A stretch of 64,000 nt of DNA from a virus: IMG/VR virus record IMGVR_UViG_3300035698_011044, positions 1 to 64,000 of that record, one strand, 5' to 3'. Shown in pieces: positions 1 through 64,000 of the stretch. How positions within the stretch are numbered: position 1 is the stretch's first letter; each line of letters opens with the position of its first letter. Under the pieces are notes generated by a model. That model did not search any database, had not been told where the DNA came from, and saw only the letters and a program-made list of their open reading frames with translations. Both the position numbers and the translations under genes were made by a program.

Positions 1-1420
1 ACCTGTTGCTCCACCGCCACTAGTTATTTGTAGGCCATCCCCTGTACCTGAGGCGGCAACAACAAGACCATCTCCATTCGTGGCCTGAGACGTAATATTG
101 AGACCATTTCCTGTAGCACCTGCGCCAGAAGTTAAAAGTGCTCCTGCACCAGTTGTACCACCAATAGACCTTAGCCCCTCAAAAGCCCCGCCACCCTGGA
201 GATAGAGTCCGACTCCACCTGCAGCGGATGAGGATATTCCATGATTTCCTGTTCCAGCAGTTACAGCAAGACCTATGCCTGTTCCACCAGAAGCATCTGC
301 ATAAATAGCAGCGCTTGCAGTGTCGGACTCGGCATATATTCCGCTTCCAGAAGTTGCTCCACCTTTACCATGTATTCCGTGTCCAGATGTCCCAGAACCA
401 CCACAATAAAGACCATCGTTACTTCCTGCAGCAAATATCCCAATACCCCTACCATTGTTGGTTGCACGAATATCCATACCTGCACCAGAAGTAGATCCTC
501 CGGCTATATTAACGCCATTTCCAGAAGCTCCACCTGTAATTGATAGACCAACACCAGAAGTAGCTCCCCCTGCAATTGTTGTTCCATTTCCGCTTGCTCC
601 ACCTGTGGAAGCTAATCCTGCTCCTGCACCTTGGCCAATCACGTTTAGTCCCACGCCATCAGTTGCACCACCAGTAGCTTTGAGCCCCGATCCAGCACCT
701 TGGCCAACGAGATCTAGTCCGTTACCATCAGTAGCTCCGCCAACAGAGCGTATCCCTTGCCCCGTTCCATGCCCAGTAATGCTAATTCCGTGACCAGCAT
801 CAGAAGCTGCAAGAATCCTTAATGCGCTCCCTGTAGCTCCAGCACCAGAAGTAAGACTCATTCCATCTCCGGTACCAGCTCCTGCAACAGCTATGCCTGT
901 CCCGTTAGTAGCAGCGGTAACTGTTATTCCATTTCCAGACGCCCCACTATTAAAGGTCGCTCCTGCGCCAGTTGCACCGCCTGTAGTGACTATTCCTGAT
1001 CCTGTGCCATTACCAAGAAGATTGAGAGCAGAACCATTTGTGGACAACGCAACAGCGTAAATACCATCTCCGGTTGCACCAGTACCAGACCTTGCGTATA
1101 ATCCGTGACCTGTTCCGGAACCATAAATACTTATGCCGTTACTATTGCCACCTCCGCTAATAGTAGCTCCACTTCCAGATGCACCTCCAGCAACATGAAG
1201 TCCTGCAGATGCGCCACGACCAGTAAGCCTTAGGCCAGATCCAGAAGTAGAACTTGCAACAGCATTAATGCCATTTCCTGTAGCACCACTACCTGAAAGA
1301 GCGTGTATTCCATGGCCTGTTCCTGCGCCAGCAAATCTAGCTCCATCTCCAGTTGTGCCACCAGAGGAGTACAATCCATGTCCAGAGCCATCACCAGCAA
1401 GAATTAATGCATGTCCATTG
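1..1420 (-). repeat. Degenerate 33-39-bp coding tandem repeats
   Basis: The DNA repeats imperfectly with a unit of 33-39 bp encoding the Gly/Ala/Ser-rich 11-13-residue motif of the fibre protein. Copies are diverged, so this is a protein-level solenoid rather than a recent DNA expansion. It produces long spurious open frames on the plus strand. Confidence 0.8.
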
Positions 1421-1875
1421 GTTGTGCTATTAACAATACTCAAACTATTAAGTTTCAAATCAGCGTTGTTGCCGCTAGTAGCGTTACCATCTATCTGAGT
1501 CATATCAACCTGGAACAGATCAGTTCCAAGGACCATTGAATCATAGATGGTCGCTGGCAAAACTACATATTCATGAAAGACAGGGAGTGCTCCCGAAATA
1601 TTTGCCGATAAGACAACTCTGCCCTCAGTGTTAGTATCAGTTGTTGTTATCTCTAAACTGTAATAACCATTAGCAACATGAGCCATGTCATGTGTAGAAG
1701 CCGATGCAGCAGGAGTAATGTCTACCTTAGTCAACGGATGTGTATTGTTAGTTTTATACAGATCAACATCTATGCTTGCTACAGTTAAGGCTGTCTCTGG
1801 GGTTTTGCCATCCGTATCGTCTATGAATGGCCCCACAAGAATAGCCGTAGCAGTGTCCGCCCTTAAATACCTCAT
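1..1875 (-). CDS. Glycine-rich repeat fibre/tail protein (3' end outside window)
   Basis: The frame is open from an ATG at 1875 (AGAGG Shine-Dalgarno just upstream) to the window edge, giving at least 625 residues. Residues 1-130 form a non-repetitive head containing a phrase of the type 'vLPAtIYDSmVlGTDlfQVDmTQ', which I know from N-terminal or linker regions of phage tail and fibre proteins. The rest is an 11-13-residue repeat rich in Gly, Ala, Ser and Thr (pattern GGAT-G-GxxI), as expected for a solenoid or beta-helical fibre. It is the last gene of the structural operon inside the window. A fibre or adhesin role is inference; it could also be a capsid decoration protein. Confidence 0.75.
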   Translation of the reverse strand, partial: MRYLRADTATAILVGPFIDDTDGKTPETALTVASIDVDLYKTNNTHPLTKVDITPAASASTHDMAHVANGYYSLEITTTDTNTEGRVVLSANISGALPVFHEYVVLPATIYDSMVLGTDLFQVDMTQIDGNATSGNNADLKLNSLSIVNSTTNGHALILAGDGSGHGLYSSGGTTGDGARFAGAGTGHGIHALSGSGATGNGINAVASSTSGSGLRLTGRGASAGLHVAGGASGSGATISGGGNSNGISIYGSGTGHGLYARSGTGATGDGIYAVALSTNGSALNLLGNGTGSGIVTTGGATGAGATFNSGASGNGITVTAATNGTGIAVAGAGTGDGMSLTSGAGATGSALRILAASDAGHGISITGHGTGQGIRSVGGATDGNGLDLVGQGAGSGLKATGGATDGVGLNVIGQGAGAGLASTGGASGNGTTIAGGATSGVGLSITGGASGNGVNIAGGSTSGAGMDIRATNNGRGIGIFAAGSNDGLYCGGSGTSGHGIHGKGGATSGSGIYAESDTASAAIYADASGGTGIGLAVTAGTGNHGISSSAAGGVGLYLQGGGAFEGLRSIGGTTGAGALLTSGAGATGNGLNITSQATNGDGLVVAASGTGDGLQITSGGGATG

Positions 1876-1905
1876 AATATTTTCCTCTGTCTAAGGTAAT
1901 TTGTT

Positions 1906-2526
1906 TTATCCATTTTGCATATTTTTGTAGTGGTTATAAAAGATAGGAATAGTAATCCCGCCACCAGCCGTATAATCAACTTCTATCTTAAACGCTTCGA
2001 CAATCATCCATAATGCCGCGTTGCCTGTATCCATACTTACTATAACACCCCTACCAGAGGCGCTCTCGCTACCATCAGCAAAATCGTTAAAATGGGCAAC
2101 TAGCTCCGTGCTTGTTGGAATCGTAATTGTCCCAGTGCTAATACTTGTAATTGCTGGACTTGTTGACAATGCAGTAGGCCAAGATTCTGTTGGCCAAGCC
2201 GTACCCGTATCTCTGTCATCGTAATTGGGAGTAGTCCCGTTATCATTATAGTCGCCATCTGAGTTTTTGTAAACTGTAGCGTAGTAATTTGTAGCTACTG
2301 ACAGTGACTTGCTCTTAATGTCAAACTTAATCCTAACTGCTGTAACAGTATCTCCAGACCATGCTGTATCATCAACAGAACACAGTATCTCCGCAACATA
2401 AGCACTATCTCTTTCATCGTATCCCAGATACGGGTCCTGTGGAGAACTATTTTTACTGTAAGCCCTTGCTGTTCCATTGTAATTTTCTAATGCGTAATAA
2501 TCTACAGTTTGAATATCGGTAGCCAT
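1906..2526 (-). CDS. Unrecognised virion-operon protein (206 aa)
   Basis: The product has 206 residues. Its composition is Thr/Ser/Tyr/Asp-rich with many short predicted beta stretches and no membrane segment, as in phage structural proteins. It sits between the fibre gene and a 71-aa gene. Its start overlaps the stop of that upstream gene around 2526, implying translational coupling. I do not recognise a family; a virion or tail-associated role rests only on position and composition. Confidence 0.6.
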   Translation of the reverse strand: MATDIQTVDYYALENYNGTARAYSKNSSPQDPYLGYDERDSAYVAEILCSVDDTAWSGDTVTAVRIKFDIKSKSLSVATNYYATVYKNSDGDYNDNGTTPNYDDRDTGTAWPTESWPTALSTSPAITSISTGTITIPTSTELVAHFNDFADGSESASGRGVIVSMDTGNAALWMIVEAFKIEVDYTAGGGITIPIFYNHYKNMQNG

Positions 2527-2741
2527 TAATCCTCCGGATTATTATAATCGGTTATAAGCGGAAGCGATTCGTCGCTATCAGAATATCTGAGCTGGATATA
2601 TTTATAGTACATGTCTTTACCTGTAACATGGATATCGTTAAATTTCGCTGCATCTTTTTCAGAAGTCAAGTATCCAATATCCTTGCTACTAGACTTGGTG
2701 CCATCCCACGTAATTTTAGATACTATACAATATCTCATCAA
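2526..2741 (-). CDS. Small unrecognised protein (71 aa)
   Basis: A 71-residue soluble protein, basic at the N-terminus and acidic at the C-terminus (ending in DYNNPED). No motif is recognised. It lies in a run of very small genes (1906-3719) between the fibre and nozzle-like genes, with 1-6-bp junctions on both sides that support it being expressed. The function is unknown. Confidence 0.55.
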   Translation of the reverse strand: MMRYCIVSKITWDGTKSSSKDIGYLTSEKDAAKFNDIHVTGKDMYYKYIQLRYSDSDESLPLITDYNNPED

Positions 2742-2746
2742 TTCTC

Positions 2747-2974
2747 CTAAGAAACAAAGCTGTCGTTGGCAGCCTTGTGGGATCTGAGCCTTTTAACAAG
2801 AGTAGTTAGCGCCTGGCTCACAACTTCTTTTCTAATCTCTTCAGACTTCGCAATAACTTCCTCGTCAGTCTTTACTTCACCATTGAAGTATTCAAGCTCA
2901 AAAGCTTCTTTAATCTCAGCAAGCTTGTCGCCTGGAATAGTTATTTCTGTTGATAAAACTTTATCTTCGGCCAT
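2747..2974 (-). CDS. Small charged helical protein (75 aa)
   Basis: A 75-residue, Glu/Lys-rich and probably largely helical protein. The ATG at 2974 is preceded by AAGGAG located at the very end of the 57-aa gene upstream. No family is recognised. It could be a small structural or chaperone-like factor, but only its position in the virion operon suggests this. Confidence 0.6.
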   Translation of the reverse strand: MAEDKVLSTEITIPGDKLAEIKEAFELEYFNGEVKTDEEVIAKSEEIRKEVVSQALTTLVKRLRSHKAANDSFVS

Positions 2975-2977
2975 GAC

Positions 2978-3151
2978 TTACTCCTTGGAAATATTAAGTT
3001 TGTTATCTTCTAATTCTTTTATACGAGCCTTTGCCATCTGTAACTCGCCGTCCTTTTTGCTTAACTCATCGTAAAGCAGTCCCACTAACCCCTGAATTTC
3101 TGCAGCTTTCCGCATTGCTTCCAAGGCAACTTCGCTTATCCGAGGAGCCAT
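2978..3151 (-). CDS. Small coiled-coil protein (57 aa)
   Basis: A 57-residue ORF whose ATG (3149-3151) overlaps by one base the TAA of the gene upstream (TAATG), a typical coupling junction. The product is almost entirely helical with heptad-like Leu/Ile spacing (around 'LYDELSKKDGELQMAKARI'), so a short coiled coil is likely. Its 3' end supplies the ribosome binding site for the next gene. The function is unknown; such proteins often accompany tail and fibre genes. Confidence 0.65.
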   Translation of the reverse strand: MAPRISEVALEAMRKAAEIQGLVGLLYDELSKKDGELQMAKARIKELEDNKLNISKE

Positions 3152-3531
3152 TAGGTAACCCCAATCGCAACGTCAGCAGTTCCAACTACAATATCACCAT
3201 TCTCGTCAAGAAGCATGAATCGATAGTTTCCAGCAGACCCATGAACATAAGATCCTGACTGAGAATCTGTGCCGGTTAGCCCAACTGATCCACCATCCGT
3301 AACACGCACACCCTCGTCTCCACCATCATTGCTAAGAAAGTTATCCTTAACGACAATATTGCCGTTAATGCGAGGCCAGAACCACCACAAAACACCGGCA
3401 TCGTCCTGTTGGCCGATACGATTGTATGTTGTTTCAAAACCCTGCTGCTTTGTTCTTCCAGTAAGAGCAGAAGTTAGAGCCGCGGCCGTTGGTACAACTA
3501 ATTGCTCAATATCGATTTCATAATCTGACAT
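3151..3531 (-). CDS. Unrecognised structural-operon protein (126 aa)
   Basis: 126 residues: an acidic N-terminal helix (MSDYEIDIEQ), a basic middle, then a Gly/Ser/Asp-rich beta-like C-terminal half (from about residue 60). There is no signal peptide or membrane segment. It is tightly packed with its neighbours (2 bp to the upstream gene, 1-bp overlap downstream). No family is recognised; a minor virion protein is the simplest guess. Confidence 0.6.
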   Translation of the reverse strand: MSDYEIDIEQLVVPTAAALTSALTGRTKQQGFETTYNRIGQQDDAGVLWWFWPRINGNIVVKDNFLSNDGGDEGVRVTDGGSVGLTGTDSQSGSYVHGSAGNYRFMLLDENGDIVVGTADVAIGVT

Positions 3532-3533
3532 CG

Positions 3534-3719
3534 TTATACTCCAGTTTGAATAATCTTGTTTGTAGAGTTTCCGGTTTGAATAATCTTATCAGTAGTGCTG
3601 CCTGTCTGCACAATCTTGTCATAGACAATAGTCGCATCGGTAAATTCAACAGTTAATCTCGACGTTCCGCTTGTTGGGGTTACCGAGAAGTCAGGATCTA
3701 TAATTTTAAAATCAGCCAT
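3534..3719 (-). CDS. Mini protein with PKD-like strand and short repeats (61 aa)
   Basis: Residues 7-30 (DPDFSVTPTSGTSRLTVEFTD) read like the first strands of a PKD-type immunoglobulin fold, but the chain is only 61 residues, so the domain cannot be complete. The second half is three copies of a short unit of the form DKIIQTG. It overlaps the 3' end of the 720-aa gene upstream by 8 bp. It may be a truncated PKD protein or a small virion appendage; the repeat suggests local duplication. Confidence 0.6.
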   Translation of the reverse strand: MADFKIIDPDFSVTPTSGTSRLTVEFTDATIVYDKIVQTGSTTDKIIQTGNSTNKIIQTGV

Positions 3720-5874
3720 TTTCTATTGACCCCCAAAAGATGTACCCCAGGTTTCTGCTGTATCCAGCGTTGTATGCAGTCTGCATTGAGCGTAGGACCT
3801 CTGCGATCCTATCCTTAGCCAGACCCTCACCGTAGTTTCGTCCAGTAAAAGTCCGAATCTCCGGCTCACTGGTTATAATCATCTCAGTATCCTCATCCAT
3901 GAAAGTGTTTCCACCCCAATCCATGCATCCAATATTGGGGTCAATGACATTCTTGGAGGATATAATAGCATGGGTTTCTCCAATATCGTCAATAATCTCT
4001 TGAGTAAAATTGGTAGAATCGACTTCATGCGTAGAATGAAGGCATGTTACAATCAGAGATTCCCTATGCATCTTTAATTGTATGATGCCATCATCAAACG
4101 TGATAACTTGATCGAGAGAATTGTAATATCCAACCAGATGCTCGTACCCTTGAGGGAACTCGCTATAATAGATCTTCTCTTCCTCTCTCCTAGCAACAAA
4201 CAGGAAGTTGCTACCAATCGCACCAGCATTAGAACGAGGAAGAGGGTCCCAAGCACGCTGTTTTAGCGGCCATGCTCTTATGCGAGCTCGAAGGGTAGTG
4301 TCGGAAACAGTGTCTCTAAAGTTTCTTGTTGAGGCATTAAACGCAGCCACAACTGGACTTGAGATAGTTGCTGAATCTGCAACCTTGACAGATCCTGTGC
4401 TTATAATCGATGTAATGTATTTTGTTGCACCATTAGAGCAGAAGAGAGGCTTGCCAATATCGTCCACAGTCAATGTCAAGGATCCACTTGTCAAGTTTAC
4501 TACTTTCCCTGATTGAGTAAATCGAAATGAATCAGTAGAGCCAATATTAAATGCGCTAAGAAATGCTCCACCACTATATGTTGATCCACCAATGTCTACA
4601 ATTGTGCCTGTAGTAGAGGTTATGACTGTGGCCAATTCTAAAAGTATTCCATCGACTGAGGTAATAACGCATCCAACATCCAGATCTTCAACCGTGCCCA
4701 TCGTTGCAATAAATGTTCCATCAGCCAACACGTGAAGCTCGACAGCTTTTGCAACCGGAATATCTGCAAGCCAAATATAGAGTTCGCTTTGATTCGCCTT
4801 GCCATTGACCGGATCGAATCCCAGATTACCCACATCAAGAGTTGCGTATACGGAGTAATGAGTCCAGTGCCGTTCGCCTATAGTTTTAACAACTTCGCCA
4901 TCATAAGGATTGGTAAGAATCCCGATAGTAACTCCGTTGTCGGTATCGATTTCATCATCAGCGCAAACAGCCGCAAAATCCTTTGTATCTGGATTATAGA
5001 CAACCGTTGCTGATTCGCACTCAATATTAACCCCGGGAGTAGTTCTGTCCCTGCTTCCAGTCCCAGACAGTCTGCTCATCGAATAGACATACCTTCGGCA
5101 GTATGGAGTAGTCTCTGTTGCTGTACCCTGACTTATAAGCTTGACTCTTGGAACACTCGAGTTTGTTTTGAAGACATAGGTAACAGTTTTCTCCAGGTCT
5201 ATCTTATATATGCCATTTGCATTTATTAAAAATGCGTAATTTTCATATTCAACTATTTCTGATGGGGAATCCTGGGGAATCTCCTGAGAAATAGTGTACG
5301 CCTGCTCCCAGCTCGTAACCGCAATGTCTGAAGTAAAGACTCTGCGATCAATAAGCATAATTATCTTACTCAGAGTTTCGTGAACATACAAGGCATTTAC
5401 CGGCCCTCTGCAAGCGCAATTTGCTTGAGCAATAGCAATGTCATCATCTGAGTCGTTTACTGTTATAGAGCCGGTTCCACCCACAGCAATGATTCGGTAA
5501 TGACGATCAATACCAGTTGATACTCCATCCTTCCATACAAAGTAGTTACCAATATCAGAAGATGTAAAATCACCACCATCCGTAACAGTAATTACATTCC
5601 CAGATTTTGTGGCAGTATAGTAGTTCCGCTCAACTCCAGCAACAGTCTTTAGATTGGGAAGTTTTGAATCTGACCAGCGTCTACATCCGCCACGGCCTTC
5701 CAGATACCATCCTTTATTTACAAAGTTTTTAAGCTCTCGCACACCGTTTTCGGGCACTCTATAAGAGGGTCCGTCAAGAAACATGCCCTCAGAGAAGTCT
5801 CTCTGCCTACGGGTAATATCCCGCTCCTGTTGTTGGATTGATCTAGGAGAGAAGTTTGTTCCCGACATTAGCAA
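3712..5874 (-). CDS. Large tail/nozzle-like structural protein (720 aa)
   Basis: The N-terminus runs from a basic arm into a 'RDFSEGMFLDGP..RVPENGVRELKNF' segment that resembles the start of podovirus tail-nozzle or stabilisation proteins, which describe a list of values along a mostly beta chain. The 720-residue body is beta-rich (Thr/Val/Gly/Asp) with no membrane segment. It directly follows the connector gene (7-bp overlap). I infer a tail-hub or nozzle role from size, order after portal-capsid-connector, and composition. A specific family was not established. Confidence 0.6.
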   Translation of the reverse strand: MLMSGTNFSPRSIQQQERDITRRQRDFSEGMFLDGPSYRVPENGVRELKNFVNKGWYLEGRGGCRRWSDSKLPNLKTVAGVERNYYTATKSGNVITVTDGGDFTSSDIGNYFVWKDGVSTGIDRHYRIIAVGGTGSITVNDSDDDIAIAQANCACRGPVNALYVHETLSKIIMLIDRRVFTSDIAVTSWEQAYTISQEIPQDSPSEIVEYENYAFLINANGIYKIDLEKTVTYVFKTNSSVPRVKLISQGTATETTPYCRRYVYSMSRLSGTGSRDRTTPGVNIECESATVVYNPDTKDFAAVCADDEIDTDNGVTIGILTNPYDGEVVKTIGERHWTHYSVYATLDVGNLGFDPVNGKANQSELYIWLADIPVAKAVELHVLADGTFIATMGTVEDLDVGCVITSVDGILLELATVITSTTGTIVDIGGSTYSGGAFLSAFNIGSTDSFRFTQSGKVVNLTSGSLTLTVDDIGKPLFCSNGATKYITSIISTGSVKVADSATISSPVVAAFNASTRNFRDTVSDTTLRARIRAWPLKQRAWDPLPRSNAGAIGSNFLFVARREEEKIYYSEFPQGYEHLVGYYNSLDQVITFDDGIIQLKMHRESLIVTCLHSTHEVDSTNFTQEIIDDIGETHAIISSKNVIDPNIGCMDWGGNTFMDEDTEMIITSEPEIRTFTGRNYGEGLAKDRIAEVLRSMQTAYNAGYSRNLGYIFWGSIENG

Positions 5875-6626
5875 ATCCTCGGAACAGAATGCGTATCTTC
5901 TGGCTGGGCTCCTATTGTCATGTCTCGTTTGAATTTACTCATCCAAGAGAGTTGACCTGGCCTGTCAGTATGAAAAGCGTGCCATCGTTCGGAGGCTATG
6001 CCGTTTTGTTGCTTCTGAACTTTACCAATTACATAGTCTTCCAGAGCTTCTTCATAATATTCGGGTACGATCAGAGGTACACTTTCGGATGTTAATCTTG
6101 GTGCTTCTATTGTGAAAACGATAAAATATTTTTCTGTACTTGAACCAGGATCCTCTTTGAAGATAACCTTGGCTGGGACATTCTCAGTAGCTTCCCATGA
6201 TGCAACTGGAATATCTACCACATTGATACGCTCAAGAGATGTGCTGTATGGATTTTGCCATGAGAAGTGGTAAGGTTGCCCAAACCATCTCGTTCCGTAA
6301 TCGATGTTTGTTGAATCTATAAAGACATTAACGACGGTCCTCGCACGAATGGGATAGTCTATCCCGCCGATTGTGCGAACAAGAGAAGAGATTCCTGTTA
6401 GATAAGTTGCTGTAATATCGTATTCGTATTTCCCAGCAGTTGTTATAAGATAAGGAACCCATCCTTTGTTATCCGTTCCGAGATACTTCATCTGAGCACC
6501 GTCATATCGAAGTAGTAGATCCTGGCCCCTCTCGGCCATTCTCATAATACTACGATTTCCAGTGCTCCGAGAGTACCCCTCACGGATCTGAGGCATTAGA
6601 TCGTCTATTAATGTCTTCAAGCTCAT
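5868..6626 (-). CDS. Head-tail connector/adaptor-like protein (252 aa)
   Basis: 252 residues, beginning with a helix (MSLKTLIDDLMPQI) and ending with a helical segment around 'PEYYEEALEDYVIGKV', an arrangement typical of podoviral adaptor or tail-tubular-A-like proteins, where a late helix carries a Tyr/Ala-Leu-xx-Tyr signature. The middle is beta-rich. It lies between the SAP-like protein and the nozzle-like protein, where a gp4/gp11-type connector is expected. The assignment is by order, size and weak signature. Confidence 0.55.
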   Translation of the reverse strand: MSLKTLIDDLMPQIREGYSRSTGNRSIMRMAERGQDLLLRYDGAQMKYLGTDNKGWVPYLITTAGKYEYDITATYLTGISSLVRTIGGIDYPIRARTVVNVFIDSTNIDYGTRWFGQPYHFSWQNPYSTSLERINVVDIPVASWEATENVPAKVIFKEDPGSSTEKYFIVFTIEAPRLTSESVPLIVPEYYEEALEDYVIGKVQKQQNGIASERWHAFHTDRPGQLSWMSKFKRDMTIGAQPEDTHSVPRIC

Positions 6627-6636
6627 AGCTTAACCT

Positions 6637-7806
6637 TTATGTTATCGTTTCCACGTCTGGCTGCATAACGCTTGAGGCAGATACCTCAACGATATCGCTA
6701 TCATCAACCTGGTAAATACTTTCCAAAGACGTTGGCGATGGCTCTTCCTGTTTGAGCAGGATAGCTTCAACGACCGATGCCTTTGTTGCTTCAGGTTGTG
6801 GAGCGAGACCAAGACTGATTGCCAGAACTCTTAGCTCATCAATCTTTTGACGCTTCAGTGCTGTTTTCGAGAATTTCTTCAGATCGAAACCGGCGGATGG
6901 AGAAGTAGGTGCAGATGCATCTATACGTCCTGGATAATCCGGAGTCGATGGAGTTGATGGAGTGCCTTTAAGCAGCCTAATCTCATCCTCACTCAAGCCC
7001 TTGATAATATCAAGAACATGTGCTTTAATATCGAAGCCAGGAACTGATATATTTTCTGGTTCGTAAGAAGCCGAGCGCTGTCTAACCAACTCATTCACCT
7101 CTGCCATAACAACTCTTTTGAAGTCGTCACAAGCTGTCCATCCATAAGGATCATAAGCATGGTCACGAATCATTTTGATAATGTTGGATTTTTTGCGAGC
7201 TTTCTTTCCAACGACAATTTTGCAATTGCGATTAACTTTCATCATCATTGGATAGTTGTGTTTTCCAGTCGGAACCAAAGTCTCTTCGTTAATGAAGTCT
7301 TCGGCATCTTCTCTGGTCCATTTGTAATCGATCTCTCTACCTTCACGCATAATCATGTAGATAGGAACAATCTCATTGACAACATCCCTGAGACACTGGA
7401 TCTCCATATTGATCTGTCTTCCAGGAATAACACCTTTCTCCTGGTCTCTCATCTCAAGAAGCTTAAGCTGAGGAGAGTCTGCAAGAATCATTCTGTTGTG
7501 ATAAAATCTGTCATCAGGCATGAAAGCGATAAGAGTACCTTTTTTATCAACAGCTTCATATTTAATGCCAGCAGAAGCTCCTGTAAGCCATGTCTCTTTG
7601 TACGCATTTGAACCTGGAGTAAAGTTCTCAATAACCTTAACATCAAATGGACCCATAAGAGGTCTTGAGATAAGGTCTGGACACCGTTTGTGATACATCA
7701 GCGTGAAAAGACGGACACCCGCCATTAACGCTAAATCATATTTTTCCGGCGGTTGGATCCCGCTCGAAAAAGCTGACCCGCCTGTGCCTATTGGAGACAT
7801 CTGCAT
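6637..7806 (-). CDS. Capsid-proximal protein with C-terminal SAP-like motif (389 aa)
   Basis: 389 residues. Residues 1-250 form a soluble domain that I do not recognise. About 285-310 is a Pro/Ser/Thr linker, and the C-terminal 335-370 region (KIDELRVLAISLGL...TKASVVEAIL) has the helix-turn-helix spacing of a SAP nucleic-acid-binding motif. It is placed immediately after the capsid gene, separated by a strong hairpin. It might bind packaged DNA or serve as a decoration/internal protein; this is inference. Confidence 0.6.
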   Translation of the reverse strand: MQMSPIGTGGSAFSSGIQPPEKYDLALMAGVRLFTLMYHKRCPDLISRPLMGPFDVKVIENFTPGSNAYKETWLTGASAGIKYEAVDKKGTLIAFMPDDRFYHNRMILADSPQLKLLEMRDQEKGVIPGRQINMEIQCLRDVVNEIVPIYMIMREGREIDYKWTREDAEDFINEETLVPTGKHNYPMMMKVNRNCKIVVGKKARKKSNIIKMIRDHAYDPYGWTACDDFKRVVMAEVNELVRQRSASYEPENISVPGFDIKAHVLDIIKGLSEDEIRLLKGTPSTPSTPDYPGRIDASAPTSPSAGFDLKKFSKTALKRQKIDELRVLAISLGLAPQPEATKASVVEAILLKQEEPSPTSLESIYQVDDSDIVEVSASSVMQPDVETIT

Positions 7807-7839
7807 AGTCTAACTCCTTGAAAAAAAGTTTAAGAGTAA

Positions 7840-7864
7840 TGCAGAGGGGCATTTCCCCCCTGCA
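7840..7864 (-). terminator. Strong hairpin after capsid gene (attenuator-like)
   Basis: A 10-bp stem (7840-7849 with 7855-7864, one G.U on the minus strand) with a 5-nt loop lies just downstream of the capsid stop codon. The minus-strand transcript reaches a run of seven U only about 12 nt later, so it is not a textbook intrinsic terminator. It could attenuate read-through or protect the 3' end of capsid mRNA, giving higher capsid expression. Confidence 0.5.
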
Positions 7865-7892
7865 CGTTTATATTCTATCGTAACAATCATGC

Positions 7893-9344
7893 TTATGATA
7901 CAGTTACAATTGGGTTACGGCTAATAGGAACTAAGCAAGAACCTTTTTGGATTTGAGTTGTGCTCGCACCATCAAGTCTTCCAGCAGCATCCTTGTCGAA
8001 AGCAGGAATCTGTATTCCGCATCCGAGGTAAGCTCCACGACCCTGGATCTGTCCGTACTCTGTAGATTCGGCAAGATTAGATACCAGAGGATCAACAAGG
8101 TACTCGGCAAGAGCGTTGGCTCCGCATACAAGCATCATGTCGAAAACAAAGTTAGTTGCACCCGATGTGTTGGTCCATGCAACATTGTTTCTGTCATCGT
8201 TGTTACCAGGATTCATGTATCCAACACTAAGAGTGTAAGATCCATAGGCTCCACCAACAGTGAGTGTAGGGGCACGGAAATCCTGAACGAAAACAAGCTG
8301 CTCAAGAACACGACCCATTTCACCAATAAGTGAAGGACGTTTTGGATCTTTATAATCCGAAACAGCCTGCATGTGCTCGCCAAGTCCACCAGATTTATTT
8401 GGATTCATTGTCCAACCAAGAACTTTTGGTGGAATGAGGCAAATATAACTAGGGATACCATCAAGCATAATGGGCTCAAGCTGCAGTGAGTCTGTCAGAT
8501 AGGTTTTGACCTGCATCAAAGTATCAACATTCAGAGTAGCTTTAGAGGTAGAACCTGATCCTGCTGCAGTCATAAGAGCGTCTGCAATGTTTTGCACGAA
8601 AGATGTAGCTCCACCATACGAACGACTTGAGTAGTAGCCATCTGCATCTACGGAACCATCTGTCTTTGTGAGAGCAGTAATATCCCATGACGGATATGCT
8701 GACTCTGCAAGATTAGGTATAATCCAGTTTTTGTTGAACTGCTGTGCATTATTGACAGGAGAATTTGTGAGTCCCTCGTCATAAGTAAGCATCAGAGCCT
8801 GGTGAATATGAGTGTCACGAAGTTCGGCCATATACTCAGACAAAGCTGACCCATAAGTCTCAATGTACTTGAGATACTTTGTATCATTGTAGTCATAGCC
8901 CCATTTTTTGTACTTGATACCCTTTTTAACTTCATTGTAGTAAAGCTCTGTCCAGACAAGATCCTGCTCGTCCTCGTTTCCAAGTATTGCATTGGAATTA
9001 CCGTAACGAGGAGCAGCTCTGAGAGGTTTTCTCATTGCAATACGACAAGACTGGCCGGAGTCAGGCGGAGTAGATATCTCCATCCAGATACCAGATTTAA
9101 CAATATTCACAACACTATCTACAACTTTAATTGCAGTTTTGAGCTGTGTAAAAACTGACGGACGAATCGAATCTTCTCTGAGTTTCTTTTCGTATGCAAC
9201 TCTACGAATAGCTGTAGCGTTGAGTCCTGATATTGTGCTTGGAGTACCAGGCACATAGGCTTGAGGAATGTGGAACATCATGTGCATAATTGCATTCAAA
9301 ATGCGCTCTGCTGCTCTCATTCCTGGAAGATAACGTAAAAACAT
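7893..9344 (-). CDS. Major capsid protein
   Basis: The product is 483 residues from the ATG at 9344, which has AAGGGG 7 nt upstream. A second in-frame ATG at 9359 would add MKGFI but has no ribosome binding site. Composition and order (portal, scaffold, then this) identify the coat protein. The helical N-arm, long beta/helix core and 'GCGIQIPAFDKDAAGRL'-like C-terminal region resemble HK97-fold coat proteins of the P22/N4 type, as I recall them. It has its own long leader and is followed by a hairpin, as expected for the most abundant virion protein. Confidence 0.8.
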   Translation of the reverse strand: MFLRYLPGMRAAERILNAIMHMMFHIPQAYVPGTPSTISGLNATAIRRVAYEKKLREDSIRPSVFTQLKTAIKVVDSVVNIVKSGIWMEISTPPDSGQSCRIAMRKPLRAAPRYGNSNAILGNEDEQDLVWTELYYNEVKKGIKYKKWGYDYNDTKYLKYIETYGSALSEYMAELRDTHIHQALMLTYDEGLTNSPVNNAQQFNKNWIIPNLAESAYPSWDITALTKTDGSVDADGYYSSRSYGGATSFVQNIADALMTAAGSGSTSKATLNVDTLMQVKTYLTDSLQLEPIMLDGIPSYICLIPPKVLGWTMNPNKSGGLGEHMQAVSDYKDPKRPSLIGEMGRVLEQLVFVQDFRAPTLTVGGAYGSYTLSVGYMNPGNNDDRNNVAWTNTSGATNFVFDMMLVCGANALAEYLVDPLVSNLAESTEYGQIQGRGAYLGCGIQIPAFDKDAAGRLDGASTTQIQKGSCLVPISRNPIVTVS

Positions 9345-9505
9345 AATAAACCCCTTCATTAATTAATTAAGAACCTGTTTGTTTAAGGGGGCCAATCAGA
9401 GAGGCACATCGTCTCAGTGGACGTTCGGTATGTTTGTGGTCGGGCAGCTTGTGGCATTCCGACCTTTATGTTTTTGGGCTGCTTCAGTTCGCTTGTGGCG
9501 TTCGC
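9345..9505 (-). promoter_or_regulatory. Capsid gene leader with 6-bp hairpin
   Basis: This is the longest gap inside the structural operon (about 160 bp). It contains a perfect 6-bp stem (9438-9443 with 9459-9464) and a repeated GCCACAAGC motif on the minus strand. Nearer the gene is an AT-rich TTAATTAATTAATG stretch and the AAGGGG ribosome binding site. No convincing promoter was seen. It probably tunes capsid mRNA stability or translation. Confidence 0.4.
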
Positions 9506-11053
9506 CTACAGTCCTTTTAATGCTGGGTTAAGGTCTTCTGGGTCAATATTGTGGTGCTTTGCTGTCTTCACCAGAAGGTCTCTGTCATGGTCAGTCCATT
9601 CGCTGGAGTGCTTTCTCATGACTTTATAAAAATCTTCAGCGGGGATTGCGCCGGCATCAAACTCGCCCTCGCCCTCGCCAACTCTAGTTTCGTTTGCATA
9701 CTTCTTGCGATTTTCAACTGCCTTGGCTTTCTTGCCGTACTTTTCGACCTGTTCCTCGAACCTTGCATCTTCATTAAGAGCCTTGTTTCCCTTAGACGCA
9801 ATTGCAAGTGCTTCGTCCCAACCCATCTCAGACACAATGTTACCAGAAGGGTCAGTTTTTTTATATGTTTGCTTAACCCTACGAATATCGTAGATCTTGT
9901 TAAGGACATCCATATCAACTGGTGGCTTGATATTATATCTTTCAGCAGCAGTGCGCAACTCTTCTCCCGCAGGAGCGTCAACATTAACCATGTCCTGCAT
10001 GGCCTTGTGTACTTGCGCCTTGAATGTATGGCCATCTGCCTCATAAATTCCACCATCAACTCCAATTAAATCGCCAAGATTTTTTGCGTACTCAATGAAA
10101 TCTGTCTCGATCTCGCGAACCGGTCTGCCTTCTCCAAGCACTTTTGCATGAGAGCTACGAAAGTTTTCGATCTCATCATAAGCTTCATCGATCTGTCGCA
10201 CTCTAAGAGCAACAGCGTTATCATTCTGCTGAGTCTTCTGACTCTGTTCCTGAGTCTCTTTGACACTACTAAGCTCAGTTTTAAATTCGTCACGAACAGA
10301 CTGCAATCCCTGGTTATACTTAACAGAATCGTTATGACGAAGCGCATTGAAGCGCTCGTCTTTTGACTTGTTGTAGGTTTCCATCGACTGCTGATACTCA
10401 GTAATCTTATCCTCGTCAAACTGATCGTCTCCTGCAGGAAATGCTGGAATCGGCAAAACCTCCGGAACCTCAACATCCTTGCTCTCTGGATTTTCAGCTT
10501 TTGCTGGAGGATTAGCCTTAAGCTTTTCCTGTTCGTCTTTATATCTCTGAAGCTGCTCTTTGAGAGAAATGTTCTCTGCATTCCTTTGATTAAGCTGTGC
10601 CTCGAGTTTTGGAAGCTTCTTTGTTTTATAAAAATCGATAGTGCTGTCTTTTTCAATACCACCCTTATGAAGCTCCAATACAGCTTCTTCTGGGCTACGG
10701 TTTTTGGCGTAACTTCCAAGCCACGAAGGTTTGATCTTAACGCTGATTTCTTCTTCATCTTGAATATCATCAATATCGCCTGTGTCTTTGTCTACATTGC
10801 CTTCAGCAAGAAGCTCGTCATTGTCTTCCCCTGGCAGCACCTCGTCCTCATCAGATTTTCCTATCAGCCCATCAGGCGACAGTAGTCCCTTTGCTTCAAG
10901 TTCCTCAATATCCTTTAGTGCCTGTTCCCGCAATATAGGATCATTATCCATTGCTTCTTTTAACTCTTCAAAGCTACTATAGCTCTTCGTCTCTTTTTCT
11001 TCTGCACCCTCTACTAAGGTTTGGTCGTCAACTGCGACTCCATCATTTTTCAT
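9506..11053 (-). CDS. Scaffolding protein
   Basis: 515 residues, extremely charged and helical. It has an acidic N-terminal third (many D/E runs to residue 105), a coiled coil at about 150-185, a second long helix at 220-300, and a basic, Lys/His-rich C-terminal end. Such a chain, encoded between portal and coat protein, is the hallmark of a P22-type scaffolding protein that guides procapsid assembly and then leaves; the basic C-terminus would contact the coat. No protease domain is visible. Confidence 0.75.
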   Translation of the reverse strand: MKNDGVAVDDQTLVEGAEEKETKSYSSFEELKEAMDNDPILREQALKDIEELEAKGLLSPDGLIGKSDEDEVLPGEDNDELLAEGNVDKDTGDIDDIQDEEEISVKIKPSWLGSYAKNRSPEEAVLELHKGGIEKDSTIDFYKTKKLPKLEAQLNQRNAENISLKEQLQRYKDEQEKLKANPPAKAENPESKDVEVPEVLPIPAFPAGDDQFDEDKITEYQQSMETYNKSKDERFNALRHNDSVKYNQGLQSVRDEFKTELSSVKETQEQSQKTQQNDNAVALRVRQIDEAYDEIENFRSSHAKVLGEGRPVREIETDFIEYAKNLGDLIGVDGGIYEADGHTFKAQVHKAMQDMVNVDAPAGEELRTAAERYNIKPPVDMDVLNKIYDIRRVKQTYKKTDPSGNIVSEMGWDEALAIASKGNKALNEDARFEEQVEKYGKKAKAVENRKKYANETRVGEGEGEFDAGAIPAEDFYKVMRKHSSEWTDHDRDLLVKTAKHHNIDPEDLNPALKGL

Positions 11054-11065
11054 AGGATAACTCCT

Positions 11066-13222
11066 CTATTCAGCAGGTTCTTGTGGAACCGCATCGGTTT
11101 GAAAACCGCTTTCGAGAACTTGTGGTTCTGCGGGAGCGGGTGATTGGTCATTGGCCAGGTCTGGAGCCGGAGCGGTTTCCATAGGAGGAACTTCTGCACC
11201 ACCATCTACAGGTGGGAGAGTAGCTTCTGGAGACACGTCACCTTCTGCTGCCTGTTTTTCCATTTCATCAAGTTGTTTGAGCTGCTTCTCTAGTTTCTTT
11301 TTCTCAATCTCTAATTGCAGGTCTTGAATCTCCATACCCTTAACAAGAATACCAAGCTCCTTGTTTCCCACTTCGGTAAGAGTTTCGATAACCTCTTCAC
11401 CTAACGAGTCCATTCTCTTCATTGCTTCCATAGAGAGAACCTGGATTGATGCTTGTTTTTCAGGTGGAATTTTGCCAATAAATCTACCAATAGCATCCAG
11501 TTCTTCTAGCTTCTGCATCGGAGACTGCTGCTTTTCGGAGATGATAATTTTGTGTCGAATGTTTTTGAGCTGAGAAGCGTCATTCTTAATAGCCTTGCGA
11601 CCATCAGGAAGATCTACAACCTCGTTTAGTGTTATTGAGTCCGAGCCTTCGCAACACGAGAATTTCCGAGGGAGTCCCTCATTAGAATACGTCTCGGAAG
11701 CCTGTAAAAAGTAGGCTTCATAAACTTCATTCCAAAAGATCCGAAGCCCGTAGTGAATAGTATAGAGTTGCTGATCAGACTGTATTTTAAGCAACTCGAA
11801 AAGTTTCCCAGACTCCTGAGCCCCGCCCTGCATGCCACGCTGTGCTGGAGTAACCTTTGAGATATGGGGAAGAACTGTGTTGATTATGTGATCAAGATGA
11901 GAGTAAACCTCGTTCGGGAAAGCAGAGTTCCGTGTAGGCCGTGCTGGCTCACGTCCATCATCCGCTATTAACCCTGGTCTTACCTCGAAATTTGCTGTAG
12001 GATCGTTTCTGTTCTTTATGTAATTTTTATACTCATTGTCATCAACAAAACCACTTCTATCTACAAACTGAGATCCACCACCACCCTCGGTCTGGATCTT
12101 ATAAGTGAGTAGACTCTCATGATAATTTATGTTTGTCTGAACATCCTTAATAGAGTCAACAATAGAGTGAGACTCTCCATTTGCTCTGGATGCAGACCAG
12201 AAGAAGAATGGAGTCCTACCGATTTGAATCTCGGTCTTCCCGTCTTCCATGATATCTGATTTTGTAAGTGTAGGAACAATTGCCTTGACTTTGCAAACCT
12301 TATTTGTCCGGTCCTCCTCGAAAACGTAGTCTGGTCTCCATGTTGGGTGAAACTCATTCAACCATTGAGGCTTATCGGTATTCTCGAGATTACGAGGTAT
12401 CTCAACCTTACCATTCTCCGTAAGAGCAATTTCAACTTTAGTAATCTCTTCGGTAACAGTATACTCTTCAATGACTCTATGTAGGGATCCCCACATGCCA
12501 TCATCGTATTCCTGGTAGAATGGAGTAACACCATTATATACACCATACTCATCCGGATCAGACTTGCGCATATTCATTGCAGCTTTGATCTCGTATGACT
12601 TTTCTGGATAAATTTCAAGCAGATCTTCTGGTGTGTGCCATGATTCGTGCCAGCACTTCTTGCAAGTTTTGGATCCCCAGTCTTTCCAGTATGGAGAAGC
12701 AAGAGTAGATCCTGGTAAACAGTATTTAAAACCAATATTGCCAAGGTCATCATATTCATTGGAGACAACCATTTTAATAACTGACTCATGTATTAATCCA
12801 CCAGTAACAAGCTGAAGGTAAACGCTGCTCCAATCCATCAGCTCCTTATCGGAGTACATAGCTTTCTTGATTGCCCTAGTTAAGCTAGTCATTTCATCAT
12901 TAACTGGGAAAAATTCTGGATCAAAAGGAACCTGCATGATTCCACCGGCAATTGTATCTACCGCTGGCTTAATAAAATTATAGGTGAGCATCTGACGGTT
13001 TTGACTGGTCATGTACTCTACAGCTTTTGCCGGCCATTGACCCAAGCCAAGATCAGCATCATGCGCCCAGTACATTCGCCAGTTTTCAACCTCGCGACTC
13101 ATTTTTCGCACATAGTAATCCCGAGCATTGCGATATCCCTGAAGAACATTCACTAATCCGTCATGGTATTTTTCGTCCTTTTGGAGAGGACTATCTTTTG
13201 TGTTTTTGCCTATCGTAATCAT
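11066..13222 (-). CDS. Portal protein
   Basis: 718 residues, the size of P22 gp1-like podoviral portals. The N-terminal 'YRNARDYYVRKMSREVENWRMYW' helix, the 'QMLTYNFIKPAVDTIAGGIMQ' segment near residue 100, and a 'SIVDSIKDVQTNINYHES' stretch correspond to the stem and clip features of portals as I know them. The C-terminal 100 residues form a helix followed by a Pro/Ala/Glu tail. It is the first large gene after the promoter at 13584. It would form the dodecameric DNA entry channel. Confidence 0.85.
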   Translation of the reverse strand: MITIGKNTKDSPLQKDEKYHDGLVNVLQGYRNARDYYVRKMSREVENWRMYWAHDADLGLGQWPAKAVEYMTSQNRQMLTYNFIKPAVDTIAGGIMQVPFDPEFFPVNDEMTSLTRAIKKAMYSDKELMDWSSVYLQLVTGGLIHESVIKMVVSNEYDDLGNIGFKYCLPGSTLASPYWKDWGSKTCKKCWHESWHTPEDLLEIYPEKSYEIKAAMNMRKSDPDEYGVYNGVTPFYQEYDDGMWGSLHRVIEEYTVTEEITKVEIALTENGKVEIPRNLENTDKPQWLNEFHPTWRPDYVFEEDRTNKVCKVKAIVPTLTKSDIMEDGKTEIQIGRTPFFFWSASRANGESHSIVDSIKDVQTNINYHESLLTYKIQTEGGGGSQFVDRSGFVDDNEYKNYIKNRNDPTANFEVRPGLIADDGREPARPTRNSAFPNEVYSHLDHIINTVLPHISKVTPAQRGMQGGAQESGKLFELLKIQSDQQLYTIHYGLRIFWNEVYEAYFLQASETYSNEGLPRKFSCCEGSDSITLNEVVDLPDGRKAIKNDASQLKNIRHKIIISEKQQSPMQKLEELDAIGRFIGKIPPEKQASIQVLSMEAMKRMDSLGEEVIETLTEVGNKELGILVKGMEIQDLQLEIEKKKLEKQLKQLDEMEKQAAEGDVSPEATLPPVDGGAEVPPMETAPAPDLANDQSPAPAEPQVLESGFQTDAVPQEPAE

Positions 13223-13470
13223 TTGACCACCATTGCAACAGTTTCAGTATAGATTGTGCGGTCTTTTGGATCACGCACTTCTCGTGTTATCAAGCCGTCA
13301 GCATCAACAGTATGCCGATACCCGACACTACACCTTTGACAGAAATGTACAGCGCTATTAGGTTTGTCTGTTTGGAACTCGCCAAGATACGCACCACACG
13401 GCTTTCGTCTACTGGCCCTTTTAGTGGAATCGCATTTTACTTGCTGGAATGTGCCTTTAGATGTGTCCAT
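13219..13470 (-). CDS. Com-like small zinc-finger protein (83 aa)
   Basis: 83 residues with Cys-x12-Cys (C13, C26) and Cys-x2-Cys (C45, C48) framing a 'GAYLGEF' turn. This matches the layout of the Mu Com family zinc-finger translational activators. It is the first gene of the structural operon and its stop overlaps the portal start (ATGA), so it is coupled to portal translation. Its role as an RNA-binding regulator is inferred from family resemblance only. Confidence 0.55.
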   Translation of the reverse strand: MDTSKGTFQQVKCDSTKRASRRKPCGAYLGEFQTDKPNSAVHFCQRCSVGYRHTVDADGLITREVRDPKDRTIYTETVAMVVK

Positions 13471-13583
13471 AAATTAAGCCCTACCCCTCGTTAGAAGAGC
13501 AGAGCTCGTAGGTACACGGAAATGTTTAAAGATAAAACTCATTTGGAGCGCCCCAAAGTCGTTCTTCCCTGCACCTATTAACT
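13471..13583 (-). promoter_or_regulatory. Leader of the structural operon
   Basis: About 105 nt of untranslated leader lie between the predicted start site and the ATG at 13470. It has a weak TTTGG/CCAAA hairpin at about 13542-13557 and no recognised ORF. The ribosome binding site of the first gene is poor (GGGGTAGGGC region). Confidence 0.4.
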
Positions 13584-13612
13584 ATTATACTTTAAGGTTT
13601 AGGGAAAAGCAA
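13584..13612 (-). promoter_or_regulatory. Promoter of the structural operon
   Basis: On the minus strand TTGCTT (13607-13612) is followed, after exactly 17 nt, by a perfect TATAAT (13584-13589). Transcription would begin near 13577, about 110 nt before the Com-like gene. It separates the glycosyltransferase island from the virion genes and looks like host sigma70-type recognition. Confidence 0.75.
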
Positions 13613-13632
13613 TCTTTTTCAAAAACATCGTG

Positions 13633-15990
13633 CTACATAATGCTGTCACTGATGTTTTTGAAGACACGACCAATCTCTTTTGAATCTTTGATTGCAGCAT
13701 CACTCAGATTTTTGAAATCCACATCGAGTTTTAGGTCTGCCCAGAACAAGCTATTTTCAGCATTTAAGCGAACAGGATGCTTTGAAGCTTTCCGATATAC
13801 CCCCAAATGAATACCATGCTCTGCAATCATATTCGGTTTGCCGTCAACTACCTTTATGCCGGAATTTCTAACTATTCTCAGAAGCATCTCCTCATCGTAA
13901 CCCTTCTTGACTTTCTCGATTTTCTCCAATTTATCGAGTTCGTTTTCTCTTGCATCCCTGGTACGGTCCCACCAGTCACGACTAATGAAGTGAACCCCGA
14001 GCATCCTATTATCGACAGCATGATTGTCGTAGCACTCAAGCCCATACACACTCATAGAGGCGACATGCTGCTCGATAAGAGAGGGTTCCTCTTTCCTGAT
14101 AAGGATATCGATATCGGTGAGTAATACGTGGTCGTACTTTTTGAGACGCTCTTCTACTTCTGGAGACACGAATCGGAGGGCTGCAGCTTTATTTCCATCA
14201 GACTCGCTGAGTTCGATGCATACAACGGCGTCTCCAGGGTAAGCTTTTTCGGCGCAATACTTAAACATGTCGGCATAGGCAACCATCTTCTTATTATAGA
14301 CAACAGCGATGGCGCACGCACAGCGTGTTCCGTTTCCAGTGGAATCCATTGGGATGCCACCTTCGACTGGACTTATTTCTTCAGTTTTAACATTTAAAGC
14401 AGGTTTATTGCAAGATTCTTCCACAAAAGACTCTTTAGGTTTCTCTTTTTCAACATTAAGAGGAGCTTTGGCAGGAGACAGACTTGCCATCATTAAGCGA
14501 TACTTAGCCATTTTGCTTGGCACTCCCCAGTCCGGATGACCCTTTCCGAATCCTGCAGGAAGTTCAAATTCAGCATAAGGACGATTGTCGGTTTTGGTTA
14601 CAGCCACACTCTTTGGGGCAACTAGGTTCTGACGGATAGGTTGAATTGTACCAGCATTAATGCCATCGCCAGGCTTCACCATGAATCCATGCTTTTTCCG
14701 AAGGTTCCACTTTGCTCTCTTGCTTGGGACATTCCAGTCAGGATGACCCTCTCCGAAATCTGCAGGAAGACCATCGTCAAACTGCTCAACAATATCTGAT
14801 AGGTTTTCGTACACATAGACTCTGCGATCAGACATGCTGTCCTCGCGATTAGTATCCTTGTCTATAAAGCTAGTTGCGCCGGCAAGAAGAAGATCGTCGA
14901 TGAGAGGTTGGGGTCCGGTTCCGTTTGTCACAATCTTGATCGGCATATTTGGACGCGCTTTCCTTAAATGCGCAACGAGCTCTACGATACCCGGGTAAAG
15001 AGTAGGCTCTCCTCCAGTAATACGAATAGAGTCACAGCCTCCGAAGAGTGCCAGATTCGCAGTGCTCTTTGCCATGGCAAGAGGAATGAGATGCGGCAAA
15101 GAAGTATCGTCAATAGTTTTGCAGCCTTCACACCGACGATTACATGCTCTTCCAATAAATACTTCTGAAATTTTTCCCTCTTCCATACCGCTAAACTCCT
15201 TGTAATGGTTAATGTTGTTTATGATTACTTCTGGTAATTGCGAGCTATCTATCTGGACAATAGACTTCCAGGAACTCTCTGCCCCCACTGTTGGATGAAA
15301 ATCCTGAGCGTTCGGCAACTTGTCCCACTTATCTTTAATCCAGAGGTCCATATCGACGCACTCTGCCCCGTCCCCGATATGAGAGGTAATCATCTTGCCT
15401 TTAATCTCTTCCAGGCTCTCTCGCACTGCTGTGAAGTGGTGGAACTTGACGTCAAGCTCTGCTATGCTGGGAATAGCCGACCCACGGATCCCTGCAAAGT
15501 CTTTGATATCTGCCTTAACGAATACGACTGGCCTGCAGCGCTCTTCCGGATAAACTCTGTAGAAGATCGACTTAACATAAGTATGCATCCCACAGCGAAA
15601 CGCATCATTGTGACCATCATTTAGCATCACGGACTGAATTGCCTGGCGAAGCTGATCTACATCCCAGACCTCATCTGTGTCGATGAGCATAATGTAATCA
15701 CAGGGACGATGGTCTGAAAAATTAGCGAGTCTTATACGAGAGAATCCCGCCTCATAATGACTTGCTTGGTCTGCGTAAGAACCTCTAGCAAACCGAATTT
15801 TTTCATCAAGATCATATCTTCTTCCCCAATCCAACTGTCGTTGATAGCAAGTATTTTCGACAGGATTTCCGCTCCAGTCCACATTGGAATGTATAAACAA
15901 AATATTATCCACGAAGGGATAGATCGATTCGAGACTCGCCTCTAGGAACTCATGAGCCCTGGTTGTTTTATAGAGTGCTGTTATTTTCAT
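13633..15990 (-). CDS. Glycosyltransferase-radical SAM-glycosyltransferase fusion protein (785 aa)
   Basis: Three modules are visible. Residues 1-270 are a GT-A-like glycosyltransferase with a DTDE motif (104-107). Residues 275-400 hold the front half of a radical SAM domain: Cys283-x3-Cys287-x2-Cys290, which binds a 4Fe-4S cluster in that superfamily, then GGEP (326-329). Residues 555-785 are a second glycosyltransferase with TDIDIL (625-630). Between them two copies of a 24-residue unit containing GHPDW and VPSK occur at about 408-431 and 477-500. It is the last gene of the island. The radical SAM part looks short (no clear fifth and sixth strands), so activity is uncertain. Confidence 0.75.
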   Translation of the reverse strand: MKITALYKTTRAHEFLEASLESIYPFVDNILFIHSNVDWSGNPVENTCYQRQLDWGRRYDLDEKIRFARGSYADQASHYEAGFSRIRLANFSDHRPCDYIMLIDTDEVWDVDQLRQAIQSVMLNDGHNDAFRCGMHTYVKSIFYRVYPEERCRPVVFVKADIKDFAGIRGSAIPSIAELDVKFHHFTAVRESLEEIKGKMITSHIGDGAECVDMDLWIKDKWDKLPNAQDFHPTVGAESSWKSIVQIDSSQLPEVIINNINHYKEFSGMEEGKISEVFIGRACNRRCEGCKTIDDTSLPHLIPLAMAKSTANLALFGGCDSIRITGGEPTLYPGIVELVAHLRKARPNMPIKIVTNGTGPQPLIDDLLLAGATSFIDKDTNREDSMSDRRVYVYENLSDIVEQFDDGLPADFGEGHPDWNVPSKRAKWNLRKKHGFMVKPGDGINAGTIQPIRQNLVAPKSVAVTKTDNRPYAEFELPAGFGKGHPDWGVPSKMAKYRLMMASLSPAKAPLNVEKEKPKESFVEESCNKPALNVKTEEISPVEGGIPMDSTGNGTRCACAIAVVYNKKMVAYADMFKYCAEKAYPGDAVVCIELSESDGNKAAALRFVSPEVEERLKKYDHVLLTDIDILIRKEEPSLIEQHVASMSVYGLECYDNHAVDNRMLGVHFISRDWWDRTRDARENELDKLEKIEKVKKGYDEEMLLRIVRNSGIKVVDGKPNMIAEHGIHLGVYRKASKHPVRLNAENSLFWADLKLDVDFKNLSDAAIKDSKEIGRVFKNISDSIM

Positions 15991-16247
15991 AAATCATCTT
16001 TCGAAGAGTCGCCATACAAAACAACTGCCCCCTTAAACTTCTCGTGACAATCTTCACCGTGATCAAGACCGCCATCATCATTTAATATGTGGTAGACCTG
16101 CACAACAACGTGCTGAACATCCAAAATTACGCATCCATCAGATTCTAACGGATGCTTGAATGTGTCCTTGTTAATCATAACCGATTTGTGCGAATACCCA
16201 CTATTCATCAAATTCCCAAGTTTTTTGTATAATGTTCTTAACTGCAT
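15987..16247 (-). CDS. Small unrecognised protein (86 aa)
   Basis: 86 residues with a basic N-terminal helix (MQLRTLYKKLGNLM) followed by a His/Val/Asp-rich beta-like half. The stop overlaps the start of the fusion protein (ATGA), so the two are translationally coupled. No family is recognised. Confidence 0.55.
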   Translation of the reverse strand: MQLRTLYKKLGNLMNSGYSHKSVMINKDTFKHPLESDGCVILDVQHVVVQVYHILNDDGGLDHGEDCHEKFKGAVVLYGDSSKDDL

Positions 16248-16249
16248 AA

Positions 16250-16450
16250 CTATTCCTCACTTTCGATTTCATTTGTTCTCACCTTCATATATGGACAGTC
16301 TGGATGGATGGTACGCGTATCGCACTCTTTGTCAACATTAACATATCTGTTACTGTCTATTTCTGAGCATATTACCCCTACGTGTTCATCGTACTCAGAC
16401 GCTGGACAGTCATCACAGCTAGTTACTGTGCGCTTATATTCAAAACTCAT
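16250..16450 (-). CDS. Cys-rich small protein (66 aa)
   Basis: I place the start at 16450, where ATGA overlaps the upstream stop and GAGGGG is close by; an earlier in-frame ATG at 16489 would lie inside the upstream gene. The 66 residues contain Cys at five positions (CDDC, C, C, C), suggesting a metal or disulfide site. The acidic tail ends in IESEE. Function unknown. Confidence 0.55.
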   Translation of the reverse strand: MSFEYKRTVTSCDDCPASEYDEHVGVICSEIDSNRYVNVDKECDTRTIHPDCPYMKVRTNEIESEE

Positions 16451-16713
16451 TGCCCCTCGCAATCCATTGTCACTCTCAGATGAGCGCACTCTCTTCCATG
16501 AATGTTTGCAACAATCTCATCCTGACAGAGATTCCCTTGATTGTTTTCGCAAGCAATCTGAAAACACTTAAGCTCCGACAATCTTCCGTCAGCCTTAGCT
16601 TCTGCCCACGCTGCTCCAGCACGAAACGCATCTGCACGCTGGTTTGCTTCTTTATATCTAGCCCAACTCATTCCGTCTTCATATCCTACAACTGCCTCGT
16701 CGATACTTTGCAT
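16447..16713 (-). CDS. Small protein with A-R-GA-W-A motif (88 aa)
   Basis: The ATG at 16713 has GAGG 8 nt upstream; a GTG at 16725 is the alternative. The phrase 'RADAFRAGAAWAEAKADGRL' near the middle is common in short phage proteins of unknown role. Four Cys lie in the C-terminal half. It sits between a glycosyltransferase gene and the Cys-rich gene. Confidence 0.55.
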   Translation of the reverse strand: MQSIDEAVVGYEDGMSWARYKEANQRADAFRAGAAWAEAKADGRLSELKCFQIACENNQGNLCQDEIVANIHGRECAHLRVTMDCEGQ

Positions 16714-16721
16714 ACTATTCC

Positions 16722-17441
16722 TCACTTCTCAAGTTGATATTTACCTGGAAAGGAAAACGCTGAGAATTTATCATTCCCAACAAGCTCCCATTTATACCCA
16801 TGACTCTGATACCGTTCTACATCTGCATCGAGCTGGTGTTTAATACTCTTCAGGTTCCCGCCTGACTTCCCCTGGTAGTGGATAATGGGAGAGCTGGTCA
16901 GGATTGCTGTACATAAGTCTCGCATATAAACTTGCTGGAAGATCCAGTCGTCTCCGCAAAACCATTCAATATCTTCAGGTATAGAAACGTAGAGGTTCTT
17001 CCTGACAGTGAAATCCCAGCCCTGCTTAATCCCTGTTTGGCACACATAGCTCAATCCTGTCTTCTTAGAATACTTCTCCAGGTTGGTAGTATGGACAACA
17101 GCTCCAACAGTTTCCTCTTTCTCAAAAACCTTGAGAGTGTCAGAGATGAAGTTGCTGGTGATCTCAATATCGTTATTCAGGAAGCATAGCAGCTCATCAC
17201 CAGTCTCTTTAGCGAACCAGTTCCATAGATGATTGAGAGGAGTGTTCCCCGTTCCGAGCACAATCTTAAAGCCAAACATCTTGCGGATCTCTTCGTAGTA
17301 CGCTTCAGTCCCAGGCTCAGTGGATCCGTTATCGTAAATGGTCAGCTTGAACGGAGCGTCCTGGTAGAGAAGATCGCTTACAAGTTGCTTCGTGTAAGCA
17401 AGATTGTTTATGTTTACTATTAAGCAGTGGACGTTATTCAT
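16722..17441 (-). CDS. Family-2-like glycosyltransferase
   Basis: 239 residues with the GT-A layout: an N-terminal strand (HCLIVNINNL), 'TIYDNGST' nucleotide-sugar region near 35-40, 'LCFLNNDIEIT' as the DxD-type metal motif near residue 90, and an acceptor-side acidic 'FCGDDWIFQQVYMRD' near 170. It would transfer a sugar from a nucleotide donor to an unknown acceptor. It overlaps the 119-aa gene upstream by 8 bp and belongs to the same operon-like run. Confidence 0.8.
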   Translation of the reverse strand: MNNVHCLIVNINNLAYTKQLVSDLLYQDAPFKLTIYDNGSTEPGTEAYYEEIRKMFGFKIVLGTGNTPLNHLWNWFAKETGDELLCFLNNDIEITSNFISDTLKVFEKEETVGAVVHTTNLEKYSKKTGLSYVCQTGIKQGWDFTVRKNLYVSIPEDIEWFCGDDWIFQQVYMRDLCTAILTSSPIIHYQGKSGGNLKSIKHQLDADVERYQSHGYKWELVGNDKFSAFSFPGKYQLEK

Positions 17442-17793
17442 TGAGAGCTTCTCGAATCACACTTGCGAGGTTATGCAATTTCAATTCCCATACACGAGAA
17501 AAATTGGCCGGAGCGCGAAAAGAGTATTCCTCCATAAGATCTGCGGATTTTCCCAACAACGCTAGACCTCCATTGGGTGCTTCAGGGGAGGCTAGATCCT
17601 GCAGATTGGTGTCACGCAAGAGTAGTCCATGACCTGCTAACTCTTTACGCAGACCAGCAAAGGTTATTCTAGCATTTAAGCATGCTTTACCGTAATCAAA
17701 CTTAACATGATCACCGCAATCACGAATATTCTCTATACGATCGAGATTTATAAACTGCTGTACTCCCGCCGCATCAACAACTTCAATAAACAT
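17434..17793 (-). CDS. Unrecognised island protein (119 aa)
   Basis: 119 soluble residues, beginning 'MFIEVVDAAGVQQFINLDRIENI', which reads like a small beta domain, then a helical C-terminal half ending with 'NLASVIREALNE'. No catalytic motif is evident. It lies between two glycosyltransferase genes. Role unknown. Confidence 0.6.
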   Translation of the reverse strand: MFIEVVDAAGVQQFINLDRIENIRDCGDHVKFDYGKACLNARITFAGLRKELAGHGLLLRDTNLQDLASPEAPNGGLALLGKSADLMEEYSFRAPANFSRVWELKLHNLASVIREALNE

Positions 17794-17804
17794 ACTATTT
17801 CTCC

Positions 17805-18407
17805 TTATCTCGGTTGATTCCTGCTTCCTGCAGGGTGAAGAGTGTAGAGATATTTCACACTGTCAGGAACTGTACACATACAGAGCCCCTGCCTAACTAT
17901 CTCATCGACGATTGCTTTGTTGTAATCATAATCCTCAAACTCAGTGTCAGGCCACTTGATATGAAAGAGAGCCTTCCCGATCAAATAACTTCCCACCGTG
18001 TACATATTAGAGCCTTTGTCGAGAGCCGCTTTAAGCTGAAGAGCAGTATCCCATCGCTTACATGGCCAGCCTGGACAACCCGTTGGAGCTGTCTTGAACT
18101 GAGAATAATCTTCTGCTGCAATATGCTCTGCGTCATACATGATGAAATCAGCCTTATGCTTTATGCAATCCAGAAGATCCTCGCACACAAAATCTTCCGT
18201 AATGCAATCGTCATCATCCAAGAAGAGAATGTAATCTCCCTTTGCGTGCTGGACACCGTTATTGCGGTGCTCATAGGGAAGCTTCTCCCCGATCATAGCA
18301 ACTATCTCGTAATCAACCTTGCCCTTAAATGCGTTGTGGACTGAATTGAATGCTCGCTCCAGATAGAATGGCCTGAGTCCGAGGGATGGTATAACTACTG
18401 ATATCAT
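17805..18407 (-). CDS. Family-2-like glycosyltransferase
   Basis: The start at 18407 overlaps the upstream stop as ATGA; a longer frame to 18434 would run into the neighbour. The 200 residues begin 'MISVVIPSLG', with 'GDYILFLDDDDCITEDF' as the metal-binding region near residue 75 and a late 'WPDTEFEDYDY' acidic cluster. This is a canonical single-domain GT-A enzyme with no membrane segment. Confidence 0.85.
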   Translation of the reverse strand: MISVVIPSLGLRPFYLERAFNSVHNAFKGKVDYEIVAMIGEKLPYEHRNNGVQHAKGDYILFLDDDDCITEDFVCEDLLDCIKHKADFIMYDAEHIAAEDYSQFKTAPTGCPGWPCKRWDTALQLKAALDKGSNMYTVGSYLIGKALFHIKWPDTEFEDYDYNKAIVDEIVRQGLCMCTVPDSVKYLYTLHPAGSRNQPR

Positions 18408-18538
18408 TCGGCTTCCTCTTCCTTCTTGAGACACTTGTCACACTTGTATTCAACCTTACCCTCGCCCGCAAATACAACAACCTTGCGCCATTTGTTGCAT
18501 GTCTCACACCGGCCCTTTTTCCACCCAATAGCTTCCAT
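18404..18538 (-). CDS. Single zinc-ribbon protein (44 aa)
   Basis: 44 residues from an ATG at 18538, with a weak AGAAAGA site upstream. Two CxxC pairs (CETC and CDKC) about 20 residues apart form a minimal zinc ribbon, followed by an acidic tail (KKEEEAE). It is the first gene behind the structured leader and promoter at 18562-18705, so any RNA-level control there would act on it first. It may bind nucleic acid. Confidence 0.6.
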   Translation of the reverse strand: MEAIGWKKGRCETCNKWRKVVVFAGEGKVEYKCDKCLKKEEEAE

Positions 18539-18561
18539 TGCTGTCTTTCTTCTGAAAATAA

Positions 18562-18670
18562 TGAGTGTCAGGCGGGTGCGGGAACGTGGACGCGAGACCG
18601 TACCCAGCAAGGATGCTTGAACCTGACACTCAAACTTTACTTCAATTTATATCTGGAGGTGTCCACGCTC
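18562..18670 (-). ncRNA. Candidate structured RNA: three-way junction with pseudoknot
   Basis: On the minus strand a perfect 11-bp helix (18622-18632 with 18562-18572) closes two inner hairpins: AGCA/UGCU with a four-base loop (18606-18617) and an 8-bp stem with one G.U (18598-18605 with 18574-18581). The 16-nt loop of that stem holds GUCCACG, perfectly complementary to CGUGGAC at 18661-18667, which would be almost the first bases of the transcript from the promoter at 18677. This is a potential 7-bp pseudoknot. A CCUCC tract follows the 5' strand. There is no coding frame. I could not match it to a known class; riboswitch, ribozyme or phage sRNA are all possible. Confidence 0.6.
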
Positions 18671-18676
18671 TTTCTT

Positions 18677-18705
18677 AATATAGCATCATCACATCTGGAG
18701 TGCAA
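18677..18705 (-). promoter_or_regulatory. Extended -10 promoter upstream of the structured RNA
   Basis: On the minus strand TTGCAC (18700-18705), a 17-nt spacer and TGC-TATATT (18677-18682) form an extended -10 promoter. The predicted start is near 18670, immediately before the pseudoknot strand. It would drive the second half of the glycosyltransferase island. Confidence 0.65.
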
Positions 18706-18708
18706 CTA

Positions 18709-19457
18709 CTATATCTCAAGACTATATTTACCAACATGCTCTTCAAAGAAGTTGTCTATAAATTTCAGCTTCTTCTCAATAGGCATATCGTCCTGCTGTA
18801 GGCAATCGACATTTTTATTGTACCAGAAGTGCTTTTTCTTGTCAGTGTTATTGGTATACCCATCGCGATATCCGTCGGCAATTCCCACGCTTCCAAAAGT
18901 GTTCAACTCACTCTTTATGATATAGCAATTGTTGTACTGGACCTTTACTAGATCGTAGCCATACTTCGAGAGAATATCTTCAAGGCACTGTATGGAGAAT
19001 CCATAAAAATGACTCCCTGACGCATAGTAATAGTCATCACTGTAATTAACCGAAAATTTAATCGGAGGAGGAATCTTTTCGTTTAACTCCATACACACAA
19101 GATAAGGCTGGTATTCTGAGAGCACAGCTTTAAGAACATGGAAATCATACCCGTCAATATCAAGAATCCGAAATCGCGAGAGACATTGTTTTGCTTAAGA
19201 ATATCCACAATGTTATTCGGAGTTACCCTTACATTTATTACGATGTTATAGTCATCCCGGGGGTACACAGATAATCTCGCTGGATCCAGATCAAAGTAAA
19301 TCTTCCTATACCCCTCCAGCTCTTGCAAAAACGAATTGCCCGAAGCCCCAATATCAACCGCAGTAAGGACGCTGTTTTTCCCCAAATAATTAAGAATATC
19401 CTGCACAGTCAAATAATCAACCCCAGCAACGGGCATATCTGCATACTTCGGATCCAT
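18709..19457 (-). pseudogene. Frameshifted FkbM-like methyltransferase
   Basis: Two frames join into one protein. The first (ATG 19457, AAAGGA site) carries 'VDIGASGNSFLQELEG', a SAM-binding start, and continues to 'DFGFL'. The second continues with 'DIDGYDFHVLKAVLSEYQPYLVCMELNE', the typical FkbM-type core, to a stop at 18709. One base appears to be missing, or a -1 shift occurs, near 19157-19165. No slippery heptamer is obvious. It is either a broken gene or a sequencing indel; the intact protein would be about 248 residues. Confidence 0.7.
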
Positions 19458-19477
19458 TATAATTCCTTTCTAGTTTC

Positions 19478-20293
19478 TTATTCGCGAGATTCAAATAAAT
19501 ACGGAACCTCAACATGAACTGCATTATGTTTAAAGGACAAGTCCTCAAGCAAAATTCCGTGGGATATTCTCTCTTCGTCAAGCCACCGATCGTTCAGTCT
19601 GTCAAGAGGCCAGTTGCCAGAGCGGTTGTTGGGATTGCACTCTTGGGTTTTGTTGTTAGGGATCCCAACCACAATACTTCTGTTGCAGCACCGCATATAA
19701 AGATCTCGCATTGGGGAATCTGCCAGAGCTCCTTCGAGTTGGTTTGGCCCATTGTAATTCATAACTCGCAACCGGTAGAGTATTGGAGCTGTTCTATAAA
19801 CACTCCCGTCCAAGCTCATCCCGTAGTCCCACTCTTTTGATCCACACCCTCGCCACACCCAGCAGTTCTCTGACACGAACTCTGGAGGAGGTGCAGGAAC
19901 ATCTCTCATATAGGAATGATTGATCTGAGGCGATAAGCGGAGGGATAGACACATGGTATCGGGATCCTTAGCAAACTCCTGAAAATTTTTGTCCTCAGTA
20001 GAAAATGGGAACACGAAAATATCGTCGTCCACTAGGAACTGAATGAATGGAGTGTGTTCTGATATAGTGTCCAGCAGCACTCCTCGAAATCCTCGCTCAT
20101 CCTCTTCGACAAAATCTACCCAGTTATACATTCCAATTAGAGAATTGTAACCCTGGCGGAATCTCTGATTAGTAGCTTTCCAGATAATCGTAGGTCTAAA
20201 TACTACAGCCTCCGGCCACATTTTCAGCATGCTCCGGATTAGCAGTTCAAGTTGGCAAGCACGGTCTTTTGAGAAGATGATGATTTGTATCAT
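19478..20293 (-). CDS. GT-A-like glycosyltransferase
   Basis: 271 residues beginning 'MIQIIIFSKDRACQLELLIRSM', a variant of the family-2 N-terminus. A 'FIQFLVDDDIFVF' strand near residue 90 supplies the Asp cluster for metal and nucleotide-sugar. A conserved-looking 'GPNQLEGAL' and Cys/Trp-rich stretch follow. Its start overlaps the upstream glycosyltransferase stop (ATGA). Acceptor and sugar are unknown. Confidence 0.7.
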   Translation of the reverse strand: MIQIIIFSKDRACQLELLIRSMLKMWPEAVVFRPTIIWKATNQRFRQGYNSLIGMYNWVDFVEEDERGFRGVLLDTISEHTPFIQFLVDDDIFVFPFSTEDKNFQEFAKDPDTMCLSLRLSPQINHSYMRDVPAPPPEFVSENCWVWRGCGSKEWDYGMSLDGSVYRTAPILYRLRVMNYNGPNQLEGALADSPMRDLYMRCCNRSIVVGIPNNKTQECNPNNRSGNWPLDRLNDRWLDEERISHGILLEDLSFKHNAVHVEVPYLFESRE

Positions 20294-20994
20294 TCATACA
20301 TTCCTGGGTTAGTATATTTATCAAGAGCAACCTTTAGAATAATCGATTTGTTGTATTTCTCCAAAACCCTAAGGCAGAAGTCGCTATCCTCCGCTGTTCC
20401 GTGGGTAAAGTCTCCCCACTCTTTCCATTTCACCTCAGCCAGAACCTCTTTTAATACCGCACATGGTCCACCGTGACATTTTCCAGCAAGAGACCCATAA
20501 GCACTCATCGGATTGCCAGAGAACTTTCCGGTGGGGTAGTAATGATCGAAGAGTTCCTGAGACCACATGACCTCGACAAGGAAATACTCCTTGTCAAATT
20601 CACGATTACCAGGAATCCATAGATGGTTAAGATGAACGATATCGTGTCGATTAAACTTTCCGCGAACAATCTCCACGCGCTGAGGATGAGAAAAGTCGTC
20701 TGCGTCATGGTAGAGGACGATGTCTCCTTCTGCAGCATCTCCTCCGGCCTGGCGATTTGGTCCATGGGTTAATATCTTTTGGTGTTTGATAATACGAACG
20801 GGAAACCGGCGGTAATAAGCTGTCTCTGATCGGAACACTGAATCTTCAAACGACTCGGGGCACTCGCTAATAGAGAATACCATTTCACTCGGCAGTGCTG
20901 TTCCCTCGGAATACATTTTTACAACTCGATGCATCCACTTTATATCTTTTGGGGCAACCGGCACAACTACGGATAAACTTAGATTCTTTCCCAT
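20290..20994 (-). CDS. Family-2-like glycosyltransferase
   Basis: 234 residues with 'LSLSVVVPVAPKD' at the N-terminus and 'GDIVLYHDADDFSHPQRVEI' at about 90-110, a clear DxDD-type metal motif. The C-terminal 'GTAEDSDFCLRVLEKY' has the ED acceptor/base motif. It overlaps the methyltransferase gene upstream by 16 bp and the next glycosyltransferase by 4 bp. Confidence 0.8.
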   Translation of the reverse strand: MGKNLSLSVVVPVAPKDIKWMHRVVKMYSEGTALPSEMVFSISECPESFEDSVFRSETAYYRRFPVRIIKHQKILTHGPNRQAGGDAAEGDIVLYHDADDFSHPQRVEIVRGKFNRHDIVHLNHLWIPGNREFDKEYFLVEVMWSQELFDHYYPTGKFSGNPMSAYGSLAGKCHGGPCAVLKEVLAEVKWKEWGDFTHGTAEDSDFCLRVLEKYNKSIILKVALDKYTNPGMYE

Positions 20995-21533
20995 ACAGTA
21001 AACCCCGTCCCCATTGTTGTGTGAGCTACCAGTTTCAGATCAGGAGTCATCATTATCAGTTCTTTAATTTTTATACATTTGTCAGTATTCCAGTCATGGA
21101 ACGCAAGGATAGATCCTTCTTTAATCCATGGCTGGAACATTTTATACTCTGCGACTGTTTGATCCGGATCTTCTGCGCCATCAAACAATACCATGTCAAC
21201 CTTTTCCATTCGCTTTAATATTTCAGGAAAAACACTCAAGGAATCTCCTGCATTAAAGTCTACAAATTGCTTCTGCTGAGGAAACTCATTATTGTATAGA
21301 GCTGAAGCTACTCTGGAAAAATTAGGATCCGGTTCTATTGTGTAAAGCTTTCCTGAACCATTATCCATCAGCGCACTGGAAATAAACAAAGTGGATCCAC
21401 CACCCTTCCATGTTCCAATTTCAAAGATGGCTTGTGGTTTCCGCTCGCGCACAACAAAGTAAAGGATGTGTCTTTCTACTGGGGACATTTGCCCCTGCTT
21501 GCTATCCCTGTTCAACATTCCAACATCCATCAT
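20979..21533 (-). CDS. Class I SAM-dependent methyltransferase
   Basis: 184 residues with the Rossmann motif I 'AIFEIGTWKGGGSTLFI' (about 35-50), motif II 'KLYTIEPDP', and 'VDMVLFDGAEDPD' as the later acidic strand. The layout matches the methyltransferase-24/CmcI-like group, usually small-molecule or sugar O-methyltransferases. It sits between two glycosyltransferase genes, so methylation of a glycan is plausible. Cytosolic. Confidence 0.75.
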   Translation of the reverse strand: MMDVGMLNRDSKQGQMSPVERHILYFVVRERKPQAIFEIGTWKGGGSTLFISSALMDNGSGKLYTIEPDPNFSRVASALYNNEFPQQKQFVDFNAGDSLSVFPEILKRMEKVDMVLFDGAEDPDQTVAEYKMFQPWIKEGSILAFHDWNTDKCIKIKELIMMTPDLKLVAHTTMGTGFTVWERI

Positions 21534-22357
21534 AATTCAACCTCTTCTATTCGTTTCTTCCAGTAGCTCATCTTGAGCATTGGACTATCTATAAAATGAG
21601 AGCCAGAGCCGTAAGCTTTGGAGAGAACATCAAACATCTTGTCATCAAGAAGATCAAGATTCTTCAACGTAACCATTGGTACTCCCTGTCGAAAAGATTT
21701 GATTAAGATAGACTCTTTGACGATAGGAACAGCACCAAGATATAGAGCCTCCCAGGTCCGATGGCAATCAATTCCATTCCCAGGGGGAGACAAGACATAC
21801 TTAGACAGTGACGCATTATGGAGATAGGTCTTAAAGGGAACTTTCTCGTCCAATATAACCCAGCGTTTACTCTTTAGCCTTTCATGAAGAGACTCTCTCT
21901 CTGCAGTATTGTTCTTTATATTAAAGTTCATGTACACGCCATTAAACGTAACATCAGGCTTCTCTATTAAACAATCCCTCAAAACTGTCATGTCAGAAGA
22001 TATTCCCCCGCCACTCGGTCTCTCCACTCCAATCGGAATCGGGATCAGATCCGGATGTTCATAGTCCACATTCTGAGCGAACCACTTTACTACGTTCTTC
22101 GGCTTAAAGCTGAAACGATTTTCGTCAATTGGTTTGTCAGAGTTCATGGAGATGACAATGTACTTGTTTCGCTTAAAGCTACCGAGAAGAGTCATGAGAT
22201 CGAGAACATAGTCTGTCTTGCAGAAGATCTTCATGTTTCCGCCTTCAGACAAGTTCAGGAGAATGTCTTGAGTAATGTCTGTCTCAATCTTTAAATCACA
22301 CAGATCTCTAAATCGATCACTAACGATATACTCTTCCATAAATTCTTCTGGCTTCAC
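21530..22357 (-). CDS. Exostosin/GT47-like glycosyltransferase
   Basis: 275 residues. The C-terminal half contains 'YVLSPPGNGIDCHRTWEALYLGAVPIV', the hallmark of the exostosin-type GT-B nucleotide-sugar domain, followed by a short helical end. The N-terminal half is a shortened partner domain. It is coupled to both neighbours by 4-bp overlaps. Donor and acceptor are unknown. Confidence 0.7.
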   Translation of the reverse strand: MKPEEFMEEYIVSDRFRDLCDLKIETDITQDILLNLSEGGNMKIFCKTDYVLDLMTLLGSFKRNKYIVISMNSDKPIDENRFSFKPKNVVKWFAQNVDYEHPDLIPIPIGVERPSGGGISSDMTVLRDCLIEKPDVTFNGVYMNFNIKNNTAERESLHERLKSKRWVILDEKVPFKTYLHNASLSKYVLSPPGNGIDCHRTWEALYLGAVPIVKESILIKSFRQGVPMVTLKNLDLLDDKMFDVLSKAYGSGSHFIDSPMLKMSYWKKRIEEVEL

Positions 22358-23412
22358 TTAATCTCCTTTAATATTTCATTCCAGGCATTTAGAGAAAAAG
22401 ACATTCTCTCAACATTGTGCAGCATCATGCTGTTAGATACCTTCTGAAAATTAGTTGTTTCTAGTAGCCCCGCCAAATCTTCCATTGAATCAAATTGAAT
22501 AACATGGCGCATCCAGTCGGAGTAGTAATCAGCATACTGCAGCCAGTGTTGTACCGCCCCCATATTCTCGTAATCGTTTGGATCAGGCTGCTCAGATTTC
22601 CCGGGAATAGCTGACTTGCTTGGCAACCCTTTAATCTGGTTCCAAGAAACCTCTCGCAGCACCTCGTGCCCTTGTTCGTAGAGCTCCATCATGTATCGCT
22701 TTGTTGGAACAAACATCGGAATACACATTGTGTAGTGCTCAAACATTGACATGGTAGAAACTTGGTATGGGAAGTGAACTACACACTTACAGTCTGCGAT
22801 ATTCTGCCATTCGTAGCCATTTGGATACTCCAGCTCTTTGGGGATCAAATTGACAATATGCTCATAATCCAGTTTTGAGCATCGACTGTAAAGCAGAGCA
22901 ATGCCACGTTTGCCTGTATACTTTGCTTTGGTATATGCGCATAAGCTGGGAGCATACCTGCATTCTCTCCCTGTAAAATGCTCGAAATACTTCTGGTCGT
23001 AGATGCTATTTGCGGTTGGAATTACCTGGGCTACTTGCAAAAACTGATTGAAGACACTCCAACTTATAGAATCGTTGCTGAATGGATGCTCATAACGGAT
23101 GGGAATATTGAGGATCATCGGCTTCTCAAAGAACCAATAAAGCATAGCGTGAACAGGAGGATAACAGGAAATGAACCCATTATAATCTGCGAGTCGGTCT
23201 TTGTACGCCTCGCGAAATGGTTCCCAAAGCCTCTTTGTTATGATATCAGCCATATTCTCTCGGCTAATAACATCCGTCTTGCAAAGAGTTTTTCCCATTA
23301 TATGAGCAGAAGTAGAGAGAGTCTGGTCATCAATCTTGCAGCCCAGATACTCGAAAGTACCTCTCAGATCTTCTATGACAGAAATGTGCCGGTCGATATT
23401 AAAAAACTTCAT
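22354..23412 (-). CDS. Putative glycosyltransferase, large (352 aa)
   Basis: The start at 23412 (TAATG overlap with the upstream stop and GGGGAAC upstream) is preferred over an in-frame ATG at 23454. The 352 residues have a GT-B feel: two alpha/beta halves, 'CVVHFPYQVSTMSMFEHYTMCIPMFVPTKRYMMEL' near 230-260 resembling a C-terminal donor-binding helix, and no membrane segment. There is no unambiguous family motif, so this is inferred largely from context. Confidence 0.5.
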   Translation of the reverse strand: MKFFNIDRHISVIEDLRGTFEYLGCKIDDQTLSTSAHIMGKTLCKTDVISRENMADIITKRLWEPFREAYKDRLADYNGFISCYPPVHAMLYWFFEKPMILNIPIRYEHPFSNDSISWSVFNQFLQVAQVIPTANSIYDQKYFEHFTGRECRYAPSLCAYTKAKYTGKRGIALLYSRCSKLDYEHIVNLIPKELEYPNGYEWQNIADCKCVVHFPYQVSTMSMFEHYTMCIPMFVPTKRYMMELYEQGHEVLREVSWNQIKGLPSKSAIPGKSEQPDPNDYENMGAVQHWLQYADYYSDWMRHVIQFDSMEDLAGLLETTNFQKVSNSMMLHNVERMSFSLNAWNEILKEIK

Positions 23413-23723
23413 TATGTTCCCCAAACTCTGCTTACAGCTATTTTTGTATGGCATTTATCGCACTCCAGAACATGTACTCCAAAATTAGAGTAAGAGTTCA
23501 TCTCCACTTCAATAATATCAAAGTGCCCACATCCAATATGTTCCATTCGATGCATCTCCTCGTGAATTTCTGGTATTGTAAACTCCCAAAGAATAACAGT
23601 GCTATTGCCATCCGCAGTGGTTATCCTAAACTTATGAGTCTTCTTCGTCTTCTCCTTCGATGTTTGTGAAAAAATCGACAAGTAAAGACTCTTCACTTTC
23701 GACAGATAATGTTTTGTTCTCAT
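23412..23723 (-). CDS. Unrecognised small protein with CxxC (103 aa)
   Basis: 103 residues: a basic N-terminus, then a beta-like domain with 'ECDKCHTKIAV' near the end. One CxxC alone is too little for a standard ribbon, but an earlier Cys and several His (IHEEMHRMEHIGCGHF) could complete a metal site. Placed between two glycosyltransferases with single-base overlaps. Confidence 0.55.
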   Translation of the reverse strand: MRTKHYLSKVKSLYLSIFSQTSKEKTKKTHKFRITTADGNSTVILWEFTIPEIHEEMHRMEHIGCGHFDIIEVEMNSYSNFGVHVLECDKCHTKIAVSRVWGT

Positions 23724-24412
23724 CAGCTTTCATCCGTATATACTGGTCGTCCGCACCCTTCATATTTGTTTCCTATGAATGAATAGTTATTCGGCAATGG
23801 AATAACGAATGGCAGTTCGTCCCCACGAATCGTTTTCCGGTCATCGTGAGTGAGCATGTCTTCTTCATACAAAGGATACATGATGTTTGAGTAGAATGTT
23901 GTGTCTACTCCAAAGTACAACTTCTCTGGCTTCATGCAAATTGTGTCTCCAAACGGAGTATCAATAAACCTTGATAGTATTCTCTGAAATCCGGCCATCT
24001 GACTCGGTACTCCGCCCCACATTCCACCCGTAATCGGATGAGTATGGTTCTTGTGGTCTCTCATGTTATGTATCGTTTTTCCGGATTCTTCCCACTCCTT
24101 GACAGCAACAGCCTCTCGCTCACTCAGAAGAGCGTCGCAATCCCTGGAGATGAATCTCTCAACATCTGGGTCGTCAAATGACGGGAATGCCCGCCAGAAC
24201 TCTTTCATATAGCCCTCGAATGATTCCCCAACCCTTATTTCAGCACCAAGCCGTTTTAGTTCACCTACGGTCTCTAATGGCACCGTGTCGTCAATATAGA
24301 AACGACAAGTCCAGTCAGGATATACATCTGGAGCTACTTTTGCGTTTCGCACTGCCCCATCGGTAAACATAGGGTCCTTGCCCCATAAACAAAAACTTAT
24401 AATCTTTTTCAC
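23723..24412 (-). CDS. GT-A-like glycosyltransferase (GTG start)
   Basis: AGGAG stands 5 nt before a GTG at 24412, which I take as the start; an ATG at 24442 would lie inside the neighbour. 229 residues beginning 'KKIISFCLWGKDPMFTDGAVRN', with 'RFISRDCDALLSEREAVAV' near 95 as the DxD motif. This arrangement is seen in glycosyltransferases related to capsular sugar enzymes. It ends with a Gly/Asp-rich C-terminus. Confidence 0.65.
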   Translation of the reverse strand: MKKIISFCLWGKDPMFTDGAVRNAKVAPDVYPDWTCRFYIDDTVPLETVGELKRLGAEIRVGESFEGYMKEFWRAFPSFDDPDVERFISRDCDALLSEREAVAVKEWEESGKTIHNMRDHKNHTHPITGGMWGGVPSQMAGFQRILSRFIDTPFGDTICMKPEKLYFGVDTTFYSNIMYPLYEEDMLTHDDRKTIRGDELPFVIPLPNNYSFIGNKYEGCGRPVYTDES

Positions 24413-24420
24413 ACGTTCTC

Positions 24421-25026
24421 CTATTTCTGTATCGTTATGCAAGCTATGCCTATAATATCCTCGCCAACTCCATAATGCTTTAAATCAAAAAACTCCTTAG
24501 CATCATAGCAAGGAATCCATCTTAACCCACTTTTCTTAAACGTCTCAAAATCTATAGACGCATCATGCCTACCCACTATCAAATGTTGCCACAATTGGAT
24601 TTCAAGAGGAGAGTATGATTTTATCCAGTGGCGCACAAAATAACCTGGCACAGAAAACGGAACTGTAACATAGAGAATCCCACCCGTTTTAATTCTCCTT
24701 AACATGCTTCCAAGAGCCACAAGGTCTCCATACAAAGACGTTTTTTGGTTGTAACAATCTAACCCAAGATGCTCCACAACAGAAACACAAATGCCTGTAT
24801 CAACAGACTCTCTATCAGGCATTCCTGCGCCAGTAATAAGATTAGCCTGTATAATCCCATCATGAGCGGGGTTTAGATCATATTGACGATACTCGTTTTT
24901 CTCAAGGTCCACCCCATAGGTCTCCTTGCCCGTCTCGCACCCAAAGTCGCAGATCACTTTTCCTTCAACGCCTTTAAGTTTCTCTGTTATCCATGGAACT
25001 TCACAAGATCTTCCGCCATCTCCCAT
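24421..25026 (-). CDS. SAM-dependent methyltransferase
   Basis: 201 residues with 'VICDFGCETGKETYGVD' (motif I variant), 'VVEHLGLD' after the fourth strand, and 'LRRIKTGGILYVTVPFSVPGYF' as the motif III region. This pattern is a class I methyltransferase of the type-11/12 group. It overlaps the upstream methyltransferase by one base, making a tandem pair. Confidence 0.75.
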   Translation of the reverse strand: MGDGGRSCEVPWITEKLKGVEGKVICDFGCETGKETYGVDLEKNEYRQYDLNPAHDGIIQANLITGAGMPDRESVDTGICVSVVEHLGLDCYNQKTSLYGDLVALGSMLRRIKTGGILYVTVPFSVPGYFVRHWIKSYSPLEIQLWQHLIVGRHDASIDFETFKKSGLRWIPCYDAKEFFDLKHYGVGEDIIGIACITIQK

Positions 25027-25658
25027 TAATAAGTCGCCTCCAAAATATAAAGCCCTCGCTCATCAGAATTTTGTGTACTGCGAGAAATACCATACTCAAA
25101 TTTGTTAATAAAATCAAAAACCGCATTATTAACATCTGGAATGGCCTTAACATCATCCAGCCCTATCACATGGCAGCAATCTGCACATTGATAGAGATCG
25201 TAATAAGCTGCTGTCTCTGTGTGTTTGCCATCAACCCACCCAAATTCATACCAGGAAGATCTACCAGACTCTGTAACACGAGCAACAATGTCCGGCATGA
25301 TTTCAAGTGATGACCCATGATAGAATTTAATCCTGTTTCCAAACTTTTCATTTAAAATATCAACAGGATTTTGACACCAAGCCTGAGGATCCATTGTGTC
25401 AATGGTAGCATCCTCGTCTGCAAGCATGGTCAAATAACAGAAAAGCCCCTTGTTGGTTCCTATCTCTAATATCTTTGGTTTACAAGACCCGTCACTATAA
25501 ACAGCATCAGGAACAAGAAACTCTGCCAACAATTCAACCTGCTCCTTCATCCCTTTGCGATTGGGATTATGCAACAAAGCACCCTCGTTATGTTCTTGTG
25601 GAGAACAGCTCTTCAGTCTTTCTACGAAGTCCCAGTCTATTTTATCCCAGAGATCCAT
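25026..25658 (-). CDS. SAM-dependent methyltransferase
   Basis: 210 residues with 'PKILEIGTNKGLFCYLTMLAD' as motif I, 'TIDTMDPQ' as motif II, and 'FGWVDGKHTETAAYYDLYQCAD' as a later strand with an acid. This is the methyltransferase-24-like layout also seen at 20979. The three methyltransferases of this subcluster may modify different hydroxyls of one glycan (inference). Confidence 0.75.
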   Translation of the reverse strand: MDLWDKIDWDFVERLKSCSPQEHNEGALLHNPNRKGMKEQVELLAEFLVPDAVYSDGSCKPKILEIGTNKGLFCYLTMLADEDATIDTMDPQAWCQNPVDILNEKFGNRIKFYHGSSLEIMPDIVARVTESGRSSWYEFGWVDGKHTETAAYYDLYQCADCCHVIGLDDVKAIPDVNNAVFDFINKFEYGISRSTQNSDERGLYILEATY

Positions 25659-26465
25659 CTAAGCCTCCAATCCAGCATCTAAAAATGGAACAGTATTTGG
25701 GATCAGCCCCATTCTGTGCTGTCTCATCCGGTTCCTGTAAATGTCTACATCTTCCTCGTAGTAAATTGCCCGCTTATCGTTTCCGTCCTCGATGCTGAGA
25801 ACTTTGATGTCCCAGCAATTCTTCGGCTTAAATCCAAAAGAATAGGCTCGGTGCGCCATATCTCCATCAGCACAATAATACCGGTAAGCAGTATCGTACA
25901 TCCCAACTTTGCGGAAAACATCTTTCTTGTAAAGTCCATAATTAAGGACAATCTCATATTTTGCCACAGTGTTAAAGGCAACATCTCCATCTCCAGGCTG
26001 ACTCACTGCAGGTATAGTATTGTGGAGAAACCAGCCATTCTCTCGCCGGTTCCCATAATACCAATCAGTGCTTTCCAGATCCTCCCTGCAGCCACGCTTC
26101 CAATTGAAGAGATAGAAGTCGTGCTCCTCGTCGATCTCCTTAATCACATCATCCCAGGAACTAACGAGAAGAGTGTCGTCGTTAAACTGACACACAATCT
26201 CGTTACTCGCTGCTTCAATTGCCAGATTCATGTAGTGGGGGTAGGAAGATCTCTCTCCAACCTTAATGACTTTTATGCGAGAGAAAACATCGCTCTCAGT
26301 ATCCTGGCTATACCCTCGATACTTATCTAAAAACTCCAGTGTTCCATCCGTAGATCCTCCATCAACCAGGATCAGCTCAATTCGATCATCCGCAAGGACA
26401 GTATTCTCCAATAGGTCCGGAAGAAACTCTACCCGATTCAATGTTCCTGTGATTACGCTAATCAT
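25659..26465 (-). CDS. Family-2-like glycosyltransferase
   Basis: The ATGA overlap with the upstream stop sets the start at 26465 (268 residues). 'MISVITGTLNRVEFLPDLLEN', 'LILVDGGSTDGTLEFL' and 'EIVCQFNDDTLLVSSW' give the classical GT2 N-terminal strand, nucleotide region and DD metal motif. A late 'YYCADGDMAHRAYSFGFK' provides the acceptor-side Asp. Soluble, single domain. Confidence 0.85.
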   Translation of the reverse strand: MISVITGTLNRVEFLPDLLENTVLADDRIELILVDGGSTDGTLEFLDKYRGYSQDTESDVFSRIKVIKVGERSSYPHYMNLAIEAASNEIVCQFNDDTLLVSSWDDVIKEIDEEHDFYLFNWKRGCREDLESTDWYYGNRRENGWFLHNTIPAVSQPGDGDVAFNTVAKYEIVLNYGLYKKDVFRKVGMYDTAYRYYCADGDMAHRAYSFGFKPKNCWDIKVLSIEDGNDKRAIYYEEDVDIYRNRMRQHRMGLIPNTVPFLDAGLEA

Positions 26466-27106
26466 CCAACAATCTCTCTTAGTTTCATTTTGAAGTAGTC
26501 GTAGAGCTTCTGTTCGCTTGGAAGCTTGCAATACATGGCGAGGATATCGTCTGCAGTGGCGAGAAGATCTGAAGCAGAATATTCCATGCTTTTTATCACG
26601 CTAACCTCCGTAGAGCTATTAAAAGTCCCAGCAGCAAATGGACCCTCCACTAGCTTCTCGTGATTTCCAAGACGATATCCAAATTTTACCAGGAGACTAT
26701 TTAAAGAGTTGTGCGACCACATGTTGATATGGTACGCCCATGTTCCCTCGGCACTTCCACACATCAGCCTTGTAACCGCCAACATTTTGGGAAAGTCGCG
26801 ACTACCACAGGCTTCAAGGTACTGTGCGCATAGTCTTCGCATGTCAGGAACCCCAATATAGAGAACTCCCCCAGGCTTCAAAGCAAGCGTCCACTTAATC
26901 ATCATTCCAAGTGCCTCATAGTAATTGAGATGCTCAAAGAAGTGGTGAGAGTAGATCTCCTCGCACGGCTCATAGTCGAACTTCAGCAAGTCGGCATGGA
27001 TATCAGCATTAACCGTCACGGTGTTGTGCTCGGATTGCGGGAAATCAATATTAACATAGCCCTGTTTATACTGAGCCCCGCATCCGCAATGGTATTTAAT
27101 CCCCAT
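26462..27106 (-). CDS. SAM-dependent methyltransferase
   Basis: 214 residues with an N-terminal 'CGCGAQYKQGYVNID' glycine motif, 'YSHHFFEHLNYYEALGM' (post-strand-4 His-Glu motif), and 'LKPGGVLYIGVPDMRRL' typical of class I methyltransferase type 11. The C-terminal half is helical. It is the partner of the glycosyltransferase downstream by a 4-bp overlap. Confidence 0.75.
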   Translation of the reverse strand: MGIKYHCGCGAQYKQGYVNIDFPQSEHNTVTVNADIHADLLKFDYEPCEEIYSHHFFEHLNYYEALGMMIKWTLALKPGGVLYIGVPDMRRLCAQYLEACGSRDFPKMLAVTRLMCGSAEGTWAYHINMWSHNSLNSLLVKFGYRLGNHEKLVEGPFAAGTFNSSTEVSVIKSMEYSASDLLATADDILAMYCKLPSEQKLYDYFKMKLREIVG

Positions 27107-27453
27107 TATTTCTTGCCAGCCCTGAAAGCGTTAAGCTCTGTCTCCATGTTGATAGCAAGCTGACGATACTGATCTCTCTCGTTTGCAATAGCATTGAAAG
27201 ATGTCTGAATGCCGTACAAGACATCCATGATCTCAAGGTTCTGCCTGTTCTTCGTGTTGAAGAGCTTGCTCATGTTGGCAACAACTTCATCAATCGTCGG
27301 CAGTCTCTGCTCCGGCTGCTGAGGGGCTGCAGGAGTCTGTGGGATCGCAGGAGCTGGCGGAACTACTGGGGCAGCCTTCTCCGGAGTTACCGGTGGGGTC
27401 ATCGGGATGACGTTTGTTGTTAGGTTCTTTCTTGCTGGTTTCTTGTTGCTCAT
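27106..27453 (-). CDS. Pro-rich/coiled-coil protein (115 aa)
   Basis: A strong AAGGAGG site points to the ATG at 27453. Residues 10-55 are Pro/Ala-rich and flexible; residues 60-115 form a helix with heptad-like spacing (VVANMSKLFNTKNRQNLEIM...). Such a linker-plus-coil could be an oligomerising chaperone or anchor. The first 164 bp overlap the zinc-finger gene upstream in another frame. Confidence 0.6.
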   Translation of the reverse strand: MSNKKPARKNLTTNVIPMTPPVTPEKAAPVVPPAPAIPQTPAAPQQPEQRLPTIDEVVANMSKLFNTKNRQNLEIMDVLYGIQTSFNAIANERDQYRQLAINMETELNAFRAGKK

Positions 27454-27745
27454 TACGAGCCTCCTTGTAGGTGGTTGAACATTCGGTTCCATCATCTATT
27501 ACTAAAACATTTATTGATACAGTTTCTTTTCCAGTATCACCAGTCCCCTTGCAACACGGGCAAGTTATAAGATTAAACGAGATATTCATAAGGTGTCCAG
27601 GCTCAGTAGAAAATCCGTTCCCACCTCGAATTGTAGTTGATGTCCTATTCCATATCTTCTGAAACCCATCACAAACAGGACAACTGTATGTGTCCTTATT
27701 TCCTGGCCATAGAGGAAGTTTTGCTGGTATAAAACCTGACATCAT
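27290..27745 (-). CDS. DnaJ-type zinc-finger-like protein (151 aa) overlapping its neighbour
   Basis: CPVC (near residue 22) and CPCCKGTG (near 62) are of the CxxC and CxxCxGxG type seen in DnaJ-like zinc centres. The N-terminal 95 residues look like a genuine folded region. The last 50 residues (Ser/Cys/Asp-rich) are encoded by DNA that also codes for the Pro/Ala-rich start of the downstream gene in another frame, so this tail may have no independent selection. Confidence 0.6.
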   Translation of the reverse strand: MMSGFIPAKLPLWPGNKDTYSCPVCDGFQKIWNRTSTTIRGGNGFSTEPGHLMNISFNLITCPCCKGTGDTGKETVSINVLVIDDGTECSTTYKEARNEQQETSKKEPNNKRHPDDPTGNSGEGCPSSSASSCDPTDSCSPSAAGAETADD

Positions 27746-28305
27746 TTCACCGCCTCCACGTTAAGACTTATAAGAGTCCCATGCACCTTATCCATATGAG
27801 GAATGTATGCTTGGGAGTAATCATCAATATCTGCATGCTCGGTCTTGCGCCAGTCGTACTTGCGAACTTTACTGAACCCGGCGTTTACAAGTTCGTAGGA
27901 GAGAAGATCGTATGTAAATAGAGAATTATGGATATTGTAAAGATAGTCCTGCCGTCCCATAATTGGACCAACAACTTCGCTGAAATTCTTGCGTGTCATA
28001 TAAACCTTACACAACGCATCGAAATCTGGAACAGATATTCGACAAACTCCTCCATAATCAAGAACTCTTGCCCACTCACGCAAAGCATGCCGAACATGTC
28101 TGCGAGGGAAGTGTTCGAGAACATGACATACATAAACTAATATCGCGCTTCCGTCTTCAAATAGCTCAAGGTCTTCGACTGGAGACTGGCAATTAATATG
28201 CGGATATTCTACAGCATCTATATGATGAGTAAAGCGATCTCCATAATCACGTTTTCCGCACCCCAGACATAGCCTTAAACCAAATCCTTCAATAGTTTTT
28301 CCCAC
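27742..28305 (-). CDS. SAM-dependent methyltransferase
   Basis: 187 residues with 'LRLCLGCGKRDYGDRF' as motif I, 'YVCHVLEHFPRRHVRHALREWARVLDYGGVCRISVPD' as motif II-III region. This is close in layout to the enzyme at 26462 (His-Glu after strand 4). It overlaps the fucosyltransferase-like gene by about 31 bp. Confidence 0.75.
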   Translation of the reverse strand: MGKTIEGFGLRLCLGCGKRDYGDRFTHHIDAVEYPHINCQSPVEDLELFEDGSAILVYVCHVLEHFPRRHVRHALREWARVLDYGGVCRISVPDFDALCKVYMTRKNFSEVVGPIMGRQDYLYNIHNSLFTYDLLSYELVNAGFSKVRKYDWRKTEHADIDDYSQAYIPHMDKVHGTLISLNVEAVK

Positions 28306-29096
28306 AACTTTCTTTCTGCAACAGTATATTCAGAAGCCTTGTCAAAGTTTTCTCGAATAGCCTTTTGTCTTTTATTATAATTTAGTTCCGTAGCATTGAC
28401 AAGCAATCTCTCCAATTCACTTAAATTACTAAACCATAACACTCCACGCTTATTGAAATAATCAGCAATTTTATTCGCCCCCCAATAGATAGGAATAGTC
28501 CCAGTCCTGAAAGCGTCTACAATTTTCTCGGTAAATAAATGGTCTGATTTATCATTCTCAACAACAATGGTATACCGGTATCGTTTAAGAGCTTCAAGCT
28601 TCTCTTCTATCTCATAATATCCACGTCCGCACAGGAAATCAATCTTGTACGCAAACCTCTCGGCTATCCTATGCCGGAGCTTATGACCTTTAGTATCATT
28701 TTTGCTAGAAGCAATCATTGAAATACCCTGAGTCTTGGGATAGATAAATTGCTGATCCGGATGAACCCAGCATCCTCCTGGGGACAAAAGGATATGCTTT
28801 GGTGATAAGATATACTTGGCCTCCGGAAGAACAATCCAGTCAAAATCGTCCTGCCCGCCATTGAAGATATATTTATAGGCTTCAGGGTTAATTACCTCTG
28901 GCTCCAATAGCCAAGCAATCTTGATCTTAGCACCAGAAGTCTTTGCTTCACGAAAACATTGATCCGTAAACACAGCAATATCCTGCGACTCTTCGCCACG
29001 ACACCACTCGAAATAACCGATATCGACATCGTATATGCCATTCTGGTAATTGTAGGTATGTGCAAAATTCTTGTCATGTAATTTAATCTTTACCAT
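28275..29096 (-). CDS. GT10-like (fucosyltransferase-type) glycosyltransferase
   Basis: AAGGAG lies 6 nt before the ATG at 29096. The 273 residues contain 'FTEKIVDAFRTGTIPIYWG' near 200-220, closely matching the alpha-1,3-fucosyltransferase (GT10) nucleotide-binding motif, with 'YRYTIVVENDKSDHLFTEK' just before it. This GT-B family normally uses GDP-fucose. The sugar is therefore inferred from family. It is the only GT10-like gene seen in the island. Confidence 0.75.
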   Translation of the reverse strand: MVKIKLHDKNFAHTYNYQNGIYDVDIGYFEWCRGEESQDIAVFTDQCFREAKTSGAKIKIAWLLEPEVINPEAYKYIFNGGQDDFDWIVLPEAKYILSPKHILLSPGGCWVHPDQQFIYPKTQGISMIASSKNDTKGHKLRHRIAERFAYKIDFLCGRGYYEIEEKLEALKRYRYTIVVENDKSDHLFTEKIVDAFRTGTIPIYWGANKIADYFNKRGVLWFSNLSELERLLVNATELNYNKRQKAIRENFDKASEYTVAERKLWEKLLKDLV

Positions 29097-29844
29097 GCGG
29101 ATCTCCTTGGATCTTCTTATACGGTTCTTTTGCTTTAATTCTCCACGTGCAGTTTGACTGCTCTCCACCTGGCCTTTTGTGTTCAGACAAATTGTTCAGC
29201 CCATTATAGCAATATAATATATCTTCAACGAACCTTGAGTGTTCATGTCCAGCCATTTCGATTACAGGAGCCATGATTGCCAAATCTCCAGCCATTGGAT
29301 AAAACTCACCATTTTCATCAATCAGGTCTTCAGGCTTGATTAGCCTAAACAGCCACACCCTAAACGTCCTCAAGTGAGATATGAGCCATGGCTTGTTAAC
29401 ATCCCTAGCGTCCGCAAGATCTTCCTGCAGTGCAGCCCACCCAACAGCAACACCGCTTCTTTCTGTGTAAATCTCATAGCTTCCGTAAGAAGTCCACACT
29501 TTAGGATCACTATAGATCTGCTGCACTCTATCAAAAACATTGTTGTGTGGCAACCAATCATCACCATCGACGTTTATGCAGATATCTTCCGGGCGGATCT
29601 CTGGGCGATTTAATGTGTGATAATAATTACCTGCGACAAATCTCTTCTCTGTGTTTTGAATGAAGACGAATCTCCCATCAGTATCCGCAAACACCTTAAT
29701 CTTCTGAGGAGTTTCGTCAACAGAGAGGTCGTCTATAATATAACACACCCAATCTTCAACGCTCTGAGACTTGATTGACTCGAGACATCTCTCGATATAA
29801 TCTTCGCAATTCCAGCAAGTAGTTACTATTCTGAGCATTTGCAT
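29083..29844 (-). CDS. Family-2-like glycosyltransferase, tandem paralog A
   Basis: 253 residues: 'RIVTTCWNCEDYIERCLES' N-terminus, 'IIDDLSVDETP', and 'EDICINVDGDDWLPHN' as the DxDD motif. From 'HLRTF' to 'EMAG' it aligns nearly residue for residue with the product of the next gene upstream (29826), so the two arose by duplication. A second ATG at 29838 is possible. It overlaps the paralog's end by 19 bp. Confidence 0.85.
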   Translation of the reverse strand: MQMLRIVTTCWNCEDYIERCLESIKSQSVEDWVCYIIDDLSVDETPQKIKVFADTDGRFVFIQNTEKRFVAGNYYHTLNRPEIRPEDICINVDGDDWLPHNNVFDRVQQIYSDPKVWTSYGSYEIYTERSGVAVGWAALQEDLADARDVNKPWLISHLRTFRVWLFRLIKPEDLIDENGEFYPMAGDLAIMAPVIEMAGHEHSRFVEDILYCYNGLNNLSEHKRPGGEQSNCTWRIKAKEPYKKIQGDPHGKD

Positions 29845-30575
29845 TTCAACTTTCTGTACTGAGGCTTCTCTTTTATCTTCCAGCCGAGCCGCATCTGCAG
29901 CTTCTTGTTTTTGTTCCAGTCTGACACTGGATTATCAGCTCGGTATTTATATAACACCTCTTTAATGAACTTTGAATTTTCCAAGCCAGCCATCTCAAGC
30001 ATTGGTATCATTATTGCAAGATCTCCAGCCATTGGATACCAAATTCCATCGGACCCTATAAGGTCTTCCCGTTTAATCTTCCTGAAGAGCCAGGTTTTAA
30101 ATGTCCTGAGATGAGACGCATTCCAGTTTTTGTTTGGATCTCTGAGATCATCAATACTCTCGATCTGCTTGGAATTTCCACGAATGATATTGTTCGGTTC
30201 CGCAATGCAGTCAAAGCTACCGTAAGTAATCCATACATCAGGATCTTCGTATTCTCGTAGCACAACTCCAAGAACACCATTGTGGGCAAGAGAGTCGTCG
30301 CCATCCACGTTGATACAAATATCCTCTGGATGGAACTGAGAGAGATGAACTACAGAATAACAGTTTCCTGGAACATAAAGTTTTCGGTAATTTGAAAGAA
30401 CTGAAAATCGAGAATCATCCTTAGTCAGCTCTCGCGCCCGCTCCCATGTTCTGTCTGTAGACATGTCGTCAAGAATGTAGCACTCCCACTCCTGGACAGT
30501 CTGAGCTTTAATGGAGATAATGCACTGCTCTATATATCGAACACAGTTCCAGCATGGAACAATTATCCTTATCAC
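29826..30575 (-). CDS. Family-2-like glycosyltransferase, tandem paralog B
   Basis: 249 residues starting 'MIRIIVPCWNCVRYIEQCIIS' with 'ILDDMSTDRT' and 'EDICINVDGDDSLAHN'. The shared 'YPMAGDLAIM' and 'PEDICINVDGDD' blocks show duplication with the downstream gene. Differences concentrate in the C-terminal third, where acceptor binding is expected, suggesting specialisation after duplication. Coupled to the GT4-like gene by 4 bp. Confidence 0.85.
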   Translation of the reverse strand: MIRIIVPCWNCVRYIEQCIISIKAQTVQEWECYILDDMSTDRTWERARELTKDDSRFSVLSNYRKLYVPGNCYSVVHLSQFHPEDICINVDGDDSLAHNGVLGVVLREYEDPDVWITYGSFDCIAEPNNIIRGNSKQIESIDDLRDPNKNWNASHLRTFKTWLFRKIKREDLIGSDGIWYPMAGDLAIMIPMLEMAGLENSKFIKEVLYKYRADNPVSDWNKNKKLQMRLGWKIKEKPQYRKLKCKCSE

Positions 30576-31570
30576 ACGTATCTCCTTATCAATTTTCCGA
30601 AAGAAGAGTTGTCACAGAATCTTCCCGCAGCTATACTCATAATAAACAGGTGGTGAGTTTTGTACATTGCGAACGCTTCCTCCAGCCCCTCAAGGATTGA
30701 AGATGGCATGGTGTTTTTTAGCATCACGCCGGTTTTCCCTGGAGTCATTGTCGCAGCAGCTCCACCGCTCGGAGTCATTACCGGAATGCACCCGCATCTT
30801 TGAGCTTCAACGCTCGCGAGAGAGAATGATTCCTGCTGAGAAGGGATGCAAAGAACTTGGTGCTGCGCATATATGTCTGGCATGTCTTCGTTTTTTATTT
30901 CTCCCCAGAACACAATGCGATCTGACTCAAATTCCTTCTTAAGCGTGTCGAGATATTCAGTAGATGTCTCATTCCATAAGTCAGGACTTCCGTAAATATC
31001 GAGAATGCAATCCAGATTTCGGGCTGCCATGCAAAGACGATCAATATTTTTAGTTGGATAAATTGCCCCCGCATACATAATGCTCCTGGGAGAAGAGCTC
31101 CTGCCGCGAAATCGAAAAGTGCTTGGATCCACGAAGTGAGGAATGACCCAGATCATCTCTCGCGGGAACTTGAATGATAGAATGTTGTTTGCGTGAGTAT
31201 CACTGAGTGTTACAAAGACATCAAACTTAGCCATATCCTTAACGGTTTCTTTCCCAGGATTCCAACAGTTGAAATATCTCACCCATATCTGGTGTCGCTG
31301 CTTCCTGAGAGGAACGCCTATTGGATAAGAGGCGAAGACAATCACGTCGTAATGGCTGTAGTCATCCGGATTCGTCATATACTTCTGCAGGTGATGGTCT
31401 TGAACAGTCTCGTTCTTCCTTGTAGATTTGCCTGTTATAGTTACGTCGTACCCCAACTTCTTGCATGACTCAGCAGCGTTAAACACTGCCACACAGCTTC
31501 CGCCGTACGCTCTCCCAGAATTGTGCATCCCGTCATAGTAGAATAGAATGTGTGGATTGTCGCCTCTCAT
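30572..31570 (-). CDS. GT4-like (GT-B) glycosyltransferase
   Basis: 332 residues: an N-terminal Rossmann half ('LFYYDGMHNSGRAYGGSCVAVFNAAE'), 'SIMYAGAIYPTKNIDRLCMAA' opening the C-terminal half, and 'CIPSQQESFSLASVEAQRCGCIPVMTPSGG' containing the ExxxxxxxE donor motif. This is the GT4/GT1 type. It heads the glycosyltransferase run in transcription order and is preceded by a leader hairpin; the AAGGAGAGG site is 12 nt from the ATG. Confidence 0.85.
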   Translation of the reverse strand: MRGDNPHILFYYDGMHNSGRAYGGSCVAVFNAAESCKKLGYDVTITGKSTRKNETVQDHHLQKYMTNPDDYSHYDVIVFASYPIGVPLRKQRHQIWVRYFNCWNPGKETVKDMAKFDVFVTLSDTHANNILSFKFPREMIWVIPHFVDPSTFRFRGRSSSPRSIMYAGAIYPTKNIDRLCMAARNLDCILDIYGSPDLWNETSTEYLDTLKKEFESDRIVFWGEIKNEDMPDIYAQHQVLCIPSQQESFSLASVEAQRCGCIPVMTPSGGAAATMTPGKTGVMLKNTMPSSILEGLEEAFAMYKTHHLFIMSIAAGRFCDNSSFGKLIRRYV

Positions 31571-31598
31571 GCTATTGCTTTAACCTCTCCTTAAAAGA

Positions 31599-31663
31599 GG
31601 CGCACTCAACCGACGCAGGGAGGAATAGTAGTACCTGCGTGTAGAACGGTATTATTGTGCGCC
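31599..31663 (-). promoter_or_regulatory. Imperfect long hairpin in leader of GT4-like gene
   Basis: On the minus strand, GGCGCAC (31657-31663) pairs with GUGCGCC (31599-31605), then ACCG with CGGU (31647-31650, 31609-31612) and ACGCAGG with CCUGCGU (31634-31640, 31613-31619), leaving a 14-nt loop. The 3' arm and loop contain UUCCUCC, which could mask the AAGGAG ribosome binding site a few nt downstream. This suggests a translational switch or attenuator. No function is known. Confidence 0.5.
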
Positions 31664-31673
31664 GAGTCATTCG

Positions 31674-31692
31674 TTGTCCAAAGGATGGACAA
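31674..31692 (-). promoter_or_regulatory. Perfect 7-bp hairpin in the same leader
   Basis: TTGTCCA (31674-31680) and TGGACAA (31686-31692) form a perfect stem with a 5-nt loop. It lies 11 nt upstream of the long hairpin in the minus transcript. There is no U run after it, so it is not a terminator. It could be part of one folded leader together with the hairpin at 31599. Confidence 0.4.
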
Positions 31693-31742
31693 TCCCTTTT
31701 AGCTCATCAAAGACTTGATCCTTGAGACCTTGAGAGATTTCA

Positions 31743-32219
31743 TCACGCCTCCCACTTAGTATCGTCAATAACTTTCCCGCCCACGGTTATAACCTGCTTC
31801 TCAACAAACTCACTGAGCTTCTCATACTTCACTTTGAAGCCCCAAAAGAAGAACATCCTGCGCAAAACCACAATTGGCTTAACAAATATAAAGCTCAGTA
31901 TCAGAGCCACCACCTCAAATGGAAGATAGAACAAGGATGTAAATGCGTTCTTGGGAGCAAGTTTATAGATGAACACTGGAGGCAGTAGTCCAATGATGAA
32001 GCGCCACATGTTCAGATACCAGGCTGGAGCTACATTGCGGGAAAGATACTGTGCCCATTTGGGAACGTGTTTCAATCTGAGTGGCTCGGCGTGGGCCTGC
32101 ATTTTCTTGCGAGCAGCTTCATGCCGGAGATTTCTCTGCCGGTCCAGCTCTGCTCTGTATCGGTCTTCGTGGCCAAGATCTTTCATGCGCTTCCTCTTCA
32201 TTGCTCTGTTTGGTTTCAT
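31743..32219 (-). CDS. Integral membrane protein (158 aa)
   Basis: Residues 1-65 are highly basic and cytosolic-looking. Two or three hydrophobic segments follow (about 71-87, 95-120 and 122-133), then a short soluble C-terminal domain ending 'VIDDTKWEA'. It may anchor the glycan enzymes to the host membrane, since the following genes are transferases, but nothing in the sequence proves this. Confidence 0.6.
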   Translation of the reverse strand: MKPNRAMKRKRMKDLGHEDRYRAELDRQRNLRHEAARKKMQAHAEPLRLKHVPKWAQYLSRNVAPAWYLNMWRFIIGLLPPVFIYKLAPKNAFTSLFYLPFEVVALILSFIFVKPIVVLRRMFFFWGFKVKYEKLSEFVEKQVITVGGKVIDDTKWEA

Positions 32220-32756
32220 TTATTCCTCTTTGGTAATTAGTTCTGGATGCTCTATATTCTCCAATAGAAACACACAAAACTCTCTGATTATATAAAGTTT
32301 GTGATTGCTTCTCTGCTTGATTATGTTGAAGATATTCTTGTAGTTCAGCTTCCAGATACGAGTCTGCAGGAACCCCTCCGGCAACTTCCGCTTCAGTCTA
32401 ATGAAGTCATTTTCCTTAATTAGATGGTTAAGCATTGACAGATACCGTGCGGAAATATCTCCAGCCTCAAAATTCTCTGCAGTCAATGGACCCTTCATAA
32501 TTGTATGATTAGTGCTCTCAGACTGCTTTGAAGTCAAGCGATAAGTATCAAAGTCCTGCCACACATACCTGGGAACCCGAACCTCTACCCAAACATCGAT
32601 GCTCTCCAGGAACTTGTTGTGCCCGTAGTCATGAAATGCCAGTTTCTCTGCAACCGATGGCATCTTGTCTTCTGGTTGATTCTTATTTAGAGAGATACCC
32701 TTTAATGCAGGGAGATATCCAGCCTCTTCTAATATTTTGAATTTGTGTCCACGCAT
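32220..32756 (-). CDS. ThyX-like protein (178 aa), role uncertain
   Basis: 178 residues with 'VPRYVWQDFDTYRLTSKQSESTNHT' in the middle, which reads like the flavin-dependent thymidylate synthase signature region where R(H)R...S...S residues bind dUMP and FAD, though the canonical RHR is altered to DTYR. A C-terminal 'LPEGFLQTRIWKLNYKNI...QRSNHKL' helix is recurrent in phage ThyX-like proteins. Catalytic competence is doubtful; a nucleotide-binding role is plausible. Confidence 0.45.
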   Translation of the reverse strand: MRGHKFKILEEAGYLPALKGISLNKNQPEDKMPSVAEKLAFHDYGHNKFLESIDVWVEVRVPRYVWQDFDTYRLTSKQSESTNHTIMKGPLTAENFEAGDISARYLSMLNHLIKENDFIRLKRKLPEGFLQTRIWKLNYKNIFNIIKQRSNHKLYIIREFCVFLLENIEHPELITKEE

Positions 32757-32771
32757 GTTGTTCTGTTCCTT

Positions 32772-33263
32772 TTAAAGTTCGACTTTTTCGTAAGTCTGCT
32801 TAAAGATATCTGGTTTGCATGGGTAATACTCACCCTTCACTCCAGTTATAATGAAATCTCCAGGACAGACGACGTGTCCACCCTCTAGGGTATCTATATC
32901 ATTAAGAGATAAAAGCTTGCCAGAATCACTACAACCCGAAAGCACTCTCTTCCGTAATCTACGTACATTGATACCTGTTAATTCAGACCATTCTGATACG
33001 GACCTAGTTACACCATTATGGGTAATTCTAATAGTGGAGCTCTTATTACGAGCCTGCTCAGTCTTAGTTGCCCATTTGCAATTATCTTTATAATAGCCCT
33101 TATTGTTATCAATACGCTCTATAGAATAATTGGATCCTGGGCGAGACCCCATATCTCTAAAAAAAGACTCAAAACTATTCATCCAATCAGGGCATATGAC
33201 TACACCTCTACCTCCGTACCTATCAAAGAACTCACTGTTTGGGTTAGTTGTCCTAGTCTTCAT
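32772..33263 (-). CDS. HNH-type homing endonuclease, N-terminally short
   Basis: From residue 16, 'YGGRGVVICPDWMNSFESF' through 'SIERIDNNKGYYKDNCKWAT' and 'EQARNKS' is a textbook phage HNH domain, followed by an 85-residue C-terminal region, possibly DNA binding. Family members normally have an extra W..M segment upstream. Here that segment (SPEYVCWES) is present in the same frame but directly after the TAG of the preceding gene at 33297, leaving no start codon before Met at 33263. Confidence 0.75.
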   Translation of the reverse strand: MKTRTTNPNSEFFDRYGGRGVVICPDWMNSFESFFRDMGSRPGSNYSIERIDNNKGYYKDNCKWATKTEQARNKSSTIRITHNGVTRSVSEWSELTGINVRRLRKRVLSGCSDSGKLLSLNDIDTLEGGHVVCPGDFIITGVKGEYYPCKPDIFKQTYEKVEL

Positions 33264-33296
33264 AGATTCCCAACAGACATATTCAGGGCTATCATC

Positions 33297-33764
33297 CTAA
33301 CAAGGGTATTCGTTTTGCAATAAATACCCCTCAAGCTGCCAGATCTTATCCCGAGCATTCTTGAATGCGATTTTATTCCCGATATCCTGGTCAAAGTTCT
33401 CTGGAGAAACACAAGCACTCTCACCACGAACAGTGTAACCGTTCTGAAGAGTGATCTCGCAAATTACACACTTCTTCGATGGGAGGTTGGTGTAAGTTGT
33501 GTCGGCGATTTTCTTGTCGATATCGAGGGGGGTCAGGCGTGGAGCATTGAGCCCCTTCTCCTGGATTTGCTGCTCAATGTTTTCTTCTGTACTCATATCT
33601 ATTCCTTTGGTTTGAGACTCACTGACTACTGTTAATATGTCTAAGTTTTCTGATACCGGCACTAATTTCGTTGTGCGGCCACTTGTTGTAACATAGTACT
33701 CTATAGGCTTTATTTTCTTCTCCACCATAAAAGCTGCCATTTTTCTTAGCGACGCTGTATCCAT
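33297..33764 (-). CDS. N4 gp49/Sf6 gp66-family protein
   Basis: The C-terminal 90 residues read 'KKCVICEITLQNGYTVRGESACVSPENFDQDIGNKIAFKNARDKIW..EGYLL', which I recognise as the N4 gp49 / Sf6 gene 66 phage family of unknown function. The 155-residue frame from 33764 overlaps the upstream stop (TAATG). An internal ATG at 33596 with AAAGGAATA would give only the family domain and may be the true or second start. The stop is an amber followed in frame by the HNH gene. Confidence 0.7.
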   Translation of the reverse strand: MDTASLRKMAAFMVEKKIKPIEYYVTTSGRTTKLVPVSENLDILTVVSESQTKGIDMSTEENIEQQIQEKGLNAPRLTPLDIDKKIADTTYTNLPSKKCVICEITLQNGYTVRGESACVSPENFDQDIGNKIAFKNARDKIWQLEGYLLQNEYPC

Positions 33765-34033
33765 TATCTAAACACAGTCTTCATTGGAGGTTCCCAGAAC
33801 GGATCCACGTCAGCTTTAATCTGCACCGCCGGAAATCTCTTGCTCTTCTCCGCAACTTCAGCATCACGCTTCAACTTCTCTTCTGCACGCTTCTTCTTGC
33901 GCTCCATCTCGGAATCATCGCTCCAATCAATGTTCTCGAAGTTCTTGTCGAATACCTCGTGATCAATATTGAGAGCAGTTTCCGGACGTGAAACAGTGCG
34001 GATAACGCGCTTAACGCTCTTCTTGTCTGACAT
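33764..34033 (-). CDS. Small charged protein (89 aa)
   Basis: 89 residues with a basic N-terminus, an acidic middle ('NFENIDWSDDSEMERKKK') and a long helix around 45-65. No family is recognised. It is the first gene behind the promoter at 34134 and its GGGAGAAATT region is a good ribosome binding site. Confidence 0.55.
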   Translation of the reverse strand: MSDKKSVKRVIRTVSRPETALNIDHEVFDKNFENIDWSDDSEMERKKKRAEEKLKRDAEVAEKSKRFPAVQIKADVDPFWEPPMKTVFR

Positions 34034-34076
34034 AATTTCTCCCTGAAGCTTTCACTCTTCTATTCCGTTTAAGAGC

Positions 34077-34111
34077 GGGCAGTGGCCAATGTTTTTACGG
34101 TCGCACTGCCC
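34077..34111 (-). promoter_or_regulatory. Leader hairpin of the small operon below 34134
   Basis: GGGCAGTG (34077-34084) and CACTGCCC (34104-34111) are perfectly complementary, with a further GCC/GGT pairing inside. It begins about 16 nt after the predicted transcription start. A second weak CUCUU/AAGAG hairpin follows before the ATG at 34033. It may control transcript stability or translation. Confidence 0.45.
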
Positions 34112-34133
34112 TTTACTGAATTAGCATACAAAT

Positions 34134-34162
34134 AATATAATAGCACGTTTTGTTATTGGCAA
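34134..34162 (-). promoter_or_regulatory. Promoter between terminase block and HNH/N4 gp49 block
   Basis: On the minus strand TTGCCA (34157-34162), 17 nt, TATATT (34134-34139). Start predicted near 34127. The -35 box lies inside the 3' arm of a 13-bp inverted repeat at 34156-34195, so binding or folding there could modulate it. Confidence 0.65.
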
Positions 34163-34195
34163 TCTCTTTCTTAATTTTTAATAAGAGACTGCCAA
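34156..34195 (-). promoter_or_regulatory. 13-bp inverted repeat after 62-aa gene, overlapping a -35 box
   Basis: TTGGCAATCTCTT (34156-34168) pairs with AAGAGACTGCCAA (34183-34195); the central mismatch on one strand becomes G.U in minus RNA. The 14-nt loop is AT-rich. It directly follows the stop of the 62-aa gene, as a terminator would, but lacks a U run. It may be a processing stem or an operator. Confidence 0.45.
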
Positions 34196-34198
34196 CAA

Positions 34199-34387
34199 CT
34201 ACATTTTTCCCATGGTAGTCTTAGCCTTGCCCGCCTGCTTGTACGCCATTGCTGAGGCTATATCGCGAGCGTGCTTATCGGATCTCGGAGTAATGTTTCC
34301 GATACGACCAGTAGACTTGTAGCCATTGAGAATCTCTTCGATGTTACCCTGAATGGTCTGGGTAGACTGTCCTTTCGCTAATGGCAT
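34199..34387 (-). CDS. Small unrecognised protein (62 aa)
   Basis: 62 residues, with a helical 'NIEEILNGYKSTGRIG' segment and a basic, Ala/Lys-rich end ('AMAYKQAGKAKTTMGKM'), suggesting nucleic-acid or phosphate contacts. It overlaps the upstream gene stop by one base. Small genes of this type commonly follow terminase in phages. Confidence 0.55.
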   Translation of the reverse strand: MPLAKGQSTQTIQGNIEEILNGYKSTGRIGNITPRSDKHARDIASAMAYKQAGKAKTTMGKM

Positions 34388-35082
34388 TATGCGCCTCCAT
34401 ATTTATAACGGGACATCCCATTACGTTTTCCTGCATACTGAGCTCGAGGTGACCTACCGCCGATTGTCTGGAACTGAGCACTGTCACCTGAAGTGGTAGA
34501 TGGAGCGCTATATCTATTCTTGATCCTGCCAAGAGCCCGTCCGTTTTCTGCGACATTGGCTGGGGAGGCGTTCTTTGCTGCTTGCTCGGCATAATACTTC
34601 TCTTTAGCAGCTTGTTGTCCAGCACTTCCGCCAGCCGACCTCATTCCAGCAGTAGCGCTACTTGCCATCCCTTGACTTGTGTTCATCTTGCCCTGCTGCC
34701 CAGAGGCTTTGGCTTGGGAAGTTTTTATCGCAGCCTCTTTGGCCCTAGACGCTGCAATAGACTTAGCCCTTGCCTCTTGTTGCCCTGCACTTCCCCTAGC
34801 ATGGCCAACGCCAGCAGAAGCGTTGCTTGCCATACCCTGATTGATATTCATCTTACCTTGCCGAGCAGAAGCTTTTGCCTGAGAAGCTTTCTTTTCGGAG
34901 ATACGATCTTCCATCGGTTTAAGTGCAGACATCTGAGCCTGCCTCTTTTCGGCCATCTGAGTCTGTCTGTCTGCTTGAGTATTATTCATCCCACCATACC
35001 GGCTCTGCATTTGAGCCCTGTTTTCATTTGAGTCAGTTCTACCTGCCTGAGAACTGCCTGCTTTTCTTCTGCCGTACATCAT
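34387..35082 (-). CDS. Low-complexity basic protein with internal duplication (231 aa)
   Basis: 231 residues dominated by Ala, Ser, Gln, Gly, Lys and Met. A roughly 38-residue block starting 'SQAKASARQGKMN' (S67) recurs from S122 at a spacing of 55 residues, indicating internal duplication. Many Arg/Lys suggest contact with DNA or RNA. Positioned right after the large terminase gene; an internal or DNA-associated virion protein is possible. Confidence 0.6.
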   Translation of the reverse strand: MMYGRRKAGSSQAGRTDSNENRAQMQSRYGGMNNTQADRQTQMAEKRQAQMSALKPMEDRISEKKASQAKASARQGKMNINQGMASNASAGVGHARGSAGQQEARAKSIAASRAKEAAIKTSQAKASGQQGKMNTSQGMASSATAGMRSAGGSAGQQAAKEKYYAEQAAKNASPANVAENGRALGRIKNRYSAPSTTSGDSAQFQTIGGRSPRAQYAGKRNGMSRYKYGGA

Positions 35083-35107
35083 AACTGTCTCCCATTGAAG
35101 TCTAAAT

Positions 35108-37171
35108 TTAAGTCATCCATCCACTGCCGGAGGACGCATTACTAACACCTCTCTCAGCCTGAGCTACTTCTCTCCACCGTCCTGCTGCGGTTTGTGCTGC
35201 GAGATTCTTGAGATACCTCGTGTGTTCATTGGAGTAATTTTTCATCTTATGCTGCCGAGGAGACATTCTGCCGGTCTCCCAGAGAGATGAGACGATATTA
35301 CTGAGCGCCCTGCACAATCCATGTCCCGGGGCTGGTTTGTTGCGCTCCATTGTCCAAGAACTCATTTGCCGAGAAAGCTTCTGACACTTTGCGTGTATTA
35401 CAAGCTTCTTCCTGGAGAGTAATCTGCTAACATAAGTAATGGATCCAAGTTCATCGTATTTATGGTTAGGTCTCAGATTATACTTCAGCTTCCGGTATGC
35501 AGACCGAGTATCACCTCCGGCCTTTCCAAACATCTTCGGGCTACCATACCACTCGAAAGCTCTCATATCTCTTAATATACCATTGGTATCTGCTTTTAGC
35601 ATCTCTGTAAGTGCAACAGCCGTAATTTGTGGCCGAGTAGTTCCAGAGACATATTCATCAAAAACAACGAGCCTTCCAGTTTTAGCCGTCCAAAGCATGA
35701 AGAGAACGCTGGTTGAGTAGTCGTCGTCAATCCACTCGCTGCAGAGGAGAATAGTCCGGTCATCGAGCCCCTCCCATCCAATATTAAATTCTGCAGTTTC
35801 CCCACGGTACTCCTTAAAGATTCGCTTCTCCAACTTCAAAATCTTATTCCCGCCCGATACCGCATCCACGCCATCACGTTTTCCAAATGGGAACGCTACG
35901 CACTGCGCAATGAAAGCCTTGTTCCAATTAGCACGAAGGAGATACACTCCTCCCTGTTCAGCAAGTGCATTCCATGGCCTAGCCCTCTCCACCTTTTTAC
36001 CGCTCGGAGGATCCCCGATAACAATTCTGTCCGCCAACACATTCCTGGTGTAATGATCTGTCACGAATTTTCCGGAAGAACCTTTCTCCTCCTCGATTGC
36101 GACTCTGACATCCGGCCCATCCATATCTGCACAGGCTCGAACCTTCTTCTCTGTATTCGCTGGCAACTCTTTGAACATGGTGATATCTGCAATATAGAGG
36201 TTTGCCCCCTGATACCCCACGAGGGCCCCTGCAGTGAAGTCTGGATCATTATCCTCCTTCTCTTCGGTTGCAGCGAAATCCCAGTACCTGAGCCATTCTA
36301 CGCCGTCTGGGAGTATGTCTAGGTATTTGAACCACTCAGCTCTGAACATTCCCTTCTTGGAAGAGATATTCCAGTTACCTTTGAGTAGTTGTTCACGAGT
36401 AACTGCATCCTGCATTGATAATTTTCTAGCGTAGTCAGCATCACCCTCTGGATTATCAGAGAGTAGCGCTGGAATAAACGTGAATGAATAAGGAGGAAAT
36501 CCCTCTTCATCGATGAAATCTTTATCTACCCATGTAATTATGTCGTCCACAACGACAAAGTATCGAACAACCCCACTCCGCTCTGCAATCGGATAACCAT
36601 TTTCGCCAATCCACCAATCAACGAGAGTTCTTACCCAGCCACCAATTGGATCCTCTTCCTCCCCGCTGGTTGGATTGCAAGTAGCTCGGGTATAACATTT
36701 TCGGTCATACCCATTCGCCTGCCTATTCCTGGTGAGGAGATAAAAGAACATCTTCCTGGTAAAGTGAGTAAGCTCATCAAATCCGAGAAAGGCAATCTGA
36801 TCTCCCTGGTGATCGATTGTATTCTTCTCATGTTCGAGATGTGAGAATGATATCTCTGAGCCCGAAGGAAATCTCCACTTGAGTCTGTTCTCAACCGGCA
36901 CTCCTCCTTGAGTAGGAAATAACTGCATAGAAGTATCCCAGAGTCCACCTGAGCTTGTTACTTGCTTACCGGTTCTCCTGAAGATCGTTGCAGTGAATCG
37001 TGGATGACTAACGTGTCGAAGTGGATCCAGAAGCATAGCATAAGATTTTCCCCCGCCGGCAGCCCCGCCATATAGCACAAAATCTGCCTTCGACTCCAGG
37101 AATTTAGTCTGGGGTCCAGGGTTTGCCCTGATCACATTATAAGTAACTCCGTCTATTACTTCGAGGGGCAT
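35108..37171 (-). CDS. Terminase large subunit with C-terminal extension
   Basis: 687 residues. The ATPase domain has Walker A 'GGAAGGGKSY' (35-44) and 'IAFLGFDEL' as Walker B. The first RNase H-type nuclease runs from 'RYWDFAATEEKEDNDPDFTAGALV' (about 290) to 'DGVDAVSGG' (about 440), already a complete Terminase_6C-like domain. A further 240 residues follow with 'GRLVVFDEYVSGTTRPQ', which looks like a second terminase-type RNase H fold. It packages phage DNA into the procapsid. Overlaps the small subunit by 16 bp. Confidence 0.85.
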   Translation of the reverse strand: MPLEVIDGVTYNVIRANPGPQTKFLESKADFVLYGGAAGGGKSYAMLLDPLRHVSHPRFTATIFRRTGKQVTSSGGLWDTSMQLFPTQGGVPVENRLKWRFPSGSEISFSHLEHEKNTIDHQGDQIAFLGFDELTHFTRKMFFYLLTRNRQANGYDRKCYTRATCNPTSGEEEDPIGGWVRTLVDWWIGENGYPIAERSGVVRYFVVVDDIITWVDKDFIDEEGFPPYSFTFIPALLSDNPEGDADYARKLSMQDAVTREQLLKGNWNISSKKGMFRAEWFKYLDILPDGVEWLRYWDFAATEEKEDNDPDFTAGALVGYQGANLYIADITMFKELPANTEKKVRACADMDGPDVRVAIEEEKGSSGKFVTDHYTRNVLADRIVIGDPPSGKKVERARPWNALAEQGGVYLLRANWNKAFIAQCVAFPFGKRDGVDAVSGGNKILKLEKRIFKEYRGETAEFNIGWEGLDDRTILLCSEWIDDDYSTSVLFMLWTAKTGRLVVFDEYVSGTTRPQITAVALTEMLKADTNGILRDMRAFEWYGSPKMFGKAGGDTRSAYRKLKYNLRPNHKYDELGSITYVSRLLSRKKLVIHAKCQKLSRQMSSWTMERNKPAPGHGLCRALSNIVSSLWETGRMSPRQHKMKNYSNEHTRYLKNLAAQTAAGRWREVAQAERGVSNASSGSGWMT

Positions 37172-37689
37172 GGCGCTGGTTTCTCTGTCCCGTTAGAAGG
37201 AAGCATGATAAGTGTCTGGATTCCAGCAGATCCATCCGAGCTGGTAATATCGACAGCCTTCTTGGATGGAGCCAGTGCGCCCGCCATCTCATTGTAGATC
37301 TTAATGAAGCCCTTGTCTCCAGCAGCAACTCCCTCTACAACCTTCTTGATAACATCCCCAGGAGGAAGACCCTGCTTCGCAAACATTTCTACAGTGAAGT
37401 TCTCGTAAGCGTGCTGGATTTTCTCTTTGTTGACAGCCTTCCCCCACTTGTCTCTCACGCCTCGCTTCTTAATGGCAGAAAGAGATGGACAGACTTTCAT
37501 CACTTTAGAACAAGCTTGGTGCAACAGCCTAAAGCTCGCAAAAGATCCAGATTCATAGTACGACTTGAGTAATGCCCACTCCTGTTCTGTGTACTTTAAT
37601 CCAGATGACCTCCGCTGCTTCTTGGGTTCCTCAGTCTTCTTAGCGACTTTCTTCTTCGGCCCTTTTACTGGGCTCCTCTTCGTTGCCAT
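37156..37689 (-). CDS. Putative terminase small subunit
   Basis: 177 residues: a very basic N-terminal tail (PVKGPKKKVAKK), then helical DNA-binding-like segments at 40-80 ('SYYESGSFASFRLLHQACSKV...SLSAIKKRGVRDKW') and a helical oligomerisation region at 85-140. Position immediately before the large subunit, size and layout fit a small terminase that recognises the packaging site. AGAGGAG precedes the ATG. Confidence 0.65.
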   Translation of the reverse strand: MATKRSPVKGPKKKVAKKTEEPKKQRRSSGLKYTEQEWALLKSYYESGSFASFRLLHQACSKVMKVCPSLSAIKKRGVRDKWGKAVNKEKIQHAYENFTVEMFAKQGLPPGDVIKKVVEGVAAGDKGFIKIYNEMAGALAPSKKAVDITSSDGSAGIQTLIMLPSNGTEKPAPCPSK

Positions 37690-37710
37690 GTTATCTCCTC
37701 TGGACGTTTG

Positions 37711-37782
37711 TTACTTCTTCCGTGTACCAGTGGAGTTGCTTGCCTTACTATGCTTGTTGCCTGTTCTGGTTTCCTCACACAT
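37711..37782 (-). CDS. Possible 23-aa basic peptide
   Basis: ATG at 37782 overlaps the upstream stop; the peptide MCEETRTGNKHSKASNST plus a Gly-Thr-Arg-Lys-Lys end is Ser/Lys/Thr-rich like other tiny phage peptides. There is no strong ribosome binding site. It fills an otherwise empty 85-bp gap. Weak call. Confidence 0.3.
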   Translation of the reverse strand: MCEETRTGNKHSKASNSTGTRKK

Positions 37783-38224
37783 AGGATGGCGCTACCCGCT
37801 TAACTTCAGTAGCGACAATATCTCTCATAATGGCGCTAAATGTCTTCTCTGAATAATCGCCATCGGCCAAGTCGCCACTTCTGTGCCAGTCTTCTCCAAC
37901 ACAACACTTTCTGTTAGTAACGATGCATCCGAGGTAGCCGCGGGTGTATTTATTAGCTTCATTCTGCATACCTGGCTTCACTGCGATTTTGTAGTTGTGG
38001 TTCTCAGTGTAGAGATTGACACTAATCCTCTCTGGCTCATTAGAATATTGCTGAAACACGGCGTTTTTTGCTATCCCGCCGCTTCTGCTAAGGTATTTGT
38101 CCAGCCAATAGTTCAGCTCTGGAGCAAACTCTTTGAATTTCTCCGCCGAGAGATTATGCCTGTAAGGCTTTTGCGAAAAAGGTCCTTCGCACTTATTGGT
38201 AGTTGGTGTTTTTTCTGTTTTCAT
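37775..38224 (-). CDS. Unrecognised protein (149 aa)
   Basis: The ATG at 38224 with GGAAAGAGAG upstream is preferred over the TTG at 38230. 149 residues with a Tyr/Lys/Asn-rich fold and four scattered Cys (C12, C101, and the CC pair near 108-109). No membrane segment. Function unknown; just upstream of terminase. Confidence 0.6.
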   Translation of the reverse strand: MKTEKTPTTNKCEGPFSQKPYRHNLSAEKFKEFAPELNYWLDKYLSRSGGIAKNAVFQQYSNEPERISVNLYTENHNYKIAVKPGMQNEANKYTRGYLGCIVTNRKCCVGEDWHRSGDLADGDYSEKTFSAIMRDIVATEVKRVAPSYV

Positions 38225-38261
38225 AATCAACTCTCTTTCCTACGCCGAGTACCTATGTAAG

Positions 38262-38381
38262 TTATTTCTTGGGAGCCTTCTTAACCGGCTGCTGTTTTGT
38301 TCCCTTGTTTCCTCTTCCTCCGCCTGTTCCATCTCTTCGTGGTGTTCCTCCGCAAGCTCCCTGCTTTGTTCCTTTTGGCAT
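38262..38381 (-). CDS. Tiny Gly/Lys/Arg-rich protein (39 aa)
   Basis: AAGGAG is 7 nt before the ATG at 38381. The sequence is MPKGTKQGACGG followed by PRRDGTGGGRGN and a Lys/Gln-rich end, a composition I have seen in tiny phage ORFs near terminase. Likely an unstructured basic peptide. Function unknown. Confidence 0.6.
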   Translation of the reverse strand: MPKGTKQGACGGTPRRDGTGGGRGNKGTKQQPVKKAPKK

Positions 38382-38410
38382 AACATGCTCCTTCTGTTGG
38401 TTTGGATTAA

Positions 38411-38695
38411 TTACTTGTGCTTACTTAAATCAAGAAACTCTCCTCCGGAAAGGATGTTGCCTCCGAAGATCTTCTCTGGGCCAGTGCACTCTATGTTGCA
38501 AATCTCCTTTGCACTGGGAACATAAGCCATCCCTCTGCGATCGCCGTCACCCGGGTCTCCCAGCTTATCTTTTAGGGTCTTGGCAGTCTCTTTGATTTTC
38601 TTGATCTCAGGAGAGTCGGGCTCGGGCTTTCCAGCTACAAGAACACCGTGTCTCTCCCAAGTGCGAGCATCTATTGTGTCGCTAAGAATTGACAT
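38411..38695 (-). CDS. Unrecognised small protein (94 aa)
   Basis: 94 residues, helical first half ('SPEIKKIKETAKTLKDKLG') then a Gly/Pro-rich second half. Overlaps its upstream neighbour by a single base. No recognised family. Confidence 0.55.
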   Translation of the reverse strand: MSILSDTIDARTWERHGVLVAGKPEPDSPEIKKIKETAKTLKDKLGDPGDGDRRGMAYVPSAKEICNIECTGPEKIFGGNILSGGEFLDLSKHK

Positions 38696-38922
38696 TATGC
38701 TTTCCTTTCATTGAAGAATATATTTAGCCAGGATTTTTTCTCAGGTTCAGGAGTGTCTGAAATTCTCGCCGTCCCAATCACGCGGGGAGTAGATATTGCA
38801 TTGCAAAGGTTTCCGCAAGCCCCCTCGGAAGAACGACTGTGCCTAATTGGTTCTTCTATCTGTCTGGAGCTATCTGCAATAACCTGCCCCAAAGCAAGTC
38901 CTGTTGTTAGATCAAGCATCAT
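38695..38922 (-). CDS. Unrecognised small protein (75 aa)
   Basis: 75 residues starting MMLDLTTGLALGQVIADSS, with a mid-region of Arg/Ser/Gly and a basic C-terminus (NIFFNERKA). GGAAGGAC precedes the two adjacent ATGs at 38919-38922. The leader contains the 7-bp hairpin and the tandem repeats at 38975-39061. Confidence 0.5.
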   Translation of the reverse strand: MMLDLTTGLALGQVIADSSRQIEEPIRHSRSSEGACGNLCNAISTPRVIGTARISDTPEPEKKSWLNIFFNERKA

Positions 38923-38974
38923 GTCCTTCCGGCTTCAACCGTAGTTATCGGTCTTGGGATTGGGTTATAGATAA

Positions 38975-39012
38975 ACATCTCTTCCCGAGAGCTGCTCAAG
39001 CTACCGAGATGT
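38975..39012 (-). promoter_or_regulatory. 7-bp hairpin in leader of 75-aa gene
   Basis: ACATCTC (38975-38981) and GAGATGT (39006-39012) are perfectly complementary, with an inner AGCT/AGCT pairing. It lies between the tandem repeat array and the 75-aa gene in the minus transcript, about 55 nt before the ATG. Confidence 0.4.
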
Positions 39013-39016
39013 CCCC

Positions 39017-39061
39017 ACGTGATCCTACGTGATCCTACGTGATCCTACGTGATCCTACGTG
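39017..39061. repeat. Four and a half tandem copies of a 10-bp unit
   Basis: ACGTGATCCT repeats four times exactly (39017-39056) plus ACGTG. The period of 10 bp is not a multiple of three, so each gain or loss of a copy shifts the reading frame of the ORF entering from 39155. Each unit contains GATC and CACGTG/ACGT palindromes. Confidence 0.9.
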
Positions 39062-39155
39062 CTTCTTGGGATAACTTTAAAGCTCTGGCAACATCATAAA
39101 CATCAACCATCGTCAAAGGTTTAGATATTACTTTTTTGATAGTTTGTGTTTCCAC
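39045..39155 (-). CDS. Short HTH-like peptide ending inside a tandem repeat (36 aa)
   Basis: A GTG at 39155 (GGGAG upstream, TAGTG overlap with the previous stop) opens a 36-residue frame that ends at a TAG formed by the first repeat copy. The segment 'DVYDVARALKLSQEARRIT' resembles the recognition part of a helix-turn-helix. The repeat probably truncated a longer protein, or acts as a phase switch. Confidence 0.45.
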   Translation of the reverse strand: METQTIKKVISKPLTMVDVYDVARALKLSQEARRIT

Positions 39156-39457
39156 TACTCCCACACTACAAGGTTACTTAATGATTTGCAAAATTGTTCT
39201 GGAGTAGCCTGTTCGAGCTTGTATTTTTTATACCACAGCTTACAATCGAACGCTTCTCTCCGTGAGTTTTTAAACTCTCCCGCACTTCTTTCGGTAATGT
39301 ACTCTTCCGTTTCATTTACTATCCTGTTTTTCGCTTCCCGCTTTTCAGCAGTTTTGCTCCCACGCTCGTCACTTTCCCACCAATTAACATACCCCTTTTG
39401 AGGATGGCAGTCGGTTTTCCCCGGGAAGTTGATTGGTCTTCTACCCATTGGTTGCAT
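39155..39457 (-). CDS. Unrecognised small basic protein (100 aa)
   Basis: 100 residues, Lys/Arg/Glu-rich, with 'GRRPINFPGKTDCHPQKGYVNWW' at the N-terminus, suggesting DNA contact or an HNH-like or zinc relic. The rest is helical. It overlaps the upstream gene by one base. No confident family. Confidence 0.55.
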   Translation of the reverse strand: MQPMGRRPINFPGKTDCHPQKGYVNWWESDERGSKTAEKREAKNRIVNETEEYITERSAGEFKNSRREAFDCKLWYKKYKLEQATPEQFCKSLSNLVVWE

Positions 39458-39786
39458 TAAGAAGCTTCTCCGGCTTTCCGGACCCGCCGAGATTCCTCGT
39501 ATTTTCTCAATTCAGCCTCGTATTCAGCCTTCTGTTTTGGGGTTGTGGTAACACTATGTCTTTTAGTGAACTTCTCCATTGCAGATTCATACTCTCTAGG
39601 AGTAAGACCTTTGCCTATAGCAAGAGCATCCTCGATCTCCTTGGTGCAAGTGCCTGCTGGCATTGTTTTGTCTATGTTAGATATTATTCCACACCTCCCA
39701 CGCCTTTTTAAAGCATTCGAGTTGATAGACTCGCACACAACTCCTATCACTGCAGGTGGAGATATTGCGTTTGGGTAAGATGTCAT
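39457..39786 (-). CDS. Unrecognised protein (109 aa)
   Basis: 109 residues with a Cys-containing N-terminal half ('VVCESINSNALKRRGRCG') and a charged helix near the C-terminus ('KQKAEYEAELRKYEESRR'). Coupled to both neighbours by 1-4-bp overlaps. Function unknown. Confidence 0.55.
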   Translation of the reverse strand: MTSYPNAISPPAVIGVVCESINSNALKRRGRCGIISNIDKTMPAGTCTKEIEDALAIGKGLTPREYESAMEKFTKRHSVTTTPKQKAEYEAELRKYEESRRVRKAGEAS

Positions 39787-40280
39787 GATCTCCCCCGCCT
39801 TTTAGAGAGCATTTTATCGAGGGCTTCGTTACGGCTTAGAGCTTTCTTCTTTTCTTTAGTTTCAATGGGAGCATAAAAATCCTTGTATCGCACAGGAAAA
39901 GCATGGAACACGAAAGATTCTTCTGGGCCCGCCAATCTTTTGCGTCCATAATCGTCGATTTCCTTGCATTTTTTAAGAGTTAATGGCTCGGGGGATATTT
40001 TGTGAGAATTATAGGAATGATAATTTTCAGAGTCTCTGGCAGTACAATCCTCTGACACTTTCCCAAAAAGCTCTGCAACCATATTTTCCTGAATTTCTTC
40101 CCAATGATCGGCAATCACAATCTCTAACATCTCCTGTAGAGCTTTCGCAATTTCCGAAGATACCTCATGATCAACAATCACTACTGGGGGGTGGTCCTTC
40201 AAAGCCTGCTTGTAATTGTCAGAAATTCTTTGACAGAACACTCTCGCGGTCTCGGATGGTTGGCGTTCTCTTTGCATCAT
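39783..40280 (-). CDS. Unrecognised protein (165 aa)
   Basis: 165 residues, mostly helical and charged, with a His-rich 'DHPPVVIVDHEVSSEIAKAL' near 30-55 and a basic end (LSKRRGRS). It belongs to the operon starting at the promoter at 41210. Not recognised. Confidence 0.55.
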   Translation of the reverse strand: MMQRERQPSETARVFCQRISDNYKQALKDHPPVVIVDHEVSSEIAKALQEMLEIVIADHWEEIQENMVAELFGKVSEDCTARDSENYHSYNSHKISPEPLTLKKCKEIDDYGRKRLAGPEESFVFHAFPVRYKDFYAPIETKEKKKALSRNEALDKMLSKRRGRS

Positions 40281-41167
40281 AGGCCACTTGAATTGCTAGA
40301 GTTTTCGCCAGTACGAGTAGCCTTCTCTTGTGTTTTCCGTTTGTCCATATACGTCTTCACGCCATTCTCAAGCTCCTGCTTGACGTTGATAGGTTGTTCT
40401 GGTGTTGGAAGAGGAGATGGTCCAGTAAATGGTGGCCCGAAAGATTCTACAAGGTAAACTCCATCAAATTTTCCGACAAGAAATGGGATCTCAGGCATTG
40501 TCTCGCATTCAGATTCAGGAATAGCTATCATTTTAGCAAGACGATCTTTTGGGCAAAATACGCCAAGTTCCTTCTTTGTAAGATAACAGATTGGCAATCC
40601 TCCTGCCTTGGAACCCGTTTTAATCCAAGCGTCCTTAATATTAGAAATTCTCTCGAGCAGAAAGGCTCTGGTTATTGGTAACGCTGAAATCCCAGCCTCT
40701 TCGTAAACTTTTTCTGTTGCATCCTGATATTCTTTTGCTTTTGCGTTTTCAACTTCCTCCAGAGCCCCGTGACCAACCACTTCTACAGGATGGCACCTCT
40801 TGGCCATATCTTTCTCAGTCTTCGCCTTAGCTTCTTTCATATAAGCAAGATGCTCTTTTCCCCATAGGCTATCTTCCATAACATACATGACATCCTCGCG
40901 TACTTTTTTATCAATTGCACTTGTGCGAAGATGAGGGGTCTCTGCTTTTTCTAGGGGATTTTCCAGCTCTTTTATTATAAACCTGAACCCCTCGAGCTGG
41001 CAAGGCCGAAAATGTTCCAGTGTAAAAATTCCATCTTTACTGATTGGCACAATTTCGGGAAACGCAGTCGTGACTACAAATCCCATTTTGGCCAAGTGAT
41101 CTCTAAGTATTTGCTCGACCTTCTTGGCTGGCATTATGATTGTTGTTGTTTTCTTGATGTCCATCAC
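40277..41167 (-). CDS. Unrecognised protein (296 aa)
   Basis: 296 residues: an N-terminal basic helix ('AKKVEQILRDHLAKM'), a long helical, Glu/Lys-rich middle (85-160), and a Pro-rich linker ('GPPFTGPSPLPTPEQP') followed by a helical tail. It is the first gene after the promoter at 41210. There is no membrane segment or catalytic motif that I recognise. Confidence 0.6.
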   Translation of the reverse strand: MMDIKKTTTIIMPAKKVEQILRDHLAKMGFVVTTAFPEIVPISKDGIFTLEHFRPCQLEGFRFIIKELENPLEKAETPHLRTSAIDKKVREDVMYVMEDSLWGKEHLAYMKEAKAKTEKDMAKRCHPVEVVGHGALEEVENAKAKEYQDATEKVYEEAGISALPITRAFLLERISNIKDAWIKTGSKAGGLPICYLTKKELGVFCPKDRLAKMIAIPESECETMPEIPFLVGKFDGVYLVESFGPPFTGPSPLPTPEQPINVKQELENGVKTYMDKRKTQEKATRTGENSSNSSGL

Positions 41168-41209
41168 TATTCCTTTTCCGGCTTTTTGACTAAGCTCTTG
41201 GTACTATAT

Positions 41210-41238
41210 ATTATACATTATGTTCAGGGTTTTGGCAA
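41210..41238 (-). promoter_or_regulatory. Strong promoter for the 41167-37711 gene run
   Basis: On the minus strand TTGCCA (41233-41238), 17 nt, perfect TATAAT (41210-41215). It overlaps the end of the 158-aa gene. Start predicted near 41203, about 36 nt before the ATG at 41167. Confidence 0.7.
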
Positions 41239-41687
41239 CTACAGGATACATTTTCAACCATGTCTATTAGCCCTTTGACAATCTCCATCACGCTGTAGTA
41301 TCCCTTCTCTCCGCGCAGATAGACCGCATTGCAACGACGCTCAGAAAGTCCCACGCCCAGCCGCTCACACACTTCGTCTGTAGTCTTGCTTGGCTTTGGG
41401 AGAGCGTCTCCTATAATATTAAGGGTATGCGTATCAAGATCGAATAGAGAGCATTCGGCGCAGAATCCATCTATCTCCACCACCTTCATGTGCTGCGTGC
41501 ATTTCTCCTCATAGCAGTAGCGTCTAAAAGGCTCCCCCCCCGACTTGGGTTCTTTCCGATGCTTGCACCCGAACTCTCGCTGGTTCTGGTTGAGATCATT
41601 CTTCTTTGCTTTCTTAAGGAACTCTGCTACTCCTCCGGCTGGAATGTCAATGCCTTTGGATGTTTTGATTTTCATTTTCATATTCAC
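41211..41687 (-). CDS. Cys-rich protein (158 aa)
   Basis: 158 residues with about eleven Cys, in three clusters: C..H (40-45), 'YCYEEKC' and 'CAEC' (about 58-80), and 'CSCQ' near the end. At least two zinc sites are likely. The middle has 'GVGLSERRCNAVYLRGEKGYY'. Function unknown; it joins the many zinc proteins of this early region. Confidence 0.6.
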   Translation of the reverse strand: MNMKMKIKTSKGIDIPAGGVAEFLKKAKKNDLNQNQREFGCKHRKEPKSGGEPFRRYCYEEKCTQHMKVVEIDGFCAECSLFDLDTHTLNIIGDALPKPSKTTDEVCERLGVGLSERRCNAVYLRGEKGYYSVMEIVKGLIDMVENVSCSCQNPEHNV

Positions 41688-41699
41688 TGTTCTCCTTAA

Positions 41700-41867
41700 T
41701 CAATGGTTACTGTCAAGATTTAAATACCTTTTGTTTATTTCACTTTTAATTTTTCCTATCTCACGCTCAAAATATGTAATCCTACGTTTTGACGCTTTGT
41801 GTTTCAAGCTGTTTAGCTCTGCTTTGTGTATCATTAAAGTTGAAATTGAATATTTTGAATAGTCCAC
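41700..41867 (-). CDS. Small basic helical protein, GTG start (55 aa)
   Basis: AAGGAG precedes a GTG at 41867. The 55 residues are Lys/Ser/Ile-rich and helical ('LMIHKAELNSLKHKASKRR'), suggesting a coiled coil or nucleic-acid-binding peptide. No family is recognised. Confidence 0.6.
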   Translation of the reverse strand: MDYSKYSISTLMIHKAELNSLKHKASKRRITYFEREIGKIKSEINKRYLNLDSNH

Positions 41868-41890
41868 ACTCTCTCCTTGTGTCTACTGGT

Positions 41891-42097
41891 TTAAGTTATA
41901 CGCTCCACAACATTTTTTGTAGAGTCTGGGGGCTGCTCCATGCGCCTAAGCTCTTTCCTTGCATCGGCAAGCCTTTTAGCCTGTCTCGACTCTGCCTTCT
42001 CCCATAACTCCAGACATCTATCACAGACCACGTTTAGCTTTTGGCCTGTAGTTATCTGCATTTGGAATTTTCCGCAGATTATGCAGTTGTATGTCAT
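41891..42097 (-). CDS. Zinc-ribbon protein (68 aa)
   Basis: 68 residues with CIIC (5-8) and CDRC (26-29) forming a compact zinc ribbon, followed by a charged helix. It follows the shared 108-bp leader copy at 42101. A similar zinc gene (54447) follows the other leader copy. Confidence 0.65.
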   Translation of the reverse strand: MTYNCIICGKFQMQITTGQKLNVVCDRCLELWEKAESRQAKRLADARKELRRMEQPPDSTKNVVERIT

Positions 42098-42100
42098 CCT

Positions 42101-42208
42101 CTATTCCTCTCTACTAATTTATTAATTATTAGTACCTGTTAATTATCAATGGGTTACAGTCATGTTTTGCTTATGCATGCAGTTTGGTACTACTCCTCTT
42201 TATGGTCT
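42101..42208 (-). repeat. Dispersed duplicated leader, copy 1 of 2
   Basis: This 108-bp stretch aligns without gaps to 54753-54860, with about 12 differences concentrated in its upper half; the first 46 bp differ once. Both copies carry a 7-bp hairpin (TACTAAT/ATTAGTA) just upstream of an AGAGGAAT ribosome binding site. It includes the 3' end of the 52-aa gene at 42190. Confidence 0.85.
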
Positions 42209-42348
42209 ACAGAAACACACTTTACTATCTCAAATTGCGAATCAGATCCGATATAACCACATCGTACGGCTTCACCTGTACATTCATGTAATTCCCGATG
42301 CCTACACTCTGGCGGGCAATGCTTATTTTTCCCATTACATATCTTCAT
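42190..42348 (-). CDS. Cys/His-rich small protein (52 aa)
   Basis: GGAGGT lies 9 nt before the ATG at 42348. Five or six Cys and several His (C4, 'HCPPECRHREL', C30, C45) suggest a metal-binding fold. A diverged copy with a lost start codon lies at 54842. Unknown role. Confidence 0.6.
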   Translation of the reverse strand: MKICNGKNKHCPPECRHRELHECTGEAVRCGYIGSDSQFEIVKCVSVDHKEE

Positions 42349-42351
42349 CCT

Positions 42352-42642
42352 CTACACCTCCGGTTTATCGGTTGACTTCTGACGGTCTCTATGTTTCTTT
42401 AATGCACCGATAGCTTGCTCAGGATACCTCAAGCACGCTTCCCTAAAAGAGAGCCCACACATATCAAGTTTATAAAACGGTTTCTCTTGGTTGGCATCTT
42501 CAAGAAGTCCATCTATCCGCATGGTTACCTTTTTTGTTTTCTGATTAATCACAAAATTAACTAATACCTTTTCTTCGGAGATGTTAAGTCCATTTACAAT
42601 ATCCACCACCATGTCTGTTAACTCTTCTGCCGACCTATCCAT
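42352..42642 (-). CDS. Unrecognised small protein (96 aa)
   Basis: 96 residues, acidic first half with helices ('MVVDIVNGLNISEEKVLVNFV'), then 'DMCGLSFREACLRYPEQAIGALKKH' and a tail ending STDKPEV. A similar ending (TPDKPKV) survives as a relic next to the second leader copy near 54975-55000. Function unknown. Confidence 0.55.
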   Translation of the reverse strand: MDRSAEELTDMVVDIVNGLNISEEKVLVNFVINQKTKKVTMRIDGLLEDANQEKPFYKLDMCGLSFREACLRYPEQAIGALKKHRDRQKSTDKPEV

Positions 42643-42663
42643 ATTTCACTCTCCTTTACCGGT

Positions 42664-42840
42664 TTACCATGAAACATTACCTACGATAAATTGTTTCTTG
42701 CATTCTTCGCACTGTATTATTTCTCCCCAATCCTCCCACCTCGCACACCCGCCAGGACATACGAAGACGGTTTTCCCGAGATCATCTTTTCTTCTGGCTT
42801 TTATGCGTCGCATTTCTGATTTGCATTTGGGACAGTTCAT
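42664..42840 (-). CDS. Double zinc-ribbon protein (58 aa)
   Basis: 58 residues with four cysteine pairs or singles (CPKC at 3-6, 'CPGGC' near 30, 'CEEC' near 48) in two ribbon-like halves. AGGAGGC is 7 nt before the ATG at 42840, and ATGA overlaps the upstream stop. Probably nucleic-acid or protein binding. Confidence 0.65.
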   Translation of the reverse strand: MNCPKCKSEMRRIKARRKDDLGKTVFVCPGGCARWEDWGEIIQCEECKKQFIVGNVSW

Positions 42841-43016
42841 TTTTTAGCCTCCTTCTCCCATCTATGATAACCATAACAGGTATTACATCTGTCGATTTTT
42901 ATACTTGATTTTCCATATCTACACGTCTCACAAATCTTATCAACGTCTTCCTTCTCCTCGACCTCCTCAGGTTTTTGTTTGGATGGGCGGGCACAAACTT
43001 CGTCATCTTCTAATAT
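42837..43016 (-). CDS. Zinc-ribbon ORF with no standard start codon
   Basis: The frame from just after a TAG at 43029 to a TGA at 42837 encodes an acidic stretch followed by 'KICETCRYGKSSIKIDRCNTC', a genuine zinc ribbon, and the stop overlaps the next ATG. No ATG, GTG or TTG occurs in frame; the nearest plausible codon is an ATA at 43016. It may use a rare start, be fused to the HAD protein by a +1 frameshift, or reflect an indel. Confidence 0.45.
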   Translation of the reverse strand: MLEDDEVCARPSKQKPEEVEEKEDVDKICETCRYGKSSIKIDRCNTCYGYHRWEKEAKK

Positions 43017-43428
43017 GACAGCCTTGTTTAACTATCGGTTGAGATTTTTCCAAGAACTCCATAGTTCTGAGAATATGTGGTCCGACTTTTTCCCAATCAA
43101 CCATCGGCCTGCCATCCATCTCTTTTGACGCTATCATCGGACAACCAAAGGCAGCATCGTCGATATAGACATGGGCATAGGCTTTGGGAGAGCTTGTCCA
43201 GGAGTCCTGATCCGGATTGTGGTTAATGCCATACATCTTGATATCGCAATCCCGCAGATATCGGACAGCATCATCCAGCTCTCTCCCGCTCCGCATTGTG
43301 AAGAGGATGAGCTTTGCACCGGCCTCCTGGAACTTTCTCATGAAGTGAAGAGCGAAGGGAACGTCTTTCCCGATCTTTGGGTATTTGTGCTCTACGATGG
43401 TTCCGTCAAAATCAATTGCAATGTACAT
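43003..43428 (-). CDS. HAD-superfamily hydrolase
   Basis: 141 residues: 'IAIDFDGTIVEHKYP' at the N-terminus is the DxDGT motif of HAD enzymes, 'LFTMRSGRELDDAVRYLRD' carries the Thr/Ser and helper region, and 'YIDDAAFGCP' the Mg-binding DD. This short, cap-less form is common in phages and bacteria as a phosphatase of the BT0820 type. It may clean phosphorylated intermediates, or act on 5' ends of nucleic acid (inference). Confidence 0.75.
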   Translation of the reverse strand: MYIAIDFDGTIVEHKYPKIGKDVPFALHFMRKFQEAGAKLILFTMRSGRELDDAVRYLRDCDIKMYGINHNPDQDSWTSSPKAYAHVYIDDAAFGCPMIASKEMDGRPMVDWEKVGPHILRTMEFLEKSQPIVKQGCHIRR

Positions 43429-43513
43429 ATCTACTCCTCTTTAAAAGTTGCTGACGGCAGTTTAGCCATTTTTTCCCAATTGTTGAGAGACCACCGCCAG
43501 CAGTGAATTTTAT

Positions 43514-43666
43514 TTACCGATATCGGTCTCTTTTCAAGTAGAGCATAAAAACACCACCAGTATTGGCGGCACATATTATTACAGACACAATCGCAAATGG
43601 ATTCCCGTCTAAAACCCCAGGAACATTTGCCGCTGTAGCCAATAAACAAATAATAACAGATATCAT
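43514..43666 (-). CDS. Two-helix membrane protein (50 aa)
   Basis: The ATG at 43666 is preceded by a strong AAGGAG (4 nt), so I prefer it to a longer frame starting at 43807 inside the neighbour. Two hydrophobic stretches at about 2-19 and 24-41 with a short turn (GVLDGNP) and a basic end (KRDRYR) make a small hairpin membrane protein, holin-sized but in an early region. Confidence 0.6.
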   Translation of the reverse strand: MISVIICLLATAANVPGVLDGNPFAIVSVIICAANTGGVFMLYLKRDRYR

Positions 43667-43703
43667 AACACTCCTTCTTACATTATTGAGCCCAGTGAGC
43701 TCA

Positions 43704-43904
43704 TCAGTGATCAGATAGTCGCCTGATTTTCCCTGCACCACGCAGAATTTCTGATCTTTTTTTAGCTGTCTTGCCCTCAGCAATCTTGGTATCGACATAA
43801 CTTTCATAGTATTCCCGTTCCCGTCTATTCCGTTTGAGGTTTGCGATATTGCAGGTAGTGGCTCCGATATTTAGAACCAGGATGCAGACTATTAGAAAGT
43901 TCAT
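43704..43904 (-). CDS. Single-span small membrane protein (66 aa)
   Basis: A hydrophobic N-terminal segment (FLIVCILVLNIGATT) followed by a charged, basic helix (to residue 66) is the layout of a small N-anchored protein. It overlaps the 61-aa gene by 4 bp. Function unknown. Confidence 0.6.
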   Translation of the reverse strand: MNFLIVCILVLNIGATTCNIANLKRNRREREYYESYVDTKIAEGKTAKKRSEILRGAGKIRRLSDH

Positions 43905-44083
43905 TTCCGGCTCTTAGACTCTTTGATTTTTGCACTAATAAAATCAGATCCTACCACAAACCCCATGACCAGACACAGGGAACAAGCTACGCCAATAACG
44001 CCGATATACGACATTACAACATGCTCAGGTAACGGAAGGGCTCTATAGATTGTATCGATTAAGGTTGTGTATACGGTATCCAT
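43901..44083 (-). CDS. Single-span small membrane protein (60 aa)
   Basis: The ATG at 44083 follows AAAGGAATAG. 60 residues with one strong transmembrane segment at about 25-45 ('SYIGVIGVACSLCLVMGFVVG') and a charged C-terminal tail (KIKESKSRK). Part of a run of four tiny membrane genes. Confidence 0.6.
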   Translation of the reverse strand: MDTVYTTLIDTIYRALPLPEHVVMSYIGVIGVACSLCLVMGFVVGSDFISAKIKESKSRK

Positions 44084-44163
44084 CAAGATCTATTCCTTTC
44101 TTCTGTGATAGATGCTGCCACCAACGCAATCAAGATCAGTAGCAGCTTGAACAAAGCAATCAT
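44083..44163 (-). CDS. 26-aa membrane peptide
   Basis: MIALFKLLLILIALVAAS followed by ITEERNRS: a single hydrophobic helix with a charged end. The ATG overlaps the TAA of the upstream gene (TAATG), and the stop overlaps the next ATG by one base, so it is placed like a translated gene. Its size matches toxin or membrane-regulator peptides. Function unknown. Confidence 0.55.
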   Translation of the reverse strand: MIALFKLLLILIALVAASITEERNRS

Positions 44164-44933
44164 TATCGTCCTGTGTACCGAAGAGGGTTTTCTTTATACT
44201 TCCAAGAATCATCACCATTCGTAACCTCAAGGGATCCCCAATGCTTCAGCACTTCGATACCACTGAGATACTCCTCCATGATTTTAAGCTGCGCATCCTG
44301 GATTATCTCATCAAACTCAAGGCATCTAAGCTTGAACGAGAGCGTAATATCTCCATCACCACCATCAGAATAATCAAATACCGGCTCCATTGGAATCTTT
44401 ACGGTTTCCGGATGGAACTGCAGGAGTGGGACTGTAACGAAAATTACTTCAGGAAACTCAGCCGTCTCTTTGTTGTTTTTTCTCTGAACAGCATACTTGT
44501 AGTTTCCGTTGTCATCCTTCTGACGTTCAACGTCGGTGATCTTCTGCATTTTGAAATCACGAACTTTTGCAAGAAGCTGCTGCCCCTCGAAATCCAAATA
44601 CTTTTTCATCTCACCCAAGAGATCCTCGAATTGAGAAATAGCGAATGCTTTCCCGATAAGATTTTCCACTCTTCCAGCCTGAACCGAAAGCTGAATCGCA
44701 CATGTGGCGAGAGGTTTTGAATAACGGGTTGTGTTGCTGCTCATAGCATAGCACTTCCGGTGATCATAAAAGATCTCAAACTTATCATCCTCAGGAGATG
44801 CTGCAAGATAGCCCTTGAAAGCCTCAAGTTTATCTGTCTTGAACGTGATTTGAGACTGATCTTTTAAAACATGAAAATCTCCACCAATAACTACTTTGCC
44901 ATCTTTGGCAACAACATTAATCTTTGGTTCCAT
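44163..44933 (-). CDS. DUF2303-like phage protein (256 aa), tentative
   Basis: The ATG at 44933 with TTTGAGG upstream is chosen over one at 45044. 256 residues: a beta-rich region, 'SKPLATCAIQLSVQAG' and 'KAFAISQFEDLLGEMKKY' at 100-130, then 'FPEVIFVTVPLLQF' and a final beta segment. This order reminds me of the YfdQ/DUF2303 family found beside phage recombination genes, but the match is weak. Unknown function. Confidence 0.45.
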   Translation of the reverse strand: MEPKINVVAKDGKVVIGGDFHVLKDQSQITFKTDKLEAFKGYLAASPEDDKFEIFYDHRKCYAMSSNTTRYSKPLATCAIQLSVQAGRVENLIGKAFAISQFEDLLGEMKKYLDFEGQQLLAKVRDFKMQKITDVERQKDDNGNYKYAVQRKNNKETAEFPEVIFVTVPLLQFHPETVKIPMEPVFDYSDGGDGDITLSFKLRCLEFDEIIQDAQLKIMEEYLSGIEVLKHWGSLEVTNGDDSWKYKENPLRYTGR

Positions 44934-45291
44934 TTTTTTCCTCAAACGGTATAGTGTTAAGAATTTTCCCAGACTCGTCCAAGAAACTGAGCTGGAGTAT
45001 ATCGACCATATCTTTTCCGTCCATAAGATGGATCCCCTCGTCATTTGTTTCGGAGATCATTGTTGGAGACTGTCTTTTTGGAGGTTTGATATACATGGTG
45101 TGCCTGTAGGTTGTAAACAGATCATCCTTACCCTGCCGAGGGTAAACAATAAGCTTCAGGCCAATCTCAGTAGGTTTTCCATGGTGTTCGGAAAGCTCCT
45201 GAGCCTCTATAAATAACGCCTGGAGTTCCTCGGAAAACTTCCCCTTCTGTAATGCCATAATATGTAATGGCCGTTTTTTGTCGCTACTCAT
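44917..45291 (-). CDS. Unrecognised protein (124 aa)
   Basis: 124 soluble residues with a basic start, a 'GLKLIVYPRQGKDDLFTTYRHTMYIK' central beta region, and an acidic C-terminal half. Overlaps the downstream gene start by about 17 bp. No family is recognised. Confidence 0.55.
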   Translation of the reverse strand: MSSDKKRPLHIMALQKGKFSEELQALFIEAQELSEHHGKPTEIGLKLIVYPRQGKDDLFTTYRHTMYIKPPKRQSPTMISETNDEGIHLMDGKDMVDILQLSFLDESGKILNTIPFEEKNGTKD

Positions 45292-45637
45292 TTTCGTCTA
45301 CGCTTTCTGCTAACTCAAGAGCCTGCTGCTCACCGTCAACCGCTTTTGGTCGAGGGATCCCAGAGAGATTGAGCCGCTCATTGGTTTCGTATTTTCTGAT
45401 TAACACATCTGCCCAGGATTCAAACATACTCTTCTGCATTCGCTGAACAAACTCAGCATCCTCAAGAGGAATCCCGTCCACAAGAATAACATCCTTAACC
45501 TGTACTCGATATCCTTTTAAGCCCTGAGTAACTGTTGGCAGTAGTCTGACAGGAACCCTGCACATATCTTCTGCTGCACGGATATAGTTTTGTGCCTCAG
45601 CAGATCTTACTCGGATATCATCTAAAATCTGTCCCAT
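45284..45637 (-). CDS. Unrecognised protein (117 aa)
   Basis: 117 residues, helical at both ends, with 'GYRVQVKDVILVDGIPLEDAEFVQRMQKSM' in the middle. AGGATAGG precedes the ATG. It runs into the 124-aa gene with an 8-bp overlap. Function unknown. Confidence 0.55.
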   Translation of the reverse strand: MGQILDDIRVRSAEAQNYIRAAEDMCRVPVRLLPTVTQGLKGYRVQVKDVILVDGIPLEDAEFVQRMQKSMFESWADVLIRKYETNERLNLSGIPRPKAVDGEQQALELAESVDENE

Positions 45638-45638
45638 C

Positions 45639-45746
45639 CTATCCTCCGTATACCCTTTCGCATATCAGATGCCCCACAAATATGCCAGAACCTGTAGTCA
45701 CAGCAAACATCAGCAGAGCAATCAATATATCTTTTACAAGTTGCAT
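45639..45746 (-). CDS. 35-aa membrane peptide
   Basis: MQLVKDILIALLMFAVTTG followed by a second hydrophobic part and a charged end (CERVYGG): one transmembrane helix. The ATG overlaps the end of the XRE gene in another frame. The stop is followed at once by the GGAGGATAGG site of the next gene, as in compact phage operons. Confidence 0.55.
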   Translation of the reverse strand: MQLVKDILIALLMFAVTTGSGIFVGHLICERVYGG

Positions 45747-46024
45747 TTTTTATGATTCTTCAGGAACATCAGATCCTTTACAAACGCGAGTAACCTTTCC
45801 ACGTCCTCCGGAACCATCTTTTTTATCTTTCCGATCAGGATATTTTTTCTCTCGTCCAACTTTATCCCTGGAAATATTCTTCTTAGTCGCCTGGCCATAA
45901 TGTCTGACGGATTTCTTATCCCCGTCTCGATCATTGACACATGCGCCTGTGACACTCTTAGTCGTTTCGCAAGCTCTGGTTGTGTCATCCCCGCATCCTC
46001 TCTCGCTTTTATTATTGCTTTCAT
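45734..46024 (-). CDS. XRE-family repressor-like regulator
   Basis: 96 residues from Met at 46024. The N-terminal 'GMTQPELAKRLRVSQAHVSMIETGIRNPS' is a canonical XRE helix-turn-helix, and the rest is a short dimerisation-like tail. The promoter at 46032 puts the +1 within a few nt of this ATG, so the mRNA would be leaderless or nearly so, as in lambda cI from PRM. Its operator lies in its own promoter and matches two others (48767, 58804), so autoregulation is likely. Confidence 0.75.
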   Translation of the reverse strand: MKAIIKAREDAGMTQPELAKRLRVSQAHVSMIETGIRNPSDIMARRLRRIFPGIKLDERKNILIGKIKKMVPEDVERLLAFVKDLMFLKNHKKCNL

Positions 46025-46628
46025 ATTTGTTAATATAACATGTTTTGTTATATTTGCCAACAGGTTCTTGTTCGTTAAAGTTAATTAATTTTTCTAGCAT
46101 TCTCACAGTCTTCAGAAACACATCAAAGTCTCTCTGAAAGTCTTCTACAGAATGCCACTCCCTAACACTGCAACATTTCGCCCATTCTTTCTGAGCGTGA
46201 TTAAACTTATCCCGTCCAATCTTCACATCTCCCTGGAGATCAAGATTCATACCATTTCCGAGAGATGCAAAAACCTTAAGATCCGGTTTGCCCTTAAACT
46301 CATCAGCCCATTCCTTTTTAATGCGAAGAGCAATCTGGTATCCCAGAGCTTTATCTAAAACTCCTGAGAGACCGTTTGGTTTAATCGGATTGTAGATCCC
46401 GAAAGTCTGGTATAGAGTGTCTGGGACGTGCTCATATTTTAATCCCGCCAGCTCAACGCGCTCAATGCAAGCGAAGAGTACATCGTTGTGCCGAGGCAGA
46501 ATGGTTACAGTTCCGTCTTTGTTCTTGGTTATTTTAGCCTGCCTCCATGCGTCCCCTGAGCTTCGCTTTTTACGGCGAGGCTTCGGGAACGCGCATCCGG
46601 AGGTGGCTTTTGGAGTTTCGTATCTCAT
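45750..46628 (-). CDS. Unrecognised protein with C-terminus overlapping the repressor gene
   Basis: The 292-residue frame is folded-looking for about 190 residues ('SSGDAWRQAKITKNKDGTVTILPRHND', 'QFGI..PNGLSGVLDKALGYQIAL...'). The final ~100 residues, very Lys/Asp/Arg/Ser-rich and low-complexity, lie over the XRE gene and its promoter in another frame. I suspect the original stop was lost (indel near 46060). Role unknown; it directly follows ssb. Confidence 0.55.
   Translation of the reverse strand: MRYETPKATSGCAFPKPRRKKRSSGDAWRQAKITKNKDGTVTILPRHNDVLFACIERVELAGLKYEHVPDTLYQTFGIYNPIKPNGLSGVLDKALGYQIALRIKKEWADEFKGKPDLKVFASLGNGMNLDLQGDVKIGRDKFNHAQKEWAKCCSVREWHSVEDFQRDFDVFLKTVRMLEKLINFNEQEPVGKYNKTCYINKYESNNKSERGCGDDTTRACETTKSVTGACVNDRDGDKKSVRHYGQATKKNISRDKVGREKKYPDRKDKKDGSGGRGKVTRVCKGSDVPEES
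46032..46060 (-). promoter_or_regulatory. Repressor promoter with internal operator
   Basis: On the minus strand TTGGCA (46055-46060), 17 nt, TATATT (46032-46037). ATATAAC (46033-46039) and GTTATAT (46047-46053) are perfect 7-bp arms around a 7-nt centre, lying between and over the -10. Binding would block this promoter. The ATG is only about 8 nt past the -10. Confidence 0.7.
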
Positions 46629-46631
46629 AGA

Positions 46632-47225
46632 TTAAAATTGGAGATCGCTTTCCTCAACCAATGGCGCAGACTGCTGTCCTTGAGGCTGCTGAAAAGCATT
46701 TTGCTGTGTAGCTGGTTGCTGTTGATAGTTCTGCTGCACCGGCTGTTGATATGACTGGTTCTGGGGCTGATAGTTCTGCTGCTGTCCTTGAGGCTGCTGT
46801 TGATATTGCTGGGTCTGGTTGTAGTTCTGTTGCTGTGGAGCTTGGTTATACCCCTGCTGCTGATAGTTCTGTTGTCCCTGCTGCTGATTCTGGGGAGCTG
46901 GATCGAGGAACTGAAAGTCCTGCACATTCACCTCTGTGGAATATCTCTTGTTCCCATCTTTATCGTCCCAGCTACGATGAATAGTTTTTCCCTCAATGTA
47001 AACCTTAGAACCCTTCTTAAGGTACTGAGCAAAAACGTCTGCAGCTTTACCCCAGACTACAAGGTTGTGCCATTGGGTGTCAGTTTGTTTCTGTCCATTC
47101 GCATCAGTGTAGCTATCGGATGTTGCTATCGTTGCCGACACAACCGACTTACCACTTTGCGTCTTACGCATCTCGGGATCTTTCCCAAGATTTCCTAAAA
47201 GTATTGCTTTGTTTACTCCTGCCAT
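46632..47225 (-). CDS. ssb: Single-stranded DNA-binding protein
   Basis: 197 residues. Residues 1-110 are an OB fold ('NKAILLGNLGKDPEMRKTQSGKSV', 'WHNLVVWGKAADVFAQYLKKGSKVYIEG'); 112-188 form a very Gln/Pro/Tyr-rich linker; and the end 'EESDLQF' is the acidic tip that binds partner proteins in SSBs (usual form DDDIPF or DLPF). It coats ssDNA in replication and recombination, beside DnaB, ERF and nuclease genes. AGGAGG is 7 nt before the ATG. Confidence 0.95.
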   Translation of the reverse strand: MAGVNKAILLGNLGKDPEMRKTQSGKSVVSATIATSDSYTDANGQKQTDTQWHNLVVWGKAADVFAQYLKKGSKVYIEGKTIHRSWDDKDGNKRYSTEVNVQDFQFLDPAPQNQQQGQQNYQQQGYNQAPQQQNYNQTQQYQQQPQGQQQNYQPQNQSYQQPVQQNYQQQPATQQNAFQQPQGQQSAPLVEESDLQF

Positions 47226-47293
47226 ATTTCCTCCTGGTTAAAATTATTCAATATCGTATTTTTTAATCGATGTAACAGGGACAACAAGACTAC

Positions 47294-47433
47294 CTTTTAT
47301 AGTCGCAACTTCACCATTATTTACCCTTCTTTGCAAGAGGAGAAAACCTCTCTAATAATCCGTGAGCAAAAATACGAAAGTGAAGCAGTTTTTTGCGTCC
47401 GCAAGGTCACTACAAGAGAAACCACTATAAAAG
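47294..47433 (-). ncRNA. Candidate multi-helix structured RNA upstream of ssb
   Basis: A perfect 10-bp closing helix (47424-47433 with 47294-47303 in minus RNA) encloses a UUGC/GCAA stem with a short loop (47391-47404 region), a CUUCAC/GUGAAG helix (47380-47385 with 47309-47314), an inner UUUGC/GCAAA helix (47366-47370 with 47330-47334) and an AGAGG/CCUCU hairpin (47336-47340 with 47347-47351). No long conserved ORF explains the gap; a 30-codon TTG-started frame (about 47256-47350) overlaps it. Class unknown. Confidence 0.5.
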
Positions 47434-47478
47434 AGGGTTTTAATGCAGCACCTTGCTCGGATCTGTACTCATTCAAAG

Positions 47479-48741
47479 CTATCCCACCATTCCGCAATCT
47501 TTAAGCATGATACAATTCTGAGTTCCCCCAGCATTATCTCCGACAAATTCTATCAGAAGCTGGAACCCGCGGGATGTGAGATCCTTGATAACTTCACGCT
47601 GATTGTCATTATCTAGAAGCTGAAAGTCCTGGAGGAAAATATACTTAAATTCCGACTTACTTTTCTCAGCCATGAGGACGGGTACAATCCTCAGAGCTTC
47701 CCCCGAGCTGAGGTGCTTCATGTATCTATCGTTGTAGAGGAGTTCTCCAGCCTCGTTGATAGAGAGTTCTGGGAATGGGAGATTCTGAGTCGCAAGATAT
47801 TCTCCACGCACTACCTCGATCTCTTTCTGCTCGGCACGATTGCCAGCAAGAGCCTTTGTGGAAACTTCTTTGTCGGCTATAGATTTAATGTACGCCTGAT
47901 AGAGATTGGCTTTATTATTAGTTTCGTTGATATTGAAAATTTTTGTTTCAATCACTGAAATGTCAAGGCGAGGGTTTTGCTCTATCCAGGAATCGATCCC
48001 AGCAAGACGCTCTGTCCGGGCCACTATCTCCCCCCTCATTAACCGAATCTCTTCTTCCTTTTCGATAATGTATTTTCGATCTGAAACATTATCCTCTTCA
48101 AGAGATGCCTTAATGGCAAGTCTCTGGTCAACGCTCAGATTGAACTGATTAGCACTTGCCAGCGCACCCATCAGCTCTCCCGCATTTGCCCCAACGACTT
48201 CCTCAACTGGATCCGGAACAACAATCTTATTGTCGTCACGCTTCAGGTTGGTGTGCGTCTCTTTAAGCTTCTGAAGACAAGCATCAAAGTCGTCGGTATC
48301 TATACCGAGAGATCCAGCCTGCTGCTTTGGAGTAAGTTCCAAAAATCTTCTAGGAGCAATGAGGTGAAGATTAAAAAGTCCGTTCAACCAGTCCTGGTCA
48401 AGAGTAACTCCCTCCGGACCGTCAATTTTAAGTGTTTGTTTACTCTTCGTAAAATTGCGAGCAACTCGCACTTCCTGCCCAAGGTGATCTACTAATGATA
48501 TTGAGATATTCGCAGAAGCTCCAGCCTTCCCAATATATTCATCCTTCGTGCCTGGGAGAGGAATTACCTCACCCTTCTTTACTGCAGCAATACCCTGGAG
48601 GGCTGCCCAAATAACATCGAGCCCAACAGTCGTCTTACCAGCACCATTTTTACCAATGAGATATGTAACATTATTGCTGAAGCTTGCCTCAAACTCCATG
48701 AACCCAGCGAAGTTTGTGAGGTTGATTTTTTTGAGTTTCAT
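47479..48741 (-). CDS. RecF/SbcC-like ATPase
   Basis: 420 residues from the ATG at 48741. 'LIGKNGAGKTTVGLDVIW' is a Walker A of the SMC/RecF/SbcC ATPase type, near the N-terminus as usual; a coiled-coil region with E/K heptads is at about 215-300; and 'LSSGEALRIVPVLMAEK' followed by 'YIFLQDF' is the signature and Walker B-like region. It is small for an SbcC. Probably works with the phage nuclease or annealing proteins in DNA repair or genome replication. Confidence 0.75.
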   Translation of the reverse strand: MKLKKINLTNFAGFMEFEASFSNNVTYLIGKNGAGKTTVGLDVIWAALQGIAAVKKGEVIPLPGTKDEYIGKAGASANISISLVDHLGQEVRVARNFTKSKQTLKIDGPEGVTLDQDWLNGLFNLHLIAPRRFLELTPKQQAGSLGIDTDDFDACLQKLKETHTNLKRDDNKIVVPDPVEEVVGANAGELMGALASANQFNLSVDQRLAIKASLEEDNVSDRKYIIEKEEEIRLMRGEIVARTERLAGIDSWIEQNPRLDISVIETKIFNINETNNKANLYQAYIKSIADKEVSTKALAGNRAEQKEIEVVRGEYLATQNLPFPELSINEAGELLYNDRYMKHLSSGEALRIVPVLMAEKSKSEFKYIFLQDFQLLDNDNQREVIKDLTSRGFQLLIEFVGDNAGGTQNCIMLKDCGMVG

Positions 48742-48766
48742 CCGTGTACCTATTCCTTTGAATATA

Positions 48767-48818
48767 GTATAAGAAAACATGTTATATTTAAGATACTATT
48801 AATAACAGTTTGCGTTAA
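48767..48818 (-). promoter_or_regulatory. Promoter of the ATPase gene with repressor operator
   Basis: On the minus strand TTAACG (48813-48818), 17 nt, TATCTT (48790-48795), followed by an operator GTATAAG-7-GTTATAT (48767-48787) over the start site. The TATCTTAA[A]TATAACA block is shared with the promoter at 58804. It lies partly inside the end of the patatin gene. Confidence 0.6.
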
Positions 48819-49717
48819 TAGTTTTGTTGTATTAATTTTGAATAATCAATATTTCTGGAAAGGGCATATCCAATTCCCTCATAGGTATCATTGTATTCTA
48901 CTGCGTCCATCTTGTCCATTTTTGCCGGTATCTTCTGGTCGCTATGTTGGAATGTTACATTTCGTTTTGTGCGAGCAATTTCCCTCATGTCTTGAACAGA
49001 AGATCTAATTGACTCGGCACGAGCAAGACCGCCATGTTTAGGACTCAAAAATGCCATAACCTGCTTCCCCGCACGAGCCCTAATTGCGTCTTTGTAACTC
49101 ATAGAATAATCTGACCACCCACAACCCAGGGATAAAATGTGGATCCGTTTGTCGTCCCAGCCCTGACGATTGATTTCTACCCATGCCTGACGGAGAGGAG
49201 AGTTTGCTCCGCCACATCCGCCATCCATCCAAACTTCTTTTTCGATAGGATCTATCATCGAACCAAAAAATAGGGGAGCTGCGAAAGATCTACAGACCAC
49301 TTCAGTGAGTGCAAGTTTTCCGTCCTTTGGCTCCCAGCTTTTAAAGTAGTGTGTCCGGCCAGATACAAGTCCAAAGGAAGTGCTCATGAACCTAGTGTCC
49401 ATATCTTCCATCTGGAGGTGAGGCCCAATATTATCGTGCAAAAGGTTGGAGACTTTTTTGCGATCGTACTTTGGGATCCTGAAGAATCTTTTTTTGAAAA
49501 TGTCCGGCAAATTCTTCATTGCAAGATCGTGACTCGTGCCTGCTGTTATTCGGCCAGAAGCCATGAGAGCCCCGTTAATCGATCCGGCAGAGGTTCCAAC
49601 TATAAGGTCGAAGATGTCACTGATCGACATTTTTACGCGCTGCTCTATCATTTTGAGCTGCATCGATTCTATTGGGAGTTTATCTCCTCCGCCTGCTAAT
49701 ACGAGTACACGTTTCAT
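48815..49717 (-). CDS. Patatin-like phospholipase
   Basis: 300 residues from the ATG at 49717 (GGGAATGG upstream; a longer frame to 49792 is less likely). 'LAGGGDKLPIES' forms the glycine-rich oxyanion hole, 'IVGTSAGSINGALM' carries the GxSxG nucleophile, and 'MDGGCGGANSPL' the DGG dyad, i.e. a complete patatin active site. It would cleave membrane lipids. It is unusual in phages, but it resembles effector lipases of anti-phage systems. Soluble, no signal. Confidence 0.85.
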   Translation of the reverse strand: MKRVLVLAGGGDKLPIESMQLKMIEQRVKMSISDIFDLIVGTSAGSINGALMASGRITAGTSHDLAMKNLPDIFKKRFFRIPKYDRKKVSNLLHDNIGPHLQMEDMDTRFMSTSFGLVSGRTHYFKSWEPKDGKLALTEVVCRSFAAPLFFGSMIDPIEKEVWMDGGCGGANSPLRQAWVEINRQGWDDKRIHILSLGCGWSDYSMSYKDAIRARAGKQVMAFLSPKHGGLARAESIRSSVQDMREIARTKRNVTFQHSDQKIPAKMDKMDAVEYNDTYEGIGYALSRNIDYSKLIQQNY

Positions 49718-49748
49718 AAGCCATTCCCATTTGGGTTGTATGTAAAGA

Positions 49749-50042
49749 CTAAAGCGTTTTTGCTTCCCATCTTTGAAACTCATTGTATTCATATGTGATC
49801 TTATTTAATTTTTCCTGAGCTTTCGAGACGTTAGATTGCAACACTTCTCTATATCCAGCGATAGCCTCTTCAGAAGTTTTAAAATACCACAACCCTACAT
49901 CTGACTTTGATATCTTCTTTAAATATCTATCCATTGTGGTGTTTTTCAGGGTTATAGTATTCTTGGTCTCTTTTTCAATTAAAGTTTCACAGACTTTTAT
50001 GTTCCCATCCCAAAACTTATGTACATAGTAAATTTTTTCCAT
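49749..50042 (-). CDS. Unrecognised protein (97 aa)
   Basis: 97 residues, mixed alpha/beta ('MEKIYYVHKFWDGNIKVCETLIEKE', then helical 'YREVLQSNVSKAQEKLNKI'). There is no membrane segment. It directly precedes the patatin gene and could be its partner; nothing else supports that. Confidence 0.55.
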   Translation of the reverse strand: MEKIYYVHKFWDGNIKVCETLIEKETKNTITLKNTTMDRYLKKISKSDVGLWYFKTSEEAIAGYREVLQSNVSKAQEKLNKITYEYNEFQRWEAKTL

Positions 50043-50070
50043 TATCCCATTCCTTAGTTAAAGTAACTGT

Positions 50071-50196
50071 TTACTCTTTACCAATATGCTTATCACTATT
50101 CCCACAGTAAGGGCATTTGTAATACGTTAAAATTTTGTCTCCGCAAGAGCTTTGGCCTTTTTTCCTAGACGGCTTATTGCATTTCGTACAGTTCAT
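50071..50196 (-). CDS. Zinc-ribbon peptide (41 aa)
   Basis: GGAGAATTG precedes the ATG at 50196. CTKC (3-6), C17 and CPYC (28-31) make a compact two-part zinc site. One of at least eight similar tiny ribbons in this region. Confidence 0.6.
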   Translation of the reverse strand: MNCTKCNKPSRKKGQSSCGDKILTYYKCPYCGNSDKHIGKE

Positions 50197-50215
50197 CAAT
50201 TCTCCATTCTGTTTT

Positions 50216-50608
50216 TTAACAATCATGATCTACCATATCTATTAGTTCTGGATTTTCAAACATATTCCCAGCAAGTTTTATCTCAGACATTAATCGGAGA
50301 CAATCCGGCGTTTCGTAATTACCAATAAAGGATAATAGGTTGTATCCAATCAATTCGTATGCGTCAACATGTATAGGCTTGAGAGCAATGAGAATATGAC
50401 TTCCAAAATCACTATCAACAACAAGGTCGCCTTCGTATATTAAATTGCCGTTGCGGTCCAGGAGAGTCGTGCATTGCATCACATAGTAATCACTCGTGTC
50501 AGTTCCGCTTTCCAGGATAGCTTTTTGAAAGTCTTCGTGCTCCTGGAAGTTGTTAATTATTACCTTGTTCTTTTTGTCCCATGCTCGGAACCTGTATCGG
50601 TCGGTCAT
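50216..50608 (-). CDS. YopX-like phage protein (130 aa)
   Basis: The ATG at 50608 with GGAGGAGG upstream is the start. 'YRFRAWDKKNKVI', 'DRNGNLIYEGDLVV' and a final 'GNMFENPELID' are hallmarks of the YopX family of small phage proteins of unknown function. Cytosolic, likely beta-rich. Confidence 0.75.
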   Translation of the reverse strand: MTDRYRFRAWDKKNKVIINNFQEHEDFQKAILESGTDTSDYYVMQCTTLLDRNGNLIYEGDLVVDSDFGSHILIALKPIHVDAYELIGYNLLSFIGNYETPDCLRLMSEIKLAGNMFENPELIDMVDHDC

Positions 50609-50832
50609 TATTCCTCCTCCACAAATCCATTTTCTAGTGCCCACTCGCGAAGGTATTCGTCTTCACAAACATCTTCGATTGATTGGTTTTTAGCCCAATC
50701 AAACAAGTCTTTTTCTGCAAACACTTCCTCAGGGCTAAGGGTTTCTTTAATCCAAGTTAGAGCCTCTTCCAAAAGGCTATCTCTATCAATTATAGAGTCC
50801 GTAAACCTCCTGCTTGATTCGTATGAGGCCAT
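50608..50832 (-). CDS. Acidic small protein (74 aa)
   Basis: 74 residues, helical and acidic ('LLEEALTWIKETLSPEEV', 'SIEDVCEDEYLREWALE'), ending VEEE; its stop supplies the start region of the YopX-like gene. Function unknown; could be an acidic inhibitor or DNA mimic-like protein, but that is speculation. Confidence 0.5.
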   Translation of the reverse strand: MASYESSRRFTDSIIDRDSLLEEALTWIKETLSPEEVFAEKDLFDWAKNQSIEDVCEDEYLREWALENGFVEEE

Positions 50833-50835
50833 AAG

Positions 50836-51066
50836 TTATTCCTTTTCTGCGCAGTAAATAGGTGTCCGCGCGGGTAGTTTAAGTTGTCTCCAAAAGTAAT
50901 CTCTAAACTGTTGTATCATTCCTACTGTTACCCATTTTTTAGGAGCGAAGTAGAGACACCACTTCTCCACATCTCTCCGGCACTTAATTGACTCGATTAG
51001 GATGGAGTGTGTGAATCCATATCCCGGGTTATAGAACTCTACGAAGTAGCCACTAAAAACTATCAT
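50836..51066 (-). CDS. Unrecognised protein (76 aa)
   Basis: AAGGACC precedes the ATG at 51066, inside the end of the helicase gene (14-bp overlap). The 76 residues start MIVFSGYFVEFYNPGYG and contain 'CRRDVEKWCLYFAPKKWVTVGMI', with many aromatics. No family is recognised. Confidence 0.5.
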   Translation of the reverse strand: MIVFSGYFVEFYNPGYGFTHSILIESIKCRRDVEKWCLYFAPKKWVTVGMIQQFRDYFWRQLKLPARTPIYCAEKE

Positions 51067-52399
51067 ACGGTCCTTCTGCGACTTCCTCAAAGAGAGAATA
51101 TTGCCCTTGAAAACTAAACTTAGCGGGAACCTTTCCTGTTGAACCATCTCTTTGTTTGGCAACAATTAATTCAGCAACACCCTTGAGTTCAAGATCATTT
51201 TTATAAACCTCTTCTCTAAATGGAAAAATTATAATATCTGCATCCTGCTCAATCTCACCAGAATTTCTAAGATCCGACATTTTGGGGCGCGGATCCGGAC
51301 GGTTCTCTGTTTGTCTTGAGAGTTGACTTAAAGCAATTACCGGAATGTTAAGCTCTTTAGATATCTGCTTAAGCCCGCGAGTAATAGATCCAGTCTTCTC
51401 ACTTGTACTCACATCATCTCCACCCTCAAGTTTCATAAGTTGCAAATAGTCAATTATAACCATCCCAATATTCTCCTGCTTATACATCCTGCGAGTTTTT
51501 GATTTTATGCTAGATATCGTAGTGTTAGTATCGTCATCAATGTAAAGTGGATAGTTTACCAACGAAGAAACCGTACTATTTAACTGCGTCCAATCATCAT
51601 GAGTAAGTTTGCCAGATCTAAGCCTACCCATAGAAATCTTCGCTTCTGACGCCATGCAACGCCGAACAAGCTGCTCTTTAGACATCTCTATAGAAAAAAT
51701 TAACACATGAGTTTGCATAAGCTTAATAGCGTTAAGGGCAAAGTTAAGAGCTAAAGCTGTCTTTCCCATACTTGGTCTTCCAGCAATAACCGTAAGTTGT
51801 CCTCCCTCAAATCCATATATCATTCTATCAAGAGATGGGAAGCCTGTAATTATACCCTTAATCTCATCCCTGGATCTCCGCTCAATATTCTCCAGTGTTC
51901 CAGGAAGGATATCTTTAACATTACTGATTTTTGAGGCATAAGTCTCTTCTGAAAACCCAATCGTTTTCTTCTCAGAAAAATCAATAAGGTTGCCGACATT
52001 AACATCTGGCTCATACGCTTTACCTAAAATCTCAGTAGAACTCACAATAATGTCCCTGAGAGTAGCCTTATTTTTGAGTATATTTACATGCCCTTCAATT
52101 TTAGATACGGAACTTATGCTCTCTGTGAGCTCACAAAGAAAGAGCTCTCCTCCACAGTCCTTAAGACACTTTTGAGTACGCATCTCTTCTGCAAGTGTTA
52201 CAATATCGATACCAGTACCTCTTGAGTACAAAGTCTCTATACAGTTGAACACTTTTTTGTGAATACTACTGTAAAAATAACTTTCTTGCATTAAGTCAAT
52301 AATATCATCTATAAGATTTGGGTTTGTCATCGCTGTTGCAAGGACAACTTTTTCAATACAGGTAGATTGTGGCATCATCTTGTTTTGGTGGTAAGACAT
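51053..52399 (-). CDS. dnaB: DnaB-type replicative helicase
   Basis: 448 residues. The N-terminal DnaB domain ('CIEKVVLATAMTNPNLIDDIIDLM') precedes a RecA-like core with Walker A 'GRPSMGKTALALNFA', 'LIFSIEMSKEQLVRR', Walker B-like 'MVIIDYLQLMK' and 'VIALSQLSRQ...DLRNSGEIEQDADIIIFPFR'. These are diagnostic for DnaB helicases unwinding the fork. It overlaps the replisome organiser gene by 47 bp, consistent with a loader-helicase pair. Confidence 0.95.
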   Translation of the reverse strand: MSYHQNKMMPQSTCIEKVVLATAMTNPNLIDDIIDLMQESYFYSSIHKKVFNCIETLYSRGTGIDIVTLAEEMRTQKCLKDCGGELFLCELTESISSVSKIEGHVNILKNKATLRDIIVSSTEILGKAYEPDVNVGNLIDFSEKKTIGFSEETYASKISNVKDILPGTLENIERRSRDEIKGIITGFPSLDRMIYGFEGGQLTVIAGRPSMGKTALALNFALNAIKLMQTHVLIFSIEMSKEQLVRRCMASEAKISMGRLRSGKLTHDDWTQLNSTVSSLVNYPLYIDDDTNTTISSIKSKTRRMYKQENIGMVIIDYLQLMKLEGGDDVSTSEKTGSITRGLKQISKELNIPVIALSQLSRQTENRPDPRPKMSDLRNSGEIEQDADIIIFPFREEVYKNDLELKGVAELIVAKQRDGSTGKVPAKFSFQGQYSLFEEVAEGPYDSF

Positions 52400-53180
52400 A
52401 TTCGTCTCCTTCTAGGTTTTCAAGTTCTGCTACGGAATGGTAGTTAAGATTATGTTGAGCTTGACCATTTATAGGTTTATCAACTTTCCAAGTAACGCTA
52501 TTTAATGGATCACATTCGGGAAGATACTGTTTGAAAGGAGAGCTTTTTTGACTATCAGGTCGAAAGAAGTTCTCAAGAGTATATTTATATTTCCCATAAA
52601 AATCCCGGCCATCAACCATAAGCGCATTATAATTCTTAATACTCCCAGCAATATCCTCAAAAGAATGCTCACCCAAAACTCTACGGATAACATCCTTCAT
52701 TCTTTTAGTTATTCCCTTATGAGTAGTAATACCCTTAAGGCTTTGCCAATAACTATAAACACCATCAATATTAAAATTCTGAGGCGGGCTTTTTATCTCT
52801 TTTTTATTCTTACTTCTTACTTCTAACTTCTGGCTTCCACTTTTTTTTAAGTTACTTCTAACATTTTTCGTGTAAGTGTCTGATATTGCAGTAAGTTTTT
52901 GGCAGGATATTGAAATTCTATTTGAAGTGTAACTCAACTGGAATCGATCTCTACTTGAGAAGTAATTCAAAATAAGCTTAAGTTTTGGTCCAGATATTCC
53001 AGGAAACCACATCTTAAAAGCCTTGAAATTCATATCAAGCGGCTCTTCTATCGCATCCTCTCTACTGAGTATTTCAAGCGTATTAAAGAATACATAATAT
53101 CCCGCAGGCCCAAACTCCATAATTGCAGTAACAAGATCGCCGTCAGAAGTGCTATTGGCTAAATGTTTAAACCACTTCAT
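52353..53180 (-). CDS. Replisome organiser / helicase-loader-like protein
   Basis: 275 residues from the ATG at 53180. 'MKWFKHLANSTSDGDLVTAIMEFGPAGYYVFFNTLEIL' is the opening typical of phage replication initiators/organisers with a winged-helix N-domain; residues 110-135 are a basic linker; 'GIYS..HKGITKRMKDVIRRVLGEHS' and a C-terminal part with DnaD-like helical features follow. It precedes dnaB. Origin binding is likely, though no iteron array was noticed here. Confidence 0.7.
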   Translation of the reverse strand: MKWFKHLANSTSDGDLVTAIMEFGPAGYYVFFNTLEILSREDAIEEPLDMNFKAFKMWFPGISGPKLKLILNYFSSRDRFQLSYTSNRISISCQKLTAISDTYTKNVRSNLKKSGSQKLEVRSKNKKEIKSPPQNFNIDGVYSYWQSLKGITTHKGITKRMKDVIRRVLGEHSFEDIAGSIKNYNALMVDGRDFYGKYKYTLENFFRPDSQKSSPFKQYLPECDPLNSVTWKVDKPINGQAQHNLNYHSVAELENLEGDEYVLPPKQDDATIYLY

Positions 53181-53412
53181 TTTTATCAACTTTTTCTATA
53201 TTGTCAAAAATTTTGACGACATCATCCTCGGTGTAACCCTTGTGTTTAATTAGCACAGTAAAAAACCATAAAGAGACACTCTTACTATGTCCTCCATGTA
53301 TTTCGTAATGGCAACAGGTGCATCGATAAGAGTCTCTGCTTAACACCGCACCTCTTAATTTAAGCCACTTAATATCTTTAAGGCTAGTTGAGTACCTCTT
53401 TTTAAAATCCAT
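53167..53412 (-). CDS. Short HNH-like protein, apparently truncated (81 aa)
   Basis: Residues 1-40 look like the start of an HNH domain ('WLKLRGAVLSRDSYRCTCCHYEIHGGH') with a CxxC. The usual HH/N and second half do not follow; instead an aromatic-rich stretch and a helix ('YTEDDVVKIFDNIEKVDKNEVV') complete the chain. It may be a degenerate HNH protein or a new small zinc protein. Confidence 0.5.
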   Translation of the reverse strand: MDFKKRYSTSLKDIKWLKLRGAVLSRDSYRCTCCHYEIHGGHSKSVSLWFFTVLIKHKGYTEDDVVKIFDNIEKVDKNEVV

Positions 53413-53414
53413 AA

Positions 53415-53570
53415 TTAACCTTTAAAAAGAACAGGACCAACAACCAGTTGAGAGGAATTACCCAATGGAGAAAGGAATTCGTATTCTGATTGCCAATCCT
53501 GTTTTGTTTTTTTGAGTTTGTAACATTTTGAAGCTCCATTGTTTTTGAGTCTGCGTCGGATCTCACACCT
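53415..53570 (-). other. Open frame without a standard start, ends just before 53412 gene
   Basis: Between a TGA at 53571 and a TAA at 53415 the frame reads a 51-residue, protein-like sequence ('RLKNNGASKCYKLKKTKQDWQSEYEF' and an ending LFKG) with amino-acid use typical of coding DNA, but with no ATG, GTG or TTG. It may be a decayed gene or a frame joined to another by a frameshift. The frame ends immediately before the AAAGG site of the next gene. Confidence 0.35.
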
Positions 53571-53581
53571 TCACACTAACC

Positions 53582-53609
53582 AATATAGATCTCGCAATTT
53601 ACTTGTCAA
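53582..53609 (-). promoter_or_regulatory. Promoter upstream of HNH-like/organiser/dnaB operon
   Basis: On the minus strand perfect TTGACA (53604-53609), 16 nt, TATATT (53582-53587). Start near 53575. It would serve replication genes. The region 53413-53624 otherwise holds only the start-less frame described separately. Confidence 0.65.
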
Positions 53610-53624
53610 TCAATTTTTAATTTA

Positions 53625-53942
53625 TTAACTACAATCATCAATATACCCACTAAGAGTCCTAATAGCGTCAATCACATACAGGGCTTTATAGAAGGTATCC
53701 CTGAAAAAATAGTCACCATTGTTTTTGTGATAGACAAAAAAACACATACACACATCATTCTCTTCACCACTCTTGTAAAGCGCATAAATCTCCACAAAGC
53801 TATCTCTATCACAAGACACATCTTCTTCTTTATAGCACAGCATTGATCCTATTAATATTTTTTTTGCAGGGAAAGTCCATAGTCCATTATCTAAATCAAT
53901 CTTGTTTTCGCTCAGAATTTTTGTTGCTTTACGCTTATCCAT
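53625..53942 (-). CDS. Unrecognised protein (105 aa)
   Basis: GAGGAG precedes the ATG at 53942. 105 residues with a basic start, a central 'GLWTFPAKKILIGSMLC' and a Cys/Asp/Tyr-rich C-terminal half. No membrane segment. Not recognised. Confidence 0.5.
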   Translation of the reverse strand: MDKRKATKILSENKIDLDNGLWTFPAKKILIGSMLCYKEEDVSCDRDSFVEIYALYKSGEENDVCMCFFVYHKNNGDYFFRDTFYKALYVIDAIRTLSGYIDDCS

Positions 53943-53952
53943 CAACTTCTCC

Positions 53953-54234
53953 TCACATGTTAGGAACTGATTGTTGTTTATCCAGCATATCTGCATACGA
54001 GTCGGTCTTCTTAGCTCGCCTGATTATCTTGCTCCACCTGTCATAGTATTCCTCAAACTTCTCAGAGAACTTGTGGCTAGGGCCTTTCATGCTGGCATCC
54101 TTCAAGTTGTGGAAACACTTTCTTAGTGGGCAGTCCTCAACATCGTCCGGAGTTTTTGAAGAGCAGTCCATGATCGCTGTTTTAGAGTGCCGGTCGCAGA
54201 GGTAGTTTCTACATTGCTGTTTATGTGGAGCCAT
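53953..54234 (-). CDS. Cys/His-rich protein (93 aa)
   Basis: 93 residues. 'CRNYLCDRHS', 'MDCSSKTPDDVEDCPLRKCFHN' contain several Cys and His within the first 40, giving a likely zinc site; the rest is a charged helix ('KFEEYYDRWSKIIRRAKK'). It is coupled to the downstream 69-aa gene by a 1-bp overlap. Confidence 0.5.
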   Translation of the reverse strand: MAPHKQQCRNYLCDRHSKTAIMDCSSKTPDDVEDCPLRKCFHNLKDASMKGPSHKFSEKFEEYYDRWSKIIRRAKKTDSYADMLDKQQSVPNM

Positions 54235-54443
54235 TAGGTTTTACCTTTCGTTATTCCGGTTTCACATTTGTCTTTGCCGTACTTTGGATGTTTGTGGTTA
54301 TTGAAAATAAGTTTTCCTCTTAGATGATGAGTGTAGTTCATTGCGCCACATTTTCTGCACCAATTAGCCCTGTAAATTATCACTCCTTTTTCTATAAGAA
54401 TTTCCTTTTTAACAATTTGGACATAGTCGTGGTGAGTGCTCAT
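54234..54443 (-). CDS. Small zinc-binding protein (69 aa)
   Basis: 69 residues with 'CRKCGAMNYTHHLRG' near the middle (a CxxC plus His), a basic C-terminal end ('KYGKDKCETGITKGKT'), and no membrane segment. It probably binds a metal. Function unknown. Confidence 0.5.
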   Translation of the reverse strand: MSTHHDYVQIVKKEILIEKGVIIYRANWCRKCGAMNYTHHLRGKLIFNNHKHPKYGKDKCETGITKGKT

Positions 54444-54446
54444 TTT

Positions 54447-54749
54447 TTATTTCTCCTTTCGCTTATCCCATGAGAGAAGTAATTCGTATTTGCCATTATA
54501 TTTAGTCCGGCCAGAATCTCGCTCGGATACCTGTCTCACTTCTACCATCGCGTTGTCGAGGAGTATTCCCACAAAAGCGTCATCCTCTTTACCTATATGG
54601 TGAGTCCGAGTTCTTAGCCCCGCCTCATTTAAAGCCGTTAGAAGAGGAATTGCCTTGTTGTTGGCTACAAATGGACCATCGCCGAGATCGATGAGCTGGT
54701 GATCTGCTCCGATCTCGTGGTGGTGATTACAGTTGTACTTGCATTGCAT
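54447..54749 (-). CDS. Protein with N-terminal Cys/His cluster (100 aa)
   Basis: 100 residues. 'MQCKYNCNHHHEIGADHQ' at the N-terminus is a Cys/His cluster; the rest has 'GPFVANNKAIPLLTALNEAGLRTRTHH', then beta strands. It follows the second copy of the duplicated leader, as a zinc gene follows the first. Confidence 0.55.
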   Translation of the reverse strand: MQCKYNCNHHHEIGADHQLIDLGDGPFVANNKAIPLLTALNEAGLRTRTHHIGKEDDAFVGILLDNAMVEVRQVSERDSGRTKYNGKYELLLSWDKRKEK

Positions 54750-54752
54750 TCG

Positions 54753-54860
54753 CTATTCCTCTCTACTAATTTATTAATTATTAGTACCTGGTAATTATCA
54801 ATGGATTACATTCGCATTCTGCTTATGCTGGCAGTTTGGTACTATTCCTCTCTATGGTCT
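54753..54860 (-). repeat. Dispersed duplicated leader, copy 2 of 2
   Basis: Aligns without gaps to 42101-42208. The lower half is nearly identical (one difference in 46 bp), while the upper half has diverged. Carries the same TACTAAT/ATTAGTA hairpin. The pair implies duplication of a gene-leader module rather than a mobile element, as no transposase or terminal repeats are present. Confidence 0.85.
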
Positions 54861-54976
54861 ATGGGTTCATAGCAACTATGCTTCATCCCGTCTTTAATAT
54901 TGTGTGGCAATAGATTTGGACAATCATTTTCTATGTGACATTGATGATTTCTCTCTCTAGCCTCTAATGGTAATGT
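54842..54976 (-). pseudogene. Start-less relic of the 42190 Cys/His gene
   Basis: The frame between a TAG and a stop at 54842 encodes a Cys/His peptide ('RNHQCHIENDCPNLLP', 'KHSCYEPIDHREE') that ends like the 42190 product (DHKEE). At the position of that gene's ATG the sequence has no start codon, so it looks decayed. Next to it the ending PDKPKV is a relic of the 42352 gene's 3' end. Confidence 0.5.
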
Positions 54977-55018
54977 CTACACCTTCGGTTTATCTGGGGT
55001 TTCCGTGTTATTGCTCGG

Positions 55019-55309
55019 CTAGACTATATATCGATCTTTTGGGTGAACCACGTTATTGCCAGTAATATAATCAGCTATTTTTTTAAATAATCTTACCCAA
55101 AACCCCCAGCTAGAGTTCTGTTTTTTTAACTTAATCCTAATAGCCTCGATACTAGCTAACTGTTCGTTACGAAGGTCTGGCAAGCTCCAATCAGCATCAA
55201 AATACTGGCATCCACAACAAAACTTCAAACCGTGAATACTCTGCTGAGCACACCCAACACAACCACCATGGAAGACACGAGTTGTCTTACGGTTAGAACT
55301 ATTCATCAT
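55019..55309 (-). CDS. Cys-rich protein (96 aa)
   Basis: GGGAG lies just before the ATG at 55309 (an adjacent ATG at 55306 is equally possible). A 'GGCVGCAQQSIHGLKFCCGCQYFD' cluster gives two CxxC-type pairs. The C-terminal half is helical and aromatic. Overlaps the upstream zinc gene. Confidence 0.5.
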   Translation of the reverse strand: MMNSSNRKTTRVFHGGCVGCAQQSIHGLKFCCGCQYFDADWSLPDLRNEQLASIEAIRIKLKKQNSSWGFWVRLFKKIADYITGNNVVHPKDRYIV

Positions 55310-55457
55310 TCGGCTCCCATTCCAGCGTACTCTCATTGCAAACAAAACCACACTCGTGACAAGCGCGCACTCCACGACGTTCTGAATTATGGGAGTGACA
55401 ACATTCATGTTCTTCGTAAGGATCGATATGACTGGTGTCTGGAAAATTGCGTTTCAT
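55299..55457 (-). CDS. Cys/His-rich small protein (52 aa)
   Basis: The ATG at 55457 follows AAGGC. The 52 residues contain 'HECCHSHNS' and 'CHECGFVC', a clear metal-binding arrangement, then an acidic end (WEPNDE). Its stop lies 5-10 nt into the next gene. Function unknown. Confidence 0.6.
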   Translation of the reverse strand: MKRNFPDTSHIDPYEEHECCHSHNSERRGVRACHECGFVCNESTLEWEPNDE

Positions 55458-55459
55458 AA

Positions 55460-55735
55460 CTAAGCCTTAATCCCAATAGTGTCAAGAGCATCCATGATAA
55501 TCGTTCCGGCTACTGCGGGATCTGTAGCGTAAGATGTGCGCTCTTCCCCATTCGCATTGTTAAGCTTTCCGAGGAGAGCCTCGATAACCTGAGGAACCTC
55601 CGCGTTAGCATCGATGCCAACCAGGAGAGAGTCTGCACTCTGCTTAAAGAGAATCTTCATGTTTATGACATACCCCTTATTATCGCAAGGCACAACCTCG
55701 ACGAACAATTTATACAATTCCTTTTTTGGGCTCAT
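55460..55735 (-). CDS. Unrecognised protein (91 aa)
   Basis: 91 residues, alpha/beta ('KKELYKLFVEVVPCDNKGYVINMKILFKQ') then Ala-rich helices ('VIEALLGKLNN', 'AVAGTIIMDALDTIG'). No motif is recognised. It is tightly spaced with the downstream gene. Confidence 0.55.
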   Translation of the reverse strand: MSPKKELYKLFVEVVPCDNKGYVINMKILFKQSADSLLVGIDANAEVPQVIEALLGKLNNANGEERTSYATDPAVAGTIIMDALDTIGIKA

Positions 55736-55768
55736 TACAACTCCTTGTTAATTGTTGTTTGCTTTAAT

Positions 55769-55987
55769 TTAACTTTTAATGTACGCCTTGTACCATCTTC
55801 TACAAACTGATTTAAAACTTCCCTCGCTTGCTGAGAGAGTCGAACCGCTCAATCTTCCACCCCTACATATCTGATTTCCGAGCGTTCCATCTTTACCGTT
55901 GAGGTTGACGTATACGTATGATGTTCCGTTTCCGCTGAAGAATGTAATTTTTTTGTTAAGTTTTCTGCTTTTAATTGTGTGTTCCAT
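55769..55987 (-). CDS. Basic small protein (72 aa), first gene after the ribozyme
   Basis: 72 residues, basic and beta-rich ('TIKSRKLNKKITFFSGNGTSYVYVNLNG') with an aromatic, basic end. AAAGGAG is 7 nt before the ATG. It is the first gene behind the hammerhead leader, so ribozyme cleavage would define its mRNA 5' end. Confidence 0.55.
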   Translation of the reverse strand: MEHTIKSRKLNKKITFFSGNGTSYVYVNLNGKDGTLGNQICRGGRLSGSTLSASEGSFKSVCRRWYKAYIKS

Positions 55988-56011
55988 TTCGTTAACTCCT
56001 TTATTGATTGT

Positions 56012-56087
56012 TCAGCCTATCTCATCAGTATCGGTAGGCTAACCCCGATAGACGCCCCGAAAGGCGTTTCGACTTCTACTCTACTGA
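56012..56087 (-). ncRNA. Type II hammerhead ribozyme (candidate)
   Basis: In the minus transcript all core elements are in order: GAAA (56070-56067), a 6-bp stem III capped by UUCG (56062-56067 with 56052-56057), the cleavage triplet GUC (cut after C56051), a perfect 6-bp stem I (56045-56050 with 56029-56034), then CUGAUGA (56028-56022). The G10.1-C11.1 pair is present; stem II continues weakly (GAU/GUC) and resumes as CUGA/UCAG (56012-56015 with 56084-56087). This is the type II permutation. It lies in the leader of the 55987 gene. Confidence 0.8.
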
Positions 56088-56123
56088 TCCCACCCTTCTG
56101 GGAGTTCCTCCATGTCAAAGAAA

Positions 56124-56189
56124 GTTACCTTAGTTACCTTAGTTAACTGCTACACTATTAAAGGTAACTCTTCTAGGTAACTTTGTCAA
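56124..56189 (-). promoter_or_regulatory. Promoter with GTTACC operator boxes upstream of ribozyme
   Basis: On the minus strand a perfect TTGACA (56184-56189) and, after 17 nt, TACCTT (56161-56166). Two GTTACC boxes in plus orientation (56124-56129, 56133-56138), a GTTAAC (56142-56147), and two more in the minus orientation (56163-56168, 56176-56181) overlap it. Start predicted near 56154. A 10-codon ATG frame (56111-56113 to 56083-56081) has no ribosome binding site. Confidence 0.55.
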
Positions 56190-56197
56190 CACTTATT

Positions 56198-56833
56198 TTA
56201 TTTTATTTCGCTGAAGGCTGTATCATTGCATTCTTTTTTGTCTCCAGTAAAATTAAAATAGCGATCTTCGCAAATCTCGATAAATTTCTCATAAGCAATA
56301 ACATCTGCAAGTGCGTCATGAGCGCCTTCTCCTAGGTCAATCCCAAAGAACTCGCATACGCTGGTAAGCTTTAAGTTCTGGGTCGTTGGAATAATACCAT
56401 AGAAACGAAGGATTCTGGCAAGACCGTATCCGTCATAAACGTAGGGCTCAAAGAGAGAGCCGTAAAATTTGTCACCATGATGAAACCAAAACTTCCGTGC
56501 AAACTTAGCGTCAAAGTTTCCCTGGTATCCAGAGAAGACCATTTTGTCGGTTTTATCGTATGGATCCACATAGGTTTTTATTATTGCAGAAATCTCTTCA
56601 AAAGCTTGTTTGGAAGGCATAAATTCCGCAAGCTCTTCCTTTGTAACCTTCCCAACCTTGAGAGCATCTTCGGAAATGTGCTCCATGCTAAACGGACGCA
56701 TCTTGTAATTAAATTCATGAACATCTTTTCCCGGGCAGTGGATCCGTCCGGAAAATTGCCAGATGTTATGTATTGATGGATCTGTTCCGGTTGTTTCTGT
56801 GTCTGCGTTCATTATTTTTCTTGGACAATTCAT
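56198..56833 (-). CDS. DEDDh-type 3'-5' exonuclease
   Basis: 211 residues with 'ADTETTGTDPS' (motif I), 'GYQGNFDAKFA' (motif II) and 'AHDALADVIAYEKF' (motif III with H...D): a full DnaQ-like active site. GGAGG precedes the ATG. It could proofread, degrade host DNA, or process recombination ends. The promoter for the downstream operon starts just after its stop. Confidence 0.85.
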   Translation of the reverse strand: MNCPRKIMNADTETTGTDPSIHNIWQFSGRIHCPGKDVHEFNYKMRPFSMEHISEDALKVGKVTKEELAEFMPSKQAFEEISAIIKTYVDPYDKTDKMVFSGYQGNFDAKFARKFWFHHGDKFYGSLFEPYVYDGYGLARILRFYGIIPTTQNLKLTSVCEFFGIDLGEGAHDALADVIAYEKFIEICEDRYFNFTGDKKECNDTAFSEIK

Positions 56834-56993
56834 TATCTCTTTCCTCCAATATTTTTAAAGTTTCTAGTAGTTTAGGCTTTTCTGAATGACCATAGTCAAG
56901 ACCTTCAATCCAGCCACGGACTGTTGCTGCACTTGTACCTCGATAACTTGATAAAACATCCTCTTTTTTAATGACCCAGCTCCCATCCTTCAA
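56766..56993 (-). CDS. HTH-like small protein (75 aa)
   Basis: 75 residues with 'EDVLSSYRGTSAATVRGWIEGLDY', which reads like a short helix-turn-helix, and a basic, Asn/Arg-rich tail partly encoded over the start of the exonuclease gene (68-bp overlap). It may be a small DNA-binding regulator; the tail may be low-value sequence. Confidence 0.5.
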   Translation of the reverse strand: MKDGSWVIKKEDVLSSYRGTSAATVRGWIEGLDYGHSEKPKLLETLKILEERDNELSKKNNERRHRNNRNRSINT

Positions 56994-57408
56994 CCTCGTT
57001 TGGCAGAGGAATATAAACCCCTAAAAATTCTGAAGCCCACATTCTTACCTCAACCATTTTGTCTTCCCATTCCATAGCTTCCCACTCGCCTATTGCTGTG
57101 CTGCGAATGTAGTAAAGATCTAGCTGCTCATTGTAGTACCTGAAAAACTTGTCCTGGATTAATCCGTGCATTTCATCATCAGAATAACCGGTATCTCGGG
57201 CAAGGATCGCCAGCACTACTCCGCGATAATATTTCTGCTGAGGACGACTATTGTCTTTTGTCAACTCCTTGAGAATGAGCACACACTTTTTCCCACGTTG
57301 CTTAAGATACCAGCACCAACGCAAGAATCGAAAGCCATCTTGAAGGATAGGCAGGCCAGATTTTTTCCAGCCTGATATTTCCCAAGTATGAGTAAGCCTC
57401 TTACCCAT
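56968..57408 (-). CDS. NinB-like/recombination-associated protein (146 aa), tentative
   Basis: 146 residues with 'RPQQKYYRGVVLAILARDTGYSDDEMHGLIQDKFF', a pattern typical of phage proteins encoded next to annealing genes (NinB-like and related). Basic N-terminus, Trp-rich. It overlaps the ERF gene by one base. Role in recombination inferred from position. Confidence 0.5.
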   Translation of the reverse strand: MGKRLTHTWEISGWKKSGLPILQDGFRFLRWCWYLKQRGKKCVLILKELTKDNSRPQQKYYRGVVLAILARDTGYSDDEMHGLIQDKFFRYYNEQLDLYYIRSTAIGEWEAMEWEDKMVEVRMWASEFLGVYIPLPNEVEGWELGH

Positions 57409-58775
57409 TACGCTTTAGCCTTCCTGCTCTTAGCTTCATCGGACTGCTTCTTGTTTGCTTTGTCAATGATTGCTGCAGCCTTTGCCTCTTTGTCAAATCT
57501 TGCCTTTGTCTCTGCCAGTCCAGCGAACATCCCTGGCCCATTGGCAGAAATCTGAGCTTCGATATCATCATACCATGCTCGTGGAATATTGATAAGAGAG
57601 CTAATCTCAAGGTTCTGTTTTTGGGAATACATATTAAGCCAAATCTTCCAATCCTCAGGAGATATCTTATTCTGTGTCAGGAAGGTTTCGACGAAGGATA
57701 TCTGAAAACAAGACAACAACCCATGGCGATGCTGATAAACCTCATTAATTCTTCCTCCAACAACCTGAGCACCAACATCAGCACCAACAGCATATCTATT
57801 GATCTGATCTTTATTCCCAGTAATTATCCCCTTGACAAGAACGACATCTTCAGCTCCGATATCGTACCATGCACAACCTAGCTCTTTGTCAAGCCAGACG
57901 ATAAACTTCTCCATGATGATATTGTTGTCATTTAGAGCCTGAACCATTTCGACAATCTCATCTCTGGAGATTAGGTTGGCATTGGTCTGGTATTCCTCGT
58001 TAATAGCTCGTCCAGTTTTGCGTTCAGGAGGAAGAGCCGGAAGCATTGAGCTTGCACTCTTTTTGTTTCCGGATCCTTTTGGAGGCTCATCCTTAATTGG
58101 ATTTGTAATTTCCGGAAGAGCGTCATTCTGAACCTGAGGCGGAAGGTTCTGTTGCTGGGGAGGAATGTTCTGCTGAGGCTGAATGTTTTGAGGTTGCTGT
58201 TGCGGTGGAAGCGGGGGATAAAATCCACCTTGGTTCTGTTGCTGAAAGTTCTGTTGCCGAGGCTGATTAAACCCATTGTTCTGAGGATGCTGAAGCCCAC
58301 TGGAAGCATTTCCATCGTCATCCTCACCCTGGGCTATAGTTCCAAGAATTGCCGAATAAGAATATCTGCGAAGGTATGTTATTGCAGATCCAACAATCTG
58401 AGAACTATTCGCGTTTTCAAGACCAGCACTGATTGTACTGCGAAACCATTGCCCAGACTTATGCGAGACCTCCGTGATTAGGTCAACCCTGCCAGCCTGT
58501 AATAAAACAGTTTTTTCCGAATCCTCATACTTAGTTTTCTTACGCTGAATGGTAGGTATAACGTCTCCAATAAGTATCACCTCTGGGTGCTGAGATACCA
58601 TCAAGCCGTTATTAGCAAGCGCATCTTTTGCTGCTTGAATATGAGAATACAACGATGCGTATTTTGATTTATGAAAAGTATTCTCGCAATCCAATTTTGC
58701 AGGCAACAATTCTGACTGCATTACTGCCATTGCACCTAAAATTTCCGAACATTCTTCCGAGCGTTCTATGCCCAT
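57408..58775 (-). CDS. ERF-family single-strand annealing protein with long tail
   Basis: 455 residues. The N-terminal 165 residues are ERF-like: 'YASLYSHIQAAKDALANNGLMVSQ', then 'SGQWFRSTISAGLENANSSQIVGSAITYLRRYSYSAILG' and a GEDDDGN acidic end. Residues 175-230 form a Gln/Pro/Asn-rich linker like that of the SSB. The C-terminal 200 residues are helical and unrecognised. It should promote annealing of ssDNA ends with SSB and exonucleases. Confidence 0.85.
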   Translation of the reverse strand: MGIERSEECSEILGAMAVMQSELLPAKLDCENTFHKSKYASLYSHIQAAKDALANNGLMVSQHPEVILIGDVIPTIQRKKTKYEDSEKTVLLQAGRVDLITEVSHKSGQWFRSTISAGLENANSSQIVGSAITYLRRYSYSAILGTIAQGEDDDGNASSGLQHPQNNGFNQPRQQNFQQQNQGGFYPPLPPQQQPQNIQPQQNIPPQQQNLPPQVQNDALPEITNPIKDEPPKGSGNKKSASSMLPALPPERKTGRAINEEYQTNANLISRDEIVEMVQALNDNNIIMEKFIVWLDKELGCAWYDIGAEDVVLVKGIITGNKDQINRYAVGADVGAQVVGGRINEVYQHRHGLLSCFQISFVETFLTQNKISPEDWKIWLNMYSQKQNLEISSLINIPRAWYDDIEAQISANGPGMFAGLAETKARFDKEAKAAAIIDKANKKQSDEAKSRKAKA

Positions 58776-58803
58776 AAAAAACCTCTTTCTGTTATTCTAT
58801 TAG

Positions 58804-58854
58804 ATATCACAAAACTTGTTATATTAAGATACCATTATACGCAAATAGTGTCAA
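58804..58854 (-). promoter_or_regulatory. Promoter of the ERF gene with repressor operator
   Basis: On the minus strand perfect TTGACA (58849-58854), 17 nt, TATCTT (58826-58831), then an operator ATATCAC-7-GTTATAT (58804-58824) over the start site. Same TATCTTAA-ATAACA block as at 48790. It may be the early recombination promoter repressed by the XRE protein. Confidence 0.65.
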
Positions 58855-58857
58855 CCA

Positions 58858-59442
58858 CTACTTGTTATAATAAGTATACCACTCGTTGTGGTTTTTGAAT
58901 TTTGAATGATATTCTTTGCCGTCAATAATCATTACCCAATCATTCCAGGCAATCTTACTATCTGGCACTACTATTCCGTTGCTATTGTAGTATTCCTTAA
59001 GCTGTTGCCCGCTATAATTGAGCTCCATCCAAACTTGCTTTGTTCCCCAAAATGGCTCCAGCCCATGTTCACTTAGCAGTTTAAAGCCACGCGATAAGAC
59101 ATATAAGATATGGTTCCGGTCAACAGCCCCCTTTGTATAAAGCGCAAAGAGTCGTCCTGAGTGGATAAACTTATGGCACGCGACACAAAGCGAAACAACC
59201 GCTTTAAATTCCACCCGTCCCGTATCGGGACAGATATAGTAACATTCGTGAGCTTCGAGCCGTTTCTGAAAACGAGCTTTGCTCTTATGCGTCCCGCAAG
59301 CATGGCAACAACCATCGTGTTTTGCATAGGATTCCTCTCGAATAAAGTTCCACCATTCAGCACCAAAGACACTCCTTGGATTAACTCCATGAAGTGCCGT
59401 TGGAATTGTTGGATGCTGAAGGATTGTTGGGTTAAAAGACAT
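58858..59442 (-). CDS. HNH-type nuclease-like protein (194 aa)
   Basis: 194 residues. 'CCHACGTHKSKARFQKRLEAHECYYI' and then 'LCVACHKFIHSGRL' (residues about 45-105) give the Cys4/His layout of a zinc-bound HNH domain, with HE in the first His motif. The C-terminal half has 'GVVP' and aromatic segments I do not recognise. Possibly an endonuclease or structural zinc protein. Confidence 0.6.
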   Translation of the reverse strand: MSFNPTILQHPTIPTALHGVNPRSVFGAEWWNFIREESYAKHDGCCHACGTHKSKARFQKRLEAHECYYICPDTGRVEFKAVVSLCVACHKFIHSGRLFALYTKGAVDRNHILYVLSRGFKLLSEHGLEPFWGTKQVWMELNYSGQQLKEYYNSNGIVVPDSKIAWNDWVMIIDGKEYHSKFKNHNEWYTYYNK

Positions 59443-60479
59443 TAGTACCCGCTCTGCCCCACTTCAATATGGGTCTTGTTGTAGTAAGTACAAAAGCGCT
59501 TTGCAACACAATAATCTGCACAACGCTTGTCTATTCCAAGACGTTCTTCTATCCGAAATGTTGAAGCCGGATATTTTGTCTCCTGCTCCTTTTGGAAGCG
59601 ATCAGCAAACCCATTATCCATTTCAAACTTCTTGAAGTTCTTGGATGACTTTTTGTTCCACTTGCCAGCAGTGCTCTTCATCAAAGCATACTCTGTCTCA
59701 GAAGCCCAGCGCTCTTCAAAAGTACAGTCTGGGATGTCATTATCAGAAGCCTTGCTACAAGCAATGAACAATTTCATCCGGTCAATGATATATTTCTCAC
59801 ACATAGTATTGGGCCATACATTGGGATACATTTCTGCGTATGGAATAACCGGATAGTCACCTTTGCCTGCCTGGAATTTATCCCAGTTTTTCAGGAAAAA
59901 GCAAACTCGAAGCTTGTTTACCTCATGCCCGAGAAGCCTTAGTCCAAAAGCGCCAATGTTAAGCTGGCACTCACGCTCAGGCTTTAATCCATACACAATT
60001 TCCCATGGCTGAGTCCTCTTGTAATCTTCCAGACATTTTTCTGCAATCTCAAAACAGTCATACTGCATCGAGAGATAGAACTTGTCTTTATCATACCATT
60101 CCTGCTTTGCAACATCAATACGAGTTTCGCCTGGTTCAGCAACGGCAAGATAGCATTTCCAGTCAGGAATTTGACGCCCCTCATGCATGGGAACCTCAAT
60201 AAACATTCTCTCCTCAGATTTACGCTCGGTGCTAGGCTGCATATTAGACATCTCTAGTGCATAATGGACAGCAGATCCATCAAACATCCAGAAATTATCA
60301 CTCACATCCCGCTCAAGCTCTTTGTCGTGCCTGCGCTTTAGAAAATATGGTTTTGGAGCACCAATTACCGTGGTGCAAGAGAATACATTCGCTGGCGGAT
60401 TTACGAGGGCGTAGTCGTCAGCAGTCAACGCATCAACTACGGAGGGAGACTTGATCTGATACTTGTTTGTAGTCTTCAC
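59442..60479 (-). CDS. RecB/Cas4-like PD-(D/E)XK nuclease (GTG start)
   Basis: GGGGAG precedes a GTG at 60479 that overlaps the upstream stop (TAGTG); an earlier frame to 60512 is less likely. 345 residues: 'FDGSAVHYALEMSN' is the RecB-family helix motif, and 'DKRCADYCVAKRFCTYYN' at the C-terminus is the Cys cluster of Cas4/AddB-type nucleases that hold 4Fe-4S. Intermediate acidic and Lys residues for PD-EXK were not pinned down. Likely processes DNA ends. Confidence 0.7.
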   Translation of the reverse strand: MKTTNKYQIKSPSVVDALTADDYALVNPPANVFSCTTVIGAPKPYFLKRRHDKELERDVSDNFWMFDGSAVHYALEMSNMQPSTERKSEERMFIEVPMHEGRQIPDWKCYLAVAEPGETRIDVAKQEWYDKDKFYLSMQYDCFEIAEKCLEDYKRTQPWEIVYGLKPERECQLNIGAFGLRLLGHEVNKLRVCFFLKNWDKFQAGKGDYPVIPYAEMYPNVWPNTMCEKYIIDRMKLFIACSKASDNDIPDCTFEERWASETEYALMKSTAGKWNKKSSKNFKKFEMDNGFADRFQKEQETKYPASTFRIEERLGIDKRCADYCVAKRFCTYYNKTHIEVGQSGY

Positions 60480-60814
60480 TAGAACTCCCCTTTGATCTGA
60501 GCGCTTCCGCACACATGGTTCATAAATTGCAACTCACCCTCACACTCTGGGCAATGCCCCTTTTTCCAGAAACCTACAACTTCACGCATGAATGATTCCT
60601 GAGTCTGCGTAGGAACTCCCGTGTCTGCAGCACACGCATTGTGGAGCTCTATCTGCGACACGAGATAGTCATGGTCTCCTGGCGTACACATAACGCCACT
60701 CAGCGCAGCTTTTACGCCGTGCATGGCCACACCATCCCAGGTCATGCCTGTTTTTTTCTTCTCCACAACATCTTCTTCCGTCAGATGCAAATGGACCAGC
60801 TTGGTTTTTGACAC
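60479..60814 (-). CDS. Zinc-tail protein (111 aa, GTG start)
   Basis: AAAGGAGG precedes the GTG at 60814. The last 35 residues include 'HCPECEGELQFMNHVC', a zinc-ribbon half, while the main part ('VAMHGVKAALSGVMCTPGDHDY', 'LHNACAADTG') is unrecognised and helical. Operon with the nuclease downstream. Confidence 0.55.
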   Translation of the reverse strand: MSKTKLVHLHLTEEDVVEKKKTGMTWDGVAMHGVKAALSGVMCTPGDHDYLVSQIELHNACAADTGVPTQTQESFMREVVGFWKKGHCPECEGELQFMNHVCGSAQIKGEF

Positions 60815-60827
60815 AAGTCCTCCTTTG

Positions 60828-61010
60828 TTAATAAAAAATCTTGGGGATACTTCTAGGATCATCTATACCATTCAATCTATCACACACCGCTTTAGCCATA
60901 TCGTCATGAGCCCTGTCGCAGTATTCCATCGTCAGAACTCGATCACCATTGGTAGCACAGATATACGTCTGCATACCATCTTTTTCTGCGTAAAACGGCT
61001 TCTTACCCAT
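60828..61010 (-). CDS. Unrecognised small protein (60 aa)
   Basis: 60 residues starting MGKKPFYAEKDGMQTYICATNGDR, with 'YCDRAHDDMAKAVCDRLNG' later. This layout (short strand pair plus helix) is common in phage small ORFs. First gene behind the GTTACC-box promoter at 61041. Function unknown. Confidence 0.55.
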   Translation of the reverse strand: MGKKPFYAEKDGMQTYICATNGDRVLTMEYCDRAHDDMAKAVCDRLNGIDDPRSIPKIFY

Positions 61011-61040
61011 CGCAACTCCTTTGGTTAAGTAATATTTAAA

Positions 61041-61084
61041 GTTACCTTACCATTAAAGTTACCATATTGAGGTATCCTTGTCAA
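61041..61084 (-). promoter_or_regulatory. Promoter with GTTACC operator boxes
   Basis: On the minus strand perfect TTGACA (61079-61084), 17 nt, TG-G-TAACTT extended -10 (61056-61061). Two AAAGTTACC boxes lie at 61038-61046 and 61055-61063, 17 bp apart, covering the -10 and start. The same box occurs in the promoter at 56124. Confidence 0.6.
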
Positions 61085-61154
61085 TACTTTTCTTTTGTGG
61101 AGCGTATTTATGGATCGATACTCTATAAGAATGTTTGAGGATTATGTGTGTGCA

Positions 61155-61188
61155 ACAAAAAAAGCCCCAACTAGCAAGGTCGGGGCTT
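61155..61188 (-). terminator. Intrinsic terminator after the lysis genes
   Basis: On the minus strand AAGCCCC (61182-61188) pairs with GGGGCTT (61162-61168), a 7-bp GC-rich stem with a 13-nt loop, followed at once by a run of seven T. It directly follows the amidase gene. The gap 61089-61225 otherwise shows nothing but this. Confidence 0.9.
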
Positions 61189-61225
61189 AAACAAGTAGGA
61201 AAAGAAAGCGAAAACCTACCTGCTG

Positions 61226-61765
61226 TCAGTCGTTTTCTGCCATCCATTTTCTGATACCATGGACGATGCTAATAGCTATTGAAAACTGGTATGACTCAAT
61301 GTAGAGGCGACTCTCTTCGATTATGTTCGATAGAAATCCCACCTCTATCAGTGCGCATGGAAATCTTGTTTTCTTTAGAACTGCGAGGTTGTCGCGAGGA
61401 TGGATCTTGCGGGCTCTGTCTGCAGCGCAAAGCATCTCAGTGTCTATACATGTGGCGAGCGCTTTACCTTTTGAAGAATAGGGGTAATACATAACATGAT
61501 ACCCGTGAGTCTTTGTATCAGTGCTTACGTCAGCATGGATGGACACTCCCCCTGTACACCCCATGCTTTTTGCGAGGCGAACATCAAAGGATCCGATTAT
61601 CTGCCGATGCCGAATGTCCAACAATGACAATAGCATTGAGACTTTTGAAGAGATCGATTGAGTGATAGCGGTCTCGATGCTATAGATAGAATCGTTTTCT
61701 CTACCGTCAATAGCACCGGAATCTTTTCCAGCGTGTCCAACGAATATGGCTATGTCGTGCATCAT
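61226..61765 (-). CDS. N-acetylmuramoyl-L-alanine amidase (endolysin)
   Basis: 179 residues: 'IFVGHAGKDSGAIDG' (first Zn-binding His), an acidic helix with Glu near 30, 'VSIHADVSTDTKTHG' (second His) and 'CALIEVGFLSNIIEE' (catalytic Glu) are the complete Amidase_3 active site. No signal peptide or wall-binding domain is present. It would cleave peptidoglycan at lysis. It is the last gene before the terminator. Confidence 0.9.
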   Translation of the reverse strand: MMHDIAIFVGHAGKDSGAIDGRENDSIYSIETAITQSISSKVSMLLSLLDIRHRQIIGSFDVRLAKSMGCTGGVSIHADVSTDTKTHGYHVMYYPYSSKGKALATCIDTEMLCAADRARKIHPRDNLAVLKKTRFPCALIEVGFLSNIIEESRLYIESYQFSIAISIVHGIRKWMAEND

Positions 61766-62214
61766 TTACGCTCCTTAACGGCAGTGAGAATGCTGTCGAG
61801 GAGTTGTGCGGTCTTACCCTCTTCGTGCTGCAGGCGGATGTATTTGACATCATCGCTAACACGCTGAACACTCAGCTTGGTTTCTGAGAGAGCATCTTTA
61901 ATCTTATCTTGCTCTCCTTTGATATACTCATCTTCTTTCTGCGTATCATTTCTGAGATTAGTCTGTTCTTTCTCAATGGCAATCTGCCTGGTAATAATCG
62001 CCCCTTTATCTGGACACACAAATCCATTCGAGCGCTTTACTTTCCCGAAAGTTAGTCGGACATTTGAAAATCTTCCTTTAACAAAAAGGAATCCAGCAAC
62101 ACTCAAGATCCCTCCTCCCAAAAAAGTGCTAACCTGGGCAATCGTGTTTACCCCAGACTGACCATGTAGGACTGCTGCGCGTAGGGAATCTATCATAACT
62201 GTCAATGTATCCAT
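61762..62214 (-). CDS. Membrane-anchored coiled-coil protein, holin/spanin-like
   Basis: 150 residues. A hydrophobic segment at about 28-47 ('STFLGGGILSVAGFLFVKG') is followed by a basic stretch and a long charged helix with heptads (80-145). This could be a holin-like or i-spanin-like partner of the endolysin with which it overlaps by 4 bp. The family was not recognised. Confidence 0.55.
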   Translation of the reverse strand: MDTLTVMIDSLRAAVLHGQSGVNTIAQVSTFLGGGILSVAGFLFVKGRFSNVRLTFGKVKRSNGFVCPDKGAIITRQIAIEKEQTNLRNDTQKEDEYIKGEQDKIKDALSETKLSVQRVSDDVKYIRLQHEEGKTAQLLDSILTAVKERK

Positions 62215-64000
62215 TATTTGCCTTTCCGCATTTTTTTAACAAACTTCTTCTGATCCTCCAAGATCTCTTTGCGCTTATCTTGGTACTCCTTCAAAGTATA
62301 CTCTCCACTCTTTCGCTTCTTCTGAGCGTTACTGAGACGGACCTGGAAATTAGTCTTCACGGATTTCCCGCTCTTAGTCTTTCCTTGGCCGAGATTCTTG
62401 CTGAGATATTTATTTATTTTGGTGTAATCCTTTGCAAATTCCTTTAGCCCATACTCTTTTCGGAATTTAAGTCTTTTTTCCGGAGAGAGCTTCTTGTACC
62501 ACTCCTTAAAAGCAACCCTATCTTCCCATTTAGTAGATCTCTCAAGACGCTTCTTCATCGCTCCAGCTATTGAAGGATCTTTATCCATAACATACTTGGA
62601 ATAAACAAGCGCCCTATGCTCTTTAATCTTCTCCCAAGTTGAAAGCTTTTCGCCTTCCTTGGTGTAAACTTTGGAAACTCTCATGCCTCCAACAATCAGC
62701 TTTTTAACTGCAGGATAACCCTGCCCACTGATTTTCATAAAAGATCTGAACGCCTTCTTGGGATTGTGTTGTGCAATACTAAGCGCAGCATCCTCCACTG
62801 GCCCCAATGAAGGAGGAAGTAGATTTAAGAGCATCTCCGCAGAACCGTAGTCCACTTTTCCACCACGCGCCTTGATCGTTGCGTTAGTAATCCCCATCAT
62901 GACTGAGTCTACCATCCTATTCCCAATTGCAAACCCTCCAGTAAACTGTGACACAAAGAATTTTGCAAATCCCTCCGGGTCTTCCCATGGTGGTCTAAGT
63001 GCACTAGAAATCCAATACATGTACGTTGCCGGTAGGAGCGCAAGCAGTGACGCATGCAAAAGGTTTTGACCGATATCACGTTTGCCTGTAGTCTGCTTAT
63101 AGTCAATCAACATATTCGCATCTTGATTAAGCTGATTTGTAAATACTGTATAAGCTCTTGCAAGTCCGTTTCCTCGATATATAGCTGGAAGATGAACCAG
63201 ACCACCCATTGGCTGAGTTCTCCTTATAACAGAATTAGCAGCTTTAATCGCAGTCTTTTCATTACCCGACTTCGCCATCACTTCGTGGTACTTGCCATAC
63301 CATAAGATTGTCGTTGTCATCATATCCGCTTTTGTGATAAATGACATCGAAAACTCTCTGACTTTCTCAAGCGCATCGACAGCTTTATCTTTAGCCATCT
63401 TAGTTCTCTGAAGAAGGGTCTTTTCGTTTATAGGAGTACCGTCCTGCTTCATCTGCTTAAGTTCTGATTTAGATATCCCAAGAGCTTCCGGAATAAGCTT
63501 CTTCTCCGCCATCTCCGCCATCTCGCGCTCATAACTCGTTGCACGATTCCGCATCATAACGCTTTTCTCTTTAACAAAAGCCTCTTGAGCAGATCTGCCA
63601 GTCGCATACTTTCTGATGGAATGTGCGAGAGCCCCCTTATTGACCTCTTTTGATCCCTGGAAAAAGGAGGCTGGCTGTTTTGCAACAGTTATAAGATTGA
63701 ATCCAAGAGCGTAAGTCATATACTTGTTTCTAAGCCAGTCACTGGCTTGGTCGAGAACGTTTTCAGAAGCACCAATTCGACCATAAGCAGCAGCTCTCAG
63801 CCAATCGTTAAGCTGCAGAGAATATTCGGTGTTGCGATCATCCATAGCTTTTTTGACTTCAGTCTTGTTGAGGAACTGATTAACATCGCGCACTATGTCA
63901 TTGTATGCAATGTAATGCTCGGATTGTCTAATGCTTTTAACCGTAGTTCCAAAGTAATCAAGTTCTGCAAAGGCAGCTTTGGAATTAACACGACTCTTAG
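62214..64000 (-). CDS. Giant virion/polyvalent protein, C-terminal part (5' end outside window)
   Basis: The frame is open from the window end to a stop at 62214 (595 residues here). The GTG at 63893 is only an internal codon. Helical and basic, with 'GLARAYTVFTNQLNQDANMLIDYKQ...' followed by hydrophobic 'LLHASLLALLPATYMYWISSAL', like the membrane-active segments of LPD38-type large polyvalent proteins ejected with podoviral DNA. The C-terminal 90 residues are Lys-rich coiled-coil-like. Role inferred. Confidence 0.65.
   Translation of the reverse strand, partial: KSRVNSKAAFAELDYFGTTVKSIRQSEHYIAYNDIVRDVNQFLNKTEVKKAMDDRNTEYSLQLNDWLRAAAYGRIGASENVLDQASDWLRNKYMTYALGFNLITVAKQPASFFQGSKEVNKGALAHSIRKYATGRSAQEAFVKEKSVMMRNRATSYEREMAEMAEKKLIPEALGISKSELKQMKQDGTPINEKTLLQRTKMAKDKAVDALEKVREFSMSFITKADMMTTTILWYGKYHEVMAKSGNEKTAIKAANSVIRRTQPMGGLVHLPAIYRGNGLARAYTVFTNQLNQDANMLIDYKQTTGKRDIGQNLLHASLLALLPATYMYWISSALRPPWEDPEGFAKFFVSQFTGGFAIGNRMVDSVMMGITNATIKARGGKVDYGSAEMLLNLLPPSLGPVEDAALSIAQHNPKKAFRSFMKISGQGYPAVKKLIVGGMRVSKVYTKEGEKLSTWEKIKEHRALVYSKYVMDKDPSIAGAMKKRLERSTKWEDRVAFKEWYKKLSPEKRLKFRKEYGLKEFAKDYTKINKYLSKNLGQGKTKSGKSVKTNFQVRLSNAQKKRKSGEYTLKEYQDKRKEILEDQKKFVKKMRKGK

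Follow-up and report, generated by a model that had tools for sequence, protein, structure and literature searches.

A phage open reading frame joining a glycosyltransferase domain, half of a radical SAM domain and a duplicated HPDW module

A 785-amino-acid open reading frame was characterized in a 64,000-nucleotide stretch of viral DNA (the window), which is part of an 87,553-bp IMG/VR virus record. In a single chain it joins an N-terminal glycosyltransferase domain (NGT), a partial radical SAM domain, two HPDW modules, a linker and a C-terminal putative glycosyltransferase domain (CGT). The reading that we favour, and hold to be fairly probable, is that neighbouring genes of a phage glycan cassette were fused in this lineage, with transferases that are likely active and a radical SAM half that is likely a remnant. 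We take the fusion to be real and unusual and the cassette to be a variant of a kind already known from phages; its radical SAM part is unproven and probably crippled.

The fusion and its surroundings comprise the following features:

35108–37171, minus strand: terminase large subunit (TerL), at the other end of the cassette (tblastn to phage TerLs)
16722–31570, minus strand: glycosyltransferase/methyltransferase cassette in the same direction (PF00535, Methyltransf_24/11, Glycos_transf_1 and other matches)
15987–16247, minus strand: 86-aa open reading frame upstream of the fusion, its stop overlapping the fusion ATG (ATGA, 15987–15990)
13633–15990, minus strand: fusion open reading frame, NGT, partial radical SAM, HPDW, HPDW, linker, CGT (open frame, ATG start; identical in contig L002)
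15217–15990, minus strand: NGT, residues 1–258, GT2/GmaR-like GT-A (stand-alone homologues; family profile matches to GmaR and PF00535)
15670–15681, minus strand: DTDE, DxD-type motif, residues 104–107 (invariant positions in the family alignment)
14857–15183, minus strand: partial radical SAM domain, residues 270–378, strands 1–4 only (PF04055, AlphaFold2, Foldseek)
15121–15144, minus strand: CX3CX2C cluster motif CNRRCEGC, residues 283–290 (cysteines invariant in the alignment)
15004–15015, minus strand: GGEP motif, residues 326–329 (alignment and motif scan)
14689–14793, minus strand: HPDW module copy 1, residues 400–434 (homologous units in two adjacent genes of L010 and L011)
14482–14583, minus strand: HPDW module copy 2, residues 470–503 (placed relative to CGT as in the relatives)
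14317–14481, minus strand: Pro/Lys/Glu-rich linker, residues 504–558 (from the sequence; far shorter in the relatives)
13636–14316, minus strand: CGT, residues 559–785, putative GT-A with TDIDIL (~46% identity to the C-terminal halves of the L010 and L011 proteins)
13219–13470, minus strand: Cys-rich 83-aa open reading frame between fusion and portal (similar open reading frame at the same place in L010, 3157–3438, by eye)
11066–13222, minus strand: P22-like portal protein, the positional anchor common to the relatives (PF16510, 5e-32; relatives 60–61%)

The fusion open reading frame and its genomic setting

The frame is intact and runs on the minus strand, which the earlier note on this DNA did not specify; the plus strand of the same interval has 16 stops in the same frame. 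A motif scan with residue numbering recovered all of the motifs listed in that note, and the three-domain anatomy and repeat that it described are right. An IMG/VR contig of 6,973 bp (L002), possibly from the same sample as the window, is 100% identical to window positions 11014–17986, the fusion and both flanks included, which argues against a frameshift or chimaera at this open reading frame. The fusion is known from one sequence and this identical copy, that is, from one population, as would be expected of an assembly chimaera or a decaying pseudogene. Such an origin is nevertheless very improbable in view of the identical contig with both flanks, the 785 open codons with junctions in frame, the overlap with the upstream open reading frame and the retention of the motif residues.

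A glycan cassette located between terL and the portal gene, within the structural region, ends with the fusion; the Cys-rich open reading frame, the portal and the major head protein all lie downstream. Six matches to PF00535 are present in the record. Two adjacent GT2 genes of the cassette (29083–29844 and 29826–30575, minus strand) share 46% mutual identity and constitute a tandem duplication. The nearest matches of the window TerL (35108–37171, minus strand) are Methanoculleus virus TerLs (43% over residues 14–463), with a C-terminal portion of ~220 residues extending beyond those matches. The TerL of a related virus (L019:1997–6142, minus strand; 1,381 aa) apparently contains two inteins, as judged by eye, and the window TerL has none. 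A patatin-like phospholipase gene is located at 48815–49792 of the window (minus strand; PF01734, E-value of 8.6e-12).

The radical SAM half

The radical SAM part matches Pfam PF04055 with an E-value of 2.2e-12 over profile positions 3–102 of 166, in agreement with the half-length domain with CxxxCxxC and GGEP that had been proposed. Residues C283, C287 and C290 are invariant in an alignment of 38 sequences (the fusion and 37 relatives), and the GGE motif is present at the end of strand 2. An AlphaFold2 model based on the 38 sequences has pLDDT values of 90–97 over most of the region of about residues 272–378, and values below 50 after about residue 382. Within residues 270–400, the region that the earlier note singled out for structure prediction, approximately 272–378 are predicted to fold as a partial radical SAM barrel, with the three cysteines within one stretch of eight residues; the barrel comprises strands 1–4 only, rather than six β-α units. 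Foldseek matches this part to BlsE, HydE, viperin and MoaA over about 102–110 columns (r.m.s.d. of ~2.4–3.3 Å), and also to BtrN (about 105 residues) and to phage radical SAM proteins in BFVD.

Against full-length homologues (MAG contigs and a huge phage), the radical SAM part aligns from strand 1 to approximately strand 4 and helix 4, and stops short of strand 5; the SxSLDACC segment of strand 4 is altered in the fusion. The first HPDW unit follows the radical SAM part after only ~20–30 residues, too few to hide strands 5–6. The C-terminal auxiliary cluster region of SPASM/twitch proteins is absent, and the HPDW module and linker occupy its place.

The fusion shares the CX3CX2C, GGEPT and TNG motifs and strands 1–4 with a MoaA/twitch-like radical SAM family of ~325 aa (huge phages LR745208 and LR756501; contigs L024, L025, L043 and L057). 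The members of this family have ~180 further residues, comprising strands 5–6 and a Cys-containing C-terminal part, of which the fusion has none. Identity is 55% over 58 aa to the LR745208 protein and ~27–31% to other members; retention of all the cysteines, GGEP and the TNG asparagine at such low identity to the full-length family could reflect constraint for function. The radical SAM homologue in LR745208 (L008:5767–6825) keeps GGEP, but CX3CX2C is missing from its open frame. In the LR756501 protein (L009:3395–4891) a full-length radical SAM domain of this kind is joined to an N-terminus that appears cyclase/GGDEF-like by eye. Matches to NCBIfam models (MoaA, NrdG2, HxsC and others) were far below cut-off, and no specific radical SAM function is therefore claimed. 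Orthology to a radical SAM gene of a related contig (L011:6417–7259) is unsupported (25% over 90 aa, E-value of 0.014), and no radical SAM gene of that contig is clearly orthologous to the part found in the fusion.

In known enzymes, strands 5–6 contribute to SAM binding. The half-barrel, as modelled, could still bind an iron–sulphur cluster; independent radical catalysis by it is doubtful. The earlier note proposed that the protein could coordinate sugar transfer with radical modification. This is unproven, and the lack of strands 5–6 and of any C-terminal part for substrate binding weakens it. The radical SAM part is probably the N-terminal half of a once full-length MoaA/twitch-like enzyme; by itself the half probably performs radical catalysis no longer, and it probably now serves for linking or scaffolding.

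Probable transferase domains and HPDW modules

Two GT-A-like domains had been postulated. The N-terminal one is borne out through its relatives; the C-terminal one has the motif pattern and no family match. NGT by itself has no Pfam match. Its family of six members, which includes three more distant homologues, gives a profile that matches GmaR (PDB entry 22ao, E-value of 7.3e-6), and half of the members match PF00535 (3/6, best E-value of 1.5e-9). Residues D104, D106 and E107 are invariant in the six-member alignment, where the DxD-type motif follows a hydrophobic strand (IMLIDTDE). These family matches and invariant residues make the assignment of NGT to the GT2-type glycosyltransferases, by homology, a good one, and the domain is probably an active transferase. 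It shares with GT2/GmaR-like GT-A enzymes the N-terminal β-α-β start and the DTDE motif, and differs from them in being fused at its C-terminus to the radical SAM half and in lying below Pfam detection. GmaR is a flagellin glycosyltransferase, so protein glycosylation stays possible.

Stand-alone homologues of NGT are encoded on L011 (2972–3739; 34% identity, E-value of 6e-44) and, as the closest relative found, on an Omnitrophota contig (L104:1459–2247; 43% identity in the alignment). A search of 145 Omnitrophota genomes yielded a strong homologue in one (E-value of 7e-53), and none was found by tblastn in INPHARED phages. An Omnitrophota bacterial contig (L108:8802–14522) contains, from open reading frames read by eye, a prophage-like stretch with a terminase, glycosyltransferases, methyltransferases, a radical SAM gene and the nearest NGT homologue; this stretch is a possible hint to the host of the phage in the window.

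CGT is ~46% identical to the C-terminal halves of L010:1610–3088 and L011:8172–9650. Its DxD-type motif (DIDI at residue 626) follows a hydrophobic strand (HVLLTDIDI), and TDIDIL is invariant in the three CGT sequences. Downstream are NRMLGVHFI and then YDEEMLLRIV, a succession that we take, as a lead, to resemble GT8-type enzymes. Judged by its motifs, CGT is probably a second GT-A transferase of GT8-like type. It has no glycosyltransferase match in Pfam, PDB or PHROG, and no CGT was found by tblastn in INPHARED phages or in searches of 84,980 genomes and 384 Omnitrophota genomes. A full-length AlphaFold2 model (seven sequences, mean pLDDT of 45, about 40 in CGT) served solely to read secondary structure in residues 1–125, within NGT, and 300–380; its Foldseek matches to glycosyltransferases are not assignable to one domain. 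When NGT and CGT were compared, profile to profile, with the GT2 proteins of the cassette, using shallow alignments, no signal emerged.

The repeat described in the earlier note is present in two copies, with HPDW at residues 416 and 485, 69 residues apart. The best ungapped self-alignment of 24 residues scores 98 and the best of 25 shuffles only 40, which places the repeat far above chance. Applied to the window genome, L010 and L011, a 35-column profile detects six copies and no more. The fusion contains two of them; L010 and L011 each have a pair of adjacent genes with one copy apiece, which is C-terminal in one of the two proteins and lies between domains in its neighbour. The DNA pattern for HPDWx[IV]PSK, an exact codon pattern that misses variants, occurs in only three records among 2.9 million viral contigs, all of this lineage, and in none of the 384 genomes of the Omnitrophota phylum. 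DNA-pattern matches to GHPDW in L003, L004 and L005 lie in unrelated frames and are due to chance. A role of the module in docking or targeting is a guess.

Gene order in related viruses and readings of the fusion

L010 and L011 were found with the portal as anchor, at 60–61% portal identity. Reading L011 towards the portal, a SPASM radical SAM protein comes first, then a probable glycosyltransferase (by eye) and the NGT homologue as its own gene. A split TPP-enzyme-like pair follows, and then two radical SAM proteins, the first of them B12-binding. A protein with an HPDW unit at its end and a GT2-HPDW-CGT protein of 492 aa come last. L010 has the same last genes before the portal; in both, a full-length radical SAM gene precedes the HPDW-ending gene, which precedes the gene for GT2-HPDW-CGT. 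The split pair (E1_dh and Transket_pyr; L011:4015–5162) lies within the glycan cassette, adjoined by the B12-binding protein (5161–6417). Like the fusion, the GT2-HPDW-CGT protein has the homologous C-terminal domain behind an HPDW unit, and its gene occupies the same position in the genome. It differs in that its N-terminal part is another GT2, it has no radical SAM part and its HPDW unit is single.

The module order of the fusion (NGT, radical SAM, HPDW, HPDW-CGT) is that of the L011 genes, and the same portal adjoins. Since the modules are mostly separate genes in the relatives, in the same order, we read the protein as a fusion that arose when the sequence between them was lost: a deletion between adjacent cassette genes would have joined NGT, the radical SAM half, HPDW and HPDW-CGT in one frame, with CGT carried behind an HPDW unit as in the relatives. 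No genome intermediate between separate genes and fusion was found. The idea of a conserved machine, with the same fusion in other phages, did not hold: the fusion is absent from all collections searched, and the two nearest viral relatives have separate adjacent genes.

The protein might instead be a working three-enzyme assembly line, in which two transfers are separated by a modification of the sugar or acceptor, carried out by a minimal radical SAM domain, and the HPDW modules are docking pieces. All cluster and GGE residues are kept, the half-barrel is predicted to fold confidently and the intact frame has a long linker; in addition, full radical SAM and B12-radical SAM enzymes stand beside glycosyltransferases in the relative, so radical chemistry is at home in the cassette. 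The missing strands 5–6 and SPASM or other substrate-binding part, the lack of a second occurrence and the separate proteins that keep these functions in the relatives nonetheless make this reading unlikely. A single-chain glycan-modifying enzyme, with a catalytic four-strand radical SAM domain between two glycosyltransferases, held by a ~35-residue HPDW docking module shared among the glycosyltransferases of the lineage, is quite unlikely.

The same anatomy would fit a radical SAM half that works in trans, binding the cluster and SAM only together with a host or phage partner protein. Small radical SAM activases such as NrdG act on a partner protein. No partner with strands 5–6 was seen, however, and this part is the sole radical SAM match (PF04055) in the 87.5-kb record (the relative has four, three of them above cut-off); we regard the possibility as slight.

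Under the favoured reading of a fusion with likely active transferases, the protein would most likely act late in infection, attaching one sugar or two to a glycan or protein of the phage or its host; candidate acceptors are a host surface glycan, with blocking of superinfection, or a virion protein. Pelagimyophages have hypervariable cassettes of glycosyltransferase and radical SAM genes, which are believed to modify the surface of the host (PMC7029224). Like the locus described here, these are glycosyltransferase-rich with radical SAM gene cassettes; they consist of separate genes in the tail-fibre region, whereas the window has a fusion beside the portal gene. A record also exists of a huge virus, an anoxic one, that encodes 15 radical SAM enzymes (PMC9723712).

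An active half-barrel would be a radical SAM catalytic unit of unusually small size, with radical chemistry directly and physically coupled to glycosyl transfer. Even if it is inactive, the locus shows phage glycan cassettes changing by fusion of neighbouring enzymes, and HPDW represents a small new module that recurs on glycosyltransferases in a single phage lineage, with no occurrence elsewhere in the searches.
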